Notes under the pieces: model-generated
What the model saw: the letters and a program-made list of their open reading frames with translations, nothing else
What the model was told of the DNA's origin: nothing
Databases searched by the model: none
Program-made: the position numbers and the translations under genes
Assembly: GCA_009782785.1 (NCBI GenBank)
Contig: WRIJ01000002.1
Location: 124,001 to 188,000, forward strand
Direction: 5' to 3'
Origin: Propionibacteriaceae bacterium
Lineage (GTDB): Bacteria > Actinomycetota > Actinomycetes > Propionibacteriales > Propionibacteriaceae
Length of the DNA: 64,000 bases
In this document: positions 1 through 64,000 of the stretch, piece after piece
Layout: every line of letters begins with the position of its first letter
Numbering within the stretch: position 1 is the first letter of the stretch

Positions 1-159
1 CCCCTCAATGAAGCTCACCCCCAGTTCATCGAGCAACCCCGCGACACGAATCTTGTCGTGTACGGTCAGACGAATCCCCTCCTGCTGGGTGCCATCACGC
101 AAGGTGGTGTCAAAGATGTGGAAGGGTTCAGGTTTGGTTAAACGGGTGAAATCAGCCAT
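1..159 (-). CDS. cimA: Citramalate synthase, N-terminal part (cut by window start)
   Basis: The ATG is at 159-157 and the frame runs off the left edge. The visible 53 residues contain [13 protein letters not shown], the metal and catalytic signature of the LeuA/HMG-CoA-lyase family in the form typical of citramalate synthase. In that family the enzyme condenses pyruvate with acetyl-CoA to (R)-citramalate, a precursor of 2-oxobutyrate and isoleucine. It starts 3 bp after the ilvE stop, so the two are co-transcribed, and leuB lies just beyond, which fits branched-chain amino acid synthesis. 2-Isopropylmalate synthase is the alternative, but the [11 protein letters not shown] form favours CimA. 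Confidence 0.85.
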
Positions 160-162
160 CAC

Positions 163-1257
163 TTAGCGTACCTCCTGCATCCATCCGTAGATATCAGCTC
201 GTCGCCCCCACTGAATGTCAACGAGTGCTTGACGCAACTCGCGGGTGGCTTCGCCCACACCAGAGGTGAAACTGAGGGTCGACACCTGGTCGCCATCACG
301 GTATTTCAGGTTGCCGATTCCTGACACCACCGCTGCCGTACCGCACGCAAAGGCTTCCACGATCTCCCCCGAGCGGGTACGGGTGACCAGCTCATCAACC
401 GAGAGGGGGCGCTCATGGACGGTCAGCCCGAAACCCGGCGCCAGGGCGAGGATCGAATCACGGGTGATTCCTTCCAGGATGGTGCCTGATGTGGGTGGGG
501 TGATGATCTGGCGATCGGCAGTGACCACGAAAAAGTTCATTCCCCCGAGTTCTTCGATCCACTCGTGGGTGGCAGCGTCAGTGAACAAAACCTGGGAGCA
601 TCCGTGGGTCGCACCCTCACGTTGAGCGACCAGCGAGGAGGCATAGTTGCCCCCACATTTGGCTGCGCCCGTACCAGCATCACCAGTACGCGAATAGTCG
701 GTGGTCAGCCAGATGTCCACGGGTGTCAGGGCATCCGACAGATAGGGGCCAGCTGCCCCCCCAATCACCATGTAGGATGCGGATTTGGTGGAGCGTACGC
801 CAATGAACTCCTCATCGGCAAACATAAAGGGTCGAAGGTAGTAGCTCATTTCGTCACCACTGGGCACCCATGCTTCGTCGATGCGAATCAGCTTGTGAAC
901 CGAGGTAAGGAAGTCCTCTTCATCGAGTTGGGGAAGGTTGAGACGGTCAGCTGATTTGTTGAGACGCCGAGCATTCATCTCAGGGCGAAACAACCACAGG
1001 CTTCCATCAGCATGTCGGTAGGCTTTTAACCCTTCAAAGATTTCCTGGGCATAGTGCAGGACAGCCGAACCGGGAGCCATGGTTAGTGCGCGATAGTTCT
1101 CGATGCGCGAATCATGCCATCCCTCTGCTTCACTCCAGGAGGCTACAGCCATATGATCGGAGAAATGCTTGACAAACCCTGGGTCAGCCAGAATCTGGGT
1201 CAGCTTCTCCGGCGAGGTTCGCTGCGTACCGGGAACAAGGTCAAAGGATAGAGACAT
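163..1257 (-). CDS. ilvE: Branched-chain amino acid aminotransferase
   Basis: This 364-residue fold-type IV PLP aminotransferase makes valine, leucine and isoleucine from their 2-oxo acids with glutamate. The PLP lysine is K200 in GAAKCGGNYA, and the family signature EELGGMNFFVV follows about 35 residues later. FEGLKAYR near residue 74 and ADRLNLP near 103 are also typical of the BCAT-II group. Length is normal. The gene heads an ilvE-cimA operon and is divergent from leuB. The start at 1257 has no ribosome binding site, but a TACGAT box lies 7 nt upstream, so the mRNA is probably leaderless. Confidence 0.95.
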   Translation of the reverse strand: MSLSFDLVPGTQRTSPEKLTQILADPGFVKHFSDHMAVASWSEAEGWHDSRIENYRALTMAPGSAVLHYAQEIFEGLKAYRHADGSLWLFRPEMNARRLNKSADRLNLPQLDEEDFLTSVHKLIRIDEAWVPSGDEMSYYLRPFMFADEEFIGVRSTKSASYMVIGGAAGPYLSDALTPVDIWLTTDYSRTGDAGTGAAKCGGNYASSLVAQREGATHGCSQVLFTDAATHEWIEELGGMNFFVVTADRQIITPPTSGTILEGITRDSILALAPGFGLTVHERPLSVDELVTRTRSGEIVEAFACGTAAVVSGIGNLKYRDGDQVSTLSFTSGVGEATRELRQALVDIQWGRRADIYGWMQEVR

Positions 1258-1264
1258 GCCAGAT

Positions 1265-1270
1265 ATCGTA
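1265..1270 (-). promoter_or_regulatory. Likely -10 box of ilvE, leaderless
   Basis: TACGAT on the minus strand is separated from the ilvE ATG by 7 nt, which places transcription initiation at the start codon. No convincing -35 hexamer is visible. Confidence 0.6.
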
Positions 1271-1324
1271 CCTCACGACTGTCTCGCCTGTTAAGCCTGG
1301 AGCGCTCACAGGGTGGACATTGCC

Positions 1325-1330
1325 TAGGCT
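1325..1330 (+). promoter_or_regulatory. Likely -10 box of leuB, leaderless
   Basis: TAGGCT lies 6 nt before the leuB ATG and there is no Shine-Dalgarno sequence between them. This matches the other leaderless starts in the window. Confidence 0.5.
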
Positions 1331-1336
1331 AGTGAC

Positions 1337-2377
1337 ATGACTAAGCGTATTGCCGTGATTCCTGGGGACGGAATCGGACCAGAGGTCACCGAACAGACCA
1401 TCCGCATCCTGGAGAAAGTTCATCCAGGGTTCACCTATGACCACTTCAACTTGGGCGCTGAGCATTGGCTCGCCACAGGAGAAGTGTTGAGCGATGAGAC
1501 CCTTGCTCGGTTGGAGAAGGTCGACGCGATCCTTCTCGGGGCAGTGGGTGCAGCTCCCGGCTCCACGACGATTCCCTCTGGTTTACTTGAACGCGGTCTG
1601 TTGCTGAAACTCCGTTTCGCTTTCGACCATGCAGTCAACCTGCGCCCCTCCAAGCTCTATCCTGGGATTCCCACTCCCCTCGCCGAGTCGGTGGTGGGCG
1701 GCAAGACCATTGATTTCGTGGTGGTACGCGAGGGCACTGAGGGTCTCTACTGTGGCAACGGTGGTTCAGTGCGTACGAACACCGCCCACGAGATCGCTAC
1801 TGAGGTGAGCATCAACACCGCCCATGGCGTGCAACGTGTGGTGAGGTTCGCCTTCGAGTTGGCGCGTACGCGAAACAAGAAACTCACCCTCGTACACAAA
1901 CACAATGTCTTGGTCAACGCTGGTGGCCTGTGGCGTCGAATCGTTGCCGAGGTTGGTGAACAGTATGGCGATGTCACCACAGACTATCTGCACATTGATG
2001 CTGCCACCATCAAACTCGTCACCGCACCCGACAGTTTCGATGTGATCGTCACCGATAATCTTTTCGGGGACATTCTGACTGATGAGGCTGCCGCGGTCAC
2101 GGGAGGTATTGGTCTTGCTGCTAGCGCGAATCTTAACGTGGACGGGTCCTTCCCGTCGATGTTCGAACCAGTTCACGGCTCTGCCCCCGATATCGCTGGT
2201 TTAGGAAAAGCCGATCCGCGCGCAGCGATCCTCTCTGGTGCCATGTTGCTCGATCACCTGGGCTACGACGATGATGCAGCAAGAATCCGTACCGCCGTCG
2301 AATCCGACATCTCCGCCAGTCTCGATGCCACCCGCTCCACCGCCGCGATCGGCGATGCCATCCTCGCAGTTCTCTAG
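1337..2377 (+). CDS. leuB: 3-isopropylmalate dehydrogenase
   Basis: This 346-residue protein of the isocitrate/isopropylmalate dehydrogenase family oxidises 3-isopropylmalate with NAD+ in leucine synthesis. [10 protein letters not shown] is at residues 8-17, the substrate-binding arginine region [17 protein letters not shown] is near 90-106, and the metal and cofactor segment [14 protein letters not shown] is near 236. [13 protein letters not shown] near 277 is the NAD-binding signature. Length and motifs fit the actinobacterial LeuB form. The gene is divergent from ilvE and convergent with rsmB, whose stop overlaps its own by 4 bp. Confidence 0.95.
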
Positions 2378-3729
2378 TTTGGTTTGCGCAGGAGGGCGCA
2401 GAACATGGCGTCGGTTCCGTGGCGGTGGGGCCACAACTGGAGGAAACGTGGGTCGGTTGTGGCTTGTGCTTGCGGTACGTGGGGAAGCAACGAAGGGGCA
2501 TCGAGGACCTCCATGTGGTCGGTGACACTGGCCACGATCTCAGCGGTTTCAGCCTCGTGAGCAGAACAGGTGACATAGGCCACCACACCACCAGGGATCA
2601 CCGATTGACAGGCACTCGCTAGAAGCTCACGTTGAAGCTGAGTCAGTTCAACCAAGTCGTCTGGGGTTTTGCGCCACCTAGCTTCGGGGCGCCGGCGAAG
2701 AGAACCCAAACCCGTACAGGGTGCGTCCACGAGAACACGAGCGAAAGACTGGCCCCACGATGGATTGCGCCCATCGGCCACGATCACCTGCGGGTCTCCA
2801 TCCGACCCCATGAATCCCCGCAAAGCATCCTGGACCAATTGGGCACGGTGCTCGTGGACCTCCACAGCCACCAAGGACTCACCTCGCTCACGAGCCAAAC
2901 CCGCTATGAGGGCAGCCTTACCCCCAGGGCCCGCGCACAAATCCAGCCACGGTCCACTAGGAACAGTTGGGGGTGATGACAAAAGATGCACCACCAATTG
3001 GGAGCCCTCATCTTGGACACCAGCCCTTCCCTCGCGGACAGCGCCCACCTCACTGGGGTCGCCGGGGCGGATGACACCCCATGGGGAGTACGGGGTTGGC
3101 TCACCACCCTCGGTCAGTAGGTCTTCACGGGTGATCAAGGTGGGTCGCGCCACCAAGACCGGTGTGGCAGGGGCGTTGTTCGCTTGAAGAGCAGCAGTCA
3201 GTTCTTCTGCTGGTAGCACTGAGGCATAGGCTTCCACGATCCACTGGGGATGGCAGGTTCGCACGGCCAAAGCATGGGTGTCTCCCATGGTGCTGGTCAG
3301 TGAGTGCATCCACTCATCCCAACCACGTGCACCCACCTTGCGCATGATGGCGTTGACCACACCGGTTGCCCGCTGTCCTATTGCGTCGTGGGCCAGATCA
3401 ACCGAGGTGGACACCGCAGCATGAGCGGGTGTGTCCATCCACAACAATTGATAAGCCCCTAGTCGAAGGATATCCACCACGGCAGGTTGCAGGGTTCCTA
3501 ACCCCCGTCCACCAGCGGCTTCAATGATGAGGTCGAGGGTCCCAAGGCAGCGACAGGTTCCATAAACAAGCTCCGTCACAAAACCGGCATCCACACCACT
3601 GAGCCCGCGAGAGGAAAGAACCTGCTTCACCGCGAGATTGGCGTACCCACCTTCGCGGACTTGCTTCAAGGCAGCCAGCGCCGCCCGGCGTGCTGGGTCA
3701 CCCAAGGCGGGCTCCAACACCCAGCCCAC
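2374..3729 (-). CDS. rsmB: 16S rRNA (cytosine-967-C5)-methyltransferase RsmB
   Basis: This is a NusB-like N-terminal domain (about residues 1-135 from the chosen start) followed by a Rossmann methyltransferase domain. [17 protein letters not shown] binds S-adenosylmethionine, and both catalytic cysteines are present in [10 protein letters not shown] and [10 protein letters not shown]. The frame is open further upstream, but that stretch only shadows the end of fmt. The family normally begins about ten residues before the DPARRAAL segment, so I place the start at a GTG at 3729; a GTG at 3720 is equally possible. Both overlap the 3' end of fmt, which implies translational coupling. Confidence 0.88.
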
Positions 3730-4642
3730 GACCCCAGTCAGCGCCGGCCATGGGTTTTTTCCCTTGAGGGTGAACCTGCACCAATTCAATCCACCTATCG
3801 CGGGTTCGACAGTAGAGGGCTTTCTTGGCGGGTACGAGGCTCCCGGGTTGCGACTCACTTGATGTCAGTACGCTTCGAGCTTGCTGATCCTCATCGCTGA
3901 CCATCCGAGCACGAAGAACCTTGATCCTCTGATCCCCCATCATCACCCACGCCCCCGGATCGGGACTCATGGCACGTACGCGCAATATGACCCTCTCAGC
4001 AGAAAGGCTCAGGTCCAATCGTGCATCCTCGACCTCGATCTTGGGGGCAAGAGACACCCCTTGGCATAGTTGCTCGACGCCTTGAACCCCGCGATTGGCC
4101 TTGTCGAGAGCCTCAGCCATCGCATCAACCCCGAGGAGGGACAGGCGTTCCAACAGTTCGCCGGCGGTCTCCTCTTTACCGATATCTACACGATGCTGAA
4201 CATAAATGGGTCCAGCATCGAGGGCTTTGACGATTCGAAAAACAGTGATCCCGGTGACCACACACCCATCCAACAAAGCCTGTTGAACGGGTGCTGCCCC
4301 ACGATAGGCGGGCAACAACGAATAGTGCAGATTGAGCCAGCCCAACCTCGGAATATCCAGTAGCTCCTGGGTCAGCAATCCCCCATAGGCCACCACTGGG
4401 CAGGCATCCACCTCCAGTTCCCGCAGTTGGGCAGCCAATCCTGGTTCTTTGGTGCTTGCCGGAGCTAGCACCTCCACCCCAGCATCACGAGCCCACTGTT
4501 CCACTGGCGAAGCCACTAAGACTGCCTTGCGCCCCTGGGCAGCAGGTGGTCGGGTCAACACGGCCACCAGATCGTGGTCACGAGCCACAGATTCCAGCAC
4601 AGGCAACGCAGTCGCCGGCGTACCAGCAAAAAGCACTCTCAT
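3698..4642 (-). CDS. fmt: Methionyl-tRNA formyltransferase
   Basis: This 314-residue enzyme transfers a formyl group from 10-formyl-tetrahydrofolate to initiator Met-tRNA. MRVLFAGTPATALPVL starts the Rossmann-type formyltransferase fold. The motif LHYSLLPAYRGAAPVQ near residue 109 carries the catalytic histidine region and SLLP loop, and TAGELLERL follows near 160. The C-terminal OB-like domain is present. The gene sits directly after priA (1-bp gap) and overlaps rsmB, which is the usual actinobacterial order priA-fmt-rsmB. Confidence 0.95.
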   Translation of the reverse strand: MRVLFAGTPATALPVLESVARDHDLVAVLTRPPAAQGRKAVLVASPVEQWARDAGVEVLAPASTKEPGLAAQLRELEVDACPVVAYGGLLTQELLDIPRLGWLNLHYSLLPAYRGAAPVQQALLDGCVVTGITVFRIVKALDAGPIYVQHRVDIGKEETAGELLERLSLLGVDAMAEALDKANRGVQGVEQLCQGVSLAPKIEVEDARLDLSLSAERVILRVRAMSPDPGAWVMMGDQRIKVLRARMVSDEDQQARSVLTSSESQPGSLVPAKKALYCRTRDRWIELVQVHPQGKKPMAGADWGRGLGVGARLG

Positions 4643-4643
4643 A

Positions 4644-6590
4644 TCACCCTCCTAACCAGGTCGGATCTAACCTCCATGTGAGCCTACTCTTCTTCCGCTT
4701 GGTGGACTTCGCCAAGGAGATCGATGTCACCAAGTAGGCCAAGTCTTCCCCACGATCAGCTGGAACCCGAGCAATCAATCTCACGTCTTGTGAGTCGATC
4801 TCACCCACCGGTCCAATACTCTCCACGAAACCAGTCTCGCCAAGCTGAGAGGCCACCCATTCCACCACCTCCTGGTCACCCAAAAAAGTGGCCATCCGCG
4901 TGGCGGGAGGGAACCCAGCAACTCGTCGATCCCCCAGTTCGCGCTGCGCAAAACCGACCGGGTCTAGTCGTACTACCGATTGGATAGTACGATCCTCATT
5001 TGGCCCGATGATCAGCACACTGCCTGAGTCTTGACCAGGTTTCACCAATGAGATCGTCCGCAACCATGACCGTACTGCTTCCTCACCAGCGCGAATATCG
5101 GGGCGGGAAAGAATCCCGGATGCGTCCATGAGAACAGCAGCTGCATATCCTTGGTCTACCGTTGGCTCACACCCCGGTGTCGCTATGACAATGCGTGGTT
5201 CACGCCCAAGAGTTTCGATCCGGTGGGTGGAGTCGCTGCGCAGAACCTCCACTTGTCGAAAAGACGTGGCGAGTTCTTCGGCAGTACGCGCCGAACCGAT
5301 CGTGATCGCCCGCCACTTTTTCCCCCCACAGGAGCATTCCCACCGGTCAGCACTCGTGGCACACACCTGGCATCGCGGAACCCCTGAAGTGGGTTCTTCA
5401 AACCCGCCCCCGCAAGCACATCTCATCGGACCACGACACAGTGAACACAGGAAATTGCGCCGGTTGCCCACCCACGGCACGCACACCAACACCGGTCCTA
5501 GCGTCAGCGACTTGCGGATCAGCGTAAATGCGTCCTGCGGGAGGCGCGCTGTCTTGGCTGCCGCGTCACGATCGAGTGCTCGATCATCACTAGAGGCCAC
5601 ACGAATCTGCGCGGTCAAGAATTTGGATTGGCGCGGTGGAAGCTGAATCTGATTCAGCCACCCTTTCTCCACCCAGCCCTGTATCTCCACTGAGCGTGAA
5701 TAGGAAGCGAAGACCACCCCACAGCTTTCTTGGGCCACCCGCAGGGCGACAACATCACGCAAAGAGGGGTACGGGAAATGTTTCTCCACAAGGGAGGAAT
5801 CAGACTCCTCCCACACTGCGATGAGTCCCAGATCCTCCATTGGGGTATACACCGCTGCACGCGTACCCACAATGACCTGTGCTTGACCACTGATGGCCCG
5901 AAGGAACGACGAATACCGCCCTTGGGCCCCTTGGGCATGGGACAAGGTGGAGACCACAGCCTTATCGACCCACTTCGACAGAGCATCCAGAACCTGGGAA
6001 CAATCCTGAGCATCGGGCACGATGATCAGAACCCTGCGACCACTAGCAAGAGTGTCGTGAGCAAGACTGGCGAATCCCTGAGCCCAGTTGCCTTCATCGC
6101 GTGGTGTGGGCGCCAGGGTCCAGGTTGTCCGCGGGTTTTTCCCTTCGCGAAGGGCACTGCGAAACCCCTGGCCTAGAGGATAAGAATCGAGTGGGCTGGC
6201 CCTCATCGGCTCATCAGAACCAGCCAAGGACACCACTGGTTTCACCCCACCCAGAGTGGCTTTCTCCGCTTTGGCTACCCGTGGAGGAACCGCCAAACGC
6301 ACCATATCCATGAACCCCCCAGCGCAGTGATCGGCCACAGCTCGAAGCAGGGTCATGGAGGGCGGGGGGACGACCACCACCTCGGAGACCACCTTGTCCA
6401 GGTCGAGGAGATTGGCCTGATCGGATTCTTGACTCACAGAGACCACAATCCCGGGCAGTACGCGATGGGCAAAAGGAACCCTCACACGAATCCCGGGTTG
6501 AACCTTCCCGACCATGGACTCATCGACGGCGTAATCGAAGGGGCGGTCCAGATGGGGAACACCAGTGTCGACATAAACCTGAGCGATCAT
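4644..6590 (-). CDS. priA: Primosomal protein N' (PriA), helicase-motif-poor actinobacterial form
   Basis: This 648-residue protein has the 3'-DNA-binding domain at the N-terminus (YVDTGVPHLDRPFDYAV) and the zinc-binding cysteine cluster (CSLCRGPMRCACGGG...CQVCATSADRWECSCGG) near residues 385-430. The Walker A motif expected near residue 165 is absent, and the DEAH box is replaced by WEESDSS. Actinobacterial PriA proteins are known to have lost helicase motifs, so this is a lineage trait, not decay. Its role is probably replication restart by binding forked DNA rather than by unwinding. It lies between metK and fmt. Confidence 0.88.
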   Translation of the reverse strand: MIAQVYVDTGVPHLDRPFDYAVDESMVGKVQPGIRVRVPFAHRVLPGIVVSVSQESDQANLLDLDKVVSEVVVVPPPSMTLLRAVADHCAGGFMDMVRLAVPPRVAKAEKATLGGVKPVVSLAGSDEPMRASPLDSYPLGQGFRSALREGKNPRTTWTLAPTPRDEGNWAQGFASLAHDTLASGRRVLIIVPDAQDCSQVLDALSKWVDKAVVSTLSHAQGAQGRYSSFLRAISGQAQVIVGTRAAVYTPMEDLGLIAVWEESDSSLVEKHFPYPSLRDVVALRVAQESCGVVFASYSRSVEIQGWVEKGWLNQIQLPPRQSKFLTAQIRVASSDDRALDRDAAAKTARLPQDAFTLIRKSLTLGPVLVCVPWVGNRRNFLCSLCRGPMRCACGGGFEEPTSGVPRCQVCATSADRWECSCGGKKWRAITIGSARTAEELATSFRQVEVLRSDSTHRIETLGREPRIVIATPGCEPTVDQGYAAAVLMDASGILSRPDIRAGEEAVRSWLRTISLVKPGQDSGSVLIIGPNEDRTIQSVVRLDPVGFAQRELGDRRVAGFPPATRMATFLGDQEVVEWVASQLGETGFVESIGPVGEIDSQDVRLIARVPADRGEDLAYLVTSISLAKSTKRKKSRLTWRLDPTWLGG

Positions 6591-6602
6591 GGGCTCACAG
6601 GT

Positions 6603-7787
6603 TCAAGACACTGCCGATAGGAGAGCGTCTACTTTGTCGGTCCGCTCCCAGGTCATCACCTCAAGCCCGCGACCAAAATGACCATAGTTGGTCAGGGAAG
6701 AATAGATGGGGCGCAGTAAGTCGAGTTGATCAATGATGGCCCGCGGCCGCAGATCAAAAACCTCCTCAATCCCTTGGCGAATCTTCTGTTCATCAACCGT
6801 AGCCGTACCGAAACAATTGAGATGGATTCCGGTCGGATGGGCACGCCCAATCGCATACGCTACCTGGATCTCGCAGCGATCTGCGAGCCCTGCGGCGACC
6901 ACATTCTTGGCCACCCACCTCATGGCATAGGAAGCGGAACGATCCACCTTGGAGGGGTCCTTACCGGAGAAAGCACCACCACCATGGCGAGCCATACCCC
7001 CATAGGTGTCCACAATGATCTTGCGACCAGTGACCCCAGCATCCCCGAAAGGACCACCCACAACGAATTTTCCGGTGGGGTTGACGAAAACAGTGACCCC
7101 ATCCATGGCGAATCCAGCGTTATCCATCACGGGAGTGATGACCTGGGAGATGATGTCAGCTTTGATCTGGGTTTGGTCCACCTCTTCATGATGTTGGGCA
7201 GAGACAACAATGGAATCCACTGCCACAGGCCGATCACCCTCATAGCGAATAGTGACTTGGGTTTTCCCATCAGGCCGCAGATAATCGATCTTCCCAGACT
7301 TGCGTACCGCAGCAAGTGTCTCCGCTAACCGGTGGGACAGATGGATCGGCAAGGGCATCAATGTCTCGGTTTCCTTGCAAGCGTACCCAAACATCAAACC
7401 CTGGTCGCCTGCCCCCTGAAGATCATAAGCATCAGTGGAGCCTTCACGGGTTTCCTCAGCCAAGGACACGCCTTGAGAAATATCCGGTGATTGTTCGCCT
7501 ATAGCCACCAGCACCCCACAAGTATGACCATCAAACCCATAGTCAGAGGAGGAATATCCGATGCTCACAATAGTGTCGCGTACGATCTTGGGAACGTCAG
7601 CAAACCCCTGGGTGGTGACCTCACCTGTGACAACGACTGTCCCCGTGGTGACGAGGGTCTCTAGGGCTACGCGACTAGAGGGATCTTGGGCTAGTAAAGA
7701 ATCGAGGACACCATCAGAGATGGCATCTGCCACCTTGTCGGGGTGACCCTCGGTCACTGACTCTGAGGTGAACAGGGATGTGGTCAT
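6603..7787 (-). CDS. metK: S-adenosylmethionine synthetase
   Basis: This 394-residue enzyme makes S-adenosylmethionine from methionine and [19 protein letters not shown] near residue 9 supplies the ATP and metal ligands, [12 protein letters not shown] near 125 is the methionine loop, and [17 protein letters not shown] near 272 is the second signature. Length is standard. Its start overlaps the rpoZ stop by 4 bp (ATGA). In most actinobacteria coaBC lies between rpoZ and metK; here there is no room for it. Confidence 0.97.
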
Positions 7788-8122
7788 GTCAAGTCAGAGT
7801 CTTCAAAGGGGTTAGTGAAATCGAAGGCGGACTCTTTGAGGGCTTCCTCGCGAGCAGTCGCTTCAGCTTCAGGATCAATCTCCTGACACTCCAACAGATC
7901 AGCTTCAATTTCACGCAAAGAAATCGACAGTGGTTTCTCCTGGGTTGTTGAATCCACCAAGGGGCCGACATTCTCCAATAGCCCTTCACCTAGTTGTGAA
8001 TAATAGGCATTGATCTGGCGAGCACGACGTGCGGCAAACAACACGAGTCGATATTTTGAATCAACCTTGTCGAGTAAGTCATCAATGGGTGGACTCGTGA
8101 TGCCCTCTTGCACATTGGTCAT
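7784..8122 (-). CDS. rpoZ: RNA polymerase omega subunit
   Basis: This 112-residue protein has the omega core [17 protein letters not shown] and the [11 protein letters not shown] helix, then an acidic tail. Omega helps fold and assemble the beta' subunit. It lies between gmk (22-bp gap) and metK (4-bp overlap), the conserved gmk-rpoZ order. A ribosome binding site of the type AGGAGAGG precedes the ATG at 8122. Confidence 0.93.
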
Positions 8123-8144
8123 GGGGATTCCTCTCCTGGAGTTT

Positions 8145-8702
8145 TCACTCGGTAGACAGACCGAGCAAGTTTACCAATTCTTGGGTTGCTTCTGCTAGTT
8201 CTTCGTTGACAATGATGTGATCGAATCGGTGGGTGAGCGCCATCTCCTGTCTAGCGGTGGCCACCCGTGCAGCAATAGCTTCTTCAGTTTCTGTCCCTCG
8301 GGCACGTAGGCGCCTGACGAGTTCATCCATCGAGGGAGGGATCACAAAGATAGTACGCAGCGGGCTCAGCTTCTCCATGATCTGCAAAGCTCCTTGGATT
8401 TCCACCTCCATGACCACGGCCTGTCCTGCGCGAATCTGGCGATCCACTGCCTTACTGGGCGTACCATAACGTGAGGATTGATATTGCGCCCATTCGAGAA
8501 AACCATCCCCAGCAATCAGGTCATCGAATTCTTGGTCGGTGAGGAAGAAATAGTGCTGCCCATGGACCTCACCGGGGCGTGGTTTCCTCGTTGTTGCTGA
8601 CACCGAGATCCACACCTGAGGATAGCTGGCACACACCGCGTCCAGGAGTGTCCCTTTGCCGACTCCACTGGGCCCAACGAGAACAGTGGGAATATAGTTC
8701 AC
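8145..8702 (-). CDS. gmk: Guanylate kinase
   Basis: This 185-residue enzyme phosphorylates GMP to GDP with ATP. The P-loop GPSGVGKGT is at residues 12-20, and the GMP-binding segment [21 protein letters not shown] follows near 34-54. The lid region with [17 protein letters not shown] is near 130. Its start overlaps the mihF stop by 4 bp, so both come from one mRNA. Confidence 0.96.
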
Positions 8703-9010
8703 CCTAATTCTCTCTTCAGGCCCTCCAGTTGATGGACACCCAAACCACCTAGTCTTCTGCTGGGGGCAATCGAGTATTTCTCCATCAACGCCTCGGCCTT
8801 TTTCTCCCCAATCCGTGGAACGGCTTTCAAGAAATCCACGACTTTGATGAGTTTTAACTGGGGGTCAGCAATCGCCTGAGTCAGGGCAAGGGTCGGGGAA
8901 AGAACCCCGGATCGTACCTTGTCTTTCAATGCTGTACGGGCCCGCCTGACCACGATCGCCTTTGCTCGTGCCACAGCTAGTTCTTCAGCAGACAGCGTGG
9001 GAATCGGCAT
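8699..9010 (-). CDS. mihF: Actinobacterial integration host factor (mIHF)
   Basis: This 103-residue nucleoid protein has an N-terminal helix rich in arginine and lysine (RAKAIVVRRARTALKDKVRSG) and a C-terminal helix-two-turn-helix-like segment with PRIGEKKAEALMEKYSI and the LGGLGVHQLEGLKREL ending. The family binds and bends DNA and is essential in mycobacteria. It always lies upstream of gmk in actinobacteria, as here. A strong ribosome binding site (AAAGGAG) precedes the ATG at 9010. Confidence 0.93.
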   Translation of the reverse strand: MPIPTLSAEELAVARAKAIVVRRARTALKDKVRSGVLSPTLALTQAIADPQLKLIKVVDFLKAVPRIGEKKAEALMEKYSIAPSRRLGGLGVHQLEGLKRELG

Positions 9011-9088
9011 GTCCTTAATCTCCTTTGCACATCCGTCACTCGTCGGAGTTGCTCCCCCATCCTTCCTCCCAGAATTAAAGAATGTGGG

Positions 9089-10315
9089 TTACCCCTCATT
9101 GACGACCATATTCTTGGGGACCACCGTGATGCCTGTTGGCGACACGAAGAATCCTCTTGCTCTGTCATGCTCGTGATCGACACCGATCTCTACTCGAGGC
9201 GAGACACTCACATTCTTGTCAAGGATGGCCCGACGAATGACCGCTCCTTCCCCAATCTGACAACCAGAGAAGAGAATGGATTCATCCACTCGGCTCCATT
9301 TGTGAATCATACAGTCTGGAGACAGTACAGAGCGATCCACGTCAGCACCTGAGATGATACAACCCGATGAGACGATAGAATCCTCGGCTGTCCCCCTCAA
9401 AACAAACTTGGCTCCTGGTGCTTGAGTCTGGTGAGTCCAGATAGGCCACTCGGCATTGTAGAGGTTGAATTCGGGGTGAATACTCACCAAATCCATATGT
9501 GCTTCATGGTAGGCGTCGATCGTACCGACGTCTCTCCAATAGCTGTGGTCTTTCTCTGTTGACCCAGGCATATCGTTTCTGGTGAAGTCGTAGACTCCCG
9601 CATCACCATCGGCAACGAAAGCGGGGATGAGGTTTCCACCCATGTCATGTTTCGAGTTGTCGTCTTTGGCATCATCGTGGAGGCGTTCGACAAAAGCCTT
9701 GGTGGAGAAGATGTAGTTACCCATTGATGCAAAACATTCATCGGGTGAATCCGGCAAACCCGGGGGGTCACTGGGTTTCTCCAAGAATCGGGTGATGCCT
9801 GCGGTGGGGGAAGCATCAATGATTCCAAACTCTGAGCCTTGGCTTCGAGGTACGCGTATCCCCGCCACGGTTGCCGACAACCCAGAATCGATGTGGTGGG
9901 TGAGCATCTGGTCAACATCCATGCGATAGATATTGTCGGCACCAAAGACGACAATGTAATCGGGACGATCATCCGCGATCAGATTGAGAGATTGGAAGAT
10001 CGCATCAGCGCTACCGAGGAACCATTGTTTGCCTGTTCGCTGTTGAGCAGGAACAGTGGTGACGAACTGGTTGAGCAGGGTCGACAATCTCCAGGTCAGT
10101 GAAATATGTCGGTCGAGAGAGTGTGACTTGTATTGAGTCAACACAGCGATCTTGCGGAAACCAGAGTTGACGAGATTACTGAGAACAAAGTCAATGAGGC
10201 GGTAGGTTCCCCCAAAGGGTACGGCTGGTTTTGCCCTATCTTCGGTCAGCGGCATGAGCCGTTTTCCTTCTCCCCCTGCGAGAACCATGGAAAGAACATT
10301 TGGTCTAACTGCCAT
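9089..10315 (-). CDS. glgC: Glucose-1-phosphate adenylyltransferase
   Basis: This 408-residue nucleotidyltransferase makes ADP-glucose for glycogen synthesis. [26 protein letters not shown] near residues 11-36 is the nucleotide-binding signature, and [10 protein letters not shown] near 200 with the left-handed beta-helix C-terminus ([20 protein letters not shown]) completes the family layout. It is divergent from glgA over a 140-bp spacer, so both glycogen genes can share regulation. A TAGCGT box 6 nt before the ATG suggests a leaderless mRNA. Confidence 0.96.
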
Positions 10316-10321
10316 GTCTCA

Positions 10322-10327
10322 ACGCTA
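10322..10327 (-). promoter_or_regulatory. Likely -10 box of glgC, leaderless
   Basis: TAGCGT on the minus strand lies 6 nt from the glgC ATG, with no ribosome binding site in between. The rest of the glgC-glgA spacer shows no other clear signal. Confidence 0.5.
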
Positions 10328-10455
10328 AGACTAAAACCCTGTGATGACAAGCCTTCAAGGCTAATTACTCACATTCCTCTCTCTCAGTGCAACAATTCGA
10401 TGTTGACTCGCCACTACTTCTACCCAAAATGGTGAAGATGTGGCACGATGCCCTT

Positions 10456-11640
10456 ATGCGCGTATCGATTCTCACCCGCGAATACCCCCCGTTTATTTAT
10501 GGCGGTGCTGGTGTTCATGTTGGTCAACTTGTCTCACATCTCAAGGAGAAGTGCGACCTTGTGGATGTTCAATGCATGGGGGAGCCTCGCGAGGGAGCGA
10601 CATCTCACCAGGAGTCTTTCCCTCAGGGGGCTAATGCCGCTTTGAGGGTCTTAGGAACAGATGTGGCGATAGCGGCTTCGGTCCCCCAAGTCGACATTGT
10701 TCATTCGCACACCTGGTACGCCAATATGGCGGGTCTGCTCACCTCCAAGATGCTGGACATCCCCCATGTGGTGACCTCTCATTCCTTGGAGCCCCATCGC
10801 CCCTGGAAGGCTGAACAACTGGGTGGAGGATATCGGGTCTCATCGTGGGCGGAGAAGACTGCGTTCGCTGATGCAACAGCAGTGATTTCAGTCTCCACCG
10901 GGATGCGTAGCGACGTACTGGAGTCCTACCCTGACCTTGATCCTGATCGGGTCTTTGTTGTCCGCAACGGAATCGACACTGACGAGTTTGTTCCTGATCA
11001 TGACACATCCAAATTAGAGGAGTTAGGAATCGACCTCGACAAACCATTGGTGGTGTTTGTGGGGCGTATCACCCGTCAGAAGGGTCTGGTTCATCTGGTT
11101 CGTGCAGCCCAGCAATTTGACGACGATACTCAGCTACTTCTCCTTGCCGGCGCTCCTGACACCCCCGAGATTGAACAGGAGTTCACTGAGGCTTTCTCTG
11201 CCTTGAAGAATCAGCGCTCAGGTGTGACCTGGGTGGTCGATATGGTTCCACGGTTGGATCTTCGCCGTATTTTGACCCATGCCACAGTTTTCGCCTGCCC
11301 ATCGGTCTATGAGCCTCTGGGCATCGTCAACCTTGAAGCGATGGCCTGTGAAACTGCTGTGGTTGCCTCAGCAGTGGGAGGGATCCCTGAGGTTGTTGTC
11401 GATGGTGAAACTGGAATTCTTGTTAATTATGATCCTGCCCAGGCGGAAGATCCCAGCGCAGTGGCAAAATTCGAGGAAGAGTTCGCTCAAGGAGTCAATC
11501 AGGTGACACGCAACCTAGAGCTTGCCCAGTCCTTGGGTAAGGCGGGACGTCAGCGGTGCATCGCGGAATTCGGTTGGGACCAGATTGCTGACCAAACGAT
11601 CGAGGTGTATCGCAAGGCGATCGACCTCTATCAAAGCTAA
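10456..11640 (+). CDS. glgA: Glycogen synthase, actinobacterial GT4 type
   Basis: This GT4 glycosyltransferase has 394 residues from the ATG at 10456, where MRVSILTREYPPFIYGGAGVH gives the usual family N-terminus; the frame is open further upstream but that part is not conserved in type. VVFVGRITRQKGLVHLV is near residue 205 and the GT4 donor-site signature CPSVYEPLGIVNLEAMACE near 285. This group (glgA of corynebacteria, GlgM in mycobacteria) uses ADP-glucose. The product may be an alpha-1,4-glucan or maltose-1-phosphate, which sequence alone does not settle. It is divergent from glgC. Confidence 0.9.
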   Translation: MRVSILTREYPPFIYGGAGVHVGQLVSHLKEKCDLVDVQCMGEPREGATSHQESFPQGANAALRVLGTDVAIAASVPQVDIVHSHTWYANMAGLLTSKMLDIPHVVTSHSLEPHRPWKAEQLGGGYRVSSWAEKTAFADATAVISVSTGMRSDVLESYPDLDPDRVFVVRNGIDTDEFVPDHDTSKLEELGIDLDKPLVVFVGRITRQKGLVHLVRAAQQFDDDTQLLLLAGAPDTPEIEQEFTEAFSALKNQRSGVTWVVDMVPRLDLRRILTHATVFACPSVYEPLGIVNLEAMACETAVVASAVGGIPEVVVDGETGILVNYDPAQAEDPSAVAKFEEEFAQGVNQVTRNLELAQSLGKAGRQRCIAEFGWDQIADQTIEVYRKAIDLYQS

Positions 11641-11648
11641 GTCGCGTT

Positions 11649-11825
11649 TTAGGCTGGTGGGGCAACCACGGGAGCGAGGGCTTCGTAGAGTCCTGTGGCT
11701 TCTGTGGCGTTCATTTCGATCACAAGACGACCACCGCCGTCGACAGGGAAACGCAAGAGTATTCCACGGCCCTCCTTGGTGACCTCTATGGGTCCGTCAC
11801 CAGTACGAGGTTTCATCGCTGCCAT
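11649..11825 (-). CDS. DUF3117 domain protein
   Basis: This 58-residue protein starts MAAMKPRTGDGPIEVTKEGR, the invariant start of the DUF3117 family of actinobacteria, and is rich in short beta strands. Its function is unknown. The start at 11825 is chosen because AGAAGGA lies just upstream and family members begin there; an in-frame ATG at 11843 would add six unconserved residues. It is convergent with glgA. Confidence 0.88.
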   Translation of the reverse strand: MAAMKPRTGDGPIEVTKEGRGILLRFPVDGGGRLVIEMNATEATGLYEALAPVVAPPA

Positions 11826-11909
11826 TGTGATTCCTTCTATCATTGATGTTTGTACTGATCTATTATTCCAGACAATGAGGAAATTAGAGCATTCTTCGGC
11901 GGTGAATTC

Positions 11910-12185
11910 CTACTGGGATAGCTCCTGACTATCGGTTAAATCATGGTCGAGTTGATCTTGAAGCCGGGAAATCACTTCATCAACTTGGTCCATGGCGTAC
12001 CCGCGAGGGACTACGGTGAACTGAAGTTCACGCAAATCTTGAGCAGATAACCGGCGCTGGGGAAGATCCATGGTGAGACGGTCAGTCTTCATTGGGCCTA
12101 TCTGGCCGAGGCCCCCCGCGCCCACTACAGCAGCAATTCCGAGTACGAGTACGGCAAGTGAAGCAATAAACCAAGCCATCATCAC
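11910..12185 (-). CDS. Membrane-anchored DivIVA-domain protein
   Basis: The protein has 91 residues. Residues 3-28 form one transmembrane segment (AWFIASLAVLVLGIAAVVGAGG), and the rest carries a DivIVA N-terminal motif: RRLSAQDLRELQFTVVPRGY followed by a short helix MDQVDEVISRLQDQL. DivIVA modules of this kind sense curved membrane and recruit partners at poles and septa in actinobacteria. The start overlaps the stop of the LOG-family gene by 4 bp. The exact role of this short form is not known. Confidence 0.8.
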   Translation of the reverse strand: MMMAWFIASLAVLVLGIAAVVGAGGLGQIGPMKTDRLTMDLPQRRLSAQDLRELQFTVVPRGYAMDQVDEVISRLQDQLDHDLTDSQELSQ

Positions 12186-12907
12186 ACCGGCTTCTTAGTG
12201 AGGATGCTGATGGCTTCTTCCGCATCGTCGGTCAGAGGAATACTGGTGAGGTCATCTTCGGAGATATAGTCCTGCGCCAGCATAGATCCTTTGATCCAAT
12301 CGAACAGGCCCGCCCAGTATTCTGTGCCCATCAGTACGATCGGGAACCGTGTCACTTTGTTGGTTTGGCCCAACACGAGTGCTTCAAACAGCTCGTCGAG
12401 GGTTCCGAAACCTCCGGGCATCACCACAAAGCCTTGGGAGTATTTCAGGAACATTGTCTTGCGTGCGAAGAAATAGCGGAACATGATGCCGAGAGTGAGA
12501 TAGGGGTTGAGGGCCTGTTCGAAAGGTAACTCGATCCCCAAACCCACTGAGACTCCCCCTGCTTCGTAGGCTCCCTTGTTGGCTGCCTCCATGATTCCTG
12601 GGCCACCACCAGTGATGACTGCATAGTCGCTGACTGCTAGGCGACGCCCGATCTCATAGGCTTGCTGATAGGTGGGATGGTTTTCTTCGGTTCGTGCAGA
12701 ACCAAAAACCGAGATTGCCGGGCCCAGGCCTGCAAGGTTCTCGAATCCTTCCACAAATTCTGACTGTATCCTCATGACCCGCCAAGGGTCGCCACTCTTC
12801 CAATCCCCATTGGTTTCAAGGAATTTCTGGTCCGCGGTTTGCACGGGAATCTGTGGTCCACGCCTGATGACCCCACTTTGTGCCCGGACAGGATAGTCTG
12901 ATTGCAT
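12182..12907 (-). CDS. LOG-family protein (TIGR00730), possible nucleoside 5'-monophosphate phosphoribohydrolase
   Basis: The 241-residue protein carries both LOG signatures, GGGPGIMEAANKGA near residue 118 and PGGFGTLDELFE near 178. Characterised relatives release the free base from nucleoside 5'-monophosphates, including cytokinin ribotides. The start at 12907 fits a TACAAT box 6 nt upstream; an upstream ATG at 12943 would add 12 residues that overlap this promoter. It forms an operon with the DivIVA-domain gene, an order seen next to dapD/dapE in actinobacteria. Confidence 0.88.
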   Translation of the reverse strand: MQSDYPVRAQSGVIRRGPQIPVQTADQKFLETNGDWKSGDPWRVMRIQSEFVEGFENLAGLGPAISVFGSARTEENHPTYQQAYEIGRRLAVSDYAVITGGGPGIMEAANKGAYEAGGVSVGLGIELPFEQALNPYLTLGIMFRYFFARKTMFLKYSQGFVVMPGGFGTLDELFEALVLGQTNKVTRFPIVLMGTEYWAGLFDWIKGSMLAQDYISEDDLTSIPLTDDAEEAISILTKKPV

Positions 12908-12913
12908 CGCTCT

Positions 12914-12919
12914 ATTGTA
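12914..12919 (-). promoter_or_regulatory. Likely -10 box of the LOG-family gene, leaderless
   Basis: TACAAT on the minus strand lies 6 nt before the ATG at 12907. It supports that start over the longer frame. Confidence 0.6.
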
Positions 12920-12996
12920 TAAGCAGGCACCCCGCAAAGACACGTGAGCGACGATATCATGGTCATCGTGAGGTGACTAGTGTGAGGAGAACAGCA

Positions 12997-13533
12997 ATGA
13001 ATGACCATGTCAGTGACCTACCGCATGACCTAGCAGGTGGGCAGGAGCCCATCAGCGAGGACACTATCAGTGACGGGATCGACGAGAATCTCGGAAATCT
13101 CCCCAACCAACTGCGTGGGCTCCCGAAGATGATCGTGACCAGAGCATTGAACAGTGGAATGGCCGACCAAGTGAAAAAGGCTCTCTCCCTGGGGGGAATC
13201 AACAATGCCAGTGATGCTCTACACAAGGTGATTCAGGCGGGGATTGATAAAGGAACCCGAGGAGTACGCATCAAAATCTCCACAGTGCTCACCATGATCG
13301 TTGCCGCACTGGGGGTCATCGCCGTACTGATCACCATGCTCGCCAAAGGAAACCTGTGGATCCCGGTGATCGTTGTTGTTCTTCTTGTTATGCTCATTTG
13401 GTGGGGAACCGGATCAATCTTCCAAGCCACCGGACGTAAAGTCTCGTCGATTGTTGTCAAGACTATTGAAACCAGGATGGCGAAAACAACCGACACTGGT
13501 GGGGAACCGGAGAATCCTGAGCCCACCACCTAG
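12997..13533 (+). CDS. Small two-helix membrane protein of unknown function
   Basis: I do not recognise this 178-residue protein. An N-terminal soluble part of about 90 residues (start MNDHVSDLPHD, ribosome binding site GAGGAG) is followed by two adjacent membrane segments, STVLTMIVAALGVIAVLITML and LWIPVIVVVLLVMLIWWG, and a polar C-terminus rich in Thr, Pro and Glu. It is divergent from the LOG operon and ends convergently with dapE, overlapping it by 4 bp. Confidence 0.7.
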   Translation: MNDHVSDLPHDLAGGQEPISEDTISDGIDENLGNLPNQLRGLPKMIVTRALNSGMADQVKKALSLGGINNASDALHKVIQAGIDKGTRGVRIKISTVLTMIVAALGVIAVLITMLAKGNLWIPVIVVVLLVMLIWWGTGSIFQATGRKVSSIVVKTIETRMAKTTDTGGEPENPEPTT

Positions 13534-14594
13534 CTGGTGAGCCAGGTCATCAGAGTATTGCGACACTGTTCAACCTTGGTCAGATCAACTCTTTCCTCAT
13601 CGGTGTGAGCATAATTAGGGTCGCCGGGACCATAGTTGATGCTTGGAATTCCCAGTTGCGCAAACCGCGCCACATCCGTCCAGCCGTACTTGGGGTATGG
13701 ATTGCCCACCTGGGCCACAAAAGAAGAAACAATATCTGAATCCAATCCCGGTAGGGCACCTGGCGCACTATCAGTGACCTCCCACTGGTATCCAGCGAAA
13801 AGAGAGCCGAGAATATCCAGAGCCTCTGTTTCTGTCTTGTCCGGGGCATAGCGGTAATTCACATCACACCAGCACTGATCGGGAATGACATTACCTGCGA
13901 TACCACCATCGATCGACACTGCGTTGAGTCCCTCACGATAGGTGAGAGAGTCAATCACCACTTCAACAGGTGTGTATGAGCTGAGGATGTTCAACGCCCC
14001 AGCCATCTCATGGATCGCATTGTGACCCATCCACGATCGCGCTGAATGGGCAGCCACACCCTGGCAGTGAATCTTGATGCGCAGCGTACCCTGACAGCCA
14101 GCTTCGATACGGGCATCAGTGGGTTCCATCAGGATCGCCATATCACCGGTGAGAAGATCAGGACGTACGGCTAGCAAGCGCCCCAACCCATTCCTGGATG
14201 CCTCGACCTCTTCGCAGTCATAGAAAATCCAGGTCACATCCCGTAAAGCTTCGGTGAGGTGGGCGGCAAGAAAGAGCTGAACTGCGACCCCACCTTTCAT
14301 GTCACAGGTTCCACGGCCATACAGGACATCTCTGCCATCAACACTGTCCACATAGCTGGGCAGATTATCCGCCACCGGTACGGTGTCGAGGTGGCCAGCG
14401 ATGATGACACGCGATGGCTGTGAGAAATTGGTGCTGGCGACAACTGTGTTGCCAATGCGGACAACCCCCAGATGGGAGAATTGGGAAAGACTCTGTTCTA
14501 CCTGGTTAGCCAGCTCGGTCTCGTTGCCACTGACAGATTCAATATCAACGATCTCCTGGACGAGACCAGACAGGTCATTCATGGAATTCAACAC
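13530..14594 (-). CDS. dapE: Succinyl-diaminopimelate desuccinylase
   Basis: This 354-residue M20-family metallohydrolase removes succinate from N-succinyl-LL-diaminopimelate in lysine and cell-wall synthesis. Zinc ligands are seen in AGHLDTVPV near residue 71, RGTCDMKGG near 95, and DCEEVEAS near 131. The dimerisation domain follows, with the YGPGD segment near the C-terminus. The start is a GTG at 14594 with a TAGGGT box 7 nt upstream; an ATG four codons in is the alternative. It is divergent from dapD, the preceding step of the same pathway. Confidence 0.92.
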   Translation of the reverse strand: MLNSMNDLSGLVQEIVDIESVSGNETELANQVEQSLSQFSHLGVVRIGNTVVASTNFSQPSRVIIAGHLDTVPVADNLPSYVDSVDGRDVLYGRGTCDMKGGVAVQLFLAAHLTEALRDVTWIFYDCEEVEASRNGLGRLLAVRPDLLTGDMAILMEPTDARIEAGCQGTLRIKIHCQGVAAHSARSWMGHNAIHEMAGALNILSSYTPVEVVIDSLTYREGLNAVSIDGGIAGNVIPDQCWCDVNYRYAPDKTETEALDILGSLFAGYQWEVTDSAPGALPGLDSDIVSSFVAQVGNPYPKYGWTDVARFAQLGIPSINYGPGDPNYAHTDEERVDLTKVEQCRNTLMTWLTS

Positions 14595-14601
14595 AGTGAC
14601 T

Positions 14602-14607
14602 ACCCTA
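14602..14607 (-). promoter_or_regulatory. Likely -10 box of dapE, leaderless
   Basis: TAGGGT on the minus strand is 7 nt from the GTG at 14594 and supports that start codon. Confidence 0.45.
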
Positions 14608-14694
14608 GCGTGACAGCCGATCCATCAATCGAATTCGCCGGTGAATCTGACCACACGTGGCAATAAATCAGAGGATTCTGTGAGTGAGGACCAG

Positions 14695-14700
14695 TAGGCT
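14695..14700 (+). promoter_or_regulatory. Likely -10 box of dapD, leaderless
   Basis: TAGGCT, the same hexamer as before leuB, is 7 nt from the ATG at 14708. It would be read back to back with the dapE promoter. Confidence 0.5.
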
Positions 14701-14707
14701 TGGGCCT

Positions 14708-15625
14708 ATGACTTCTTCGATGGCCTCAGGAACAGGGATCGCCACCGTCCATGCGACAGCAGGTGTTCTTGACTGCTGGTTTCCCTCCCCACGCCTCGGT
14801 GAGGATATGTCGGCATCAATTCCCACCGTTAGCACCACCACTGTCCAAGGGATGTTTTCGCTACGCCACGAAACTAAGAGTCTGAAGATCGATCTGGACC
14901 AACCACCCACGTCCGTGGAGGATGCCTACTTGAGGTTGCACCTGCTCTCCCATCGGTTGTGCCCACCGCGTACCATCAACCTGGATGGTCTGTTTGCCAT
15001 CCTCCCCAATGTCGTGTGGACCACCCAGGGGCCTTTCCCTGTGGAGGGTTTCGATGAGGTACGCGCCCAGATGCGCAACCAGGGTGGGCTCACCGTATTG
15101 GCAGTCGACAAGATCCCGCGCATGGTGGACTACGTTGTGCCACGAGGGGTTCGCATTGGTGATGCCGATCGCGTACGCCTCGGTGCGTACTTGGGTGAAG
15201 GAACCACCGTGATGCATGAGGGATTCGTGAACTTCAATGCGGGAACCCTGGGGACCTCCATGGTGGAGGGAAGAATCTCCGCTGGTGTCGTGGTGGGTGA
15301 AGGATCCGATGTCGGTGGTGGCGCCTCCATCATGGGTACCCTGTCTGGTGGTGGAACCGAAATGGTCACTATCGGTGAGCGTTGCTTACTCGGCGCCCAA
15401 TCTGGACTGGGCATCTCTTTGGGTGATGATTGCATCGTCGAAGCCGGGCTCTATGTGACCGCGGGAACCAAGATCACCCTTCCCGATGGGGCAATCGTCA
15501 AAGGAAGTGAACTGTCGGGGCAATCCAACTGGCTCTATCTTCGCGACTCCATCACTGGCCAGGTCAAAGCACTACCCCGCGGTGAACGTACTGTCACCCT
15601 CAACACCCAACTGCATCGGAACTAA
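14708..15625 (+). CDS. dapD: Tetrahydrodipicolinate N-succinyltransferase, actinobacterial type
   Basis: This protein of about 305 residues transfers succinate from succinyl-CoA to tetrahydrodipicolinate. After an alpha/beta N-terminal domain comes a left-handed beta helix with hexapeptide repeats ([19 protein letters not shown], then [19 protein letters not shown]). The segment [20 protein letters not shown] is typical of the actinobacterial DapD clade. The start is set at 14708 by the TAGGCT box; an upstream GTG at 14684 would place the promoter inside the gene. It is divergent from dapE. Confidence 0.93.
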
Positions 15626-15627
15626 CC

Positions 15628-16515
15628 ATGGCACACAAGAACACGCTTCGAACATTGCTGATCGGGATCGCTATAGGACTGATCGCCCTGGCAGTGATTA
15701 TGGGTTTCTGGCTTCTGTATCGTTGGGCAGCCAACCTCTGGAAGGAGCCACCTCCCCCCTCCCCTGCTGTTCGTTGTGAAGCAACCATCAACGAAACCAC
15801 GGTCACCTTAGACCTGGAGCAATCCCGTAATGCCACCATTATCGCTGGGGTGGCCACCCAACGCGGACTCGTACCACGCGCGGTGTCTATTGGATTAACC
15901 ACAGCCTTCCAAGAATCAGGGATTCGCAACCTGGATTATGGGGATCGTGACTCCCTGGGCATCTTCCAACAGCGCCCCTCCCAAGGATGGGGTACGGTCG
16001 AACAGATCATGGACCCGTACTATTCGACAGGGAAGTTCTATGACGCAATGGTGAAGGTCCCCAACTGGCAGAGTGCCGATATTGGAGAGGTTGCCCAAGC
16101 TGTTCAACGAAGTGGGTTCCCTGACGCCTACGACAAACATATCGGTCGCGCCCGGTTGATCGCCTCCGCTTTGTCTGGTGAAACCCCGGCCACCTGGTCG
16201 TGTGTGGTTCCTGCCAGCGATGTTAACGATCCTGATGGTTTTCTCACCGCGATGACCAGAGCCTATGGCGCCTCCGCGATGGCTCAGCTCATTGTCGGAA
16301 CAGGTGAGGAACCAACACGCATCGAAGTGGCCGCCTCCTCCGAGCGTGTGGCGTGGTCGGTGGGCGCCTTCGCCCAAAGTTGGGCCAGTGAAACCGGTGT
16401 CACCGCGGTCACTGTTGGTGACTACCACTGGGTCGCCTCATGGCAAACCTTGAGTGGATGGACATCCTCCCCCGACAAGGCAGCCTCAGCCACCACAGTG
16501 ATTATTTTCTTCTGA
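15628..16515 (+). CDS. Membrane-anchored protein with lysozyme-like fold signature
   Basis: The 295-residue protein has one N-terminal membrane segment (residues 9-32) and then a proline-rich stretch, so most of it is outside the membrane. The segment TTAFQESGIRNLDYGDRDSLGIFQQRPSQGWG resembles the glutamate-containing active-site region of lytic transglycosylases. Close relatives are commonly annotated as heavy-metal transporters, a name with no support here. It starts 2 bp after dapD, so a cell-wall role is a reasonable inference, but catalysis is not shown. Confidence 0.7.
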   Translation: MAHKNTLRTLLIGIAIGLIALAVIMGFWLLYRWAANLWKEPPPPSPAVRCEATINETTVTLDLEQSRNATIIAGVATQRGLVPRAVSIGLTTAFQESGIRNLDYGDRDSLGIFQQRPSQGWGTVEQIMDPYYSTGKFYDAMVKVPNWQSADIGEVAQAVQRSGFPDAYDKHIGRARLIASALSGETPATWSCVVPASDVNDPDGFLTAMTRAYGASAMAQLIVGTGEEPTRIEVAASSERVAWSVGAFAQSWASETGVTAVTVGDYHWVASWQTLSGWTSSPDKAASATTVIIFF

Positions 16516-16527
16516 GGGGTTGGCGTA

Positions 16528-16568
16528 CTGAGTGTGCCTGTGTTTCGGATGCAAGGCCGAACACTCAG
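16528..16568. terminator. Stem-loop downstream of ssrA
   Basis: CTGAGTGT (16528-16535) pairs with ACACTCAG (16561-16568) around a 25-nt loop, between the stop of the preceding gene and the 3' end of ssrA. It could terminate either transcript, but there is no T run, so the call is weak. Confidence 0.35.
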
Positions 16569-16578
16569 CGTATTGATG

Positions 16579-16948
16579 TGGTGGAGATGGGGGGAATCGA
16601 ACCCCCGTCCTCGAAAGGCGATCTAAGCATTCTCCGGGCGCAGTATTCGTTCGTGTTTTACTCGGCTCTCATGCACTCCAATACACGTCATGAACAAGCC
16701 CAGTCGCTATGAATGTCCTGTGAAACCCCTAGGACGAGGGAGTCACAGTAAGCCTTCTAGACGAAGCCAGGCACTAAAGGGAAGGCACCCCTAGGCTGAC
16801 TCTTCGGTTGCAGATCAGGCTGCAAGAGCGAAGTTGGTGCGAACATCGTTGGCACTTATTGTTTTTCAAGGATCGTTAACGAGATAACCTTGAATCCTCG
16901 GCCCGCTTCTCTTAGAACAACCATTCCAAGTCGAAACCAGTCATCCCC
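16579..16948 (-). ncRNA. ssrA: Transfer-messenger RNA (tmRNA)
   Basis: The minus strand begins GGGGATGACTGGTTTCGACT at 16948 and ends with a tRNA-like T arm (GGGTTCGATTCCCCC) and CCA at 16579, giving 370 nt. The tag reading frame runs GCC AAC GAT GTT CGC ACC AAC TTC GCT CTT GCA GCC TGA, which encodes ANDVRTNFALAA and ends in the ALAA degron. tmRNA rescues ribosomes stalled on broken mRNA together with SmpB. The acceptor stem ends pair as expected. No smpB is in the window. Confidence 0.95.
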
Positions 16949-17067
16949 TATTGATTTGTACGCTCACTTGAGCCCAACTATTCTACCGCGAAACCCTGTT
17001 TTCGTCATTCTGCCGGTCGCGCATCTTTGATGCACAGCCGAAGCATCAGTAATGCTAGTACTGATCT

Positions 17068-17290
17068 ATGAGAACCACCGTACGTCTTGACCCGGATGTT
17101 GCCAGTGCAGTAGAGAACCTTTTCACGTCCCAGCTAAAGCATGGTTGGAAGAAGCCCTCAATGGGGTCGCCCGCGTTGGCCTCCCCTGGGTGTCCCTCCT
17201 CGCTTTCCAACGAATAGTGACCCATCCGAGAGCTTCTGCTCATCCACTGACACCAACAATGGGACAGTCGTTCTATGTCACCAGACCAGG
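17068..17290 (+). pseudogene. Decayed vapBC-like toxin-antitoxin remnant
   Basis: An ATG at 17068 opens a ribbon-helix-helix antitoxin start (MRTTVRLDPDVASAVE) that runs out of frame into non-homologous residues and stops at 17217. In another frame, from about 17133, AKAWLEEALNGVARVGLPW followed by VSLLAFQRIVTHPRAS is the internal part of a PIN-domain toxin. Both the end of the antitoxin and the start of the toxin with its first catalytic Asp are missing, so a deletion fused the two. A palindromic repeat begins at 17290. Confidence 0.7.
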
Positions 17291-17316
17291 TCATTCTGCG
17301 CGAAGTCGCAGAATCC
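17290..17316. repeat. Palindromic repeat copy (short form)
   Basis: TCATTCTGCGCGAAGTCGCAGAATCC is an arm-loop-arm palindrome of the family that recurs through the window. It directly abuts the decayed toxin gene. Confidence 0.75.
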
Positions 17317-17396
17317 AGAAACGCGACAAGCAATAACGTTGAGTATGGTTAGTGGGCACCAACCACTGCAAATCAACATGGTGGTACTGTGATATC

Positions 17397-17505
17397 TGGA
17401 CCCTGCGACTTCGCGCAGGGTGACGGGAGGTGGTGGACTTCGTGGAGACGGGGTGGTGGACTTCGTGGTGACGGGGGGTGGTGGACTTCGTGGTGACAGG
17501 GTGGC
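17397..17505. repeat. Palindromic repeat followed by about 25-bp tandem units
   Basis: A palindrome with GACCCTGCGACTTCGCGCAG lies at 17397-17426. From 17421 the unit GACGGGGTGGTGGACTTCGTG or a close variant is repeated about three times. No gene is supported between the decayed vapBC and argG. Confidence 0.75.
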
Positions 17506-17606
17506 GACAGAGTTCGGTGTCGGTGGCGGTTTGGAGGTGGGGTGGCGGAGAATCTCGAGCAGGGAGACTGCGGTGATATCGTCCTGAGCGAAGTGGTTCC
17601 TCTTGA

Positions 17607-19258
<1,652 letters not shown>

Positions 19259-19369
19259 GGGGGGTTAACCCCACCCCAGTTTTGGGGGGATTACCCCAAT
19301 GACAGGCAGGTGAGCTGAGGAGAAGACTAAGAGTCACCACAACACGGTGACACACGTCAAAGGACAATC

Positions 19370-20662
19370 ATGAACAACATGGATGAATCCCTCCCCACAG
19401 GTTCGACGCCCTCGCAGGAGCCTCGCCCATTCTTCAACCGCGCACTGGTGAGCCAGACCCTCAACTCTTCCTCCTATCTACTGGTCAATCTTCCGATTGC
19501 GATCGCTTCGTTTACTGTCTTGATCACGTTGGTGTGTTTAGGGGTGGGTACGGTCATCATCTGGGTGGGCTTACCCATCATGGTGGCCACCTTGTTCACC
19601 GCCCATGGGTTTGCCACTGTGGAGCGTACGCGCTTGCGGGCCCGCGGGATCGACCTCACGTGGGTGAACCGTCCACGCGGCGAAGGATCCTGGTGGAAGC
19701 GTTCCTTGCGTACACTCACCGACGTGGATCTGTGGCGTGAATTCATCCACGGGCTGGTCACTCTACCTGTGACAATCTTCACCTGGACTCTCACCCTCAC
19801 CTGGTGGGCCCTGGTTCTCGGGGGTTTGACTGGCTGGATCTGGGAACGCTTCAATGGGATGTCTGGATCGCAGGGGTTGATGAGTCTGCTCAATTGGCCT
19901 ATCCCCGCAGTGGTTTTCGACCTGCTGGTTGGGGTGTTTGCTCTAGTCACCCTTCCCCTGGTGGTACGAGGGTGCATGGCTCTTCACACGGGAATGGCAC
20001 GTGGTTTGCTCAGTCATAGCCGCCGTACCCTCGAAAACCGGGTGACCGAACTAGCACAAGCCCGCGAGCAGTTGGGCAGGGCTGAGGCGGAGGCTCTTCG
20101 CCGCTTGGAGCGTGATCTTCACGATGGGCCCCAACAGACCCTGATACGTCTCGGCATGGATTTGGCTGCTGCCGAGAGACGCCTCGGCGAAGGTGATGTG
20201 GAAGCAACCACCACCTTGCTGGCTGATTCGAGGAAAATGACTGAGACTGTGATCAGTGAGTTGCGTACCCTATCGCGCGGAATCGCCCCACCTGTCTTAA
20301 CCGAGCGTGGTTTGCATGCTGCCCTCGTGGGCGTGGTTGCTGACAACCCCATCACAGTGAAACTGCACTACGAGCTAACCCAGGAACCACCCCTAGCACA
20401 GGCCACCGCCGCGTACTATGTCGTCAGTGAAACCCTGTCGAATGCGCTGAAATATTCCTCCGCCACTGAGATCGAGGTCTACGTCGCCACCGATGACCTG
20501 GGTAAACTCCTGGTCGAGGTGTCCGACAACGGCACCGGTGGCGCACAGATGATCCCCAACCACGGTTTAGCTGGCCTCAAAGACCGGGTCACAGCCCTGG
20601 ATGGTTCCTTCGTTCTCCACGACTCAGCAGGTACGGGCATTCGCGTAACCCTCCCCCTGTGA
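19370..20662 (+). CDS. Sensor histidine kinase (NarL-type partner, HisKA_3)
   Basis: The 430-residue membrane kinase has a putative sensor domain with four or more hydrophobic segments (residues about 38-75 and 125-205), then a coiled linker and the dimerisation domain with the phospho-acceptor His in RRLERDLHDGPQQTLIRLG near residue 250. The HATPase domain follows, with VSETLSNALKYSSA (N box) and VEVSDNGTGG (G1 box). It pairs with the regulator at 20801. The stimulus is not evident from the sequence; the sensor type is often linked to the cell envelope. Confidence 0.9.
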   Translation: MNNMDESLPTGSTPSQEPRPFFNRALVSQTLNSSSYLLVNLPIAIASFTVLITLVCLGVGTVIIWVGLPIMVATLFTAHGFATVERTRLRARGIDLTWVNRPRGEGSWWKRSLRTLTDVDLWREFIHGLVTLPVTIFTWTLTLTWWALVLGGLTGWIWERFNGMSGSQGLMSLLNWPIPAVVFDLLVGVFALVTLPLVVRGCMALHTGMARGLLSHSRRTLENRVTELAQAREQLGRAEAEALRRLERDLHDGPQQTLIRLGMDLAAAERRLGEGDVEATTTLLADSRKMTETVISELRTLSRGIAPPVLTERGLHAALVGVVADNPITVKLHYELTQEPPLAQATAAYYVVSETLSNALKYSSATEIEVYVATDDLGKLLVEVSDNGTGGAQMIPNHGLAGLKDRVTALDGSFVLHDSAGTGIRVTLPL

Positions 20663-20676
20663 GACCACCCCACCCG

Positions 20677-20720
20677 TCTTTCTGCGGAGCGAAGCGACTC
20701 GCAGTGCTCCGCAGAATGAC
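20677..20720. repeat. Palindromic repeat between kinase and regulator genes
   Basis: CTGCGGAGCGAAGCGACTCGCAG with a repeated CTCCGCAGAATGAC end lies between the two genes of the two-component pair. It is the long form of the palindromic family. Confidence 0.8.
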
Positions 20721-20800
20721 CGGGCAAGGGAAGCAGCAGAATGACGAAGAGAGGGAACACAAAAGGTCCTCCTGTGTTACTGTGAACCCGAGGAGGGATC

Positions 20801-21448
20801 ATGCGCTTGGTGGTTGCTGAGGATAGTGTTCTGTTGCGCGAGGGTTTGATTCGGCTTTTCACTGAACTGGGGCACGAGGTAGTCTCCGCGGTGGGTAGTG
20901 CACCGGAACTCATCGACGCCATAGACCTTCCCAACATTGATGTGGTGGTCACCGACGTACGTATGCCACCAACTCATAGCGATGATGGTTTGCGTGCAGC
21001 AATCACCATCCGTGAAACCCATCCGCAGGTCGGGGTCCTGGTGTTATCCCAGTGGGTCCATGGTGATGCTGCTCGTGATCTGTTGCGCAGTGGAACTGGT
21101 GGTGTGGGTTATCTGCTCAAGGACCGCGTACAAGACTTGACCACCATCGCCTCAGCCTTGGATGTGATTCACCGTGGTGGAATGGTGATTGATCCTGAGG
21201 TGATTGCCCAGGTAGCTGTCAACCAGGAAACACCCCACCAAGGAATCGATCGTTTGACCGCGCGCGAACTTGAAGTGATGTCACTCATGGCACAGGGGCG
21301 ATCCAACTCAGCGATCGCTGAGGGACTCGTGATCACCCTTGGCGCAGTCGAGAAACACATTGCCTCTATTTTCACCAAACTCGATTTGATGAACTCCCCC
21401 GACGACCACCGCCGCGTACTGGCTGTCCTGCGCTACCTCGGTGATTGA
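20801..21448 (+). CDS. LuxR/NarL-family response regulator
   Basis: This 215-residue regulator has a receiver domain with acidic residues in VVAEDSVLL, the phospho-acceptor Asp in VVVTDVRMP near residue 51, and the Lys region LLKDRVQD near 105. The C-terminal LuxR helix-turn-helix has LTARELEVMSLMAQGRSNSAIAE and the recognition helix GAVEKHIASIFTKL. The start has the ribosome binding site GAGGAGGG. It is the cognate partner of the kinase at 19370. No nearby target promoter is obvious. Confidence 0.92.
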   Translation: MRLVVAEDSVLLREGLIRLFTELGHEVVSAVGSAPELIDAIDLPNIDVVVTDVRMPPTHSDDGLRAAITIRETHPQVGVLVLSQWVHGDAARDLLRSGTGGVGYLLKDRVQDLTTIASALDVIHRGGMVIDPEVIAQVAVNQETPHQGIDRLTARELEVMSLMAQGRSNSAIAEGLVITLGAVEKHIASIFTKLDLMNSPDDHRRVLAVLRYLGD

Positions 21449-21521
21449 ATCTCATCAGTGTGACAAAACACCCCTATTTTCCACGAACACTCCGTCGCGT
21501 CTTGTCCTGAGTACGGTTCGT

Positions 21522-21560
21522 GTCCACAGTTAACGGTCATAATGACCGTTAACTGTGGAC
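21522..21560. terminator. Perfect 39-nt palindrome, possible two-way terminator
   Basis: GTCCACAGTTAACGGTCAT is followed by one A and its exact reverse complement. It lies between two converging transcripts, and a shorter relative with the same CGGTCAT/ATGACCG core is at 55232-55257. An operator for a dimeric regulator is the alternative reading, since there is no T run. Confidence 0.55.
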
Positions 21561-21845
21561 GGGAAGAGGATTCGGTGGCGACTCACCTCGTGGACACCAG
21601 TGAAGATCTCGGCTTGGATCCCTAAGTCCTGAGCTGCGAGGACATTGGGCTCGCGGTCATCGAAAAAGAGTATCTCCTGTGGAGGATATCTGCCCTAAGC
21701 TGCACCGATGGTAGAGCTCCTCAATCTGTGCGGTCGGCACAACACAACCACGGTCACGAAGGTACGGGATCAGCAGTTCTTCTACGTCGTCTGCATGACG
21801 ATAGATCACACCCATAGCATCCAGGGCTAGTACTTTGATTCCCAT
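21530..21845 (-). pseudogene. HAD-family hydrolase with internal deletion
   Basis: The N-terminus is intact: VLALDAMGVIYRHADDVEEL holds the catalytic motif I position, and about 50 residues follow. The frame then shifts at GACTCTTTTTC, and the minus strand continues with EILFFDDREPNVLAAQDLGI, HAD motif IV, and a C-terminus that ends inside the 39-nt palindrome. About 110 central residues with motifs II and III are missing, so the product cannot be an active hydrolase of the usual kind. Confidence 0.75.
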
Positions 21846-21890
21846 AGGTCTTCCTTCCCCCTGTGTTCAGTATCCCAGAATACAGGGGGA

Positions 21891-21985
21891 TGGACCCTGC
21901 GACTTCGCGCAGGGAGACGGGGGTAGGTGAGCAGGGAGACGGGGGTAGGTGAGCAGGAAGACGGGAGTGGCTGAGCAAGGTGACA
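21891..21985. repeat. Palindromic repeat with short tandem units
   Basis: GGACCCTGCGACTTCGCGCAG at 21893 is followed by two near-identical 21-bp units (AGACGGGGGTAGGTGAGCAGG) and further degenerate ones up to the next gene's stop. The structure copies that at 17397-17505. Confidence 0.75.
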
Positions 21986-21993
21986 GAGGTGGG

Positions 21994-23034
21994 TTATGAC
22001 CACAGGAGGCCGGGCCACTCTTGGGGGAACCAGGTGTCGGCGAGTTCTTGCCTCTTTTTTAATACTCCCTTGGTGACGATTGGGGCTATCACTTGGGCAC
22101 TGGATCCGTCTCGGTGCTCCACGCAGACGCGTAGCCCTCGGTGAGCTTTCTTTCCCTCACCTGCTTGGACGAGACCCACCAAGCCGATGGCTCGGTACTT
22201 TTCTTGGCTGGGGCGAAGCAGATCCACTAATGCTTGGCGGGAGGTGTCAACACCTTGATCGGGTATCTCAGTAAAAGCCCCCATAGCATCGATGAAGAAA
22301 GGACCATCCTTCTCCCCCTCTGGCGAGATGGTCAAAGCGAAGGGGCAGCATGATCCAACCTCGTCAAGTATTTGTGCAATGGTCATGACCCCACCCAAAC
22401 TCAAAGCGTTGAAGTCATCGACCACATCCTGGGTGAACCCATCATCCACAGTGAACATTTCCAGGGTCGCGGTTGGCTCAGGCACCGGTTCACCATCGGG
22501 TGTGTAGGTCACCATTTCTGACGCCAGTGCACTCAAGTCGATGGGGATAGCTGTCTCGGCTGGTTGCAGGGTGATCCCAGTACGCCGGCGGAGCAACTCC
22601 AGCAACGTGGGGCCATCCAAAACAGGAAGGCCTGCTTCTTCAGCTAGTGGAGTCCCCTGTTCGAGTGTTACCTCCCCATCGGCAACGATCATGTGGCGTA
22701 GCGTACCTTCTGGTGTGTCCACCCTCCAGGCGAAGGTGCCCGTATTCACCGAGAAAGTAGCGGTCACGGTTTCCCGCCCGAGTACTTCTGTAAGCTTTGG
22801 CCCCCACAACACAATCCCGCGATCGGATATCTGCTCGATGACGACCAGGTCGTCTCCGACAGGCCAAGCAACCAGGGAATCATCACCGAAGATCGCCGAG
22901 GAGACTGTTTGTTTCGTGGGTCCCGCGAGAGCCTGGCCCACCGTGGTGACACGGGAGCGAAGAAATCCACCTGCTTCGATGAGGTCCCCGAGGACCGCAC
23001 CACGAACAACAGTAAACACACTATTCAAATCCAT
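21994..23034 (-). CDS. Hypothetical protein
   Basis: I do not recognise this 346-residue soluble protein. It is acidic, has no signal peptide or membrane segment, and appears to be an alternating alpha/beta protein. The start at 23034 is preferred over an ATG at 23103 because a TATCAT box lies 6 nt upstream. It is the last gene on the minus strand before the lipid operon, but has its own promoter, so a shared role is not implied. Confidence 0.6.
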   Translation of the reverse strand: MDLNSVFTVVRGAVLGDLIEAGGFLRSRVTTVGQALAGPTKQTVSSAIFGDDSLVAWPVGDDLVVIEQISDRGIVLWGPKLTEVLGRETVTATFSVNTGTFAWRVDTPEGTLRHMIVADGEVTLEQGTPLAEEAGLPVLDGPTLLELLRRRTGITLQPAETAIPIDLSALASEMVTYTPDGEPVPEPTATLEMFTVDDGFTQDVVDDFNALSLGGVMTIAQILDEVGSCCPFALTISPEGEKDGPFFIDAMGAFTEIPDQGVDTSRQALVDLLRPSQEKYRAIGLVGLVQAGEGKKAHRGLRVCVEHRDGSSAQVIAPIVTKGVLKKRQELADTWFPQEWPGLLWS

Positions 23035-23040
23035 GTCACC

Positions 23041-23046
23041 ATGATA
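23041..23046 (-). promoter_or_regulatory. Likely -10 box of the hypothetical gene, leaderless
   Basis: TATCAT on the minus strand lies 6 nt from the ATG at 23034. Confidence 0.5.
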
Positions 23047-23128
23047 ATGCTCATCTGCCACCAAGATGCACCGCGTCCACTCGGAAATACGCTTCGCGTG
23101 CACGGTTAACGCCCGTTAAGGTCGTTTT

Positions 23129-24181
23129 CTATTCATGCGAAGAGGGATTGGTCGATAAATCCTTGCCCAGGAGCTCGTAGTGGTTGCGGTGGGTGATGAG
23201 ATGAGGGGCATACTGGGCTGTGGAGGTGTGCTCGGCGATGAGTGCACCCACACAGGAGAGTTTCTTCTGCTGACATTGTTGGAGGAGGCGGGTGGCCATG
23301 ACTGGGCCTATGCCGCGTACGGCTGAACCCATATAGAGGGCCACGATCGACGAATAATTGTGTTTGCGCCACATCAGACGGGCCAGCATCACCGGAGAGA
23401 TTTTCGCCTGGGTGAGGGGGCCATAGTCGGGAAGTACGATGGAGAAACCCACCAGGGTATCCTCCTGCCACGCCACAGTGATCAGATGAGGGTCACATAT
23501 TGTGCGCAATGGTCCGAAAAGTTGGGCGAAAGCCTCGAAGGTGATGGTGTTGAACACTGGGAAAGTGGAATACAGCTCCATGACGAGGGAATAAATCTGC
23601 GGAAGTAGTTGATCCCAATCGGCGAGCCTCAATGATTCGACACGGTAACCCTGTTGTGTCATGACTGCGACGAGTTGGTCTGCGCCAGCATCCAAATCCT
23701 TGTCGGTGATCTGCGGATAGAAACTAGAGGAATATCGGTGAACAGTGGAATAACCGAAGGCAGTCCACCACGAGTGATAGCCGGGTTGGTTGTAGGGTTC
23801 GAAAGCGTACGGTACGTCGAAGTGGTCAACTTTCATGCGGTATCTCAACCAGAAACTCCCGTCAACAGGGCCGATCATCCGTTCACGCGACAAACCCCGT
23901 GCTGTGGTCTCAGCCCAGGACAAGAGTTCATGGGCAATGGTGTCATCTTCAGCTTCAAAGAAACCCAGATAAGCCACATCAGAATCAGGGTAGGTGGTGA
24001 TCGCACACCGGCCCGCCGCCTGCCCGCCACGATGAACAACAAAAGGTGTCAAGGTGAATTGGTCCGAGAGAGGATGGGCGCCTTTCAACAGTGCTTCTTC
24101 ACTCTCCCGCGAAACAACCGGCCATGGATAGAGCCGATGGGGAAGATCGAGAAACCCTTGATTATCTATCATGTGTTCCAT
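23129..24181 (-). CDS. YghO-like GNAT-fold acyltransferase
   Basis: This protein of about 350 residues has the layout of the YghO-like GNAT family: LPHRLYPWP near the N-terminus, a beta-strand core VVHRGGQAAGRCAI, then AYLGFFEAEDD and RMIGPVDGSFWLRYRMK. A second GNAT-like half follows. Bacterial ceramide synthase is, as I recall, a relative of this family, so N-acylation of a lipid amine is one option; this is inference. It is the last gene of the lipid operon. The start is uncertain: ATGs at 24211, 24181 and 24172 are in frame, all overlapping the upstream gene; GAGAAG precedes 24181. Confidence 0.75.
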   Translation of the reverse strand: MEHMIDNQGFLDLPHRLYPWPVVSRESEEALLKGAHPLSDQFTLTPFVVHRGGQAAGRCAITTYPDSDVAYLGFFEAEDDTIAHELLSWAETTARGLSRERMIGPVDGSFWLRYRMKVDHFDVPYAFEPYNQPGYHSWWTAFGYSTVHRYSSSFYPQITDKDLDAGADQLVAVMTQQGYRVESLRLADWDQLLPQIYSLVMELYSTFPVFNTITFEAFAQLFGPLRTICDPHLITVAWQEDTLVGFSIVLPDYGPLTQAKISPVMLARLMWRKHNYSSIVALYMGSAVRGIGPVMATRLLQQCQQKKLSCVGALIAEHTSTAQYAPHLITHRNHYELLGKDLSTNPSSHE

Positions 24182-25775
24182 CCATCTTCTCGATATGGCC
24201 TGTGCTTCCATCTAAGCGAACTAGGTCACCGGTGGTCAGCCACGTCGTGACGTCGGGAGCCCCAACTACACAGGGCAAACCCAGTTCGCGGGCCACAATG
24301 GCGGCATGGGAGAGCAGGGAGCCCCGCTCGGCAATGATCCCCACAGATTGGCGCATCAGAAACACCCACCCTGGGTCCGTACTGCGGGCGACAAGGATCT
24401 TCCCCGTGGCATCAATACCGTCGCGGGGGTCGGTGACGACGACAACTTCAGCTTCGACGACGCCTACTGATACTGGGATTCCTGCGACCGTGGTCACGTG
24501 CACTGGGGTTCCTTCGAAGGTAGGTGATGGCGACTGAAGATCGTCGGCGTCCACGGGTGAACCATGGGGTTGTCCCTGGTCATCCAACAGCAGTCGCGAT
24601 GGTGGATCATGTTCCTCAAAACCCTCCCATTGGTGCTGACGCGCAGCCACGATTGATGGGCAATCCTCAGTGGTGGTGAACAGTTCGTCGATGGTCAGAT
24701 AGAAAACATCCTCCACATTATCCAGGTGTCCTGCGCCCACGAGGTTCTCCCCCACAGCTCGTACGATCGCGCGTACCATGCCAAATAATTGTGCCCGAGC
24801 TAGCCGTGAGGATTCCCGGTACGCCACTGCTTGGCGCGCTTTCTTGCTGAGGCGTGATGAGCGCAAACGGTCACCAGCGCCAAGGGTGTGATCAGTTGAG
24901 GAATCAGTAGGGGTGTCGAGAACGACCTGGATGAAGCCGAGCGGGTGGGTTCGAAAAGTCTTGGTTTCTAGTTTGAGTTCCCCTGGTACGCGATCGGCGA
25001 AGGTCTGTAGGTATTGACCCATGGCTTGACGAGTGCGCTCTTGGATGACATCAGTCAACTCGGTGTTCAACCACCCGCGAGATTCCTCATCGGTGCTCAA
25101 TTTCTCCAGAATCTCACGGGTACGGTCGTCCATGGACTCAGCTATCTCACTGAGAACTCGAAGGGGTTCCACACTAGCTAACATCAGGTCTTGAACATCT
25201 CTCCTGGTTTCCTCGACCCGTGAGGTGAACCAGAAAGCTCTCAGATCGTTGATCAGCGTGACATCCCAGGTGTGGAGCACACTGTGTTGAATCTGGGAAA
25301 ACAGCTTCTCCAGATCGACGTTGGTGTGTTGGTTGAGTTCGCCGAAGGAATCATAAACCTGGTGGACTTCCCTAAATTCTCCAGCCAGTTGATCCATGAG
25401 TTTCGGTGTTTGGCCCCACGTACGGATCAAACGGAGAATCCCACGAGTTGCCGCTATCCACGAGAGTTTTGCTGAGCTGCCCACATTGACTTCGCCAATA
25501 GCTAGGCTTCGTTTCCACACTGGGATAATCCGGGAAGAAAATGGAAGAAGCTGAAGGAGTCGAAGCCAATTGTCGAGTCGATAATAGAGTCGCCCTTGGT
25601 GGGTAGCCACCATGGAATCCACCACATCCCCCACATCCTGTGATAAACCCATGCGATCAACGAGACGGCCAAACACCAGCGAGTAAACCAGCTCAGCGAA
25701 GGAGCAGGTCATCGGGGAACACACGCCGGGGTAGTTCTCCGCAATATTTGAATTGTCGAGGATACGTATGGTCAT
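24162..25775 (-). CDS. PEP-utilising/phosphohistidine-domain protein lacking the ATP-grasp domain
   Basis: The 537-residue protein resembles the middle and C-terminal parts of rifampicin phosphotransferase and PEP synthase. A long helical domain contains DNVEDVFYLTIDELF near residue 350, and the swivelling phosphohistidine domain at the end carries GSLLSHAAIVARELGLPCVVG with the phospho-accepting His. No PPDK N-terminal ATP-grasp domain precedes it, so it cannot load phosphate alone. The partner at 27249, two genes upstream in the same operon, has that domain, so the two may share phosphate. It overlaps psd by 4 bp. Confidence 0.8.
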   Translation of the reverse strand: MTIRILDNSNIAENYPGVCSPMTCSFAELVYSLVFGRLVDRMGLSQDVGDVVDSMVATHQGRLYYRLDNWLRLLQLLPFSSRIIPVWKRSLAIGEVNVGSSAKLSWIAATRGILRLIRTWGQTPKLMDQLAGEFREVHQVYDSFGELNQHTNVDLEKLFSQIQHSVLHTWDVTLINDLRAFWFTSRVEETRRDVQDLMLASVEPLRVLSEIAESMDDRTREILEKLSTDEESRGWLNTELTDVIQERTRQAMGQYLQTFADRVPGELKLETKTFRTHPLGFIQVVLDTPTDSSTDHTLGAGDRLRSSRLSKKARQAVAYRESSRLARAQLFGMVRAIVRAVGENLVGAGHLDNVEDVFYLTIDELFTTTEDCPSIVAARQHQWEGFEEHDPPSRLLLDDQGQPHGSPVDADDLQSPSPTFEGTPVHVTTVAGIPVSVGVVEAEVVVVTDPRDGIDATGKILVARSTDPGWVFLMRQSVGIIAERGSLLSHAAIVARELGLPCVVGAPDVTTWLTTGDLVRLDGSTGHIEKMDGTHDR

Positions 25776-26629
25776 CTGGCACTTCCCACAGATTCACCCA
25801 CGCGGATACGGGTCTCGATCCCCGCTTCGGAATCCGCGATGATATCGGAGTCGATGTTGGCGTTGACGAGCAGTACGATCGTGGACGCTCCCAGCCCAAA
25901 ATGGCCTTGTTCTTGGCCACGGAACGCAAGCTCAACAGGTTCCATGTGGATTCTTCCCACCAGCAAGGCACCAACAGTGACCTGGATAACCTCACCAAAG
26001 TGTTGTGTTGCCAGCCGTGTGACCACGCGATGGTTCTCAGCAAAAACGCCGCGACCATCCGACTGTGGCCCGACAGTATGGAGTTTCCCAGGGATCTCGT
26101 ACTGGTCGAGAATCTCGCAATCATCAATGAAATGGAAGCGATGATAGTCATCAATGCTGAGCCTGAAAATGACCGCCCAGGTGAACCCATCGGTTGGGAG
26201 TTCGCGACCCAACAATGTCTCCAGGGTGTAATCGAAACCTTTGATCGTGAGAGTCTGACCGATAGGAGAAACAGAGACCTTCGAATCAGCGGGAGCAACC
26301 AGGCGACGCGGGTCTAGATCAAAGTGGCGAGCATCCTCAGCTAGTCTCCTGCCAAAAAAGTCAGCGAAACTTTCGTAGTCCGTCGACTCGAAGTCTTTGG
26401 TCTTAACTGAGTGCTGTGAAATGAACCCCGGAATCCTGCTCGCAGAAGACTTCCAGGTCATCGGCCAACCCAAGAATCGGGAGAACCACCTTTGAGTCAC
26501 CAACACATTGGCGACCAGGCGCCCCAGCCCTGTGGTGTAGAGCCAGACCAAGGCGGAACCACCAACATGGTGGTCTTCACTGACTTCCCCAGTAGCCCTA
26601 TCGCGAACCACCTGGGCAGAAGTGGTCAC
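25772..26629 (-). CDS. psd: Phosphatidylserine decarboxylase, Clostridium-type
   Basis: This 285-residue proenzyme decarboxylates phosphatidylserine (or a similar serine lipid) to the ethanolamine form. The pattern SFADFFGRRLAEDARHFD, APADSKVSV and the catalytic histidine in DDYHRFHFID (near residue 165) match the form found in clostridia. GALLVGRIHMEPV and EQGHFGLGASTIVLL precede the C-terminus. The self-cleavage site reads Gly-Ala-Ser-Thr where Gly-Gly-Ser-Thr is usual, so the scissile bond would be Ala-Ser. The gene overlaps its neighbours by 4 bp on both sides and directly follows pssA. Confidence 0.9.
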   Translation of the reverse strand: MTTSAQVVRDRATGEVSEDHHVGGSALVWLYTTGLGRLVANVLVTQRWFSRFLGWPMTWKSSASRIPGFISQHSVKTKDFESTDYESFADFFGRRLAEDARHFDLDPRRLVAPADSKVSVSPIGQTLTIKGFDYTLETLLGRELPTDGFTWAVIFRLSIDDYHRFHFIDDCEILDQYEIPGKLHTVGPQSDGRGVFAENHRVVTRLATQHFGEVIQVTVGALLVGRIHMEPVELAFRGQEQGHFGLGASTIVLLVNANIDSDIIADSEAGIETRIRVGESVGSAR

Positions 26630-27252
26630 CGCAGCCCCACCCAGATGACTCCAGCGAGCATCACAACCGCGAGAACCGCGAAACCAATCAGTGATTTCTT
26701 TGTTGGTTTGGGAACCTTGACATCAACAACGAAACCAATAGTGAGTGCCACCATACCGCCCAACCAGAGCCAATCAGTTGGCCCCCCAGCAACAGCTGAG
26801 GTCAACCACAGAACCGACAGTACGAGTGCAGCCATCGTGACAGGGATTCCCCGATAGTGGGAGATGGGAGTGTCGGGATCGGCGTAGGCATTAAAGAAAG
26901 CCAATCTCGTCACACCCGCTAGTGCGTAGAGCGAAGCAACCACAACCTGGGCCACGATGGGCAGATCGAAATAAGCCAAGACAACAATGGGGAGCGCGAG
27001 AAAACTCAGCACATCAGCCAAGGAATCCAACTGCACACCGATAGCACGGGCGTGGTCACTGCGGTGAAAAAGCCGGGCAAAAGACCCATCAAACATGTCG
27101 CAGGTTCCTGCCACAATCAGACAAAGGATGGGCACTACTAAGGGTTCCCCCTTCATGCACAGAACAATACCCACCACAGCGGAAACAATCCCCAGGTAGG
27201 TGACGAGATTAGCCCGCGAGAATCCTTGAATTACTGGCACTGTATCGTTCAT
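26626..27252 (-). CDS. pssA: CDP-alcohol phosphatidyltransferase, phosphatidylserine-synthase type
   Basis: The 208-residue integral membrane protein has about six membrane segments. The CDP-alcohol transferase signature is complete: DMFDGSFAR near residue 51 and, 11 residues on, GVQLDSLADV with the three metal-binding aspartates. The VQLDSLADVLSF form and position favour serine as acceptor, and psd next door supports that. It would convert a CDP-activated lipid plus serine to a phosphatidylserine-type product. Genes on both sides overlap by 4 bp. Confidence 0.9.
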   Translation of the reverse strand: MNDTVPVIQGFSRANLVTYLGIVSAVVGIVLCMKGEPLVVPILCLIVAGTCDMFDGSFARLFHRSDHARAIGVQLDSLADVLSFLALPIVVLAYFDLPIVAQVVVASLYALAGVTRLAFFNAYADPDTPISHYRGIPVTMAALVLSVLWLTSAVAGGPTDWLWLGGMVALTIGFVVDVKVPKPTKKSLIGFAVLAVVMLAGVIWVGLR

Positions 27253-29561
27253 TGTTGTATCGTTCCTTGTTCCCCATCAATGGTGATGATCTGTCCATCG
27301 CGTACGGCATCAAGAACCCCGGTTGCGTGGACAACACAGGCAATACCATACTCGCGAGAGACAATTGCTGCATGACAAAGCAGTCCACCGTACTCGGTGA
27401 CGACAGCTGCAATAGATGAAAAACACGGTGTCCAACCGGTGTCGGTGAAGCGGGTGACAAGAATGTCACCGGGTCGGATTCGACCTAGTTCGCTGAGGTC
27501 ACTGACCACGCAGGCGCGCGCAGTGACCCGCCCTGAGCTACATCCCAAACCAGTGATCACCCCATCTGTACGTGGTGGGGTGGGTCCGAGTGTTGAGCCG
27601 ATTTCGTTGTCGGACAGATAGTTTCGATAGGCAGAAAAATAGCGAGAATTTCGATCCACCTCGTGGCGTACTTGGTCTGCGTCAATTGTTCCATCATGGA
27701 AGGCCCATAGTGTTTCCACCCTCAGGTGGAAGATATCCTCCACGCGGTCAAGGATTCCTCGGGCAACATAGAGTCGCCCCAACGCTAGGGTGTATCGGCG
27801 GATCACATCATAGAACCGTGTCGACAGGTCCCGGAATTCTTCACGCCACCACAACAAGGTACGCATTCTCTCGACTCGTTTGCGGAAAGAACGACCCTTC
27901 CTCGCAGAAGAAGCGGCTTCGATATCTGAGAGTCGGTGAAGGTATGCTTCGTGTTGGCGAGCAACCGCATGTCTGGGATCGTGGTCGTCACCCAGTTCAC
28001 TGAGTTCGCTGAGTTGGCGGCGTACTGGTTCTGGATCCTCCCAATAGTTCGGATATCCCACATCCAACTCGCGATCTGAATGATATCCGTAGGCTGTGAG
28101 GTGTTGTTGGAGGGCGTCCTCATCGACGCGGCCGTGGAGTCGATGGTGGCGCGACAACTCCCACAGACTCACCACGGGACGCAGGTGGGAAATATCCTCC
28201 AACCCACCAATGAGTTCCAGATAACCACTGAGGTCGGTGTGTTTCCAGACAGCATCCCTGAACAAGGATTGGTGAACAGTGTTCAAAAATATCTGCAGAA
28301 AGTAGGTGGATTCTACGAAAAGATAGTCGTCTCGGGTCAAGTCTTGGAAGGCTTGCGGTAAGCCCTCACCCGATTCGGTGAGCTCGTCGAGTGTGGCGAG
28401 CCGATCGGCTATCAGTTCTTTGATTTGCTGAGCGAGTTGGTGTGCGTCACGTTCGCGCTCCTTGAGCATCCGTGACTGAATGATCGCTGTGGGTAGGAGT
28501 TTGATGAGGGTACGTGGGGTGAGTTTCGTGGTACGCCCGTCACCGTCATAAGGGACCGCCACACCGTACTCTTCATCAAAATCACGCTCCACATATCCGG
28601 GGACACCCGACATGATTTCTTTGACCATCGACAGGTTCCAGTACGGTCGAGAGTAGAACATTCCCCCTAGTGGGCGTAGGTTTTTGCGAGTGACAAGCTT
28701 GGAGTCAACAACAAAGTTGCCAAGTGCGTGCTCCCAAATGTATTGATACAGGCTCCACATGTATCGCTGGCATGGACCCGCTGAGACTCCCCCATCTTTG
28801 AAGTCAGCGGTCGACCACATGTCGGTGAGCCCTGCATGCATGATGCTGGTGACCGGGCGTACCTGTAACACCCACAGTTGGCCTTCTTCGTAGGCAAACT
28901 CAAGGTCAATAGGATATCCATAATGTTGTTGGATGTGCGCCGCCACCTCGACAAGCTCATCGAAGAAACCCTCGGGTAGATCACCTATGCCCTTGTCTAG
29001 CCACCTCCGATCCAACCAGTCAAACACGATGGTGGCGGGCGTGACCTGGCCCGAGACGAGAGCATCCCCGAGACCGGGAACATATTCGATCACCAACTGG
29101 GTGTCTGCGCCGGTGAGCGGATTGACCGTGAAAGCAACACCTGCATAGTCAGCCTTCACCATGGTTTGGATGATGACCGCCATATCTGTGTTGTCTAGGC
29201 CATAACGCGAGAGGTACGCTCTAGCGGTCGGTGAGGTCGCTGAGGACAGACACTGCTCGATGGCAGAAGCAAGTCCATCCTTGGGTACGTTCAGGATCGT
29301 GTCGTACTGGCCAGCAAAAGACGCTGCACCCAAGTCTTCGTGAACCGCCGAGGACCGTACCGCGTAGGAACCCTCCGGTAACCTGTCCAGTGAAACCATC
29401 AGGTCTGGTGGGATATTGCCCGGCGAAGCAACACCGACAGGAATCACCCATCCTGCTGGTACGGTGAACCCGGCATTCATAAGAACCCCCAGATGGTGGG
29501 CTTTCCCGCCGACTTTCTCGCGGGATTCTTGGGCGTCTAAGGCGATGAGGGGAGACGTCAT
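27249..29561 (-). CDS. Rifampicin-phosphotransferase-like dikinase (ATP-grasp plus phosphohistidine domain)
   Basis: The 770-residue protein has three domains. The PPDK/PEP-synthase ATP-grasp domain (residues 1-240) retains GGKAHHLG, AVRSSAVHEDLGAASFAGQ, GVAFTVNPLTGA and LWVLQVRPVTS. A helical substrate domain (about 250-680) contains DRVEDIFHLRVE. The swivelling domain ends the protein with GGLLCHAAIVSREYGIACVV and its phospho-accepting His. Relatives transfer the beta-phosphate of ATP to an acceptor, releasing AMP and Pi. The acceptor here is unknown; a lipid or prenyl alcohol is a guess from context. Ends overlap carS-like and pssA genes by 4 bp. Confidence 0.88.
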   Translation of the reverse strand: MTSPLIALDAQESREKVGGKAHHLGVLMNAGFTVPAGWVIPVGVASPGNIPPDLMVSLDRLPEGSYAVRSSAVHEDLGAASFAGQYDTILNVPKDGLASAIEQCLSSATSPTARAYLSRYGLDNTDMAVIIQTMVKADYAGVAFTVNPLTGADTQLVIEYVPGLGDALVSGQVTPATIVFDWLDRRWLDKGIGDLPEGFFDELVEVAAHIQQHYGYPIDLEFAYEEGQLWVLQVRPVTSIMHAGLTDMWSTADFKDGGVSAGPCQRYMWSLYQYIWEHALGNFVVDSKLVTRKNLRPLGGMFYSRPYWNLSMVKEIMSGVPGYVERDFDEEYGVAVPYDGDGRTTKLTPRTLIKLLPTAIIQSRMLKERERDAHQLAQQIKELIADRLATLDELTESGEGLPQAFQDLTRDDYLFVESTYFLQIFLNTVHQSLFRDAVWKHTDLSGYLELIGGLEDISHLRPVVSLWELSRHHRLHGRVDEDALQQHLTAYGYHSDRELDVGYPNYWEDPEPVRRQLSELSELGDDHDPRHAVARQHEAYLHRLSDIEAASSARKGRSFRKRVERMRTLLWWREEFRDLSTRFYDVIRRYTLALGRLYVARGILDRVEDIFHLRVETLWAFHDGTIDADQVRHEVDRNSRYFSAYRNYLSDNEIGSTLGPTPPRTDGVITGLGCSSGRVTARACVVSDLSELGRIRPGDILVTRFTDTGWTPCFSSIAAVVTEYGGLLCHAAIVSREYGIACVVHATGVLDAVRDGQIITIDGEQGTIQQ

Positions 29562-30145
29562 AAGGGGTTCTTTCTCAAACCGACGCCATAGAGCAACAGA
29601 TTGAACACCACATGGGTGAGCCCACCAGCAATGATGTAAACCAGGGCGAAAATCAGTGTTAGTGGGGCAAAGAAACTCACCAGGATCACCATGCCGATGA
29701 TGGAGTCAATCTGGTCAACAATGATGAAAACCAGGTTCCATGGTGGTCGGGCTGGTTGGCCTGGGGTCACATCCAAGCGGCGTTTCGCAAACGAGTTGGG
29801 CAGTTCGAACAGAGCGTACGCAAGACCGATGAGGGCCCCGACCACAAGATTGAAACCCACCGTGTTGGCGTGGCGGGTGTAGAAAAGATTGAATTGTCCA
29901 AGACTGGGGAAACTGGCGCAGAGGGCTCCCCATCCGAGGCAGGCGAGCATCCCGAGGCCCACCATTCCCACCACACCCTTCCAGGTTTTGTTGTCACCGA
30001 AAATACGTTTCGATTTCCATGTTTTGTTGTGATCGAGGGGGTGGTTGAGTGATGGCGCTAGGCGGGTGGAACACCACACCATATTGAGGACACTTGCGAT
30101 GAGCCCCGGCATGAGGGTGACATACATCTGCGCAAGCCACGTCAT
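29558..30145 (-). CDS. CarS-type CTP transferase (CDP-archaeol synthase family)
   Basis: The 195-residue membrane protein has five or so membrane segments and carries the CarS/CdsA signatures: DNKTWKGVVG near residue 48 and, further on, SFAKRRLDVTPG then IIVDQIDSIIG with the metal-binding Asp residues. Archaeal CarS activates unsaturated archaetidic acid with CTP; CdsA does the same for phosphatidic acid. The family form here is closer to CarS, which is short. The start at 30145 overlaps the UbiA stop by 4 bp (ATGA). A longer in-frame extension up to 30475 only mirrors the UbiA gene and was rejected. Confidence 0.85.
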   Translation of the reverse strand: MTWLAQMYVTLMPGLIASVLNMVWCSTRLAPSLNHPLDHNKTWKSKRIFGDNKTWKGVVGMVGLGMLACLGWGALCASFPSLGQFNLFYTRHANTVGFNLVVGALIGLAYALFELPNSFAKRRLDVTPGQPARPPWNLVFIIVDQIDSIIGMVILVSFFAPLTLIFALVYIIAGGLTHVVFNLLLYGVGLRKNPL

Positions 30146-31080
30146 GAAACCCCGATCCCAGCGAGTCGGGCGATGAGGAACACCACCATGAGGCCTTGGG
30201 CGCCATAGATATATAGCGAGACAGGGGTGACCAATGCGAAACGTTTCGGGTTGTTGAGGAAAAGGATGCCGACCAGCACGAGAACACCATAGATTCCCAT
30301 GATGGCGATCGGGGTCCACCAGTAGAGCTGGAAGCCGAGAATGGAGGCCATGACCGCATCGAGGAACATGGCAACAAGGATCACGATCACAGGGGTGCGT
30401 ACACCGAAGAGTTTCGAGTAGGTGACATAGTCGGTTTCGTCCTGCGGGGCACGTACCTTGCGGGCGATCTCCCACACCAATCCTGGGAAATAAAGGGTGA
30501 ACAGGATGAGGATGTTTTGCCAGGTGAGCAGTGGAATCCCGTAGCGACTACAGGCGTACGAAATGACGTACATGTTGAGGACGAGCTGTACAGGATTGTG
30601 GGTGATCAAGGCCAGTGGCAGTGAACGCTGGATGCGATATTTTTGGAAGAACCAAAACGACATCGCGAACCCGTAGGCGACGAGTAGGGCGAAGAAAACA
30701 TGGTTGCCAACGAAGATAATGTTCGCGATGACCGTGATCGAATCAAGGATGATGAGCAACACTGCGAGGTCCTTCTTGTGGACTCGACCGGAGGGCAGAG
30801 CCCTGTCGGGAAACAAGGTGAGATCTGTGTCGTAGTCTTTGAAGTCATCGGCGATGCGCAGGGTCAACAGGAAAGCCATGATCGTGAAACCGGCAACTAC
30901 GTCACCGATCGTGATCGGCAACCACCCGTACCCCTGAGTTAACCCGACGAGAAAAAAGATCTCAAAGAACAGAAGATAACCCAGCGCAGTCCTGGGCAGG
31001 ATCGGAAACATTTCTTTGAGGTACTTATGGAGCCGGACCACCATTCGATTCGATGATGTCACAGGCTGATCAACGCCCAC
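30142..31080 (-). CDS. UbiA-superfamily prenyltransferase
   Basis: This 312-residue protein has about eight to nine membrane helices. The two Asp-rich motifs are RIADDFKDYDTD near residue 82 and, in the second half, EIARKVRAPQDETDYVTYSK, where the usual second DxxxD is partly replaced. Superfamily members move a prenyl chain to an aromatic ring, to heme, or in archaea to glycerol-phosphate ethers (DGGGP synthase). Next to a CarS-type gene the last role is attractive but unproven. The start is a GTG at 31080 with GGGAGAAGG upstream; it heads the operon. Confidence 0.85.
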   Translation of the reverse strand: MGVDQPVTSSNRMVVRLHKYLKEMFPILPRTALGYLLFFEIFFLVGLTQGYGWLPITIGDVVAGFTIMAFLLTLRIADDFKDYDTDLTLFPDRALPSGRVHKKDLAVLLIILDSITVIANIIFVGNHVFFALLVAYGFAMSFWFFQKYRIQRSLPLALITHNPVQLVLNMYVISYACSRYGIPLLTWQNILILFTLYFPGLVWEIARKVRAPQDETDYVTYSKLFGVRTPVIVILVAMFLDAVMASILGFQLYWWTPIAIMGIYGVLVLVGILFLNNPKRFALVTPVSLYIYGAQGLMVVFLIARLAGIGVS

Positions 31081-31207
31081 AGCCTTCTCCCTCGGTAGTC
31101 CCTCATGATTCCTTCGAACAATAATACTTGAACACAAGACTCCCCTGCACAAGACCGCCTTTTCTTACCTAGTATCGAAGAGTATGATGTAACTACGGAG
31201 GTAAGAC

Positions 31208-31453
31208 ATGGCAACAACTCTACTGTCATCGCGTGGGCAAATCGTCATCCCCGTTGATGTTCGTACTGCCCTCGGTTGGAAAGCCGGCGACAAGGTCACT
31301 GTGGAAGTTTCACAGGACAACACCGAAGTTCACCTGCGCAAGAAAGAAACCCTTGATGCCATGGCCGAGCGCCTTTCCCGCTATGTGTTATCTGGAACAC
31401 CGCCGCTGATGGATGTCCATGATTTCTATGAACACCGTGAGGCAAGAGGATGA
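31208..31453 (+). CDS. AbrB/MazE-type antitoxin
   Basis: The 81-residue protein has the swapped-hairpin DNA-binding fold: TLLSSRGQIVIPVDVRTALG and KAGDKVTVEVSQD in the first 45 residues, then a toxin-wrapping tail. A TATGAT box at 31183 and the ribosome binding site GGAGG come before the ATG. Its stop overlaps the PIN toxin start by 4 bp, which is typical for coupled VapBC-like pairs. Confidence 0.88.
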   Translation: MATTLLSSRGQIVIPVDVRTALGWKAGDKVTVEVSQDNTEVHLRKKETLDAMAERLSRYVLSGTPPLMDVHDFYEHREARG

Positions 31454-31845
31454 CGGCTTCCCTCGATACCAACGTACTGTTGCGGTTTGCACTCGGGGAT
31501 GTGCCAGAGCAGTTCACGAAGGCTTACGATCTCCTCAACCAACCTGGGGCCTCCTTTGTCGTTGTGGATGTTGCCTGGGTGGAAATGGCCTTCGCCTTGG
31601 AGAGGCACTATCACCTGGCTCGTGTTGCTATCGTCGATATCATCACTTCTCTGATGAGTATTGATGTTGTGACAACCCACGAAAAACTCATCACCGATAC
31701 ATGCACGATTTACCTGAATCATCCAAAACTCAGTTTTACCGACTGCTATTTAGGATCTGCAGCAGAGGGTGCTGGGGCAACTCCCCTCTTCACTTTCGAT
31801 GAGAAACTAGCCCACCAGCACGATGGAGCAGAACTAGTTCCCTAG
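31450..31845 (+). CDS. PIN-domain toxin (VapC-like)
   Basis: This 131-residue PIN ribonuclease has the catalytic acidic residues in SLDTNVLLR (D6), VDVAWVEMAF (E44) and SFTDCYLGSAAEGAG, with a final Asp in FTFDEKL. PIN toxins of this group cut tRNA or rRNA when freed from antitoxin. It forms an operon with the AbrB-type antitoxin at 31208. Confidence 0.9.
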   Translation: MTASLDTNVLLRFALGDVPEQFTKAYDLLNQPGASFVVVDVAWVEMAFALERHYHLARVAIVDIITSLMSIDVVTTHEKLITDTCTIYLNHPKLSFTDCYLGSAAEGAGATPLFTFDEKLAHQHDGAELVP

Positions 31846-32036
31846 AGCCTTTCTCAGCATAGAAGTGAAACCTGCTGGGTTGTCGTAGACCATGTTGTGG
31901 CCAGCATGGTCGATGGTGAGTACGCGAATCCCGTGGTGTGGGAGTTCTTCGGCATCCGGGTCGGGGAGATTCTGGTCACCGAAAACATAGAATCGTGGGC
32001 AGGTGAGCCCATAGAGTATCTCCCGCCAGGAGGGTG
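31834..32036 (-). pseudogene. 3' remnant of an alpha/beta hydrolase
   Basis: The minus strand reads REILYGLTCPRFYVFGDQN, then a segment with LTIDHAGHNMVYDNPAGF and a stop at 31834-31836. This is the last third of an alpha/beta hydrolase with the acidic and histidine (DHAGH) catalytic positions. The first two thirds, with the nucleophile, are absent. The break lies just before the palindromic repeat at 32066. The remnant overlaps the end of the PIN gene. Confidence 0.65.
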
Positions 32037-32065
32037 TGACGCCTCCCTGCGCAGCCTAACCCCGT

Positions 32066-32097
32066 CACCCTGCGCGAAGTCGCAGGGTCCAGACTAC
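32066..32097. repeat. Palindromic repeat copy (short form)
   Basis: CACCCTGCGCGAAGTCGCAGGGTCC is the same element as at 17397, in opposite orientation. It lies at the break of the hydrolase remnant. Confidence 0.8.
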
Positions 32098-32177
32098 CCA
32101 GTTACCCCACTGTTGATTCTGAGAATCCGAAAATTCAGCACTTCCGCTCAATGTAGAACGCTGTCAGACATTTGTGA

Positions 32178-32183
32178 TATGAT
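32178..32183 (+). promoter_or_regulatory. Likely -10 box of the Phd/YefM antitoxin, leaderless
   Basis: TATGAT is 6 nt before the ATG at 32190, with no ribosome binding site. Confidence 0.6.
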
Positions 32184-32189
32184 GTCCTC

Positions 32190-32471
32190 ATGACTCAGAC
32201 AATCACTATTCGGGAAGTCAATCAGCACACTTCCGCAGTGATGGACCGAGCTGCCAATGGTGAAGAACTCATCGTCACCAAGAACGGCCAGCCACACGCG
32301 AGGATTAGTCCGTACAAGCCAAGAAACACCTATGAACAGATGGTCGCCGATGGGCGTATCATCCCAGCTAAAACACGCAGTTATCGACCAATTCATACCA
32401 TACGCTGGACGCCAGAGGTTGAGGCTGCTCTTGCCGAGGATAGAGCCGACCGTGACTGGATGAGCGAATGA
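32190..32471 (+). CDS. Phd/YefM-family antitoxin
   Basis: The 93-residue protein has the Phd/YefM DNA-binding N-terminus: TITIREVNQHTSAVMDRAANGEELIVTKNG followed by QPHARISPYKP. The C-terminal tail binds the toxin. It is coupled to the PIN gene by a 4-bp overlap, a VapBC-type pair of a different family from the one at 31208. Confidence 0.9.
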   Translation: MTQTITIREVNQHTSAVMDRAANGEELIVTKNGQPHARISPYKPRNTYEQMVADGRIIPAKTRSYRPIHTIRWTPEVEAALAEDRADRDWMSE

Positions 32472-32917
32472 TCTATGTCGAGACCTCCGCGTTCCTGAGC
32501 GGGATCCTGGTGGACTCGATCGATCACTATTCTATGGCCGTCCTGCTCGGTGACCCTGATCAAGTGCTCGTTAGTTCCCAGTTGCTGTGGCTTGAAGCCG
32601 ACCGTACTGCTATCCGTCTCGCTGCTGAACATCCGGGTTTCCACTATCTTCCGCAAGAAGTTGAAGCAGCGCTTTCTGGGATTCATCAGATTCGCCTTGA
32701 TACGTCTCTTATCAACGCTGCCAGAAAGATACCCGATGTCATCAAATCTCTGGATGCGATCCATGTCGCAACGGCCGACATGCTCTCAGACATGATCGAG
32801 TACGTCGTCACCTACGACAAGACCATGACTAAAACACTGAGACTCCATGGGCTTGCTGCAGGACCAGCATCACAGTTCAATGAATCCCCCGACACCATGG
32901 GTGGCCGACTTCCCTAG
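32468..32917 (+). CDS. PIN-domain toxin (VapC-like)
   Basis: This is a 149-residue PIN protein starting MIYVETSAFLSGI, where the first acidic residue is in the VETSA form. LWLEADRTAIR, KSLDAIHVATADML and VTYDKTMTKTLR supply the other catalytic positions. The last 20 or so residues are unrelated to the family and may be read-through of an altered 3' end. It is paired with the Phd-like gene upstream. Confidence 0.88.
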   Translation: MIYVETSAFLSGILVDSIDHYSMAVLLGDPDQVLVSSQLLWLEADRTAIRLAAEHPGFHYLPQEVEAALSGIHQIRLDTSLINAARKIPDVIKSLDAIHVATADMLSDMIEYVVTYDKTMTKTLRLHGLAAGPASQFNESPDTMGGRLP

Positions 32918-32928
32918 CTTACGTTTTC

Positions 32929-33113
32929 TTGCTTCTCAGTGCTTTCAGCATTCGAAACCATGCTCATCATCAATTCGCTTGCACGTGGATCGAGTCTGCC
33001 GGGGAAAACTATGCCTCCTGTCCGATCACTCAAGGTGTACTCGTGCGCTTCGCTGTTCGGGAGGGAGCCTCAGCTGGTGATGCTGCCAAACTCATCAGTG
33101 GGTTGGCATCCGA
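32929..33113 (+). pseudogene. PIN-domain toxin fragment
   Basis: The segment GENYASCPITQGVLVRFAVR with REGASAGDAAKLISGL is closely similar to residues 28-65 of the intact PIN toxin at 61056. The catalytic N-terminus is scrambled and the C-terminal half is missing. The fragment runs directly into a RelB-like gene, so a deletion fused two toxin-antitoxin loci. Confidence 0.75.
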
Positions 33114-33326
33114 ATGGATAGGGCTCTGAAAGAGCAGGCTGACGCAACCTTTGCCACCATGGGCATGAATTTGTCGACAGCGTTCAACATTTTTGTCCGC
33201 CAGACTTTGCGGCAGGGGAAGATCCCGTTCGATATTGTTTCCGATCCGTTTTTCAGTGAGGAAAATCTGGTGGCTCTTCGGGCTTCGATCGCTGACCAGC
33301 CCAATGATGTCGATGAAAACGGGTAG
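33114..33326 (+). pseudogene. RelB/DinJ-family antitoxin, 5'-truncated
   Basis: RMDRALKEQADATFATMGMN followed by LSTAFNIFVRQTLRQGKIPFDI is the core of the RelB/DinJ antitoxin, 70 residues from an internal ATG. The first five or so family residues are replaced by the PIN fragment. No ribosome binding site is visible before 33114. A decayed MazF-like frame follows. Confidence 0.7.
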
Positions 33327-33384
33327 TTCTCCACATTCCTCGATGCCCATGCGTTGGGCGCCCGAATCACTTTCTAGGCGATAA

Positions 33385-33506
33385 CAGAAAGTAACAGTGA
33401 AAACGAGAATGTATTCATCCTTCGTGATAGCTGTTCCACTTCGAGGGCTCGCCCCGCAATTGTAGTCAGAGGTGTTACCCTTGTACTCCACCGTTATGGA
33501 CTGATC
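33385..33506 (+). pseudogene. MazF/PemK-like toxin remnant
   Basis: From 33385 the frame reads ENVFILRDSCSTSRARPAIVV and RGVTLVLHRYG, matching the RGDVFILRDD.FASKARP start of MazF/PemK toxins. It has lost its start codon and runs straight into an hsdS sequence at 33507. A diverged sister copy, inverted, is at 39284-39394. Confidence 0.6.
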
Positions 33507-34054
33507 CTTGGGAACAGCGGAAGGCAGCAGACATTTTCCAAGCTACGGCAGAAAAGGGTTTCCCAGAATTACCCGTTCTTTCGGCAACACAGGACCGGGG
33601 AATGATTTTGCGGGATGAGACAGGGATTAACATTGCGCACGATAAGAAAAATGAAGCTACCTACAAGAGAGTTCAACCAGGGCAGTTCGTAATCCATCTT
33701 CGCTCTTTTCAGGGTGGCTTCGCCCATTCAGCAGTTGAGGGAATTACATCACCGGCGTATACAGTACTTAGTTTCATCGAGCAGGACCGTGATCACGATT
33801 GGTTCTGGAAACTCACTTTTAGTTCTCCAAACTTCATCACTAGGCTCGAAACCGTAACATATGGAATTCGCGATGGACGTAGCATCAGCTACGAAGATTT
33901 CACACAAATGCGATTTACCTCTCCAAACCATGGAGAGCAGAAACGCATGGGAGAGTATTTCAAGTCTCTTGACCACCTCATCACCCTTCATCAGCGTGAG
34001 CTTGTTCGGCTGAAAAATATTAAGAAATCCTTGCTTGACGGCATGTTTGTATAG
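33505..34054 (+). pseudogene. hsdS: hsdS half with intact C-terminus, no start codon
   Basis: The frame begins TDPWEQRK, a conserved HsdS boundary, contains one target-recognition domain, then LDHLITLHQREL with the true C-terminus VRLKNIKKSLLDGMFV. Full HsdS proteins have two such halves; here the first half and the start are missing, although an internal ATG at 33602 could yield a 150-residue protein. It lies 12 bp before hsdR. Residues up to LHQRE are encoded by an exact copy at 37294-37787. Confidence 0.8.
33507..34000 (+). repeat. 494-bp direct repeat, copy 1 (hsdS recognition domain)
   Basis: This stretch is identical by reading to 37294-37787. The two copies flank hsdR in the same orientation, so recombination between them would delete hsdR. 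The absence of differences indicates a recent duplication or gene conversion. Confidence 0.9.
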
Positions 34055-34066
34055 AAAGTAATTGAC

Positions 34067-37000
34067 ATGATTTTTACAAAGGAATCGGATTTTGAAGAAG
34101 CTCTCATTAGAGCGCTTCAGACTAAGGGTTGGGAAAAGGAGGTTATCAAGCACCCAACTGAACAAGACCTGTTAGACAACTGGGCCACCATTCTCTTCGA
34201 TAATAATCGAGAGCGGGATCGACTCAATGGGTTCCCACTGACCCAGACGGAAATGCAGCAAATCATCGAACAGATCACGACTCTGCGTACTCCACTGAAG
34301 CTCAACGGTTTCATCAACGGTAAAACAGTATCAATTAAGCGGGATAATCCAGATGATGTGGAGCATTTTGGTAAGGAAGTGGCTCTCAAGATCTATGACC
34401 GCCATGAAATTGCTGCAGGACAGAGTCGATACCAGATCGTTCAGCAACCCCAGTTCCCCACAGCTGGCATACAGCGCGACCGCCGTGGCGATCTGATGCT
34501 CATGATCAATGGTATGCCTGTGATCCATCTGGAATTAAAAAAGAGTGGAGTAAGTGTTAAGCAAGCTGCGAATCAAATCGAAAAATATTCTCAGGCAGGT
34601 ATCTTTACGGGTTTGTTCGCTCTCGTCCAGATTTTTGTTGCCATGGAACCCGAGGAGACTCTCTATTTCGCAAACCCAGGACCAGACGGCAATTTCAACA
34701 CTGATTTCTATTTCCACTGGGCCAATTTCGATAATGTTCCGATCAACAATTGGAATAGCATCGCCACTTCGCTTTTGTCTATCCCTATGGCTCATCAGCT
34801 CATTGGTTTTTACACTGTTCCCGATGATGCCGATGGGGTTCTCAAGGTGATGAGAAGCTACCAGTACTATGCAGCACACGCCATCTCTGATCGGGTAGCA
34901 AAACACGTTTGGGATGGGCGTCAACAACTCGGTGGGTATGTATGGCACACCACTGGTTCGGGTAAAACCATGACCAGTTTCAAGTCCGCGCAACTAATTG
35001 CAAATTCCAAAGATGCTGACAAGGTCGTTTTCCTGGTTGACCGAATTGAGCTTGGCACCCAGTCGCTCAAGGAATACCGCGGGTTTGCAGAAGACAATGA
35101 TGAGATTCAAGCCACAGAAAACACCCATGTTTTACTGAACAAATTGACTAGCTCAACACCTGCGGACACGCTCATCGTCACGTCTATACAAAAAATGAGC
35201 AATATCAGGCAGGAGGTCGGAGTAAACGAAGCCGATATTCTCAGAATTCAGAAAAAACGTGTGGTTTTCATTGTTGATGAGGCGCATCGCTCAACCTTTG
35301 GAGAAATGCTGAACGAAGTGAAAGGTGCTTTCCCAGATGCATATTTCTTTGGGTTTACTGGCACACCGATACATGAAGAAAACAAGATAAAAGGAAGCAC
35401 AACAGCAACTGTGTTTGGCGATGAACTCCACAGATATAGCATCGCCGATGGTATCCGAGACAAGAACGTGCTTGGCTTCGATCCATACAAAGTCCTAACC
35501 TATAAAGATAGAGATATCCGCTGTGCGGTGGGAATGCAGGAAGTGAAAGCGACATCGGAAGAGGAGGCGATTCGGGATCCTGATAAACGAGACAGGTTCT
35601 ACTATTTCATGAATACAGCTCCTATGGTTCGTGACCGCAACCAGCAAGGTAAATACACCAAGGGCGTTGAAGACTATCTGCCAAGGAGTCAGTACAGGAG
35701 TCATCTTCATCAGGAGCAAGTAGTGGAGGACATTCTCACCAATTGGATGACACGGTCGCGTGGGGGAAAGTTCCATGCCCTATTTGCCACAAGTAGCATC
35801 CGTGAAGCCATTGAATACTATCGTCTCCTCAAAGAAGAGGAGCCAACCCTCAAAGCCACCGCCCTATTTGATTCCAGTGATGAAGATGCGGAAGACTTCA
35901 ACCCTGATCGCCGCGAAAATGCTCAATTTAAGACAGACGGGCTTATTGAGATTATTGAAGACTATAACCAGCTCTTTGGTCAGAGTTTTCAGGTCAGTTC
36001 CCACGCCCAGTTTAAGAAGGATGTTGCCTCACGTCTCGCTCATAAAGATCAATACAAGTGGATAGACTCCGAGCCAGAGAAACAATTGGAACTCCTGATT
36101 GTGGTCGATCAGATGCTCACTGGTTTTGATTCAAAATGGATCAACACCCTGTATATAGACAAGGTGCTGCAAAACCAGAACATCATCCAAGCCTTTTCGC
36201 GCACCAATCGCATTTTCGGTCACGAGAAACCTTTTGGGACCGTTCGCTACTATCGTAAACCTCACACGATGGAACGTTACGTTGAAGAAGCAGTGAAGTT
36301 GTATTCTGGTGATAAACCATATGGGATATATGTAAACAGACTTGAAGACAACCTAGTTGAAATCAATTCGATATTTAGTGACATCCAACAGGTTTTCAAA
36401 GACGCGGGTATTCCAGACTTAACCAGCATCCCTGATAACGAAGCAGCGTGTGGAAGATTTGCTTCATTATTTAGGAAACTGGGAGAGACCATTGAGGCCG
36501 CGAAGGTTCAAGGGTTCACCTGGAAACAGAAGGTTTACGACATCACTCAGGAGGGTGCTTCTGAAACAACAACGGTTGAGGTTGAGATCGATGAGAATAC
36601 CTATCTCGTGCTCGCCTTGCGCTATAAAGAACTCTTTAGCCCCGATTCAGGAAACACAGGTGGGGGTAGTGAGGACCCACCTTACGATATTGAGGGTTAT
36701 CTCACGGAAATTGATACGGGGAAAATTGACTCGCGGTATATGGACGCCAATTTCGACAAGTACTATAAGCTACTGAACCTTAACCCTCCTTCTGATCAGG
36801 AGTCGATTAATGTAGCTCAGGCTGCTTTGCTTCGTTCCTTTGCCACGCTTTCTCAAGAGCAACAAAAATATGCAGGCATCTTTCTCAGAGACATCGAAAG
36901 AGGAGATATCACAGTGGAGCGGGGGATGGGTTTCAGCGACTATATATCCCAATACCAAGCAAAAACTGAATCGGGCAGAATCCACGACTTGGCGGTAGCG

Positions 37001-37252
37001 CTGGGGTGTAGCGAGGATCTCTTGCGTAATATGATCGGGCAACAGGTAACTGACACCGATCTCAATAGCCACGGGCGTTTCGATGAGCTTAAGGCCTCCG
37101 TTGATCGCGAGAAAGCCAAGGAGTACTTCGACACAAGGGAAGGGAAATCACTGTCACTTCTTGAGGTAAACATTCAGACCGGAAAATTGCTCCGCGAGTT
37201 CGTGCTTGCTGGTGGCTTCGACATCAGCGAGGGTTCCAGCAGCGACCAATAG
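34067..37252 (+). CDS. hsdR: Type I restriction enzyme R subunit
   Basis: The 1061-residue protein has the PD-(D/E)xK nuclease region at VIHLELKKSGVSVKQAANQIEKY (near residue 155), a SF2 translocase with Walker A TTGSGKT near 297, the DEAH box in VDEAHRSTFG near 404, and GFTGTPI. The helicase C-terminal domain contains VDQMLTGFDSKWINTLYIDK and QAFSRTNRIFG. All motifs are intact. GTAC is much rarer here than in the core genes, suggesting import. It needs HsdM and a full HsdS, which are not visible in the window. Confidence 0.95.
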   Translation: MIFTKESDFEEALIRALQTKGWEKEVIKHPTEQDLLDNWATILFDNNRERDRLNGFPLTQTEMQQIIEQITTLRTPLKLNGFINGKTVSIKRDNPDDVEHFGKEVALKIYDRHEIAAGQSRYQIVQQPQFPTAGIQRDRRGDLMLMINGMPVIHLELKKSGVSVKQAANQIEKYSQAGIFTGLFALVQIFVAMEPEETLYFANPGPDGNFNTDFYFHWANFDNVPINNWNSIATSLLSIPMAHQLIGFYTVPDDADGVLKVMRSYQYYAAHAISDRVAKHVWDGRQQLGGYVWHTTGSGKTMTSFKSAQLIANSKDADKVVFLVDRIELGTQSLKEYRGFAEDNDEIQATENTHVLLNKLTSSTPADTLIVTSIQKMSNIRQEVGVNEADILRIQKKRVVFIVDEAHRSTFGEMLNEVKGAFPDAYFFGFTGTPIHEENKIKGSTTATVFGDELHRYSIADGIRDKNVLGFDPYKVLTYKDRDIRCAVGMQEVKATSEEEAIRDPDKRDRFYYFMNTAPMVRDRNQQGKYTKGVEDYLPRSQYRSHLHQEQVVEDILTNWMTRSRGGKFHALFATSSIREAIEYYRLLKEEEPTLKATALFDSSDEDAEDFNPDRRENAQFKTDGLIEIIEDYNQLFGQSFQVSSHAQFKKDVASRLAHKDQYKWIDSEPEKQLELLIVVDQMLTGFDSKWINTLYIDKVLQNQNIIQAFSRTNRIFGHEKPFGTVRYYRKPHTMERYVEEAVKLYSGDKPYGIYVNRLEDNLVEINSIFSDIQQVFKDAGIPDLTSIPDNEAACGRFASLFRKLGETIEAAKVQGFTWKQKVYDITQEGASETTTVEVEIDENTYLVLALRYKELFSPDSGNTGGGSEDPPYDIEGYLTEIDTGKIDSRYMDANFDKYYKLLNLNPPSDQESINVAQAALLRSFATLSQEQQKYAGIFLRDIERGDITVERGMGFSDYISQYQAKTESGRIHDLAVALGCSEDLLRNMIGQQVTDTDLNSHGRFDELKASVDREKAKEYFDTREGKSLSLLEVNIQTGKLLREFVLAGGFDISEGSSSDQ

Positions 37253-37293
37253 GTCCCTGACTATCGATTTTACTCAGGTAGTCCAGGCTAATG

Positions 37294-37787
37294 CTTGGGA
37301 ACAGCGGAAGGCAGCAGACATTTTCCAAGCTACGGCAGAAAAGGGTTTCCCAGAATTACCCGTTCTTTCGGCAACACAGGACCGGGGAATGATTTTGCGG
37401 GATGAGACAGGGATTAACATTGCGCACGATAAGAAAAATGAAGCTACCTACAAGAGAGTTCAACCAGGGCAGTTCGTAATCCATCTTCGCTCTTTTCAGG
37501 GTGGCTTCGCCCATTCAGCAGTTGAGGGAATTACATCACCGGCGTATACAGTACTTAGTTTCATCGAGCAGGACCGTGATCACGATTGGTTCTGGAAACT
37601 CACTTTTAGTTCTCCAAACTTCATCACTAGGCTCGAAACCGTAACATATGGAATTCGCGATGGACGTAGCATCAGCTACGAAGATTTCACACAAATGCGA
37701 TTTACCTCTCCAAACCATGGAGAGCAGAAACGCATGGGAGAGTATTTCAAGTCTCTTGACCACCTCATCACCCTTCATCAGCGTGAG
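37294..37787 (+). repeat. 494-bp direct repeat, copy 2
   Basis: This is the identical partner of 33507-34000. It begins at CTTGGGAACAGCGGAAG, also the outer inverted repeat, and ends inside the inner inverted repeat. Confidence 0.9.
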
Positions 37788-37793
37788 TCTCCT
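37755..37793 (+). repeat. Inner inverted repeat, left arm
   Basis: CTTGACCACCTCATCACCC begins a 39-nt arm that encodes LDHLITLHQRESP. Its inverted partner at 38754-38792 has one mismatch. The pair encloses the recombinase gene. Confidence 0.88.
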
Positions 37794-37802
37794 GGTTTTG
37801 GG

Positions 37803-38729
37803 TCAGCTGAGACTCGATAGTGACCTCATCACGAGGTCAATGTCTTGGTTCTCAAGCTCTTGGATGATATGGACATAGGTTTTCTGGGTGGTGGTCATAC
37901 TTGAATGCCCGAGCCTCCGTGCGACACTGGCTATAGAAACTCCAGCAAAGAGAAGCAACGAAGCATGAGTATGGCGCAACCCATGAATGGTGATAGTCGG
38001 GATCTCTGCGCGAACACAATGCCGACGGAGAATGTCATTGACAGTCGAGTTGAAGACAGGGCCGTTAATGAAGAGTGGCTGATCGTCTGGCAGACATTTC
38101 ACCAACTCGGAGAATTGAATGACTGTTTGCCAGTCAATCTGAATTTTCCTCACCGATGACCGATTCTTCGTGGGCAGGAAACCACCGGAACCTTTGTAGT
38201 CCCAGGTTTTACTAATTGACAGCGATTGATGGGAAAAGTCGAAATCTAGTGGTGTCAGAGCGAGAGCCTCAGAGAACCTCATTCCTGTCTTAGCAACAAG
38301 AAGGATAAACCAATCCCAACTAACTACTGGTGTTAGCACCATGCCTGAGAGCAGAGTGTGGAGCTCAAACTGGTTGAGGAACTTGGGTTTCTTAGGCCGT
38401 GGAGTCATGCCCTTAATAATGGCTTTGCGGGTAGGGTCTCGGTCTACCAGCCCCTCATCCACGGCATCCAAAATGGCGCCTTTTAGCTGATGGTGGAAAT
38501 CCATCGTTGTCTGTCTTTCATGACATTCTGCATATGCATTCAGCAACTGTTGGTAAGCAGTCCGAGACATGTCACAAACTTTCAGATGCGGAACGAGTTT
38601 CTCAATCCATGCTTGTGTCATACGGTATTTCTGAAGAGTGACATTTCTGATTGCTCCTTCCTTATAAACTCGAATCCATCGGCCATAGTAATCACTGAAT
38701 AGCTCTGATTCTTTGGGGTGGTGAAACAT
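37803..38729 (-). CDS. Tyrosine recombinase, likely hsdS invertase
   Basis: This 308-residue tyrosine recombinase shows the catalytic residues: Arg in TGMRFSEALALTP, His-x-x-Arg in IHGLRHTHASLL, and LGHSSMTTTQKTYVH with the nucleophilic Tyr. The frame is open upstream through an hsdS cassette, but AGGAGGA lies 6 nt before the ATG at 38729, so that is the start. The gene lies between inverted repeats that match hsdS boundaries, as in loci where such recombinases shuffle specificity. Confidence 0.88.
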   Translation of the reverse strand: MFHHPKESELFSDYYGRWIRVYKEGAIRNVTLQKYRMTQAWIEKLVPHLKVCDMSRTAYQQLLNAYAECHERQTTMDFHHQLKGAILDAVDEGLVDRDPTRKAIIKGMTPRPKKPKFLNQFELHTLLSGMVLTPVVSWDWFILLVAKTGMRFSEALALTPLDFDFSHQSLSISKTWDYKGSGGFLPTKNRSSVRKIQIDWQTVIQFSELVKCLPDDQPLFINGPVFNSTVNDILRRHCVRAEIPTITIHGLRHTHASLLLFAGVSIASVARRLGHSSMTTTQKTYVHIIQELENQDIDLVMRSLSSLS

Positions 38730-38753
38730 GGTGTTCCTCCTATTCATGGTTGG

Positions 38754-38792
38754 AGGAGACTCACGCTGATGAAGGGTGATGAGGTGATCAAG
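38754..38792 (-). repeat. Inner inverted repeat, right arm
   Basis: This is the reverse complement of 37755-37793 apart from one base, and it encodes LDHLITLHQRESP on the minus strand. Confidence 0.88.
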
Positions 38793-39283
38793 GTGAGCGA
38801 TAGCCGAGGCGACAGTCACTTGCTCAGCAAATAATGGAAACTGAAAAGAGATTTGCGACACTTGTTGAAAGTTCAGGCCCTCGCGTGCCCCACCTGCCTG
38901 ACTGGAATCAATCAGTTTCTGCCCTCGACTGGAAGCGAGGTTCTGCTGAATGAAATCTGCAGAGTATCCTTCAACTGGCCTCACAATGCAGACATGCTGA
39001 TTCACATTTGCGGCGCATAACTGCTTGTAGACGGCACTTCTACCGATAGATGCGCCGGTGATGTTCAAGAGAACATCGTTTTTGAGTACCCGAGAGTTCT
39101 TCATCTCATCGTCTGTATCTGAATCAATGAAAACAACATCCCCCAAGTCCACTCGGTCCGAGTTGACATTCTGAGAGCGAATCAGCGGCACACCACTGGT
39201 TTTATATGCACTTTCGCCGCCACGCGGTGTCTTGCCACTTCCGATTTTCGACGTAACATCCCCGAGCTTCCGCTGTTCCCAAG
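38757..39283 (-). pseudogene. hsdS cassette with a second recognition domain, inverted
   Basis: The minus strand reads PWEQRKLGDVTSKIGSGKTP, then GVPLIRSQNVNSDRVDLGD and a recognition domain unlike the other copy, ending in LDHLITLHQRES. It has no start codon at the WEQRK boundary and no HsdS C-terminus, since the frame continues into the recombinase gene. Swapping it with the 37294 cassette by inversion at the 17-nt and 39-nt repeats would change the DNA target. Confidence 0.8.
39267..39283 (-). repeat. Outer inverted repeat, right arm
   Basis: CTTGGGAACAGCGGAAG on the minus strand is identical to 37294-37310 and 33507-33523 on the plus strand. It encodes the WEQRK boundary of HsdS. Confidence 0.85.
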
Positions 39284-39394
39284 GGTCAGTCAGTGTTGGT
39301 GGAGTGCAAGGGCTACACCGCTGTTCGGGATTTCGGGGCGAGCCTTCGAAGCGAATCAGTCATCACGAAGGATGAACACATCACCGCGTTTCAT
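39284..39394 (-). pseudogene. MazF/PemK-like toxin with early stop, truncated
   Basis: The minus strand starts MKRGDVFILRDD and meets an in-frame TGA at 39358-39356, after which FASKARPEIPNSGVALALH continues the MazF-like frame until the hsdS boundary. The start overlaps the antitoxin stop by 14 nt, as in a toxin-antitoxin operon. Both the stop and the missing 3' end make it inactive. Confidence 0.65.
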
Positions 39395-39623
39395 CTAATA
39401 GCTTCCTCGATAATTGGGAAACAAACTCAGTGGCATCATCCTCAGTCTCGAAAGGTTCAACAGAAGGTAAACGTACGTCAAAAGGGAACCCGTGATGCTG
39501 ATTGAAGGCAGCGACGAAAACTCGCATCGCATCCGCAGGAGTCGTCCCCAGACGCTTAGTGGTCTCACGAAAGAGGCGATCCTGTGCTTCATCAACTCGG
39601 GTGGCTAATTGAACTGAACTCAT
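39381..39623 (-). CDS. RelB/DinJ-like antitoxin, toxin partner decayed
   Basis: The 80-residue protein starts SSVQLATRVDEAQDRLFRET, and AMRVFVAAFNQHHGFPFDVRLP matches the RelB/DinJ helix and strand. Its downstream toxin frame is truncated, so this is an orphan antitoxin. Together with the MazF-like remnant it forms an inverted counterpart of 33114-33506. Confidence 0.75.
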   Translation of the reverse strand: MSSVQLATRVDEAQDRLFRETTKRLGTTPADAMRVFVAAFNQHHGFPFDVRLPSVEPFETEDDATEFVSQLSRKLLDETR

Positions 39624-39901
39624 GGCTCTATTCTAGCAGTAGCTAACAATCAGTGGCAATGAGTGGCAGACTTTCTGGTGAAACAACATAAGCGACGCTC
39701 ATGGACTCTGCGAACCTGTGTGTGGCCAGCGGTGTGCATAGGAGCAGCGTCCGCCCGCTGTACGAAAAGGAGCGGGAGCAACAGTGGTGGTGGAACACAA
39801 AAGATACCTCCCCCCATGTTCCGTCGACGTCTTGATGAAACGCATTTACTGGAATACAATTGTGTCAACTGTAACAGATGTGACAAATAGAAGAAGGTCC
39901 G

Positions 39902-40285
39902 ATGACTGCAACACTTGAACGTGACGCACTGGCAGTGCAAGACGCGCTATCACAACAAGGAGAGCAAATCCTGATCTCGGTTGCGCGGGAAACTGCTGAA
40001 AAGATAGCAGCATGGATGGGCGCTGAAGCTCAAGGTCAATCAATCGTGACCACAAAAGGACTACGGGAAGTGAGTCCCAGTGAGGCAGCATCCATGATGG
40101 GAATATCGAGAGTGCAACTTCACAAGCTACTTGACAAGGGTATTATCCCGTTTCGAAAAGTAGGGTCACACCATCGAATTCGTGTTGAAGCCATAGAAAG
40201 GTGGCTGGAAATCGAGGACGCACGACAAGAAAAAGCAATGGCTGAACTGATGGCTCTTCAAAATGAATTAGGGCTGACCGAGTGA
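39902..40285 (+). CDS. Excisionase-type helix-turn-helix antitoxin
   Basis: The 127-residue protein has a MerR/excisionase-like DNA-binding domain at residues 55-100: EVSPSEAASMMGISRVQLHKLLDKG and PFRKVGSHHRIRVEAIERWL. Proteins of this shape pair with PIN_3 toxins, and the toxin start overlaps its stop by 4 bp. AGAAGGT is its ribosome binding site. The 278-bp stretch before it shows no gene. Confidence 0.85.
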   Translation: MTATLERDALAVQDALSQQGEQILISVARETAEKIAAWMGAEAQGQSIVTTKGLREVSPSEAASMMGISRVQLHKLLDKGIIPFRKVGSHHRIRVEAIERWLEIEDARQEKAMAELMALQNELGLTE

Positions 40286-40875
40286 GACCGCCGAACCCAC
40301 TTGCGAACCATGTACGGCTAATATGCCTTGCTGATGCCAACGTGCTCTATTCGCGAGTTTTGAGGGACTACCTACTCTATGCAATGAGAGCAAAGCTGAT
40401 CGTCGTCGTATGGAGTCAAGAAATACTTTGTGAAGTAACGCAACACCTCAAGAGAAACAGGGCGAGTTTTACTGAAGAATCAGCTCGGCTACTGGTCAAT
40501 GCAATGAATGGGGCCTACCCACATTCACAGTACGAGGCACGTGAATCAGATATTTCAGTATTGCGAAGTCTGAGGTTACCTGATGAGAAAGATCGCCATG
40601 TCATCGCAGCTGCATTATCAGCAGGCGCCCACTGTATCTGCACACATAACGTCAAGGATTTCCCACCAGAGGTACTAGCCAAGCTAGGGCTTGTCGTCAT
40701 GACCCCTGATGATCTTCTTTGCTCACTTATACGTGATTGTGCCGAGTCAATGAAATGGGTGCACCATATGGCGGTTAGTACCCTCGCTGGAGCTACTGAC
40801 CAATCAACAATCACCAGTTTGGAAAAAGCAGGTGCACCAGGAGTTGCTGAGTTGGTGGAGAGGACGATTGCTTAG
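40282..40875 (+). CDS. PIN_3-type toxin
   Basis: The 197-residue protein starts with GTG at 40282. CLADANVLYSRVLRDYLL holds the first catalytic Asp, WSQEILCEVTQHL the Glu, and PDEKDRHVIAAALSAGAHCICT the third acidic pair; NVKDFPPEVLAKLGL is the usual end of the PIN core. About 45 C-terminal residues form extra helices. It pairs with the excisionase-type antitoxin. Confidence 0.87.
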   Translation: MRPPNPLANHVRLICLADANVLYSRVLRDYLLYAMRAKLIVVVWSQEILCEVTQHLKRNRASFTEESARLLVNAMNGAYPHSQYEARESDISVLRSLRLPDEKDRHVIAAALSAGAHCICTHNVKDFPPEVLAKLGLVVMTPDDLLCSLIRDCAESMKWVHHMAVSTLAGATDQSTITSLEKAGAPGVAELVERTIA

Positions 40876-40916
40876 TGCACCTTGCTCCACTTGTCCTATG
40901 CACCTACCCTTAAAAA

Positions 40917-41360
40917 ATGAGCACTGTGCGTACCGTACCCCAAGAAAAACCAGCACTTCCCACTCCGGCCAGGTGGGCACTCTTCTGGGCGCTGTTTATC
41001 GGGTTGGGTGCGCTGCTCGGTGCGGGAATGATGTGGATCGTGCCCGATGCGATGGGGATGACACCACTTCTAGCATCCATTCAAGACAACCTGCCCGTCA
41101 TCGGGAGTGCCTTCACGAGTTTCCTGTGGCCGGGGATCTGCCTGCTGACGATCATCGGTCTGCCCAACCTCCTCGGAGCCGTACTGATCTTAAGAAGGAG
41201 AAAGTACGCGCCGATGTGGGCGATTATCTGCGGGGTGATCCTGCTCGGGTGGATTGCCCTGCAGCTGCTGGTTGTGTTCGGCTGGAACCCCGTGTCGGGG
41301 GTGTACCTTGTGTTCGCTGTGACACAAGTGGTGACGGGGATTCTTTGGGTGCGCGCTTGA
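40917..41360 (+). CDS. Four-helix membrane protein of unknown function
   Basis: The 147-residue protein has membrane segments at about residues 20-42, 62-90, 98-117 and 124-145, with a basic RRRKYAP loop. No family is recognised. GTAC is frequent, so it looks native to the genome rather than part of the restriction island. Confidence 0.6.
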   Translation: MSTVRTVPQEKPALPTPARWALFWALFIGLGALLGAGMMWIVPDAMGMTPLLASIQDNLPVIGSAFTSFLWPGICLLTIIGLPNLLGAVLILRRRKYAPMWAIICGVILLGWIALQLLVVFGWNPVSGVYLVFAVTQVVTGILWVRA

Positions 41361-41419
41361 GTGGTCTTTGGCCGTACGCGAATTCGCGCGCTGAATGGGA
41401 TCCGAGTGTTTGCTCAATG

Positions 41420-41450
41420 GATCCTGCCACGCTTCGCGCGCAGGATGACG
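41420..41450. repeat. Degenerate palindromic repeat
   Basis: GATCCTGCCACGCTTCGCGCGCAGGATGACG is a diverged copy of the palindromic family downstream of the membrane-protein gene. Confidence 0.6.
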
Positions 41451-41483
41451 CGGGCGCCAAATGGCCACCCTGCCGAGCCTGGC

Positions 41484-41573
41484 ATGAAAAAATGTCAGAC
41501 TCTCCTGCCAGACTGGTGGGCAAGGAGGAAACATGACCACCACAAGACCACTCGGCGCCACCAGGATTCTGCG
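41484..41573 (+). repeat. Repeated leader segment, copy 1
   Basis: A stretch with ATGTCAGACTCTCCTGCCA, the ribosome binding site AAGGAGGAAAC and an ATG (41533) that starts MTTTRPLGATRIL is closely matched at 42326-42416. Both copies end at GGATTCTGC, the arm of the palindromic repeat. It may be the start of a lost gene. Confidence 0.65.
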
Positions 41574-41622
41574 CTGTGGGCTTCATCCATGCGCAGATCG
41601 ATCCCGGGGAAATCTGCCGTGG

Positions 41623-41628
41623 TATTCT
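41623..41628 (+). promoter_or_regulatory. Likely -10 box of the AbrB-type antitoxin, leaderless
   Basis: TATTCT is 6 nt before the ATG at 41635 and supports that internal start. Confidence 0.5.
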
Positions 41629-41634
41629 TGTGGC

Positions 41635-41865
41635 ATGATCGGAACCATAGATAAGGCAGGGCGAGTGGTTGTGCCCAAGGAGATACGCCAGAAGCTTGGC
41701 TTCGTACCTGGTGGTGTTGAATTCGCTGTTCAAGGAAATCAAGCCGTCATCAAGCAAGCAGGTGCAGGGTTGCGTGAACAAGACGGCCACCTTCTTCTCC
41801 CATTAGGAGGGCCTCAAATGTCCGTTGATGAGTTGAGAGAGTTGCGCCTTGTCGACCAAAAGTGA
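41635..41865 (+). CDS. AbrB/MazE-type antitoxin
   Basis: The 76-residue protein starts MIGTIDKAGRVVVPKEIRQK and has the AbrB swapped hairpin, then LGFVPGGVEFAVQGNQ and a short toxin-binding tail. The frame is open up to 41533, but the promoter box and family pattern place the start here. It overlaps the following PIN gene by 17 bp. Confidence 0.85.
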   Translation: MIGTIDKAGRVVVPKEIRQKLGFVPGGVEFAVQGNQAVIKQAGAGLREQDGHLLLPLGGPQMSVDELRELRLVDQK

Positions 41866-42274
41866 ACTACTTCTCTTTGACACGAGCGCTGCGCTGGCCT
41901 TTGTCGATAGTGAGAACCCGGCACATGAACAGTCCTGGGAACTAGCCGTGAAACGACCGCGCGGTCTGGCTGGCCATGCCATGTTCGAGTTCTTCTCGGT
42001 TCTCACCAGACTCCCGATGCCGAAAAGGTTGGATAGCGCAGATGCGACCCGCCTGATCCACCAGGAGTTCGGTGAATCGCGGTTCCTTCCCTCAGATTCC
42101 ATGGGCAGTCTTCTCGATGAGTTCACCCGGTTGGGTATCACTGGGGGAATGGTGTACGACGGATTGGTCGCAGCAGCTGCCCGCCACCATGGTCTAGAAC
42201 TTGTCACCTGTGACCATCGGGCTGAGAGCATCTACCAATCACTCGGAATTCAATATCTTCTTCTTCCTGTGTGA
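41849..42274 (+). CDS. PIN-domain toxin (VapC-like)
   Basis: The 141-residue PIN protein has acidic residues in LLFDTSAALAFVD, the Glu in GHAMFEFFSVLTR, and VYDGLVAAAARHHGLELVTCD. The start is taken as TTG at 41849, inside the antitoxin; there is no ATG or GTG before the first catalytic Asp. It is the partner of the AbrB-type protein. Confidence 0.85.
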   Translation: MSTKSELLLFDTSAALAFVDSENPAHEQSWELAVKRPRGLAGHAMFEFFSVLTRLPMPKRLDSADATRLIHQEFGESRFLPSDSMGSLLDEFTRLGITGGMVYDGLVAAAARHHGLELVTCDHRAESIYQSLGIQYLLLPV

Positions 42275-42325
42275 TGTTGCTCAGAGGCAATCCGCCCGAC
42301 GACAAATGAACTCCACCGGTGCAAG

Positions 42326-42416
42326 GTCTGAAAAATGTCAGACCCTCCTGCCATGATGGAAGACAAGGAGGAAAACATGAGCAACAAAAGACCACTAGGC
42401 TCCCTCAGGATTCTGC
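42326..42416 (+). repeat. Repeated leader segment, copy 2
   Basis: It matches 41484-41573, with ATGTCAGACCCTCCTGCCA, AAGGAGGAAAAC and an ATG at 42376 that opens MSNKRPLGSLRILQRTH and stops at 42429. Confidence 0.65.
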
Positions 42417-42827
42417 AACGTACTCATTAACGCAGTCAAGAAAGACTCGCCACACTATAGGGATGCCCATGGCTGGTTGACCAAAACCCTGTCCAAGCAA
42501 GAACCAGTGGGGTTTGCCTGGCTAGCACTCGTTGCTTTTGTCCGAATCACCACAAATCCCAAAATCTCGACGCCACCGCTATCGTGGGTGGCAGCCCTTG
42601 ATCTGGTAGATGCCTGGCTTGATGCTCCATCAGCGCGCATCCTCAACCCTGGCTCTCGCCACTCAGAATACTTCCGCGAAGCGCTGCTCTCTGCGAAAGG
42701 TTCACCCAATCTCACCAATGGCGCTCACCTGGCAGCTATCGCACGCGAACACAAAGCAACAGTGGTCACCTTCGATTCAGATTTCGGGAAGTTTCCCGGG
42801 ATTAGGTGGGAGCACCCGAAGGGTTGA
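42417..42827 (+). pseudogene. PIN-domain toxin lacking start and first catalytic residue
   Basis: From 42417 the frame reads NVLINAVKKDSPHYRDAHGW, the start of a PIN fold whose preceding MLLVDA-type segment is gone. The rest is intact up to HLAAIAREHKATVVTFDSDF near the end. GGATTCTGC, a repeat arm, sits exactly at the break, so repeat insertion or deletion removed the 5' end. Confidence 0.75.
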
Positions 42828-42864
42828 TAGACGGTACGAGGTTCCCTGAACCGCAGAACCATGC

Positions 42865-42870
42865 TATCGT
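42865..42870 (+). promoter_or_regulatory. Likely -10 box of the orphan AbrB gene, leaderless
   Basis: TATCGT lies 7 nt before the GTG at 42878. Confidence 0.45.
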
Positions 42871-42877
42871 CATATCT

Positions 42878-43111
42878 GTGATCACCAACATGGATGCGGA
42901 AGGTCGCGTGGCGATCCCCAAAGAGATACGTGACAGACTTAGTCTGATACCAGGCGACGTGCAATTAACCGTACAAGGAGATCATCTTGTGATCGAAAAA
43001 ACTGGGCATGGTCTTGGTGCGGTCAAGCTGGGGTTTATTCGCGACTTGAACGCTACCGTCATGAGCAAAGAAGAGGTGAAAAGGCTCAGACGCGGCGAGC
43101 GAAGATCCTAG
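42878..43111 (+). CDS. AbrB/MazE-type antitoxin without toxin partner
   Basis: The 77-residue protein starts VITNMDAEGRVAIPKEIRD and is closely similar to the antitoxin at 41635 (AGRVVVPKEIR, PGGVEFAVQGN versus PGDVQLTVQGD). The tail ends after VMSKEEVKRLRRGERRS and no PIN gene follows, since the AlkD-like gene converges from the other side. It is an orphan, perhaps the former partner of the broken PIN gene at 42417 after rearrangement. Confidence 0.8.
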   Translation: MITNMDAEGRVAIPKEIRDRLSLIPGDVQLTVQGDHLVIEKTGHGLGAVKLGFIRDLNATVMSKEEVKRLRRGERRS

Positions 43112-43115
43112 GTGC

Positions 43116-44297
43116 TCACTGCTCGGAAACAGTATCGGGAGCAGGAGGCGCAATAGGTTTGCGATTGTCGGGGAACAAGGTGACATAGCGTGGAGTTGAA
43201 CAGTACTCAATCAACTCAAGATTTACACTCTGATTTTCGATACCATTGACCACCAATGTGATCGTATGTATCCCCGGGTAATGCTTGCGCGTACTTATGT
43301 CAACAAACGACAATCGGCGCTCGTAGTACCTCTTGTGTCCAGCAGCAAGACTCAACTCCGCAATCTTGAACTGTTTTCGGTGCCGAATTCCATTGAATTT
43401 CACATAGTCAACTGCGTACTCAAGTCGTACCTTCGCTGTGACTTTAGCCTCCACGATAAAAGAGAACACTGCCACACCACCGAGCGGTACACGCGGTGGT
43501 TCCACACCTAGGTCCCTCACCTCCACGCAATCGACCGCCACCCATCCGAATAACCCCAAAGCCAGACGATTGCCGCGTTTCAACAAGGTCCGACAGCCAT
43601 GTTTCACTATCCAATCAGTACGTTCGTCCGCGCCATGCCATTGCTGGGCAATCTCGAGGACCAACTCCGGATGCGTCTTCGAGATATCATTAAGATTGTT
43701 TCCGACACTAGTACGTACGTGCGGAGAAGGATCCGCCTTCAGTCGCTCCAGTATCGGCACAATAGGTGAAGGATCCTTCTTGAAAGCCGCGAGTGCTGGT
43801 GCCCACGGCAATTGGGGCCGACACCCTTCACTCGCCAACCGGCGTACGTGCTCATCCTCGTGGCCCGCCCAGGCAAGCATCTGGGCCATCATGCGTTCCT
43901 GATCGAGAACAATGAACGGGCGTACGGCAAACTCACTCGATGCGTACGGGGTGTAGCGCTCTAAAGCACCCACGGAAACCTCCCAATACTCCTCACTCAC
44001 CCCAAACAATTCAACAAAAGTAGGAAAGAAGAATCCGAAACCATCCAGCCATGTTCCATCATTCATGACCACCTGGTCGATGACCGCAATCGCCGAAGGA
44101 TAATCGGCGGGAAGAAACTCGCGCAACGACTCACTGATCCGGCGACTCCGCGCTTTCAGCTCCAGATCATCCCACGGATCACTGAGCACAGCTTCGAGAA
44201 ACCCCTCTGCATCAAAACTCGGATACACCCGTGCAATATCATCAGCGATCGGCGACAACGATTCACGGTTGTAGAAATTCTTCAGTGCTTCAGCCAT
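43116..44297 (-). CDS. DNA alkylation repair protein (AlkD-like HEAT repeat)
   Basis: This 393-residue helical-repeat protein has the AlkD-like core (ELKARSRRISESLREFLP, FVELFGVSEEYWEVSVGALE, ASEFAVRPFIVLDQERMMAQM), HEAT units with HVRRLASEGCRPQLPWAPAL and HVRTSVGNNLNDISKTHPEL, and about 110 extra C-terminal residues predicted as beta-rich. The family removes alkylated bases from DNA; the C-terminal part seems to be a separate domain. It borders the toxin-antitoxin island. Confidence 0.85.
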   Translation of the reverse strand: MAEALKNFYNRESLSPIADDIARVYPSFDAEGFLEAVLSDPWDDLELKARSRRISESLREFLPADYPSAIAVIDQVVMNDGTWLDGFGFFFPTFVELFGVSEEYWEVSVGALERYTPYASSEFAVRPFIVLDQERMMAQMLAWAGHEDEHVRRLASEGCRPQLPWAPALAAFKKDPSPIVPILERLKADPSPHVRTSVGNNLNDISKTHPELVLEIAQQWHGADERTDWIVKHGCRTLLKRGNRLALGLFGWVAVDCVEVRDLGVEPPRVPLGGVAVFSFIVEAKVTAKVRLEYAVDYVKFNGIRHRKQFKIAELSLAAGHKRYYERRLSFVDISTRKHYPGIHTITLVVNGIENQSVNLELIEYCSTPRYVTLFPDNRKPIAPPAPDTVSEQ

Positions 44298-44429
44298 GGG
44301 CCCTCCCTCTTTGAACAGTCACGATCCTACGCTGTGTGTCATCGGGTCGCGGTGCTGCCACACGCCACACTTCCCCAACCTTCAACACGCGGGAGGCCAG
44401 GTATCCGCTCTCATCCCACCCTCCCCAGA

Positions 44430-44435
44430 TAAACT
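44430..44435 (+). promoter_or_regulatory. Likely -10 box of the DUF1810 gene, leaderless
   Basis: TAAACT is 6 nt before the GTG at 44442. Confidence 0.5.
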
Positions 44436-44441
44436 AACGCC

Positions 44442-44879
44442 GTGGTTGATAGCGCAAGGGAACTCGACCGGTACATTGCAGCCCAAGAAGGGTACTACCA
44501 GCAAGCTCTCATGGAGGTACGCCTGGGCCGCAAACATACTCATTGGATGTGGTTCGTCTTCCCACAAATTTCAGGATTGGGTCAGAGTTCGGTCGATCAT
44601 CTCTACGCCATCAGAGACCTGTCAGAAGCTACAGCCTATCTCGCAGACCCGATACTGGGCCCGCGCCTTATTGACATTTCGAGGGCTGTGTTCGACAAGA
44701 ATTTTGCCGATATCCGCCTCGCTTTTAAATACCCTGACGACTTGAAACTGTGCAGTTGCATGACCTTGTTTTCCCAAGTCCCCGGTGCCAACCCAGTCTT
44801 CACTTCTGTCATCGACCGGTATTACCAGGGGAAGTCGTGCGAAAAAACTCTAGCCATCCTTGCACAGTCCACGGCCTAA
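44442..44879 (+). CDS. DUF1810 family protein
   Basis: The 145-residue protein carries the family pattern ALMEVRLGRKHTHWMWFVFP followed by QISGLGQSS, then YLADPILGPRLID and CSCMTLFSQV. Its biochemical role is not established. The GTG start is supported by the TAAACT box. It stands alone between the AlkD-like gene and asd. Confidence 0.88.
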   Translation: MVDSARELDRYIAAQEGYYQQALMEVRLGRKHTHWMWFVFPQISGLGQSSVDHLYAIRDLSEATAYLADPILGPRLIDISRAVFDKNFADIRLAFKYPDDLKLCSCMTLFSQVPGANPVFTSVIDRYYQGKSCEKTLAILAQSTA

Positions 44880-44888
44880 CCCCGCTGA

Positions 44889-46828
<1,940 letters not shown>

Positions 46829-46928
46829 TCACGCGTTTGGTTCGTGCCCGCGTACACGATATGATCGTGTGTCGGTCGCTAATCGGCGACACCACAATCG
46901 TGGGAACACCCCTCAAGGAAGGTCAACA

Positions 46929-47030
46929 GTGGGTTCGGTCATCAAAAAGCGCCGCAAGCGCATGGCGAAGAAGAAGCACCGCAAACTGCTGAAGAAGACG
47001 CGAATTCAGCGTCGTCGAGCAGGTCGCTAA
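46929..47030 (+). CDS. Small ribosomal subunit protein bS22 (AURKAIP1/COX24 type)
   Basis: This 33-residue, highly basic protein starts with GTG at 46929 behind GGAAGG and reads [19 protein letters not shown] followed by [13 protein letters not shown]. It is nearly the same as the bS22 protein seen in mycobacterial ribosome structures, which binds the 30S subunit near the decoding site. It is shorter than most gene callers accept. It lies between proC and the phosphatase gene. Confidence 0.9.
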
Positions 47031-47066
47031 TCACCAGCGACCAGGTTCGCAATGTGAGGAAGTACG

Positions 47067-47702
47067 ATGGCAGTCGTTCATGTGATGCGCCACGGGCAAG
47101 TTGATAACCCTGAGGGTGTCCTTTACGAGCGCTTGCCTGGTTTCCATCTCACCGAATTGGGGCGTGACATGGCTGCACAGTCGGCCACCTTCTTTCATGA
47201 CCTACCGATCACTCATTTGCGCTGTTCTCCACTTGAACGCACCCAAGAAACCATGAAACCCGTGGCGGCACTTTTCCCCACCCTTGAGGTGCACCTGGAT
47301 GAGCGCGTCATCGAAGCGGGTAATCGTTTCGCTGGACAGGTCATGGGTGGGTCAGCGAAAGCAGCCAAGAACCCCAAGAATTGGCCTTTTGTTCTCAACC
47401 CTTTCCGTCCGAGCTGGGGTGAACCTTATGCAGCTATCGCCGAGCGTATGCTGGAAGCCATCAAAGACTCTGCAGACATTGTCGGCGATAGTGGGCAGGC
47501 TGTGATTGTCTCCCACCAACTCCCCATCTGGATGGCCCACCTCCGCGCGACAGGGCGTCGCCTCTTTCATGACCCACGCAAGCGCCAATGTTCTCTAGCT
47601 TCGATCACAAGTTTCCACGTCACGTCGGGAGAGGTCACAAAAATAGAGTACGTCGAACCGGCCCTCGACCTACTTCCAAACCCACCCATGTTCGGCTTCT
47701 AA
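47067..47702 (+). CDS. Histidine phosphatase family protein
   Basis: The 211-residue protein has the catalytic VMRHGQVDNP motif at residues 6-15 with the phosphohistidine, the LRCSPLERTQET motif near 51, and the second His in VIVSHQLPIW near 151. Family members remove phosphate from diverse small molecules and proteins. No substrate can be assigned. GAGGAAG precedes the ATG. Repeats follow it. Confidence 0.9.
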   Translation: MAVVHVMRHGQVDNPEGVLYERLPGFHLTELGRDMAAQSATFFHDLPITHLRCSPLERTQETMKPVAALFPTLEVHLDERVIEAGNRFAGQVMGGSAKAAKNPKNWPFVLNPFRPSWGEPYAAIAERMLEAIKDSADIVGDSGQAVIVSHQLPIWMAHLRATGRRLFHDPRKRQCSLASITSFHVTSGEVTKIEYVEPALDLLPNPPMFGF

Positions 47703-47802
47703 GTCAGCCACAGCAGAAGACCGACTGGTCGATGAATCTCAAGAGCGATCTGATGCGTCAGCAGCAGAGCGCTCTTGAGATTCAGCGATCCGCTTCCAAT
47801 TC

Positions 47803-48060
47803 CACCCATGTTTGGGTTCTAGGGCTGCCAAGAACATGCATCTGGTGGGTGATCATGCAGCGTCGGCCATCGCTACGATGACAAATGTGAATTCTGGATT
47901 CTGCGAGTCGCTTCGCTCCGCAGAATGACGTGGGGGTGGTGGACCTTGTCCGCTCCGCAGAATGACGTGGGGGTGGTGGACCTTGTCCGCTCCGCAGAAT
48001 GACGTGGCGGTGGGGCCCACAGGATGATGGAGGGTGGTGTGTAATGACGTGGGTGAGTGG
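47803..48060. repeat. Intergenic repeat cluster
   Basis: The end of the phosphatase gene (CCCATGTTCGGCTTCTA) recurs in altered form at about 47806. From 47897 an inverted copy of the palindromic repeat (CTGCGAGTCGCTTCGCTCCGCAG) is followed by two tandem partial units of GGACCTTGTCCGCTCCGCAG. No gene is supported between 47703 and 48146. Confidence 0.75.
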
Positions 48061-48146
48061 GCTTTTACAGTGTGCAGGATGACGTGGGAGCGGACTTGCG
48101 CACGATGAGTTGATAATCGACATCACTGAGTGCGAGACTAGAACAG

Positions 48147-48776
48147 ATGACTGAACCAACACTACGCAGGCGAATGTCTGCTGCCGAGCGCCGAGACCAA
48201 CTGATCGGTGTTGCCCTAGTGTGTTTCGCTGAGAAGGGATTCAACGGAACCTCTATCGAAGAAGTGGCAGCCAGAGCCGGAGTATCCAAACCTGTCATCT
48301 ATGAACATTTCGGCGGCAAAGAAGGATTGTACGCTGTCGTTGTTGACCGGGAAGCCAATAGTCTCCTCCATAGTTTGCGAGGAGCAGTGACAGACCCAGA
48401 AGCTGGATCCCGTTCGCTGATTGAGCGTGGGTCTCTCGCACTGCTGGAGTTCATTGAAACCCATCCCGAGGGCTTCCAGATCATGATGCGCGACTCCTCA
48501 GAATTGGGTGGATCCAGTTTCGCTTCCATTCTCAATGATGTGATCGTACGCGTGGAGGGCTTGCTCATCCCCAAATTTGAGAAGATGGGTTTCGACCCTA
48601 AAGCCGTACCGCTCATTGCACAAGCGCTCACAGGGCTCGTAGCCATGACTGGCCAATGGTGGTTGGACAATCCAGAGTTTTCTAAAGAAGAGGTCGCCAC
48701 CTATCTGGTGAACATGGCTTGGAATGGAATGCATCACCTGGAGTTGGATTTCAGTCTCACACCGAGATCTGCCTGA
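48147..48776 (+). CDS. TetR-family regulator
   Basis: The 209-residue protein has the TetR DNA-binding domain: SAAERRDQLIGVALVCFAEK followed by GFNGTSIEEVAARAGVSKPVIYEHFGGKEGLYAVVVDRE, residues 10-60. The ligand domain is long and helical. It stands upstream of and on the same strand as the flippase-like gene at 48934, which it may control; that is inference. Confidence 0.92.
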   Translation: MTEPTLRRRMSAAERRDQLIGVALVCFAEKGFNGTSIEEVAARAGVSKPVIYEHFGGKEGLYAVVVDREANSLLHSLRGAVTDPEAGSRSLIERGSLALLEFIETHPEGFQIMMRDSSELGGSSFASILNDVIVRVEGLLIPKFEKMGFDPKAVPLIAQALTGLVAMTGQWWLDNPEFSKEEVATYLVNMAWNGMHHLELDFSLTPRSA

Positions 48777-48933
48777 GCTTGCGCGTACGTCAGGGCCACA
48801 GCTTGCCTATCAGCGAGCCTGCTCAGAGACTCCCATCCCAACCCGGCTTCTCGACCACAAAACCTCACCAACACCGTCATTTTCATGGAAATCAGCCAAC
48901 CCAAGCTCCTGTGCCCACTAGACTGATACTGCT

Positions 48934-51393
48934 ATGGCCACCGATGAACAACTCGCACCCCCAGTGCCTACAAAAAAGAGTGTGGGTATCCAAGATAAGC
49001 CGACGGAGTTTGTACGTAACCCTTCCGATCTCGTTGGCGTCATCGGCTGTGCATGCGGAATCGTCTTGGTGTGTGCGGCAGTCATTTTCGCTCACAACAC
49101 GACCTCAGGGATTTCTCAAGATGTCCGAGGTTTCGCCGTACTTCTGCAACGTCTCCTGTTTGCACCAGTAGCTGCCCTCGACACTTTGGTTATTCTTTTT
49201 CCACCCCTAGCTGTGGGTATCGATTTGCTTGTACGGCGCCATCCCCTGGTAGCCCTGCGTGGATTGCTTGGCGGCATTGCTGGGCTCATCTTGGCTATTG
49301 CTTCAGTGTTTCTCATCACGGCGGTTGCTCCCCAGTCGCTGCTCGCTGACCTGTCGATGCGTGTCGGTGGTGTTGATGTGGTGTCCATTCCGCCGCATAT
49401 CGCTGCGATTACAGCTCTGCTCACTGCTGTTGCTACACCAGTGAGCCGACGCTCCATCACCTGGTCGTGGAACCTGATGTGGGTCTCTGTGGTGGTGGGG
49501 GTTGTGACAGCCACCCAAACTTTGCCCGGAGTGGGGATCGCCCTGCTGTTGGGTCGCATGGCCGGGTACGCGATGAGGTACACCCTGGGGGTGGCTTCGC
49601 AACGCGCCTACGGCCAGGCACTTGTGGAAGGAATTCGCAGAGCAGGATTCGACCCGATCAGTCTTGACCGGGTCTCTGTGGTGAGGGTTGTCGAAACCTC
49701 CCGGACGCGCCCTGGCGTACAAAGCCCCCAATTCTTCCCCGACCATCGCCTCTATGTCATGCAGACCGCCTCGCAGGAGTTGTACAACGTCATCGTGTTG
49801 GATGGTGACCGCCAGATGATGAGTACGCTCAACCGCATGTGGCGTTTCCTTCGCTCGCGTGCCATTTCGGGGCGTACGATCGTGTCACTTCGCCAAACTG
49901 CGGAACGCACGGCACTGATTTCTTATTCTGCCCGTTCTGCTGGGGTACGAACACCAGCAGTACTTGCGATTGCTGAAGCTGCAGAATCGATGCTTATCAT
50001 TCGAGAAGCCACCCCAGCATCAGTCTCCTTTGCTGACCTTGAACCCACCCAGGTTACAGACAAGCTCCTGGACTCTATGTGGGACCAAATGCGTTTGGCG
50101 CATGGAAGCGGCGTCACTCATCGTGTCGTGACCCCTGACTGTTTTCGTGTCTCTCCAAGTGGAGGGAAGATCATCTCTACTCTTGGTTGGGAAGCGGGCG
50201 ATGTTGCCAGTTCGGAGCTTGCCCAGCGTATCGACCTCACCCAGATGATGGCAGTCATGGCCACGAAGGTGAGCCCTCAACGAATACTGGCCTCCGCTGG
50301 GCGCGTACTGGATGAAGAAGATCTGTCTGCTTTGGGGCCCCTCCTCCAGGTCCCTGCGATCCCGAAGCAGACCAGGGATTTGTTGAAAGACCCGAAAGCT
50401 TCTCTCGCACAGTTGCGCACCCGCTTGACCGAACGTCATCCTGATGCCCAAGTTGAACCTGAAAAGATTGTACGAGTTGGTGCGCGTAGTCTCATCATGA
50501 TCACCCTGGTCACTGTCGCACTGATCGTCATCCTCACCTCGTTTAATCTGGCTGAAATCGTTGAAGCAGTACGAAACTCTGACTGGCGTTGGGCTGTGGG
50601 TGCCTTCGGTATTGGCATGGTGGGTTTCCTTGGATCATCACTGACGATGGTGGCATTCTCACCAGTGAAGATCAACTATTGGCGGGCCTTGCTCTGCCAG
50701 GTGTCGACATCATTTATTGCAGTGGCCACACCGGTAGGGATAGGGCCAGCTGCCCTTAATGTCCGGTTCTTAACGAAGAAACGAGTATCAACTGCAGTGG
50801 CTGCAGCGACAGCTGCCTTGATCCAAGTGTCGAATGCTGTGGTGATTATTCTGGTTCTCGCCGTCTTGACAGCAGCCACAGGGACTAATCAAATCGCCTC
50901 AGTCCACATGAGTCCGGGGGTGCTCATTGCACTAATTTCGGTGGCGTTCGTTGTTGCAGTCATGGCGAGCATCCCACGTACTCGTGCATGGATGCTCACT
51001 CGAGTCTTGCCGATTCTTAAACAAACCTGGCCAAGGTTGGTGGAATTATTCTCCTCACCGACTCGCCTAGCTTTAGGGTTGTTGGGACATCTCGTCTTCA
51101 CTCTGTGCTACGTGTTGGCTTTGCAGTGGACCGTGTACGCGTTCGGGCTCGAGATTTCTTTCTTCGGTGCTGCCTTAGTGTATGTGGTCGGTTTCCTCGC
51201 AGGATCGGCCATCCCGACTCCAGGTGGTCTCGGCCCTATTGAGGTGGCTTTGTCGGCTGCTCTGGTTTCGTTGGGTATTAACCCTGGTGTGGCAGCTTCG
51301 ATCGTACTGCTCTTCCGTTTTGTCACGTACTGGATCCGTATCCCCATCGGATGGCTGACATACAAGACTGCCGAAAGACTCGGGGACCTTTAA
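48934..51393 (+). CDS. Flippase-like membrane protein with kinase-like domain (LPG-synthase TM family)
   Basis: The 819-residue protein has N-terminal membrane helices (residues 30-210), a soluble kinase-like domain (about 220-500), and a C-terminal block of eight or so helices with VATPVGIGPAALNVRFLTKKR and AIPTPGGLGPIEVALSAAL, the UPF0104/MprF transport signature. In the kinase-like domain the HGDxxPxN loop reads THRVVTPDCFRV, with Val at the catalytic Asp position, so it is probably a pseudokinase. The protein likely moves a lipid-linked substrate across the membrane. mnmA overlaps its 3' end by 4 bp, convergently. Confidence 0.82.
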   Translation: MATDEQLAPPVPTKKSVGIQDKPTEFVRNPSDLVGVIGCACGIVLVCAAVIFAHNTTSGISQDVRGFAVLLQRLLFAPVAALDTLVILFPPLAVGIDLLVRRHPLVALRGLLGGIAGLILAIASVFLITAVAPQSLLADLSMRVGGVDVVSIPPHIAAITALLTAVATPVSRRSITWSWNLMWVSVVVGVVTATQTLPGVGIALLLGRMAGYAMRYTLGVASQRAYGQALVEGIRRAGFDPISLDRVSVVRVVETSRTRPGVQSPQFFPDHRLYVMQTASQELYNVIVLDGDRQMMSTLNRMWRFLRSRAISGRTIVSLRQTAERTALISYSARSAGVRTPAVLAIAEAAESMLIIREATPASVSFADLEPTQVTDKLLDSMWDQMRLAHGSGVTHRVVTPDCFRVSPSGGKIISTLGWEAGDVASSELAQRIDLTQMMAVMATKVSPQRILASAGRVLDEEDLSALGPLLQVPAIPKQTRDLLKDPKASLAQLRTRLTERHPDAQVEPEKIVRVGARSLIMITLVTVALIVILTSFNLAEIVEAVRNSDWRWAVGAFGIGMVGFLGSSLTMVAFSPVKINYWRALLCQVSTSFIAVATPVGIGPAALNVRFLTKKRVSTAVAAATAALIQVSNAVVIILVLAVLTAATGTNQIASVHMSPGVLIALISVAFVVAVMASIPRTRAWMLTRVLPILKQTWPRLVELFSSPTRLALGLLGHLVFTLCYVLALQWTVYAFGLEISFFGAALVYVVGFLAGSAIPTPGGLGPIEVALSAALVSLGINPGVAASIVLLFRFVTYWIRIPIGWLTYKTAERLGDL

Positions 51394-52655
51394 CGAGACT
51401 CGGGTCCCCTGCGAGTAGACGATGTGGCATCGATCACCACAGACCCAATGACCCGTGTGCCGTCATATATCACTGCCGATTGCCCACAAGCAATACCGAA
51501 CCCAGGGGTATGAAGTCTGATCGTGACCTGGCCATCATGTTGGCTCACGCTTGCAGGGACTTCCCTTGCATGGGCACGCAGTTGTACGGTCGCTTCGAAG
51601 TCCTGATTGGGGGTTTCGCCGCACCACTGCACCCGTGATCCGCTGACTGCGGTGACCGCAAGATCCTCACGAGGGCCAACCACCACCACATTGTTGTCTG
51701 GTTGAATACCCACAACATACCGTGGCTGCCCATTGTCAGCAGGAACTCCTAACCGCAGTCCTTTGCGCTGCCCAATAGTGTAGGAGAAAAACCCCCTATG
51801 ATTGCCCACAACTGCCCCAGTAGTGTCGCGAATCTCTCCGCTGCGCGGTCCAAGTTTGGAGGCCAAAAACCCGGAGGTGTCACCATCGGGAATAAAACAA
51901 ATGTCGAGAGAATCGGGGCGCTGCGCCACATCAAATCCCCGGTCGCGAGCCTCGGAGCGTACCTCAGCTTTGAGTGAATTCCCTAAGGGAAATAGGCAAT
52001 GCTGCAACTGCTCTTGAGTGAGTACGCTCAGAACATAGCTCTGGTCTTTCGCCATGTCTCGACCGCGATGAAGCTCAACCGTGTGGCCATCGCGGGTCAC
52101 TAACCGCGCATAGTGTCCAGTGATGACACCATTGAAACCTCGCTTGATTGCACGGTCACAGACAGCAGCAAACTTCACCAATTCGTTGCATCGCAAGCAA
52201 GGGTTGGGGGTGCGGCCACGTGCGTACTCTTCAACAAAATTGTCCATGACCTCACGGCGGAATTGCTCCGTGAAATCCCAGACCTCGAATTCAATACCCA
52301 AATGTTCTGCAGTACGGCGGGCATAGTCCACGCTGGTTGGGGTGTCTGGTGGACCCTGCGAGTCGCGGAGCCCGTGCTGCGGAGCCCGCCAAGGCGACTC
52401 GCAGTGCTCCGCAGGGTGACGGGTGGGGGGTTCGGTGGCACTCCTTCCCCTGTCATCCTGCGCACTGTTGCCCCTGTCATCCTGCGGAGCGAAGCGACTC
52501 GCAGGATCCATAGTCGCACACGGAAAAGATTTCCCCCCACCACTGGGAGCGAGAAGAAGATGGACCCCCACCACCTCGTGCCCTTCCTCAATGGCGCGCC
52601 CGGCAGCCACTGCGGAGTCAACCCCACCAGAGAGGGCGGCAATATACGTGCCCAT
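51390..52655 (-). CDS. mnmA: tRNA-specific 2-thiouridylase with an in-frame repeat insertion
   Basis: The enzyme thiolates U34 in tRNA for Lys, Glu and Gln. ALSGGVDSAVAAGRA near residue 8 is the PP-loop, TPNPCLRCNELVKF near 153 holds one catalytic Cys, LDICFIPDGDTSGFL near 252 the other, and YTIGQRKGLRLG follows. The 421-residue length exceeds the usual 360-370. About 58 residues at positions 45-103 are encoded by copies of the palindromic repeat and read as low-complexity sequence. The frame stays open through it and the active-site residues are kept, so the enzyme may still work. Confidence 0.92.
   Translation of the reverse strand: MGTYIAALSGGVDSAVAAGRAIEEGHEVVGVHLLLAPSGGGKSFPCATMDPASRFAPQDDRGNSAQDDRGRSATEPPTRHPAEHCESPWRAPQHGLRDSQGPPDTPTSVDYARRTAEHLGIEFEVWDFTEQFRREVMDNFVEEYARGRTPNPCLRCNELVKFAAVCDRAIKRGFNGVITGHYARLVTRDGHTVELHRGRDMAKDQSYVLSVLTQEQLQHCLFPLGNSLKAEVRSEARDRGFDVAQRPDSLDICFIPDGDTSGFLASKLGPRSGEIRDTTGAVVGNHRGFFSYTIGQRKGLRLGVPADNGQPRYVVGIQPDNNVVVVGPREDLAVTAVSGSRVQWCGETPNQDFEATVQLRAHAREVPASVSQHDGQVTIRLHTPGFGIACGQSAVIYDGTRVIGSVVIDATSSTRRGPESR
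52351..52508. repeat. Palindromic repeats inserted in mnmA
   Basis: Two full copies (52351-52420, and 52477-52508 with CTGCGGAGCGAAGCGACTCGCAG) and one partial copy (52452-52475) lie inside the coding region of mnmA without breaking the frame. The same elements are otherwise intergenic in the window. Confidence 0.88.
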
Positions 52656-52758
52656 CGGATGATCCTTGTCTGCGGAAGTGGTTATTCACCTGGAATAGTA
52701 CTCTAGAATGAAGCGGACGCAGGCACCCTGGAGGCCAGGAAGAAGAAGGAGGAGGCAC

Positions 52759-53865
52759 ATGCGCAAGAAAAAGATACTATTCCTCTTTTCTGATACTGGG
52801 GGAGGCCATCGCGCCCCCACTAATGCCATGATTCAAGCCCTCGAAGCCGAATACCCCGGACAGTACGACACCCAAATGATCGACTTCTTGAGGTACCTTC
52901 CTGCCCCGTTCAAGAACTCCCCAGAACTCTACCCTTCACTGTCACGGATGAAAGCAATCTGGAAAGTATCCTATGAATCCATGAATGGTCCGGTCCGTTC
53001 ACGGGCAGCAACCCAGATCGCTTATCCCTATGTTCGCAAAGCAATCACTCGGTTGCTCGACGACAATCCGGCGGACATGATTGTGTCCGTCCATCCCTTG
53101 TCGAACGCGATGATTCCCCGAGTACTCAAAAAGAACCCAATCCCGTTCATCACAATGGTCACTGATCTGGTGTCCACCCACGTCTTCTGGTATTCCACGC
53201 GCTCCGACATGATCATCGTACCCACCGTACAAGCCAAGAATCGCGGGATTCGACTTGGCATCCCAGCTCAGCGCATGCAAGTGGTGGGATTACCCGTCTC
53301 CCAAACTTTCAACGCCGTTACTGAATCCAAGGAAGACATCAAGAAACAGCTTGGCTGGGATGGCCTGACCGTACTGCTCGTTGGAGGTGGCGACGGCATG
53401 GGCCCAGTACGCAAGGTTGCACGTGCAATCAACGATAGTGGACTGCCGATATCACTAGCAGTGGTCTGTGGCCGAAATGAGTCGCTGTTGGAGGATCTTC
53501 ACAGCCTCAACTGGAAGATCCCTCATCATCTGTACGGATTCGTTTCCGACATGCCGCAATACATGACGGCGGCTGATATTTTCGTGACCAAAGCTGGGGC
53601 TAACTCTGTGTCCGAGGCTTTCATTTGTGGGCTTCCCACCATCATCTACTCCTACCTTCCTGGTCAAGAAGTGGGCAATGTTGACTATGTTCTCGATGGG
53701 GGAGCAGGAACGTACGCAGCAACTCCAACCCAAGTGGTCGAAGACATTCGTACCCTCGTTGACGACGATGCGGCCCGCGAGAAAATGGCTGCTGCCAGCC
53801 TTGCCCTTGCGCGTCCAGATGCTTCCCGCGACATCGTACGGTTGCTCGCCCAACAACTCTCGTGA
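52759..53865 (+). CDS. MGDG-synthase/UgtP-family glycosyltransferase
   Basis: The 368-residue GT28 protein starts KKKILFLFSDTGGGHRAPTNAM, the acceptor-domain signature of diacylglycerol glycosyltransferases. VLLVGGGDGMGPVRKVARAI near residue 208 and the donor site GFVSDMPQYMTAADIFVTKAGANSVSEAF near 262 follow. Relatives add galactose or glucose to diacylglycerol. It has the ribosome binding site AAGGAGGAGG and is divergent from mnmA. Its presence with the lipid operon suggests active polar-lipid diversity. Confidence 0.88.
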   Translation: MRKKKILFLFSDTGGGHRAPTNAMIQALEAEYPGQYDTQMIDFLRYLPAPFKNSPELYPSLSRMKAIWKVSYESMNGPVRSRAATQIAYPYVRKAITRLLDDNPADMIVSVHPLSNAMIPRVLKKNPIPFITMVTDLVSTHVFWYSTRSDMIIVPTVQAKNRGIRLGIPAQRMQVVGLPVSQTFNAVTESKEDIKKQLGWDGLTVLLVGGGDGMGPVRKVARAINDSGLPISLAVVCGRNESLLEDLHSLNWKIPHHLYGFVSDMPQYMTAADIFVTKAGANSVSEAFICGLPTIIYSYLPGQEVGNVDYVLDGGAGTYAATPTQVVEDIRTLVDDDAAREKMAAASLALARPDASRDIVRLLAQQLS

Positions 53866-53994
53866 CCCAGACTGATCGCAGTTTTCCAGTGGGGGAAATC
53901 GGCTCACCACAACCGCTTCGGGTTAGTTCTGGTGGACAGGTTTGAGGGAACCAGAATTAACCCTCTACGATTAGTCCGTTAAAAAGGAGTAAAG

Positions 53995-55197
53995 ATGTCC
54001 AACTTTTCTGCGCTCGCGATGGCACCGCGAGACCCGATCATGGGAATGACGGAAGCGTTCTTGCACGATCCCTCCCCAGCCAAAGTGAACTTGGGGGTCG
54101 GGGTTTATCTCGATGAATCAGGGAAGGTGCCCTTATTATCCTGTGTGAGTGAAGCAGAAAAGGAACTCACCTCCACATCACGTCCTCGCTCCTACCTGCC
54201 CATGCCTGGGATGGAGGAGTACAATCTCGCCAACCAGGAACTCGTTTTTGGGCCCTCCAGTGTGGCGGTCAGTGAGGGCCGTGTGGCGAGTCTGCAATCT
54301 GTGGCTGGCACTGGTGCTCTGCGTGTGGGAGCGGGATTATTGGCTCTGGCATCACCCAAGGCGACAGTGTTGCTGTCGAATCCATCATGGGAGAACCACG
54401 AATTGATTTTCACCCGTGCAGGGTTCACAGTGGGGTCGTACCGTTACTATGACTCGACTACTGGTGGTGTGGATGTGGCTGGGATGCTTGAGGATCTTCG
54501 CCAAGCACCTGCCGGTACGATTGTTGTCCTTCATGCTTGCTGCCATAATCCAACCGGATGTGATTTAACACCTGCCGATTGGGATCAGGTCCTAGAAGTC
54601 GTACGTGAACGTGAGCTGATGCCTTTCCTGGATATGGCCTATCAAGGATTGGCGTACGGCCTAGAAGAGGATCGGTATGCGGTGACCTTGTTTGCCAGCA
54701 GTGGGATTCCTTTTGTGGTGGCGAACTCTTTCTCTAAGAACTTTGCACTGTACGGGGAGCGAGTAGGTGGAATCCATTTTGCTGCCCGTGATTCTGAAGA
54801 AGCTGGGCGCGTCATGTCACAAGCAAAGATTGTTGTCCGCTCGTTGTATTCGAATCCACCCACTCATGGGGCTGCCCTCGTGTCAACGATTCTCGGATCA
54901 TCTCAGCTGCGTGGCCTGTGGGAGCAGGAGCTTTCCGCTATGAGGGATCGCATCAAAAAGATGAGGGAGGCGTTCCGCAGTGGCCTCGAATCAGCAGGGA
55001 TTACTCGCGACTTGAGTTTCATCACCACCCAAGAGGGCTTGTTTTCTTATTCTGGCTTGTCAGCTGAACAGATGGGTCGGTTGCGCGAAGAGTTCCATGT
55101 GTATGGTCTCGATTCGGGGCGTCTATGTGTCGCTGGGCTCAACGAATCCAATATGGACTACGTGGTGTCTTCCGTGGCAACAGTGATGGGTTCCTAG
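53995..55197 (+). CDS. Class I aromatic/aspartate aminotransferase
   Basis: The 400-residue protein resembles AspC/TyrB: DPIMGMTEAFLHDPSPAKVNLGVGVYLDE near the start, HACCHNPTGCDLTP near 180, FLDMAYQGLAYGLEED, and the PLP lysine in NSFSKNFALYGERVG near residue 249. Substrate range (aspartate or aromatic amino acids) cannot be settled from sequence. The ribosome binding site AAAGGAG is clear. Confidence 0.9.
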   Translation: MSNFSALAMAPRDPIMGMTEAFLHDPSPAKVNLGVGVYLDESGKVPLLSCVSEAEKELTSTSRPRSYLPMPGMEEYNLANQELVFGPSSVAVSEGRVASLQSVAGTGALRVGAGLLALASPKATVLLSNPSWENHELIFTRAGFTVGSYRYYDSTTGGVDVAGMLEDLRQAPAGTIVVLHACCHNPTGCDLTPADWDQVLEVVRERELMPFLDMAYQGLAYGLEEDRYAVTLFASSGIPFVVANSFSKNFALYGERVGGIHFAARDSEEAGRVMSQAKIVVRSLYSNPPTHGAALVSTILGSSQLRGLWEQELSAMRDRIKKMREAFRSGLESAGITRDLSFITTQEGLFSYSGLSAEQMGRLREEFHVYGLDSGRLCVAGLNESNMDYVVSSVATVMGS

Positions 55198-55231
55198 TGG
55201 TCGTCCCACCTTGAGCACTGTTCGCATAGTG

Positions 55232-55257
55232 AGTAAGCGGTCATGATGACCGTTATC
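55232..55257. terminator. Imperfect palindrome after the aminotransferase gene
   Basis: AAGCGGTCATGATGACCGTT shares its core with the 39-nt palindrome at 21522. A short stem without T run could act as terminator or as a binding site. Confidence 0.4.
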
Positions 55258-55330
55258 TGTCTACACGACCAAGATGTTGGGCGCGAAGATGCTAAGAGAG
55301 GGTCATCACCGGTAGAGTAGACGAGCACAT

Positions 55331-55409
55331 TCCCCGGTTGGTCTTCCGGCAGGGCCCGCCTGACTTTGAATCAGGATTAGCGAAGTAGGTTCGACTCCTA
55401 CCCGGGGAA
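55331..55409 (+). tRNA. tRNA-Gln (TTG)
   Basis: The acceptor arms TCCCCGG and CCGGGGA pair, the anticodon stem CCTGA/TCAGG encloses the loop CTTTGAA with anticodon TTG, and the T arm is GTAGGTTCGACTCCTAC. CCA is not encoded. The location before glmU is conserved in actinobacteria. Confidence 0.95.
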
Positions 55410-55410
55410 C

Positions 55411-55622
55411 GAGATTGTCCGTCGAATAGAGATTGTCCGTCGAATAGTGCGCTGGCGCGCACTATCCTCCGGCCAAACGCATACTGTAGTGCAGTGGTTT
55501 GATATGCGATTGGATGCGGATAACTGCTGGCGCGTCAGATCAAACTCTGCTCCGGCCAGATAGTTGATCTAGGGCTGTGGTTAGGTATGCAGTTGGGTGC
55601 GGGCCCCCGGCCAAACGCATAC
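55411..55622. repeat. Composite inverted repeat, left arm
   Basis: Block 1 (55411-55486, 76 nt) is the exact reverse complement of 58964-59039 and contains two tandem GAGATTGTCCGTCGAATA units plus a GC-rich near-palindrome. Block 2 (55527-55622, 96 nt) is the reverse complement of 58785-58880 with one mismatch. The arms enclose glmU and prs. Confidence 0.9.
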
Positions 55623-55851
55623 CCACTTTCGTCATTCTGCGGAGCGAAGCGACTCGCAAGCAAGGAATCAGCAATCACCACTGTACGGAGTCTGTTAGTG
55701 GTGAGTGCATAGGGCTGTGGTTAGGTATGCAGTTGGGTGCGGGCCCCAGGCCAAACGCATACCCACTTTCGTCATTCTGCGGAGCGAAGCGACTCGCAGA
55801 ATCCAGAATCAGCAATCACCACTGTACGGAGTCTGTTAGTGGTGAGTGCAT
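55571..55851 (+). repeat. 140-bp tandem duplication
   Basis: Units 55571-55710 and 55711-55851 are nearly identical, each starting AGGGCTGTGGTTAGGTATGC and containing one palindromic repeat. They differ by a few bases, one stretch being inside the repeat. Confidence 0.88.
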
Positions 55852-55885
55852 CCGATAGACTCACTATCGCGCTTGATGTGATATC

Positions 55886-55964
55886 TTGACCCTGCGACTT
55901 CGCGCAGGGTGACGTTAACCCTGTCATTCTGCGCAGCGCGCCAGCGCGACTCGCAGAATCTAGA
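55886..55964. repeat. Two palindromic repeats before glmU
   Basis: A short form (GACCCTGCGACTTCGCGCAG) at 55889 and a long form with an extra GCGCGCCAGCGCG loop at 55925 lie in tandem. No gene is supported between the tRNA and glmU. Confidence 0.8.
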
Positions 55965-56115
55965 TATGACAGTTCCTACCTAGCCAACCCTCGGTAGTAA
56001 ATGATTTCCTTGAATCAACTCGCTAGGATGGTGGAGTACCACATGTTCTCGATTCACTTTGGTTCGCTTGACTCCCGTGAAAACCTCGAGAGCACAGACT
56101 CGAAAGTACGGTGTG

Positions 56116-57612
56116 ATGGGTGAGCGTGATTCTTCGGTAGCGGCCGTCATTGTTCTCGCGGCAGGAAGCGGTACGCGGATGAAGTCGTGTACATCGAAAC
56201 TCTTGCATCCCCTCTGTGGCAAACCACTCCTCTCATGGGCACTCGGTGCTGCTGAAGGTGTAGCCCCACAGAATCTCGTCGTCGTGATTGGCCACTTGAG
56301 GGAACAGGTGGAAGCCCACCTCAACGAGATTGCCCCCCACGTACTGACCGCTGTTCAAGAAACCCAGGATGGAACTGGCCATGCAGTACGCTGCGCCATG
56401 GAGGTCCTTGAAGGAATTACCGGTGATATTGTTGTGACCTATGGTGATGTACCCATGCTCACTGCTGACACGCTGCGGCGCCTAGTCAACACCCACCGCC
56501 AACGCTCGAACGCCATGACTATCATGACATCAATCCTCGACAATCCGACAGGGTACGGACGCATCCTTCGCGCTGGGGATGAGATTACTGGGGTTGTTGA
56601 GGAGCGTGATGCTGACGACGCTCAAAAAGCTATTAAAGAAACCAATGCGGGTATCTATGTTTTTGATGCGGATCTTCTTCGTGAAGGTCTCGCCCATCTG
56701 TCCCCCGACAATGACCAGCATCAGCTTTATCTCACTGATGTGGTGGGGTACGCCTGTAGTCACGGGCATCGCGTCGGAGCGTACCTTGAAAAGGATCATT
56801 GGCAGACAGAAGGGATCAACGATCGTACCCAACTCGCTGCGATGTCGAAAGAAGTCAATCACCGCATCGTCCACGGTTGGATGCTGGAAGGGGTCACTGT
56901 CATTGATCCGGCAACAACATGGATCGAAGCAGGAGTCTCTATAGAGCCTGATGTGGTGTTGTGGCCAGGTACGATCCTTGCTGGCGCGACCTCGATAGCT
57001 GCCGGAGCTGTCATTGGCCCAGACACCCGTTTAACGGATGTGGAGGTCGGTCGTGGTGCCCACGTGGTCCGCTCAGAGGCCACCCTCGCTGTCATTGGTG
57101 ATGAGGCAAACGTGGGTCCGTACTCCTATCTTCGACCTGGTACGACGTTGGGCGAATCCGGCAAGATTGGGGCGTACGTGGAAACCAAGAATGCTCAGAT
57201 AGGTCCAACAGCGAAAGTACCCCATCTCACCTATTGTGGTGATGCGGTCATTGGAGCGGGTACGAATGTTGGTGCCGGAACCATTTTTGCCAACTATGAC
57301 AGCAAAGCTAAACATGTGACCACAGTGGGGAGCAATGCTTTCATCGGATCACACAGTGTGCTCGTGGCCCCTTTGACGATTGGTGATGATTCTTTTGTTG
57401 CTGCTGGCTCAGCTCTCACTGGTGATGTTGGGGAAGGGGAGCTCGCTGTTGCTCGTGGGCGCCAACGCAATATTCCTGGATGGGTGCAAGCATTTAGGCA
57501 GCGTGCACGGAACAAGAAGAGTTCACCACCGCAACCCACTGTCAACAATCCCAGCGATGAGCAGACCCCTAGCGCAGCCCCATCGTCAACAACCGCGAGC
57601 CCCAAGGAGTGA
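56116..57612 (+). CDS. glmU: Bifunctional N-acetylglucosamine-1-phosphate uridyltransferase / glucosamine-1-phosphate acetyltransferase
   Basis: The 498-residue enzyme makes UDP-N-acetylglucosamine for peptidoglycan. The uridyltransferase domain starts VIVLAAGSGTRMKS near residue 10, with QDGTGHAVRCAM and VTYGDVPML following. The beta-helix acetyltransferase domain has PYSYLRPGTTLG, VETKNAQIG and GDDSFVAAGSALTGDV, with a Ser/Pro-rich C-terminal tail. The ATG at 56116 fits the family; upstream codons to 56059 are unconserved. It is coupled to prs, as usual in actinobacteria. Confidence 0.96.
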   Translation: MGERDSSVAAVIVLAAGSGTRMKSCTSKLLHPLCGKPLLSWALGAAEGVAPQNLVVVIGHLREQVEAHLNEIAPHVLTAVQETQDGTGHAVRCAMEVLEGITGDIVVTYGDVPMLTADTLRRLVNTHRQRSNAMTIMTSILDNPTGYGRILRAGDEITGVVEERDADDAQKAIKETNAGIYVFDADLLREGLAHLSPDNDQHQLYLTDVVGYACSHGHRVGAYLEKDHWQTEGINDRTQLAAMSKEVNHRIVHGWMLEGVTVIDPATTWIEAGVSIEPDVVLWPGTILAGATSIAAGAVIGPDTRLTDVEVGRGAHVVRSEATLAVIGDEANVGPYSYLRPGTTLGESGKIGAYVETKNAQIGPTAKVPHLTYCGDAVIGAGTNVGAGTIFANYDSKAKHVTTVGSNAFIGSHSVLVAPLTIGDDSFVAAGSALTGDVGEGELAVARGRQRNIPGWVQAFRQRARNKKSSPPQPTVNNPSDEQTPSAAPSSTTASPKE

Positions 57613-57614
57613 TC

Positions 57615-58589
57615 GTGTCGGATCTTCACAAGAAGGATGTCAAGCATTTGATGCTATTCGCGGGAAGGTCACACCCTCAACTCGCGACAGAGATCGCTGA
57701 CCTGCTCGGTACCGAGATCGTACCTTCGCGAGCTGTGACCTATGCCAATTCAGAGATTTATGTACGTTTTATGGAGTCAGTACGCGGGTGTGATGCTTTC
57801 GTGATTCAAGCTCACACTGCGCCGGTCAACGATTGGCTCATGGAACAACTCGTCATGGTGGATGCTCTCAAAAGGGCATCGGCTAAGCGCATCACGGTCG
57901 TGTCACCGTTCTATCCGTACGCACGCCAAGACAAGAAGCATGCGGGCCGTGAACCTATCTCTGCCCGATTAGTAGCGGACCTGTATCGTGCAGCGGGAGC
58001 GACCCGTGTGATGAGTGTCGACCTTCACGCTTCGCAGATCCAGGGGTTCTTTGATGGGCCTGTCGATCATCTCTATGGTCTGCCGATTCTCGCCGACTAT
58101 GTTAAAGAGAATTACGACCCGGAAAACTTTGTTGTTGTATCCCCCGACGCGGGGAGGGTGCGAATGGCTGACATGTGGTCGGATAAGATCGGATGCCCGT
58201 TGGCTATCATTCACAAACGCCGTGATCCGAATGTGGCCCATACTGTGTCAGTCCATGAGGTGGTTGGTGACGTTGAAGGAAAAACCTGCCTCCTGGTGGA
58301 TGACATGATCGATACTGCCGGTACGATCTGTTTGGCTGCTGAAGCGTTGAAGGCACAAGGAGCGGGGAAGGTGATTGCTGCAGCGACACACCCGGTGCTG
58401 TCTGGTCCTGCAGCTGAGCGTCTTAATCGGTCGGCTTTTGAGGAGATCATTGTCACGAATACGTTGCCGATTGATCCGAATGTACGGATCGACAAACTGA
58501 CTGTGCTGTCGATTGCCCCGCTCTTGGCCAAAGCCATCAAAGCTGTCTTCTTGGATGGGTCGGTCGCGGCCCTCATGGATGAACAATAA
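57615..58589 (+). CDS. prs: Ribose-phosphate pyrophosphokinase
   Basis: The 324-residue enzyme makes PRPP from ribose 5-phosphate and ATP. The pyrophosphate and metal loop MSVDLHASQIQGFFDG near 135 and the PRPP motif CLLVDDMIDTAGTI near 227 are intact. The GTG at 57615 is preferred over that at 57609 because AAGGAG has a 5-nt spacing to it. It is translationally linked to glmU, and purD/purB lie further downstream. Confidence 0.95.
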   Translation: MSDLHKKDVKHLMLFAGRSHPQLATEIADLLGTEIVPSRAVTYANSEIYVRFMESVRGCDAFVIQAHTAPVNDWLMEQLVMVDALKRASAKRITVVSPFYPYARQDKKHAGREPISARLVADLYRAAGATRVMSVDLHASQIQGFFDGPVDHLYGLPILADYVKENYDPENFVVVSPDAGRVRMADMWSDKIGCPLAIIHKRRDPNVAHTVSVHEVVGDVEGKTCLLVDDMIDTAGTICLAAEALKAQGAGKVIAAATHPVLSGPAAERLNRSAFEEIIVTNTLPIDPNVRIDKLTVLSIAPLLAKAIKAVFLDGSVAALMDEQ

Positions 58590-58628
58590 TCTGTCCGGAG
58601 GTTAGTGCGCTGGCGTCACCCCCCCGCG

Positions 58629-58775
58629 TCACCCTGCGCGAAGTCGCAAGGTCCAGATATCACACTGAGCACTGTGGTGACCGTCGGCTGTTAGTGATCA
58701 CCCACAGACTCCACATCGGGGAACTCACTAGTCTAGATTCTGCGAGTCGCGCTGGCGCGCTCCGCAGAATGACGG
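58629..58775. repeat. Two palindromic repeats after prs
   Basis: A short form (CACCCTGCGCGAAGTCGCAAGG) at 58629 and a long form with a GCGCTGGCGCGC loop at 58738 fill this intergenic stretch together with the inverted-repeat arm. No gene is seen between prs and upp. Confidence 0.8.
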
Positions 58776-58784
58776 GGTTGGTGA

Positions 58785-59039
58785 GTATGCGTTTAGCCGG
58801 GGGCCCGCACCCAACTGCATACCTAACCACAGCCCTAGATCAACTATCTGGCCGGAGCAGAGTTTGATCTGACGCGCCAGCGGCAGATCAAACTCTGGGA
58901 CGGACAGATGCTATTCGACGGACAATCTCGATAGGATACACACCCAACTCTCAAAGCGCTAAACAGTATGCGTTTGGCCGGAGGATAGTGCGCGCCAGCG
59001 CACTATTCGACGGACAATCTCTATTCGACGGACAATCTC
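58785..59039. repeat. Composite inverted repeat, right arm
   Basis: Blocks 58785-58880 and 58964-59039 mirror the left arm at 55411-55622 in reverse order and orientation. The arm ends at the stop codon of upp. The 83 bp between the blocks differ from the left arm. Confidence 0.9.
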
Positions 59040-59713
59040 TATTCGGCGAGACCGTACAAGCGATCCCCTGCATCCCCGAGACCAGGAACGATGTACCCCA
59101 CGTCGTTGAGGTGCTCGTCGATGGCTGCAACTACTAGAGTGAAGGGAACATCAAGGTCCTTGGTCAGCTCGCTCATGTACTCGATACCTTCAGGTGCTGC
59201 GAGGAGACAAATAGCCACAATGTCGCTCGCTCCACGATCACGCAGGAACTGGACTGTACCACCCAAAGAACCACCAGTGGCCAACATCGGGTCTAGGACG
59301 AAACATTGCCGACCAGTGAGATCCTTCGGCAACCTCTCGGCATAGGTGAAGGGTTGAAGAGTCTGCTCGTCGCGTACCATGCCCACAAAACCAACCTCGG
59401 CCGACGGCATGAGGTGCATCATTCCCTCCAGCATGCCTAACCCGGCACGCAAGATGGGGACCACGAGTGGTCGCGGTTTCGACAATTGGATGCCAGTGGT
59501 CGGGGCTACAGGTGTGACGACTTCTCGCGGTTCGGTCCGTACCTCACGGGTAGCCTCGTACGCTAATAAGGTGACAAGTTCCTCAATGAGTTGGCGGAAC
59601 TTTGGAGAATCGGTGGTCTTGTCTCGCATGAGCGATGTTTTGTGGGCCACGAGAGGATGATGAACGACGTTTAGTTCCACACCCCCAGCTTTGCACAACT
59701 TGGCACTGGACAC
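59039..59713 (-). CDS. upp: Uracil phosphoribosyltransferase
   Basis: This enzyme of about 224 residues salvages uracil with [23 protein letters not shown] is the start region, [14 protein letters not shown] near 95 the flexible loop, and [20 protein letters not shown] the PRPP motif. The GTG at 59713 has AAAGGA upstream; a GTG at 59680 gives a more typical length of 213, so the start is open. It is divergent from the TadA-associated gene. Confidence 0.93.
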
Positions 59714-59834
59714 CAGATCCTTTCTGCAAGCGTTCACCTTTTAAGGTTGGCGGGTTTTGCGGGTCGGCGACTCTGGACATTGATACAGGTATCCTGCAAA
59801 GATAGTGGACGTACTGTTCGAGCGAGGAGGAAAG

Positions 59835-60503
59835 ATGACACCGTGGGACCCCGATGATGTTAATGATGACATCATGGATGATGATCTTGACTCGCAGGAC
59901 TATGACGAAGACGTCGACGATGACCTTGAAGATGATTTCGACGATGACCTAGATTTTGACGATTTTGACGATGAATCTAACGATGACGACACCGACGATT
60001 TGGATGATGCCACTGAAGACGACATTGACTTCCTGGTTGCACTCTACAGGGAGGATGGTGAGTCAACGGGGGTACCTCTCGATTCTCAGTACGCCAATGA
60101 TTTCGAGGGACTCATTGATCACCTTCAAAGAATCCCTGGTGATGCGGGCGCTTTCGGTTTCGTGTCCATCGATTCGGACGTACTGCTTGCTGTGAGAGTA
60201 CGTGGAGCTCGCCATGTTCAAGTCTTTGTCTCTGATGCCTATTATGGGGACACCTGGCCACTCATTCGTGATGCGATCGACTTCTTGGGACTTGATATCG
60301 ACGATATTCCTGAAGATGGACCAGTGGGTGACTTGGGAATGTTTGCAGATCAGGGCTTCTCAGAAATGGATCTCGAGGCCATGTTTATTCATGATGAGCC
60401 CGATAGTGAAGACTTGGCTGAGAGGATCGCTGAGGGAATGAGATTTGGCAAGGTTTATCGCTCAGCAGTCGACCAGTACTGGGATTCAGCAGAAGAGTAT
60501 TAA
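59835..60503 (+). CDS. tRNA adenosine deaminase-associated protein (TIGR03941-like), acidic N-terminus
   Basis: The 222-residue protein begins behind GAGGAGGAAAG at 59835. Residues 5-65 are about two thirds Asp and Glu. Residues 66-215 match the actinobacterial TadA-associated family: DFLVALYREDGES, VRVRGARHVQVFVSDAYYGDTW and a helical tail. In actinobacteria it usually sits between upp and tadA. upp is here, but no tadA follows; a T run and a toxin-antitoxin pair do. Its function is not known. Confidence 0.8.
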   Translation: MTPWDPDDVNDDIMDDDLDSQDYDEDVDDDLEDDFDDDLDFDDFDDESNDDDTDDLDDATEDDIDFLVALYREDGESTGVPLDSQYANDFEGLIDHLQRIPGDAGAFGFVSIDSDVLLAVRVRGARHVQVFVSDAYYGDTWPLIRDAIDFLGLDIDDIPEDGPVGDLGMFADQGFSEMDLEAMFIHDEPDSEDLAERIAEGMRFGKVYRSAVDQYWDSAEEY

Positions 60504-60509
60504 GTCAAG

Positions 60510-60528
60510 TTTTTTTTTTTTTTTTTTT
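60510..60528 (+). repeat. Run of 19 T
   Basis: An uninterrupted T19 begins 6 bp after the TadA-associated gene. No stem-loop precedes it. It is the longest homopolymer I see in the window. The remaining 300 bp up to the next gene show no coding signal. Confidence 0.9.
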
Positions 60529-60819
60529 CTCATACGACAAGTACGAGACTGCGACACCCCAACCCCTCACCGTCTACACACCTAAACTCAAGCGAACCCG
60601 GACACCCTAACCCTGCCATTCGGCGCGAAACCTGGTGGGGTGACAGGCTTGCTGTTATGGAAAGCAAGATACCAATGACAGCGAACATCACGGGAGTTAT
60701 CCACAGATTCGCGTATTTGCCTAGTAAGTAGAGTGGCCATGAGGCAATACTGAAGAGACGAAAATAGGTGATGAATCTATTCGTACACGAAGAATGATGA
60801 GAGGTGATGCGCTCTGATG

Positions 60820-60825
60820 TACAAT
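60820..60825 (+). promoter_or_regulatory. Likely -10 box of the RHH antitoxin, leaderless
   Basis: TACAAT is 6 nt before the ATG at 60832. Confidence 0.6.
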
Positions 60826-60831
60826 GATGTC

Positions 60832-61059
60832 ATGCGTACAACCATTGATCTTCCTCCTGATCTTCATCAGCAGGCTCTCACCATCGCTAGAGATAACCAC
60901 CAGACACTGAGCGCGACAGTCAGTCAACTCATGAGGAAAGGTTTAGGTGAAAGCTCCCGGGTGAAAATTGTTTATGACGAAAAGACAGGGCAGCCTCTGC
61001 TGAGTGTTGGTCGCCCGATAACCGATGAGGATGTTCGCTCCTTGGAGGATGACTGGTGA
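60832..61059 (+). CDS. Ribbon-helix-helix antitoxin (VapB-like)
   Basis: The 75-residue protein starts MRTTIDLPPDLHQQALTIA and continues with a second helix QTLSATVSQLMRKGLG, the RHH DNA-binding fold; the tail GRPITDEDVRSLEDDW binds the toxin. An ATG at 60817 is in frame but precedes the promoter box. It overlaps the PIN gene by 4 bp. The decayed antitoxin at 17068 is of the same type. Confidence 0.87.
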   Translation: MRTTIDLPPDLHQQALTIARDNHQTLSATVSQLMRKGLGESSRVKIVYDEKTGQPLLSVGRPITDEDVRSLEDDW

Positions 61060-61454
61060 CCCTCCTACTCGATTCCAACATGCTCATTGCCTTTATTATC
61101 AAAGAGCACCCCCATCACAATTTCACTCGAGATTGGGTTGACCAAACAGGTGGAAGCTTTGCTTCATGCCCTATCACCCAGGGGGCCCTTGTACGTTTTG
61201 CTATCCGAGAGGGAGCGTCGGCTGGTGATGCTGCTGAACTAGCAGGCGGACTTGCTCGAAAGATCAACCATGAGTTCTGGCCTGATGATCTGTCCTTCGA
61301 CCAGGTTAACCTGGTCGGTGTGATCGGGCATCGCCAGGTCACTGATTCCTATCTCGCTGCGCTGGCTCGTTCGCGCAATTCGAAACTGGCCACTTTTGAT
61401 CGTGGACTGGCTGCCCAACACAGCGATGTGGCCATACTTGTCGAACCAGAGTGA
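61056..61454 (+). CDS. PIN-domain toxin (VapC-like)
   Basis: The 132-residue PIN protein starts with GTG. LLLDSNMLIAFIIKEHP has the first Asp, SCPITQGALVRFAIR the Glu-equivalent region, and QVTDSYLAALARSRNSKLATFDRGLA the remaining acidic positions. It is intact, unlike its fragment at 32929. It is the partner of the RHH antitoxin. Confidence 0.9.
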   Translation: MTLLLDSNMLIAFIIKEHPHHNFTRDWVDQTGGSFASCPITQGALVRFAIREGASAGDAAELAGGLARKINHEFWPDDLSFDQVNLVGVIGHRQVTDSYLAALARSRNSKLATFDRGLAAQHSDVAILVEPE

Positions 61455-61638
61455 GGCAAGACTGTGATTTCTGGATTCCTTGTGGCCTAGTGGTGGTTGC
61501 AACACTTTGTGGCATGGAGGTGTTGGTGTTATGTCTTACCAGCGGGTTGGGTTGTCTGGGGAATGACCGGGGTTGGGGTGAGCGGGTTCGCTTGAGTTTG
61601 GGTGTGGATTCGGTGACTGGGAATACCAGGGCGTGCAG

Positions 61639-61644
61639 TAAACT
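61639..61644 (+). promoter_or_regulatory. Likely -10 box of purD, leaderless
   Basis: TAAACT is 6 nt before the GTG at 61651, the same hexamer and spacing as at 44430. Confidence 0.55.
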
Positions 61645-61650
61645 TGGGAT

Positions 61651-62946
61651 GTGAAAGTTCTTGTTGTTGGGTCAGGTGGTCGTGAGCACGCTTTAGCCCT
61701 AGCGATTGCGCGTGATGATGTGGTTGAAGCGGTCCATGTGGCACCAGGGAATCCGGGTACCTGGGCGATGGATACCAAGTACGGCTTGGATCACCATACT
61801 GAGCTGGGGGAGAAGATTCGCAGGCTCGATCCTGTGGATGCGACTGCGGTGGTTGAGCTGGCTCAAACACTGGCAACAGACCTGGTCGTGATTGGGCCTG
61901 AAGCTCCCCTAGTGGCTGGTGTTGCCGATGAGGTTCGCGCGGCAGGGATCACCTGTTTCGGGCCAAGCAAAGAAGCTGCCCAACTCGAAGGTTCCAAACA
62001 GTACGCCAAAGAGGTGATGACCGCTGCAGGCGTACCCACGGCGCGATCAGCCTATTGCACCACCCAGGATCAGATCGAAGCTGCCCTCGACGAATTCGGC
62101 GCACCGTATGTGGTGAAGAATGATGGACTCGCCGCCGGCAAAGGTGTCGTCGTCACTGATGACCGAGACGAAGCCCTCGCCCATGGACTGGCCTGTGGGC
62201 AGGTGGTCATCGAGGAATACCTTGATGGCCCCGAAGTGTCGCTCTTTGCGATCTGTGACGGAACCACAGCAGTCCCACTGATTCCTGCCCAAGATTTCAA
62301 GAGAGTCGGTGAGGGTGACACGGGCCCGAATACTGGTGGTATGGGTGCCTATTGTCCCCTGCCATGGGTGCCTGAGGGACTCACTGATGCAGTCATGGAA
62401 CAAGTTGTCGGCCCCACCCTCGCGGAGATGGCAAACCGTGGAACCCTCTTCCAGGGTCTCCTTTATGTTGGGTTAGCGCTCACCAGCAATGGTCTGAAAG
62501 TGGTGGAGTTTAACGTACGATTCGGTGACCCCGAAACTGAAGCGATACTTCCCCTGCTCACCACACCACTGGGGCAAACACTCCATGCGGCAGCCACCGG
62601 ATCACTGGGGGACAGCAAACTCACCTGGAAAGATGGCTCCTCCATCGTGGTGGTTTATGCTGCAAAAGGTTATCCCGGAACCCCCGACAATACGGGCACG
62701 ATCACGATCGGTGACACGCCAAAATCTGTCCAAGTCATACACTGTGGGACAACCTTCGGCGCGAACCACACTCTTATCCCCAAGGGGGGTCGCATCCTAG
62801 CGATCACTGCCCAAGGGGATAACCTCAACCATGCCCGCGAGCGTGTCTACTCGTACATCGAAACCATTGACTACCCAACTGGGTTTTTCCGCCCCGATAT
62901 TGCCGCTGCTGCAGCGCAGGGGCTCATCGAAGAACCCACAATCTAG
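61651..62946 (+). CDS. purD: Phosphoribosylamine-glycine ligase
   Basis: This 431-residue ATP-grasp enzyme attaches glycine to phosphoribosylamine, step two of purine synthesis. [15 protein letters not shown] starts it, [14 protein letters not shown] and [15 protein letters not shown] are nucleotide-binding segments, and [14 protein letters not shown] is the metal signature near residue 290. GTG is the start. purB follows after 7 bp. Confidence 0.96.
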
Positions 62947-62953
62947 GAGATAT

Positions 62954-64000
62954 ATGCCAATCCCGAATGTTCTTGCCACCAGATATGCCTCTGATGAGGT
63001 ACGCAAAATTTGGTCACCACAAGAGAAAATCCTTGCTGAGCGGAAACTGTGGATCGCCGTTTTAGAAGCACAGCGCGACCTTGGAGTGAGCTTTGGTCAC
63101 GATGATCCTGACATTGTCATTGCTGCCTATCGCAGCGTACTCACCAACGTTGATCTGGATTCTATCGAGGTACGAGAGCGAGTCACCCGCCACGATGTGA
63201 AAGCACGCATCGAAGAGTTCAATGCCCTGGCAGGGTACGAGCATATCCATAAAGGGATGACCAGTCGGGACCTCACTGAGAACATCGAAATGATGCAGAT
63301 CCGTGAATCACTTGAACTCGTTCGCCAATCAGTGGTTGCCGCACTCGCTAAACTCAGTGAACTAGCAGTGACTTACACTGATCAAGCCATCGTAGGGCGC
63401 TCCCATAATGTTGCTGCTCAAGTCACCACGCTCGGTAAAAGATTCGCCACTGTTGGAGAGGAGCTTCTCCACGGATACTCTCGCTTGAATGATTTGATGA
63501 ACAATCTTCAGCTGAGAGGAATCAAAGGACCCATGGGTACCTCCCAGGACATGCTTGATCTTCTTGGCGGTGACCTACAGAAACTGGGCGACCTTGAAAC
63601 CCGCGTTGCCAATTCTTTAGGATTCGCCAACCGAGCTATCTCTGTGGGTCAGGTGTATCCACGAAGTTACGACTTTGATGTGATGTCGGCTTTGGTTCAA
63701 CTGTCTGCCCCCTGCTCGAACCTGGCAACGACCATTCGCCTCATGGCCGGCCATGAACTGGTCACCGAAGGTTTCCGCCCTGGCCAAGTGGGTAGTTCGG
63801 CCATGCCCCACAAGATGAACACTCGATCATGTGAGAGGGTCAATGGTCTTGGTGTGATCCTGCGTGGATATCTGTCCATGGTCAGTGAGCTAGCTGGTGA
63901 CCAATGGAACGAGGGGGATGTCTCCTGTTCTGTCGTACGCCGTGTCGCACTGCCTGACGGGTTCTATGCCATCGATGGACTCATGGGAACCCTACTCAGT
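62954..64000 (+). CDS. purB: Adenylosuccinate lyase (cut by window end)
   Basis: The visible 349 residues form most of the enzyme, which releases fumarate in two purine steps. RYASDEVRKIWSPQEKILAER is the start, TSRDLTENIEMMQ near residue 101 and the substrate histidine segment GRSHNVAAQVTTLGK near 149 follow, and GSSAMPHKMNTRSCERV near 278 is the catalytic serine signature loop. AGGAG precedes the ATG. It forms an operon with purD. Confidence 0.96.
   Translation, partial: MPIPNVLATRYASDEVRKIWSPQEKILAERKLWIAVLEAQRDLGVSFGHDDPDIVIAAYRSVLTNVDLDSIEVRERVTRHDVKARIEEFNALAGYEHIHKGMTSRDLTENIEMMQIRESLELVRQSVVAALAKLSELAVTYTDQAIVGRSHNVAAQVTTLGKRFATVGEELLHGYSRLNDLMNNLQLRGIKGPMGTSQDMLDLLGGDLQKLGDLETRVANSLGFANRAISVGQVYPRSYDFDVMSALVQLSAPCSNLATTIRLMAGHELVTEGFRPGQVGSSAMPHKMNTRSCERVNGLGVILRGYLSMVSELAGDQWNEGDVSCSVVRRVALPDGFYAIDGLMGTLLS

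What the first reader, a model, noticed from the sequence alone, without database searches (positions are those of the whole stretch)
23129..31080. Seven-gene operon for an unusual phospholipid, with archaeal-like CTP transferase and phosphohistidine proteins
UbiA prenyltransferase, CarS-type CTP transferase, rifampicin-phosphotransferase-like dikinase, PssA, Psd, a second phosphohistidine protein and a YghO-like GNAT protein form one minus-strand operon, with 4-bp overlaps at all but the last junction. Seen directly: order, overlaps, motifs. Known of families: CarS, PssA and Psd are successive steps from a lipid phosphate to an ethanolamine head group, and UbiA proteins can attach prenyl chains to glycerol phosphate in archaea. 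Inference: the dikinase supplies phosphate to a lipid or prenyl alcohol, the CarS-type enzyme activates it, PssA and Psd build the head group, and the GNAT protein may N-acylate the amine. I know of no described pathway with this set. No glycerol-1-phosphate dehydrogenase or GGGP synthase gene is present, so true archaeal lipids are not implied.
Basis: partly seen in the sequence, partly recalled or inferred. Interest (0 to 1): 0.88.

Follow-up and report, generated by a model that had tools for sequence, protein, structure and literature searches.

The report
Seven-gene operon for an unusual phospholipid
A seven-gene cluster found in uncultured bacteria of different phyla looks like an undescribed pathway for a non-standard phospholipid, using an archaeal-like activating enzyme and two phosphate-relay proteins; what it really makes is not yet known.

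Summary
In detail: UbiA, CarS, dikinase 1 (DIK), PSS, PSD, a second phosphohistidine protein (PEPu) and a GNAT form one minus-strand operon. A CarS-based scan gave 15 loci in other genomes; 11 hold all seven genes, in MAGs titled Actinobacteria, Clostridia or Saccharibacteria. Protein distances correlate. The CTP transferase matches CarS, not CdsA; a CdsA-family gene lies elsewhere in the host, and the operon's PSD is the host's only one. No GGGP synthase passes the cut-off in 16 genomes searched.

New: UbiA, a PEPu-lineage dikinase and a GNAT recur without DIK or PSD nearby: on a Roseinatronobacter plasmid with a BtaA-like enzyme, and in two genomes of the phylum of L022 with PSS and a CTP transferase. 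All three carry a protein resembling SEC59/phytol kinase (motif recalled). DIK and PEPu are separate lineages; the window's PEPu lacks an ATP-grasp.

Best reading, inferred: DIK and PEPu activate an isoprenoid alcohol, UbiA attaches it to a glycerolipid, CarS-PSS-PSD build an ethanolamine head group, GNAT acylates. Substrates and product are unknown.

The parts
30142..31044 (-). UbiA-family prenyltransferase (PRK13592-like); first Asp motif ADDFKDYDTD, second motif E-x2-RK-x2-AP-x2-E in place of an Asp-rich motif
29558..30145 (-). CarS-like CTP transferase (195 aa)
   Evidence: PF01864 51.5 bits; PDB 5guf, E 2.5e-8
27249..29561 (-). DIK, full dikinase: ATP-grasp, middle (substrate) domain, swivel domain; phosphocarrier His730 at 27372-27374
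26626..27252 (-). PSS, CDP-alcohol phosphatidyltransferase, best NCBIfam matches are archaetidylserine and phosphatidylserine synthases (below cut-off)
25772..26629 (-). PSD, phosphatidylserine decarboxylase family; pyruvoyl Ser249 at 25883-25885 in GAST (GGST in the 12 other rows)
24162..25775 (-). PEPu, second phosphohistidine protein: middle domain and swivel domain only, no ATP-grasp; His490 at 24306-24308
23129..24211 (-). GNAT-like acyltransferase (start at 24211 or, more likely, 24172)
   Evidence: (below cut-off)

Best explanation
The operon encodes a self-contained pathway for an aminophospholipid with a non-standard hydrophobic core. It consists of a core module (UbiA, PEPu, GNAT, and in some lineages an AMP-binding, acyl-CoA-ligase-like enzyme), a lipid-alcohol kinase (DIK here, a SEC59/phytol-kinase-like protein elsewhere) and a swappable head-group module (CarS, PSS, PSD here). 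Preferred mechanism, all steps inferred: (1) DIK moves a phosphate of ATP through His730 onto an isoprenoid alcohol; (2) PEPu, which here has no ATP-grasp and may be charged by DIK or by phosphotransfer between substrates, adds the second phosphate; (3) UbiA transfers the chain to the free hydroxyl of a glycerolipid such as lysophosphatidic acid, so GGGP synthase is not needed; (4) CarS makes the CDP-lipid; (5) PSS exchanges CMP for serine; (6) PSD yields the ethanolamine head group; (7) the GNAT acylates it, probably on the amine. Shown here: the genes, their conserved catalytic residues, their co-occurrence, the modular variants and the lack of a GGGP synthase match over cut-off. Not shown: any substrate or product.
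For: All seven genes recur in 11 of 15 fetched loci. All 21 gene-pair distance correlations are r 0.73-0.955, each with 0 of 2000 permutations as high (the 11 loci, window included, that are in all seven alignments). Catalytic residues are invariant: DIK His730 (14 rows), PEPu His490 (13 rows), PSS DG-x2-AR...D-x3-D (12 rows), PSD Ser249 (13 rows), CarS KRR and DQ-x-DS (15 rows). CarS-like, not CdsA-like, by profile. No GGGPS over cut-off in 16 of 16 genomes; the control had it over cut-off in 5 of 14. UbiA, a PEPu-lineage dikinase and a GNAT recur with a BtaA-like enzyme and in two genomes of G463's phylum with PSS and a CTP transferase. In these three stretches a SEC59-like protein is present and no DIK-type gene was seen. 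A kinase, a second kinase and a UbiA enzyme is the logic of plant phytol salvage (VTE5, VTE6, VTE2; recalled). Split dikinases with the ATP-grasp on another protein are known, and HpeH alone moves phosphate between substrates (PMC12167813, abstract read).
Against: No substrate or product is known. The SEC59 assignment rests on a recalled motif plus P0010-P0019 similarity (E 1e-6, one comparison); no Pfam or NCBIfam model matched P0010, no Pfam model matched P0019, and the third protein matches P0019 weakly (E 0.001), its only Pfam match being a sub-threshold DUF2929. The CTP transferases of the two outside genomes are not clean CarS: G875's scores PF01148 36.9 and PF01864 34.3, G928's only PF01148 at 24.9. 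PEPu in the window and in G875 has no ATP-grasp, and no DIK was seen near it in G875, so its phosphate source is unclear. The GNAT of G875 is not a clear homologue of the operon GNAT (hhalign probability 1.3); that of G928 was not compared. DIK neighbours CarS in every locus with both, which fits the first rival equally well. UbiA's acceptor is a guess.
Confidence: 0.4

Rival explanations
1. DIK, not PEPu, makes the substrate of CarS: UbiA, PEPu and GNAT build a prenylated or acylated glycerol-like alcohol, DIK phosphorylates its free hydroxyl like a diacylglycerol kinase, and CarS, PSS and PSD follow.
For: DIK directly follows CarS in all 15 loci that hold both, counting the window. In the other UbiA-dikinase stretches looked at, only one dikinase gene was seen and it was not closest to DIK (two of these stretches, L053 and L054, begin inside or just before that gene, so what lies upstream was not seen). 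The DIK and PEPu lineages are separate. In a betaine-type operon BtaA needs a free hydroxyl, which this core would supply.
Against: The betaine-type operon still carries a SEC59-like protein although its head group needs no lipid phosphate; PEPu then needs another role.
Confidence: 0.3
2. The core is not isoprenoid: UbiA transfers another allylic or fatty chain, as may be the case in the actinobacterial clusters that share the UbiA-dikinase pair, and the product is a signalling or secreted lipid rather than a bulk membrane lipid.
For: The UbiA-like and PEPu-lineage pair also sits in actinobacterial clusters with AMP-binding, ACP, NAD_binding_4 reductase, NDK-like or AfsA genes. The operon is rare and patchy in the two phyla sampled for it.
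Against: No CarS or PSD relative was seen in those clusters, so their chemistry need not carry over; the CarS-PSS-PSD set points to a phospholipid.
Confidence: 0.15
3. An ordinary phosphatidylethanolamine operon: CarS is a divergent CDP-diacylglycerol synthase, PSS and PSD make normal PE, and the dikinases, UbiA and GNAT are unrelated passengers.
For: The operon's PSD is the only PSD match in the genome, so the operon could supply PE to a host that otherwise could not make it. CarS-like proteins of some outside genomes also match PF01148.
Against: The other four genes are co-conserved with correlated divergence, and the core occurs with a different head-group enzyme. A CdsA-family gene is present elsewhere.
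Confidence: 0.1

Closest known systems
Archaeal glycerophospholipid pathway (GGGPS, DGGGPS, CarS, archaetidylserine synthase and decarboxylase)
   Same: UbiA-family enzyme, CarS-family CTP transferase, PSS with archaetidylserine synthase as best NCBIfam match, then a serine decarboxylase.
   Different: No GGGPS over cut-off, no PF13685 match over cut-off in the host, UbiA lacks the third Asp-rich motif described for DGGGPS (motif from passages of PMC9385802), CarS, PSS, PSD and UbiA all below NCBIfam cut-offs, and two phosphohistidine proteins added.
Archaeal-type lipid genes of FCB-group bacteria (PMC7852524, passages seen)
   Same: Bacteria carrying archaeal-lipid-like genes.
   Different: There, in Ca. 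Cloacimonetes, CarS was one of two pathway genes not detected; here CarS is present and GGGPS was not found.
Rifampin phosphotransferase-type dikinases (PMC4844700, abstract start in a search listing) and two-component HpeHI (PMC12167813, abstract)
   Same: ATP-grasp, middle domain and swivel His in DIK; middle and swivel domains only in PEPu, as described for HpeH.
   Different: DIK and PEPu form own groups in the trees; lipid-gene context; no separate ATP-grasp gene in the operon.
Bacterial betaine lipid synthesis, BtaA/BtaB (PMC10685587, passages)
   Same: The related operon in Roseinatronobacter has a DUF3419 protein (188.9 bits); a DUF3419-annotated algal gene was identified as a betaine lipid synthase in that paper.
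   Different: No BtaB-like gene is listed beside it in the stretch seen; a GNAT is there. The window's operon uses CarS-PSS-PSD.
Plant phytol salvage (VTE5, VTE6, VTE2; recalled)
   Same: Alcohol kinase, second kinase and UbiA-family transferase in series is the proposed logic.
   Different: The dikinases are other enzymes (recalled); the acceptor would be a glycerolipid, not homogentisate.

Membership tests
Archaeal-type ether lipid pathway | GGGP synthase (PF01884) | tested here: not met
   0 of 16 genomes over the cut-off (host and the 15 genomes of L010-L024; MAG completeness is known for the host only, 96.8%); 2 of 16, one the host, had weak sub-threshold matches; control over cut-off in 5 of 14
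Archaeal-type ether lipid pathway | Glycerol-1-phosphate dehydrogenase (PF13685) | tested here: inconclusive
   Host: one sub-threshold match (25.1 bits, cut-off 28). 10 of 16 genomes have matches over the cut-off, but so do 13 of 14 controls, so the model does not single out G1PDH
DGGGP synthase (UbiA superfamily) | First Asp motif D-x3-D | tested here: met
   D72, D73, D76 and D80 invariant in 13 of 13 rows
DGGGP synthase (UbiA superfamily) | Third Asp-rich motif | tested here: not met
   Invariant E198-x2-R201-K202-x2-A205-P206-x2-E209 instead (motif definition from passages of PMC9385802)
CarS (CDP-archaeol synthase) | Pfam CarS-like model | tested here: met
   51.5 bits, cut-off 22; PDB 5guf E 2.5e-8; below the NCBIfam PRK04032 equivalog cut-off, 67.9 against 148
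CarS (CDP-archaeol synthase) | Activity on prenylated glycerol phosphate rather than phosphatidic acid | not testable with these tools
   needs an enzyme assay
CdsA | PF01148 match | tested here: not met
   no match at E 0.1; the genome's only PF01148 match is elsewhere. A tree with archaeal CarS was not built
RPH-type dikinase (DIK) | ATP-grasp plus swivel His | tested here: met
   PPDK_N and PEP-utilizers over cut-off; His730 invariant in 14 of 14 rows
RPH-type dikinase (PEPu) | ATP-grasp domain | tested here: not met
   absent in 5 of 13 rows, the window among them; the other 8 have the N-terminal part, PPDK_N confirmed by Pfam in the 3 scanned
Two-component dikinase (HpeHI type) | Separate ATP-grasp partner protein | tested here: inconclusive
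   No separate ATP-grasp gene in the operon; DIK's own ATP-grasp could serve in trans, which was not tested
Phosphatidylserine decarboxylase | Family match and pyruvoyl Ser | tested here: met
   135.4 bits, cut-off 22; Ser249 invariant in 13 of 13 rows, GAST in the window and GGST in the other 12
CDP-alcohol phosphatidyltransferase (PSS) | DG-x2-AR...G-x3-D-x3-D motif | tested here: met
   invariant in 12 of 12 rows; serine specificity not testable
YghO/bacterial ceramide synthase-like GNAT | Sequence relation to YghO or bCerS | not tested

The most novel reading that the evidence does not exclude
A previously undescribed class of bacterial membrane lipid, with an isoprenoid chain activated by a pair of phosphohistidine enzymes and joined to a glycerolipid, made by a transferable modular pathway whose head-group part can be exchanged (ethanolamine through CarS-PSS-PSD, or a homoserine/betaine type through a BtaA-like enzyme), and shared between Actinobacteria, Clostridia, Saccharibacteria and their kin and an alphaproteobacterial plasmid. 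It would be a way for bacteria to make archaeal-like lipids without GGGP synthase.
Probability: 0.3. Interest if true: 0.9.

Novelty: new variant of a known kind. Interest (0 to 1): 0.74.

Why it matters
If the reading holds, some bacteria make a lipid that crosses the archaeal/bacterial lipid divide by a route without GGGP synthase, using phosphohistidine enzymes in place of ordinary lipid kinases. It would also give a function to proteins that NCBIfam models now call phosphoenolpyruvate synthase (PRK06241.2-3 for PEPu, PRK06241.2-2 as best match of the Roseinatronobacter dikinase) and prenyltransferase (PRK13592), and it points to a cultured test organism for the shared core, Roseinatronobacter sp. 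S2.

Tried and rejected
Considered and set aside: true archaeal lipids (no GGGPS over cut-off); an ordinary PE operon with passengers (co-conservation); recent duplication of the two dikinases (separate lineages); a betaine-type variant in the window itself (no DUF3419, SEC59-like or AMP-binding relative among window ORFs of 80 aa or more; the rest of the host genome was not searched for these).

Led nowhere: PDB searches with UbiA, GNAT and the SEC59-like protein gave no useful relative; viral contigs gave no relative of UbiA; plasmids gave no match to the clostridial UbiA; a phage search with PEPu gave 13 records, none covering 80% of the query. Paper searches returned nothing. No description of this operon was seen in searches; that library holds open-licence papers only. 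A tree of CarS with archaeal CarS and CdsA was not built for want of archaeal sequences. The L024 test for transfer was not decisive: it is about equally like both groups.

Rows that do not fit, and limits. The genome-contig scan used two short CarS peptide patterns, so co-conservation is conditional on a CarS of this type. L013 lacks PSS in 20.6 kb; L015 and L018 end at contig ends after CarS-DIK and CarS-DIK-PSS; L023 has only part of CarS on an 8.2-kb contig. G177 has a CarS-like gene with no other operon relative in 19.9 kb, and G037 a weak CarS match not followed up. Of 33 non-query CarS hits in G463's phylum, seven contexts were fetched (two of them under 9 kb); one, L068, holds UbiA and PEPu, and two show a weak PSS match. 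G928 was added later through UbiA; the fourth UbiA hit, G1095, shows no other operon relative. Of six non-host actinobacterial UbiA hits, five contexts were fetched; four have a PEPu-lineage dikinase, L056 does not. Genes there were called by a simple script of mine. In tree 133 I labelled the S. durmitorensis dikinase UbiA-linked although no UbiA is annotated in its 18-kb stretch. The tree program warned of long branches and uneven composition in both trees; the placing of the two dikinases from G463's phylum rests on long branches (forks 86/51 and 84/56). Two long-branched dikinases (Rhodococcus sp. ZPP, Methylocystis) were dropped before tree 133.
Full report
OBSERVATION. The seven genes are on the minus strand of the window at 23129-31044, with 4-bp overlaps at five junctions and a longer overlap at the last. 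UbiA has no Pfam match but matches NCBIfam PRK13592 prenyltransferase at 310 bits, below its cut-off of 443.

RECURRENCE. A scan of the genome-contig collection with a two-row CarS alignment, using two short peptide patterns, gave 15 loci. Eleven of the 15 hold all seven genes; L012 is counted although its GNAT is cut by the contig end. L013 lacks PSS, L015 and L018 end at contig ends, and L023 has only part of CarS. All 15 titles say MAG; they name Micrococcales, Propionibacteriaceae, Actinomycetales, Clostridia, Clostridiales, Ruminococcus, Oscillospiraceae and Candidatus Saccharibacteria. I did not verify the binning. Some isolate names look like termite-gut MAGs (recalled); two titles name goat samples. 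There are two main orders: UbiA-CarS-DIK-PSS-PSD-PEPu-GNAT in the window and four actinobacterial loci, and CarS-DIK-(PSS-PSD)-UbiA-PEPu-GNAT in the others that are complete, with PSS-PSD moved behind an AMP-binding gene in L014 and L016. Five loci carry an AMP-binding (acyl-CoA-ligase-like) gene behind GNAT (Pfam run on three). For the 11 loci present in all seven alignments, window included, all 21 pairs of distance matrices correlate (r 0.73-0.955, 0 of 2000 permutations as high). This shows co-inheritance; it does not by itself separate transfer from descent. In samples the operon is rare: CarS relatives in 2 of 396 Actinomycetota, host included (the second, G177, without other operon relatives nearby), in 1 of 398 genomes of the phylum of G458, that being G458 itself, and in 2 of 19 same-genus genomes, host included. 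The PRK13592 model found 1 of 299 in the phylum of G458, again G458.

NOT CdsA, NOT THE ARCHAEAL PATHWAY. The operon CarS matches PF01864 and not PF01148. Its profile's only PDB match with a meaningful E-value is CDP-archaeol synthase 5guf. The host's only PF01148 match is on another contig. The operon's PSD is the only PSD match in the genome, which has five CDP-alcohol phosphatidyltransferase matches, the operon's included. No GGGP synthase passes the cut-off in any of 16 genomes, against 5 of 14 controls; two sub-threshold matches, one in the host, were seen. The G1PDH test was inconclusive outside the host. In Ca. Cloacimonetes of the FCB group CarS was reported as not detected (PMC7852524, passages).

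MODULARITY. A tblastn of plasmids led to a plasmid of Roseinatronobacter sp. S2 with UbiA, a dikinase, a DUF3419 protein, two hypothetical proteins and an AMP-binding protein. The dikinase aligns with PEPu over its whole length (314 bits) and with DIK in the ATP and swivel domains (104 bits). One hypothetical protein, P0011, is a relative of the operon GNAT (hhalign probability 98.6), and its UbiA is a relative of the operon UbiA (98.0). A DUF3419-annotated gene was identified as a betaine lipid synthase in PMC10685587 (passages). The other hypothetical protein, P0010, looks like an integral membrane protein and carries what I recall as the SEC59/phytol kinase motif (RKLVH; D-x2-A-x-L-x-G); no Pfam or NCBIfam model matched it. 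In a sample of the phylum of G463 (the genome of L022, titled Saccharibacteria), 34 of 221 genomes, G463 included, had CarS-like matches. Of seven contexts fetched one, G875, holds UbiA, a PEPu without ATP-grasp, PSS, a GNAT, P0019 (a relative of P0010, E 1e-6) and a CTP transferase that matches PF01148 (36.9 bits) as well as PF01864 (34.3). A UbiA search there matched 4 of 235: G463, G875, G928 and, weakly, G1095, which shows no other operon relative. G928 has PSS, a weakly similar SEC59-like protein, UbiA, a full dikinase, a GNAT, and a CTP transferase that Pfam gives as PF01148 only. The GNAT of G875 is not a clear homologue of the operon GNAT. UbiA relatives occur in 7 of 346 Actinomycetota, host included; of five contexts fetched, four hold a PEPu-lineage dikinase, and the five include AMP-binding, ACP, reductase, NDK-like or AfsA genes in various mixtures. 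S. clavuligerus has a UbiA-like gene next to such a dikinase.

DIKINASE TREES. DIK (14 rows) and PEPu (13 rows) are separate groups, each 100/100. PEPu and seven other dikinases (Roseinatronobacter, two Streptomyces plasmids, L053, L054, L055, L057) form one side of a 100/99 branch; DIK lies on the other with RPH, PpsA and four more. With the two rows from G463's phylum added, two long rows dropped and only the shared domains used, the UbiA-linked rows stay together, but the fork at their base has 86/51 and the new rows are long. So the two dikinases are not recent duplicates, and the PEPu lineage goes with UbiA.

MECHANISM. Two readings remain. In the preferred one, DIK (or a SEC59-like kinase) and PEPu phosphorylate an isoprenoid alcohol in two steps, UbiA joins it to a glycerolipid, and CarS, PSS and PSD make the ethanolamine head group. 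For it: a kinase-like partner accompanies UbiA and PEPu even where the head-group enzyme is BtaA-like and needs no lipid phosphate, and plant phytol salvage has the same logic (recalled). In the rival, DIK phosphorylates the finished lipid alcohol for CarS: DIK follows CarS in all 15 loci that hold both, window included. PEPu without an ATP-grasp (window, L010, L011, L012, L021 and G875) has a precedent in HpeH, which works with a separate ATP-grasp protein and alone can move phosphate between substrates (PMC12167813, abstract). N-acylation by the GNAT suits both head groups, since each would have a primary amine; this is inference.

KNOWN NAMES. The clostridial UbiA and PEPu of L017 fall just short of the NCBIfam cut-offs for PRK13592 (441.6 against 443) and PRK06241.2-3 (845 against 850), so those models were probably built on relatives of this very gene pair (inference); the label phosphoenolpyruvate synthase is then doubtful. 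No paper on the operon was found in ten searches of an open-licence library.

VERDICT. The chemistry of each step is inferred and the product unknown.

Noticed in passing
window 34067-39191: Type I restriction R subunit (34067-37252) followed by a reverse-strand ORF matching both a phage integrase and a type I specificity domain (37803-39191), in a stretch of lower GC (0.46-0.49); may be an invertible specificity locus.
   Followed up: no
window 48934-51393: 819-aa protein with a lysylphosphatidylglycerol synthase membrane domain, another lipid-related gene in the window.
   Followed up: no
window 31450-31845 and 39902-40875: PIN-domain ORF on the opposite strand just upstream of the operon, and an HTH plus PIN_3 pair further on: toxin-antitoxin-like genes.
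   Followed up: no
window 16579-16948: tmRNA gene with tag ANDVRTNFALAA.
   Followed up: no
window 25883-25885 (PSD Ser249): PSD has GAST where the 12 other rows have GGST at the self-cleavage site.
   Followed up: partly
L053, L054, L055, L056, L057, L042, L037: Actinobacterial clusters combining a UbiA-like gene and/or a PEPu-lineage dikinase with, in various mixtures, AfsA, AMP-binding/nucleotidyltransferase, ACP, NAD_binding_4 reductase, NDK-like, nitroreductase or isoprenylcysteine methyltransferase genes.
   Followed up: partly
phylum of G463 (L061-L074): CarS-like CTP transferases in 34 of 221 genomes, query included; in six of the seven contexts looked at no UbiA or PEPu relative was nearby.
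   Followed up: partly
L028 (G177): A CarS-like gene in a single-contig actinobacterial genome without other operon relatives in 19.9 kb.
   Followed up: no
L010 17732-18766: A second GNAT-like reading frame (39.8 bits) behind the operon GNAT, perhaps a remnant duplicate.
   Followed up: no
G000: The host assembly is given as 6.48% contaminated; the operon lies on a 201-kb contig.
   Followed up: no
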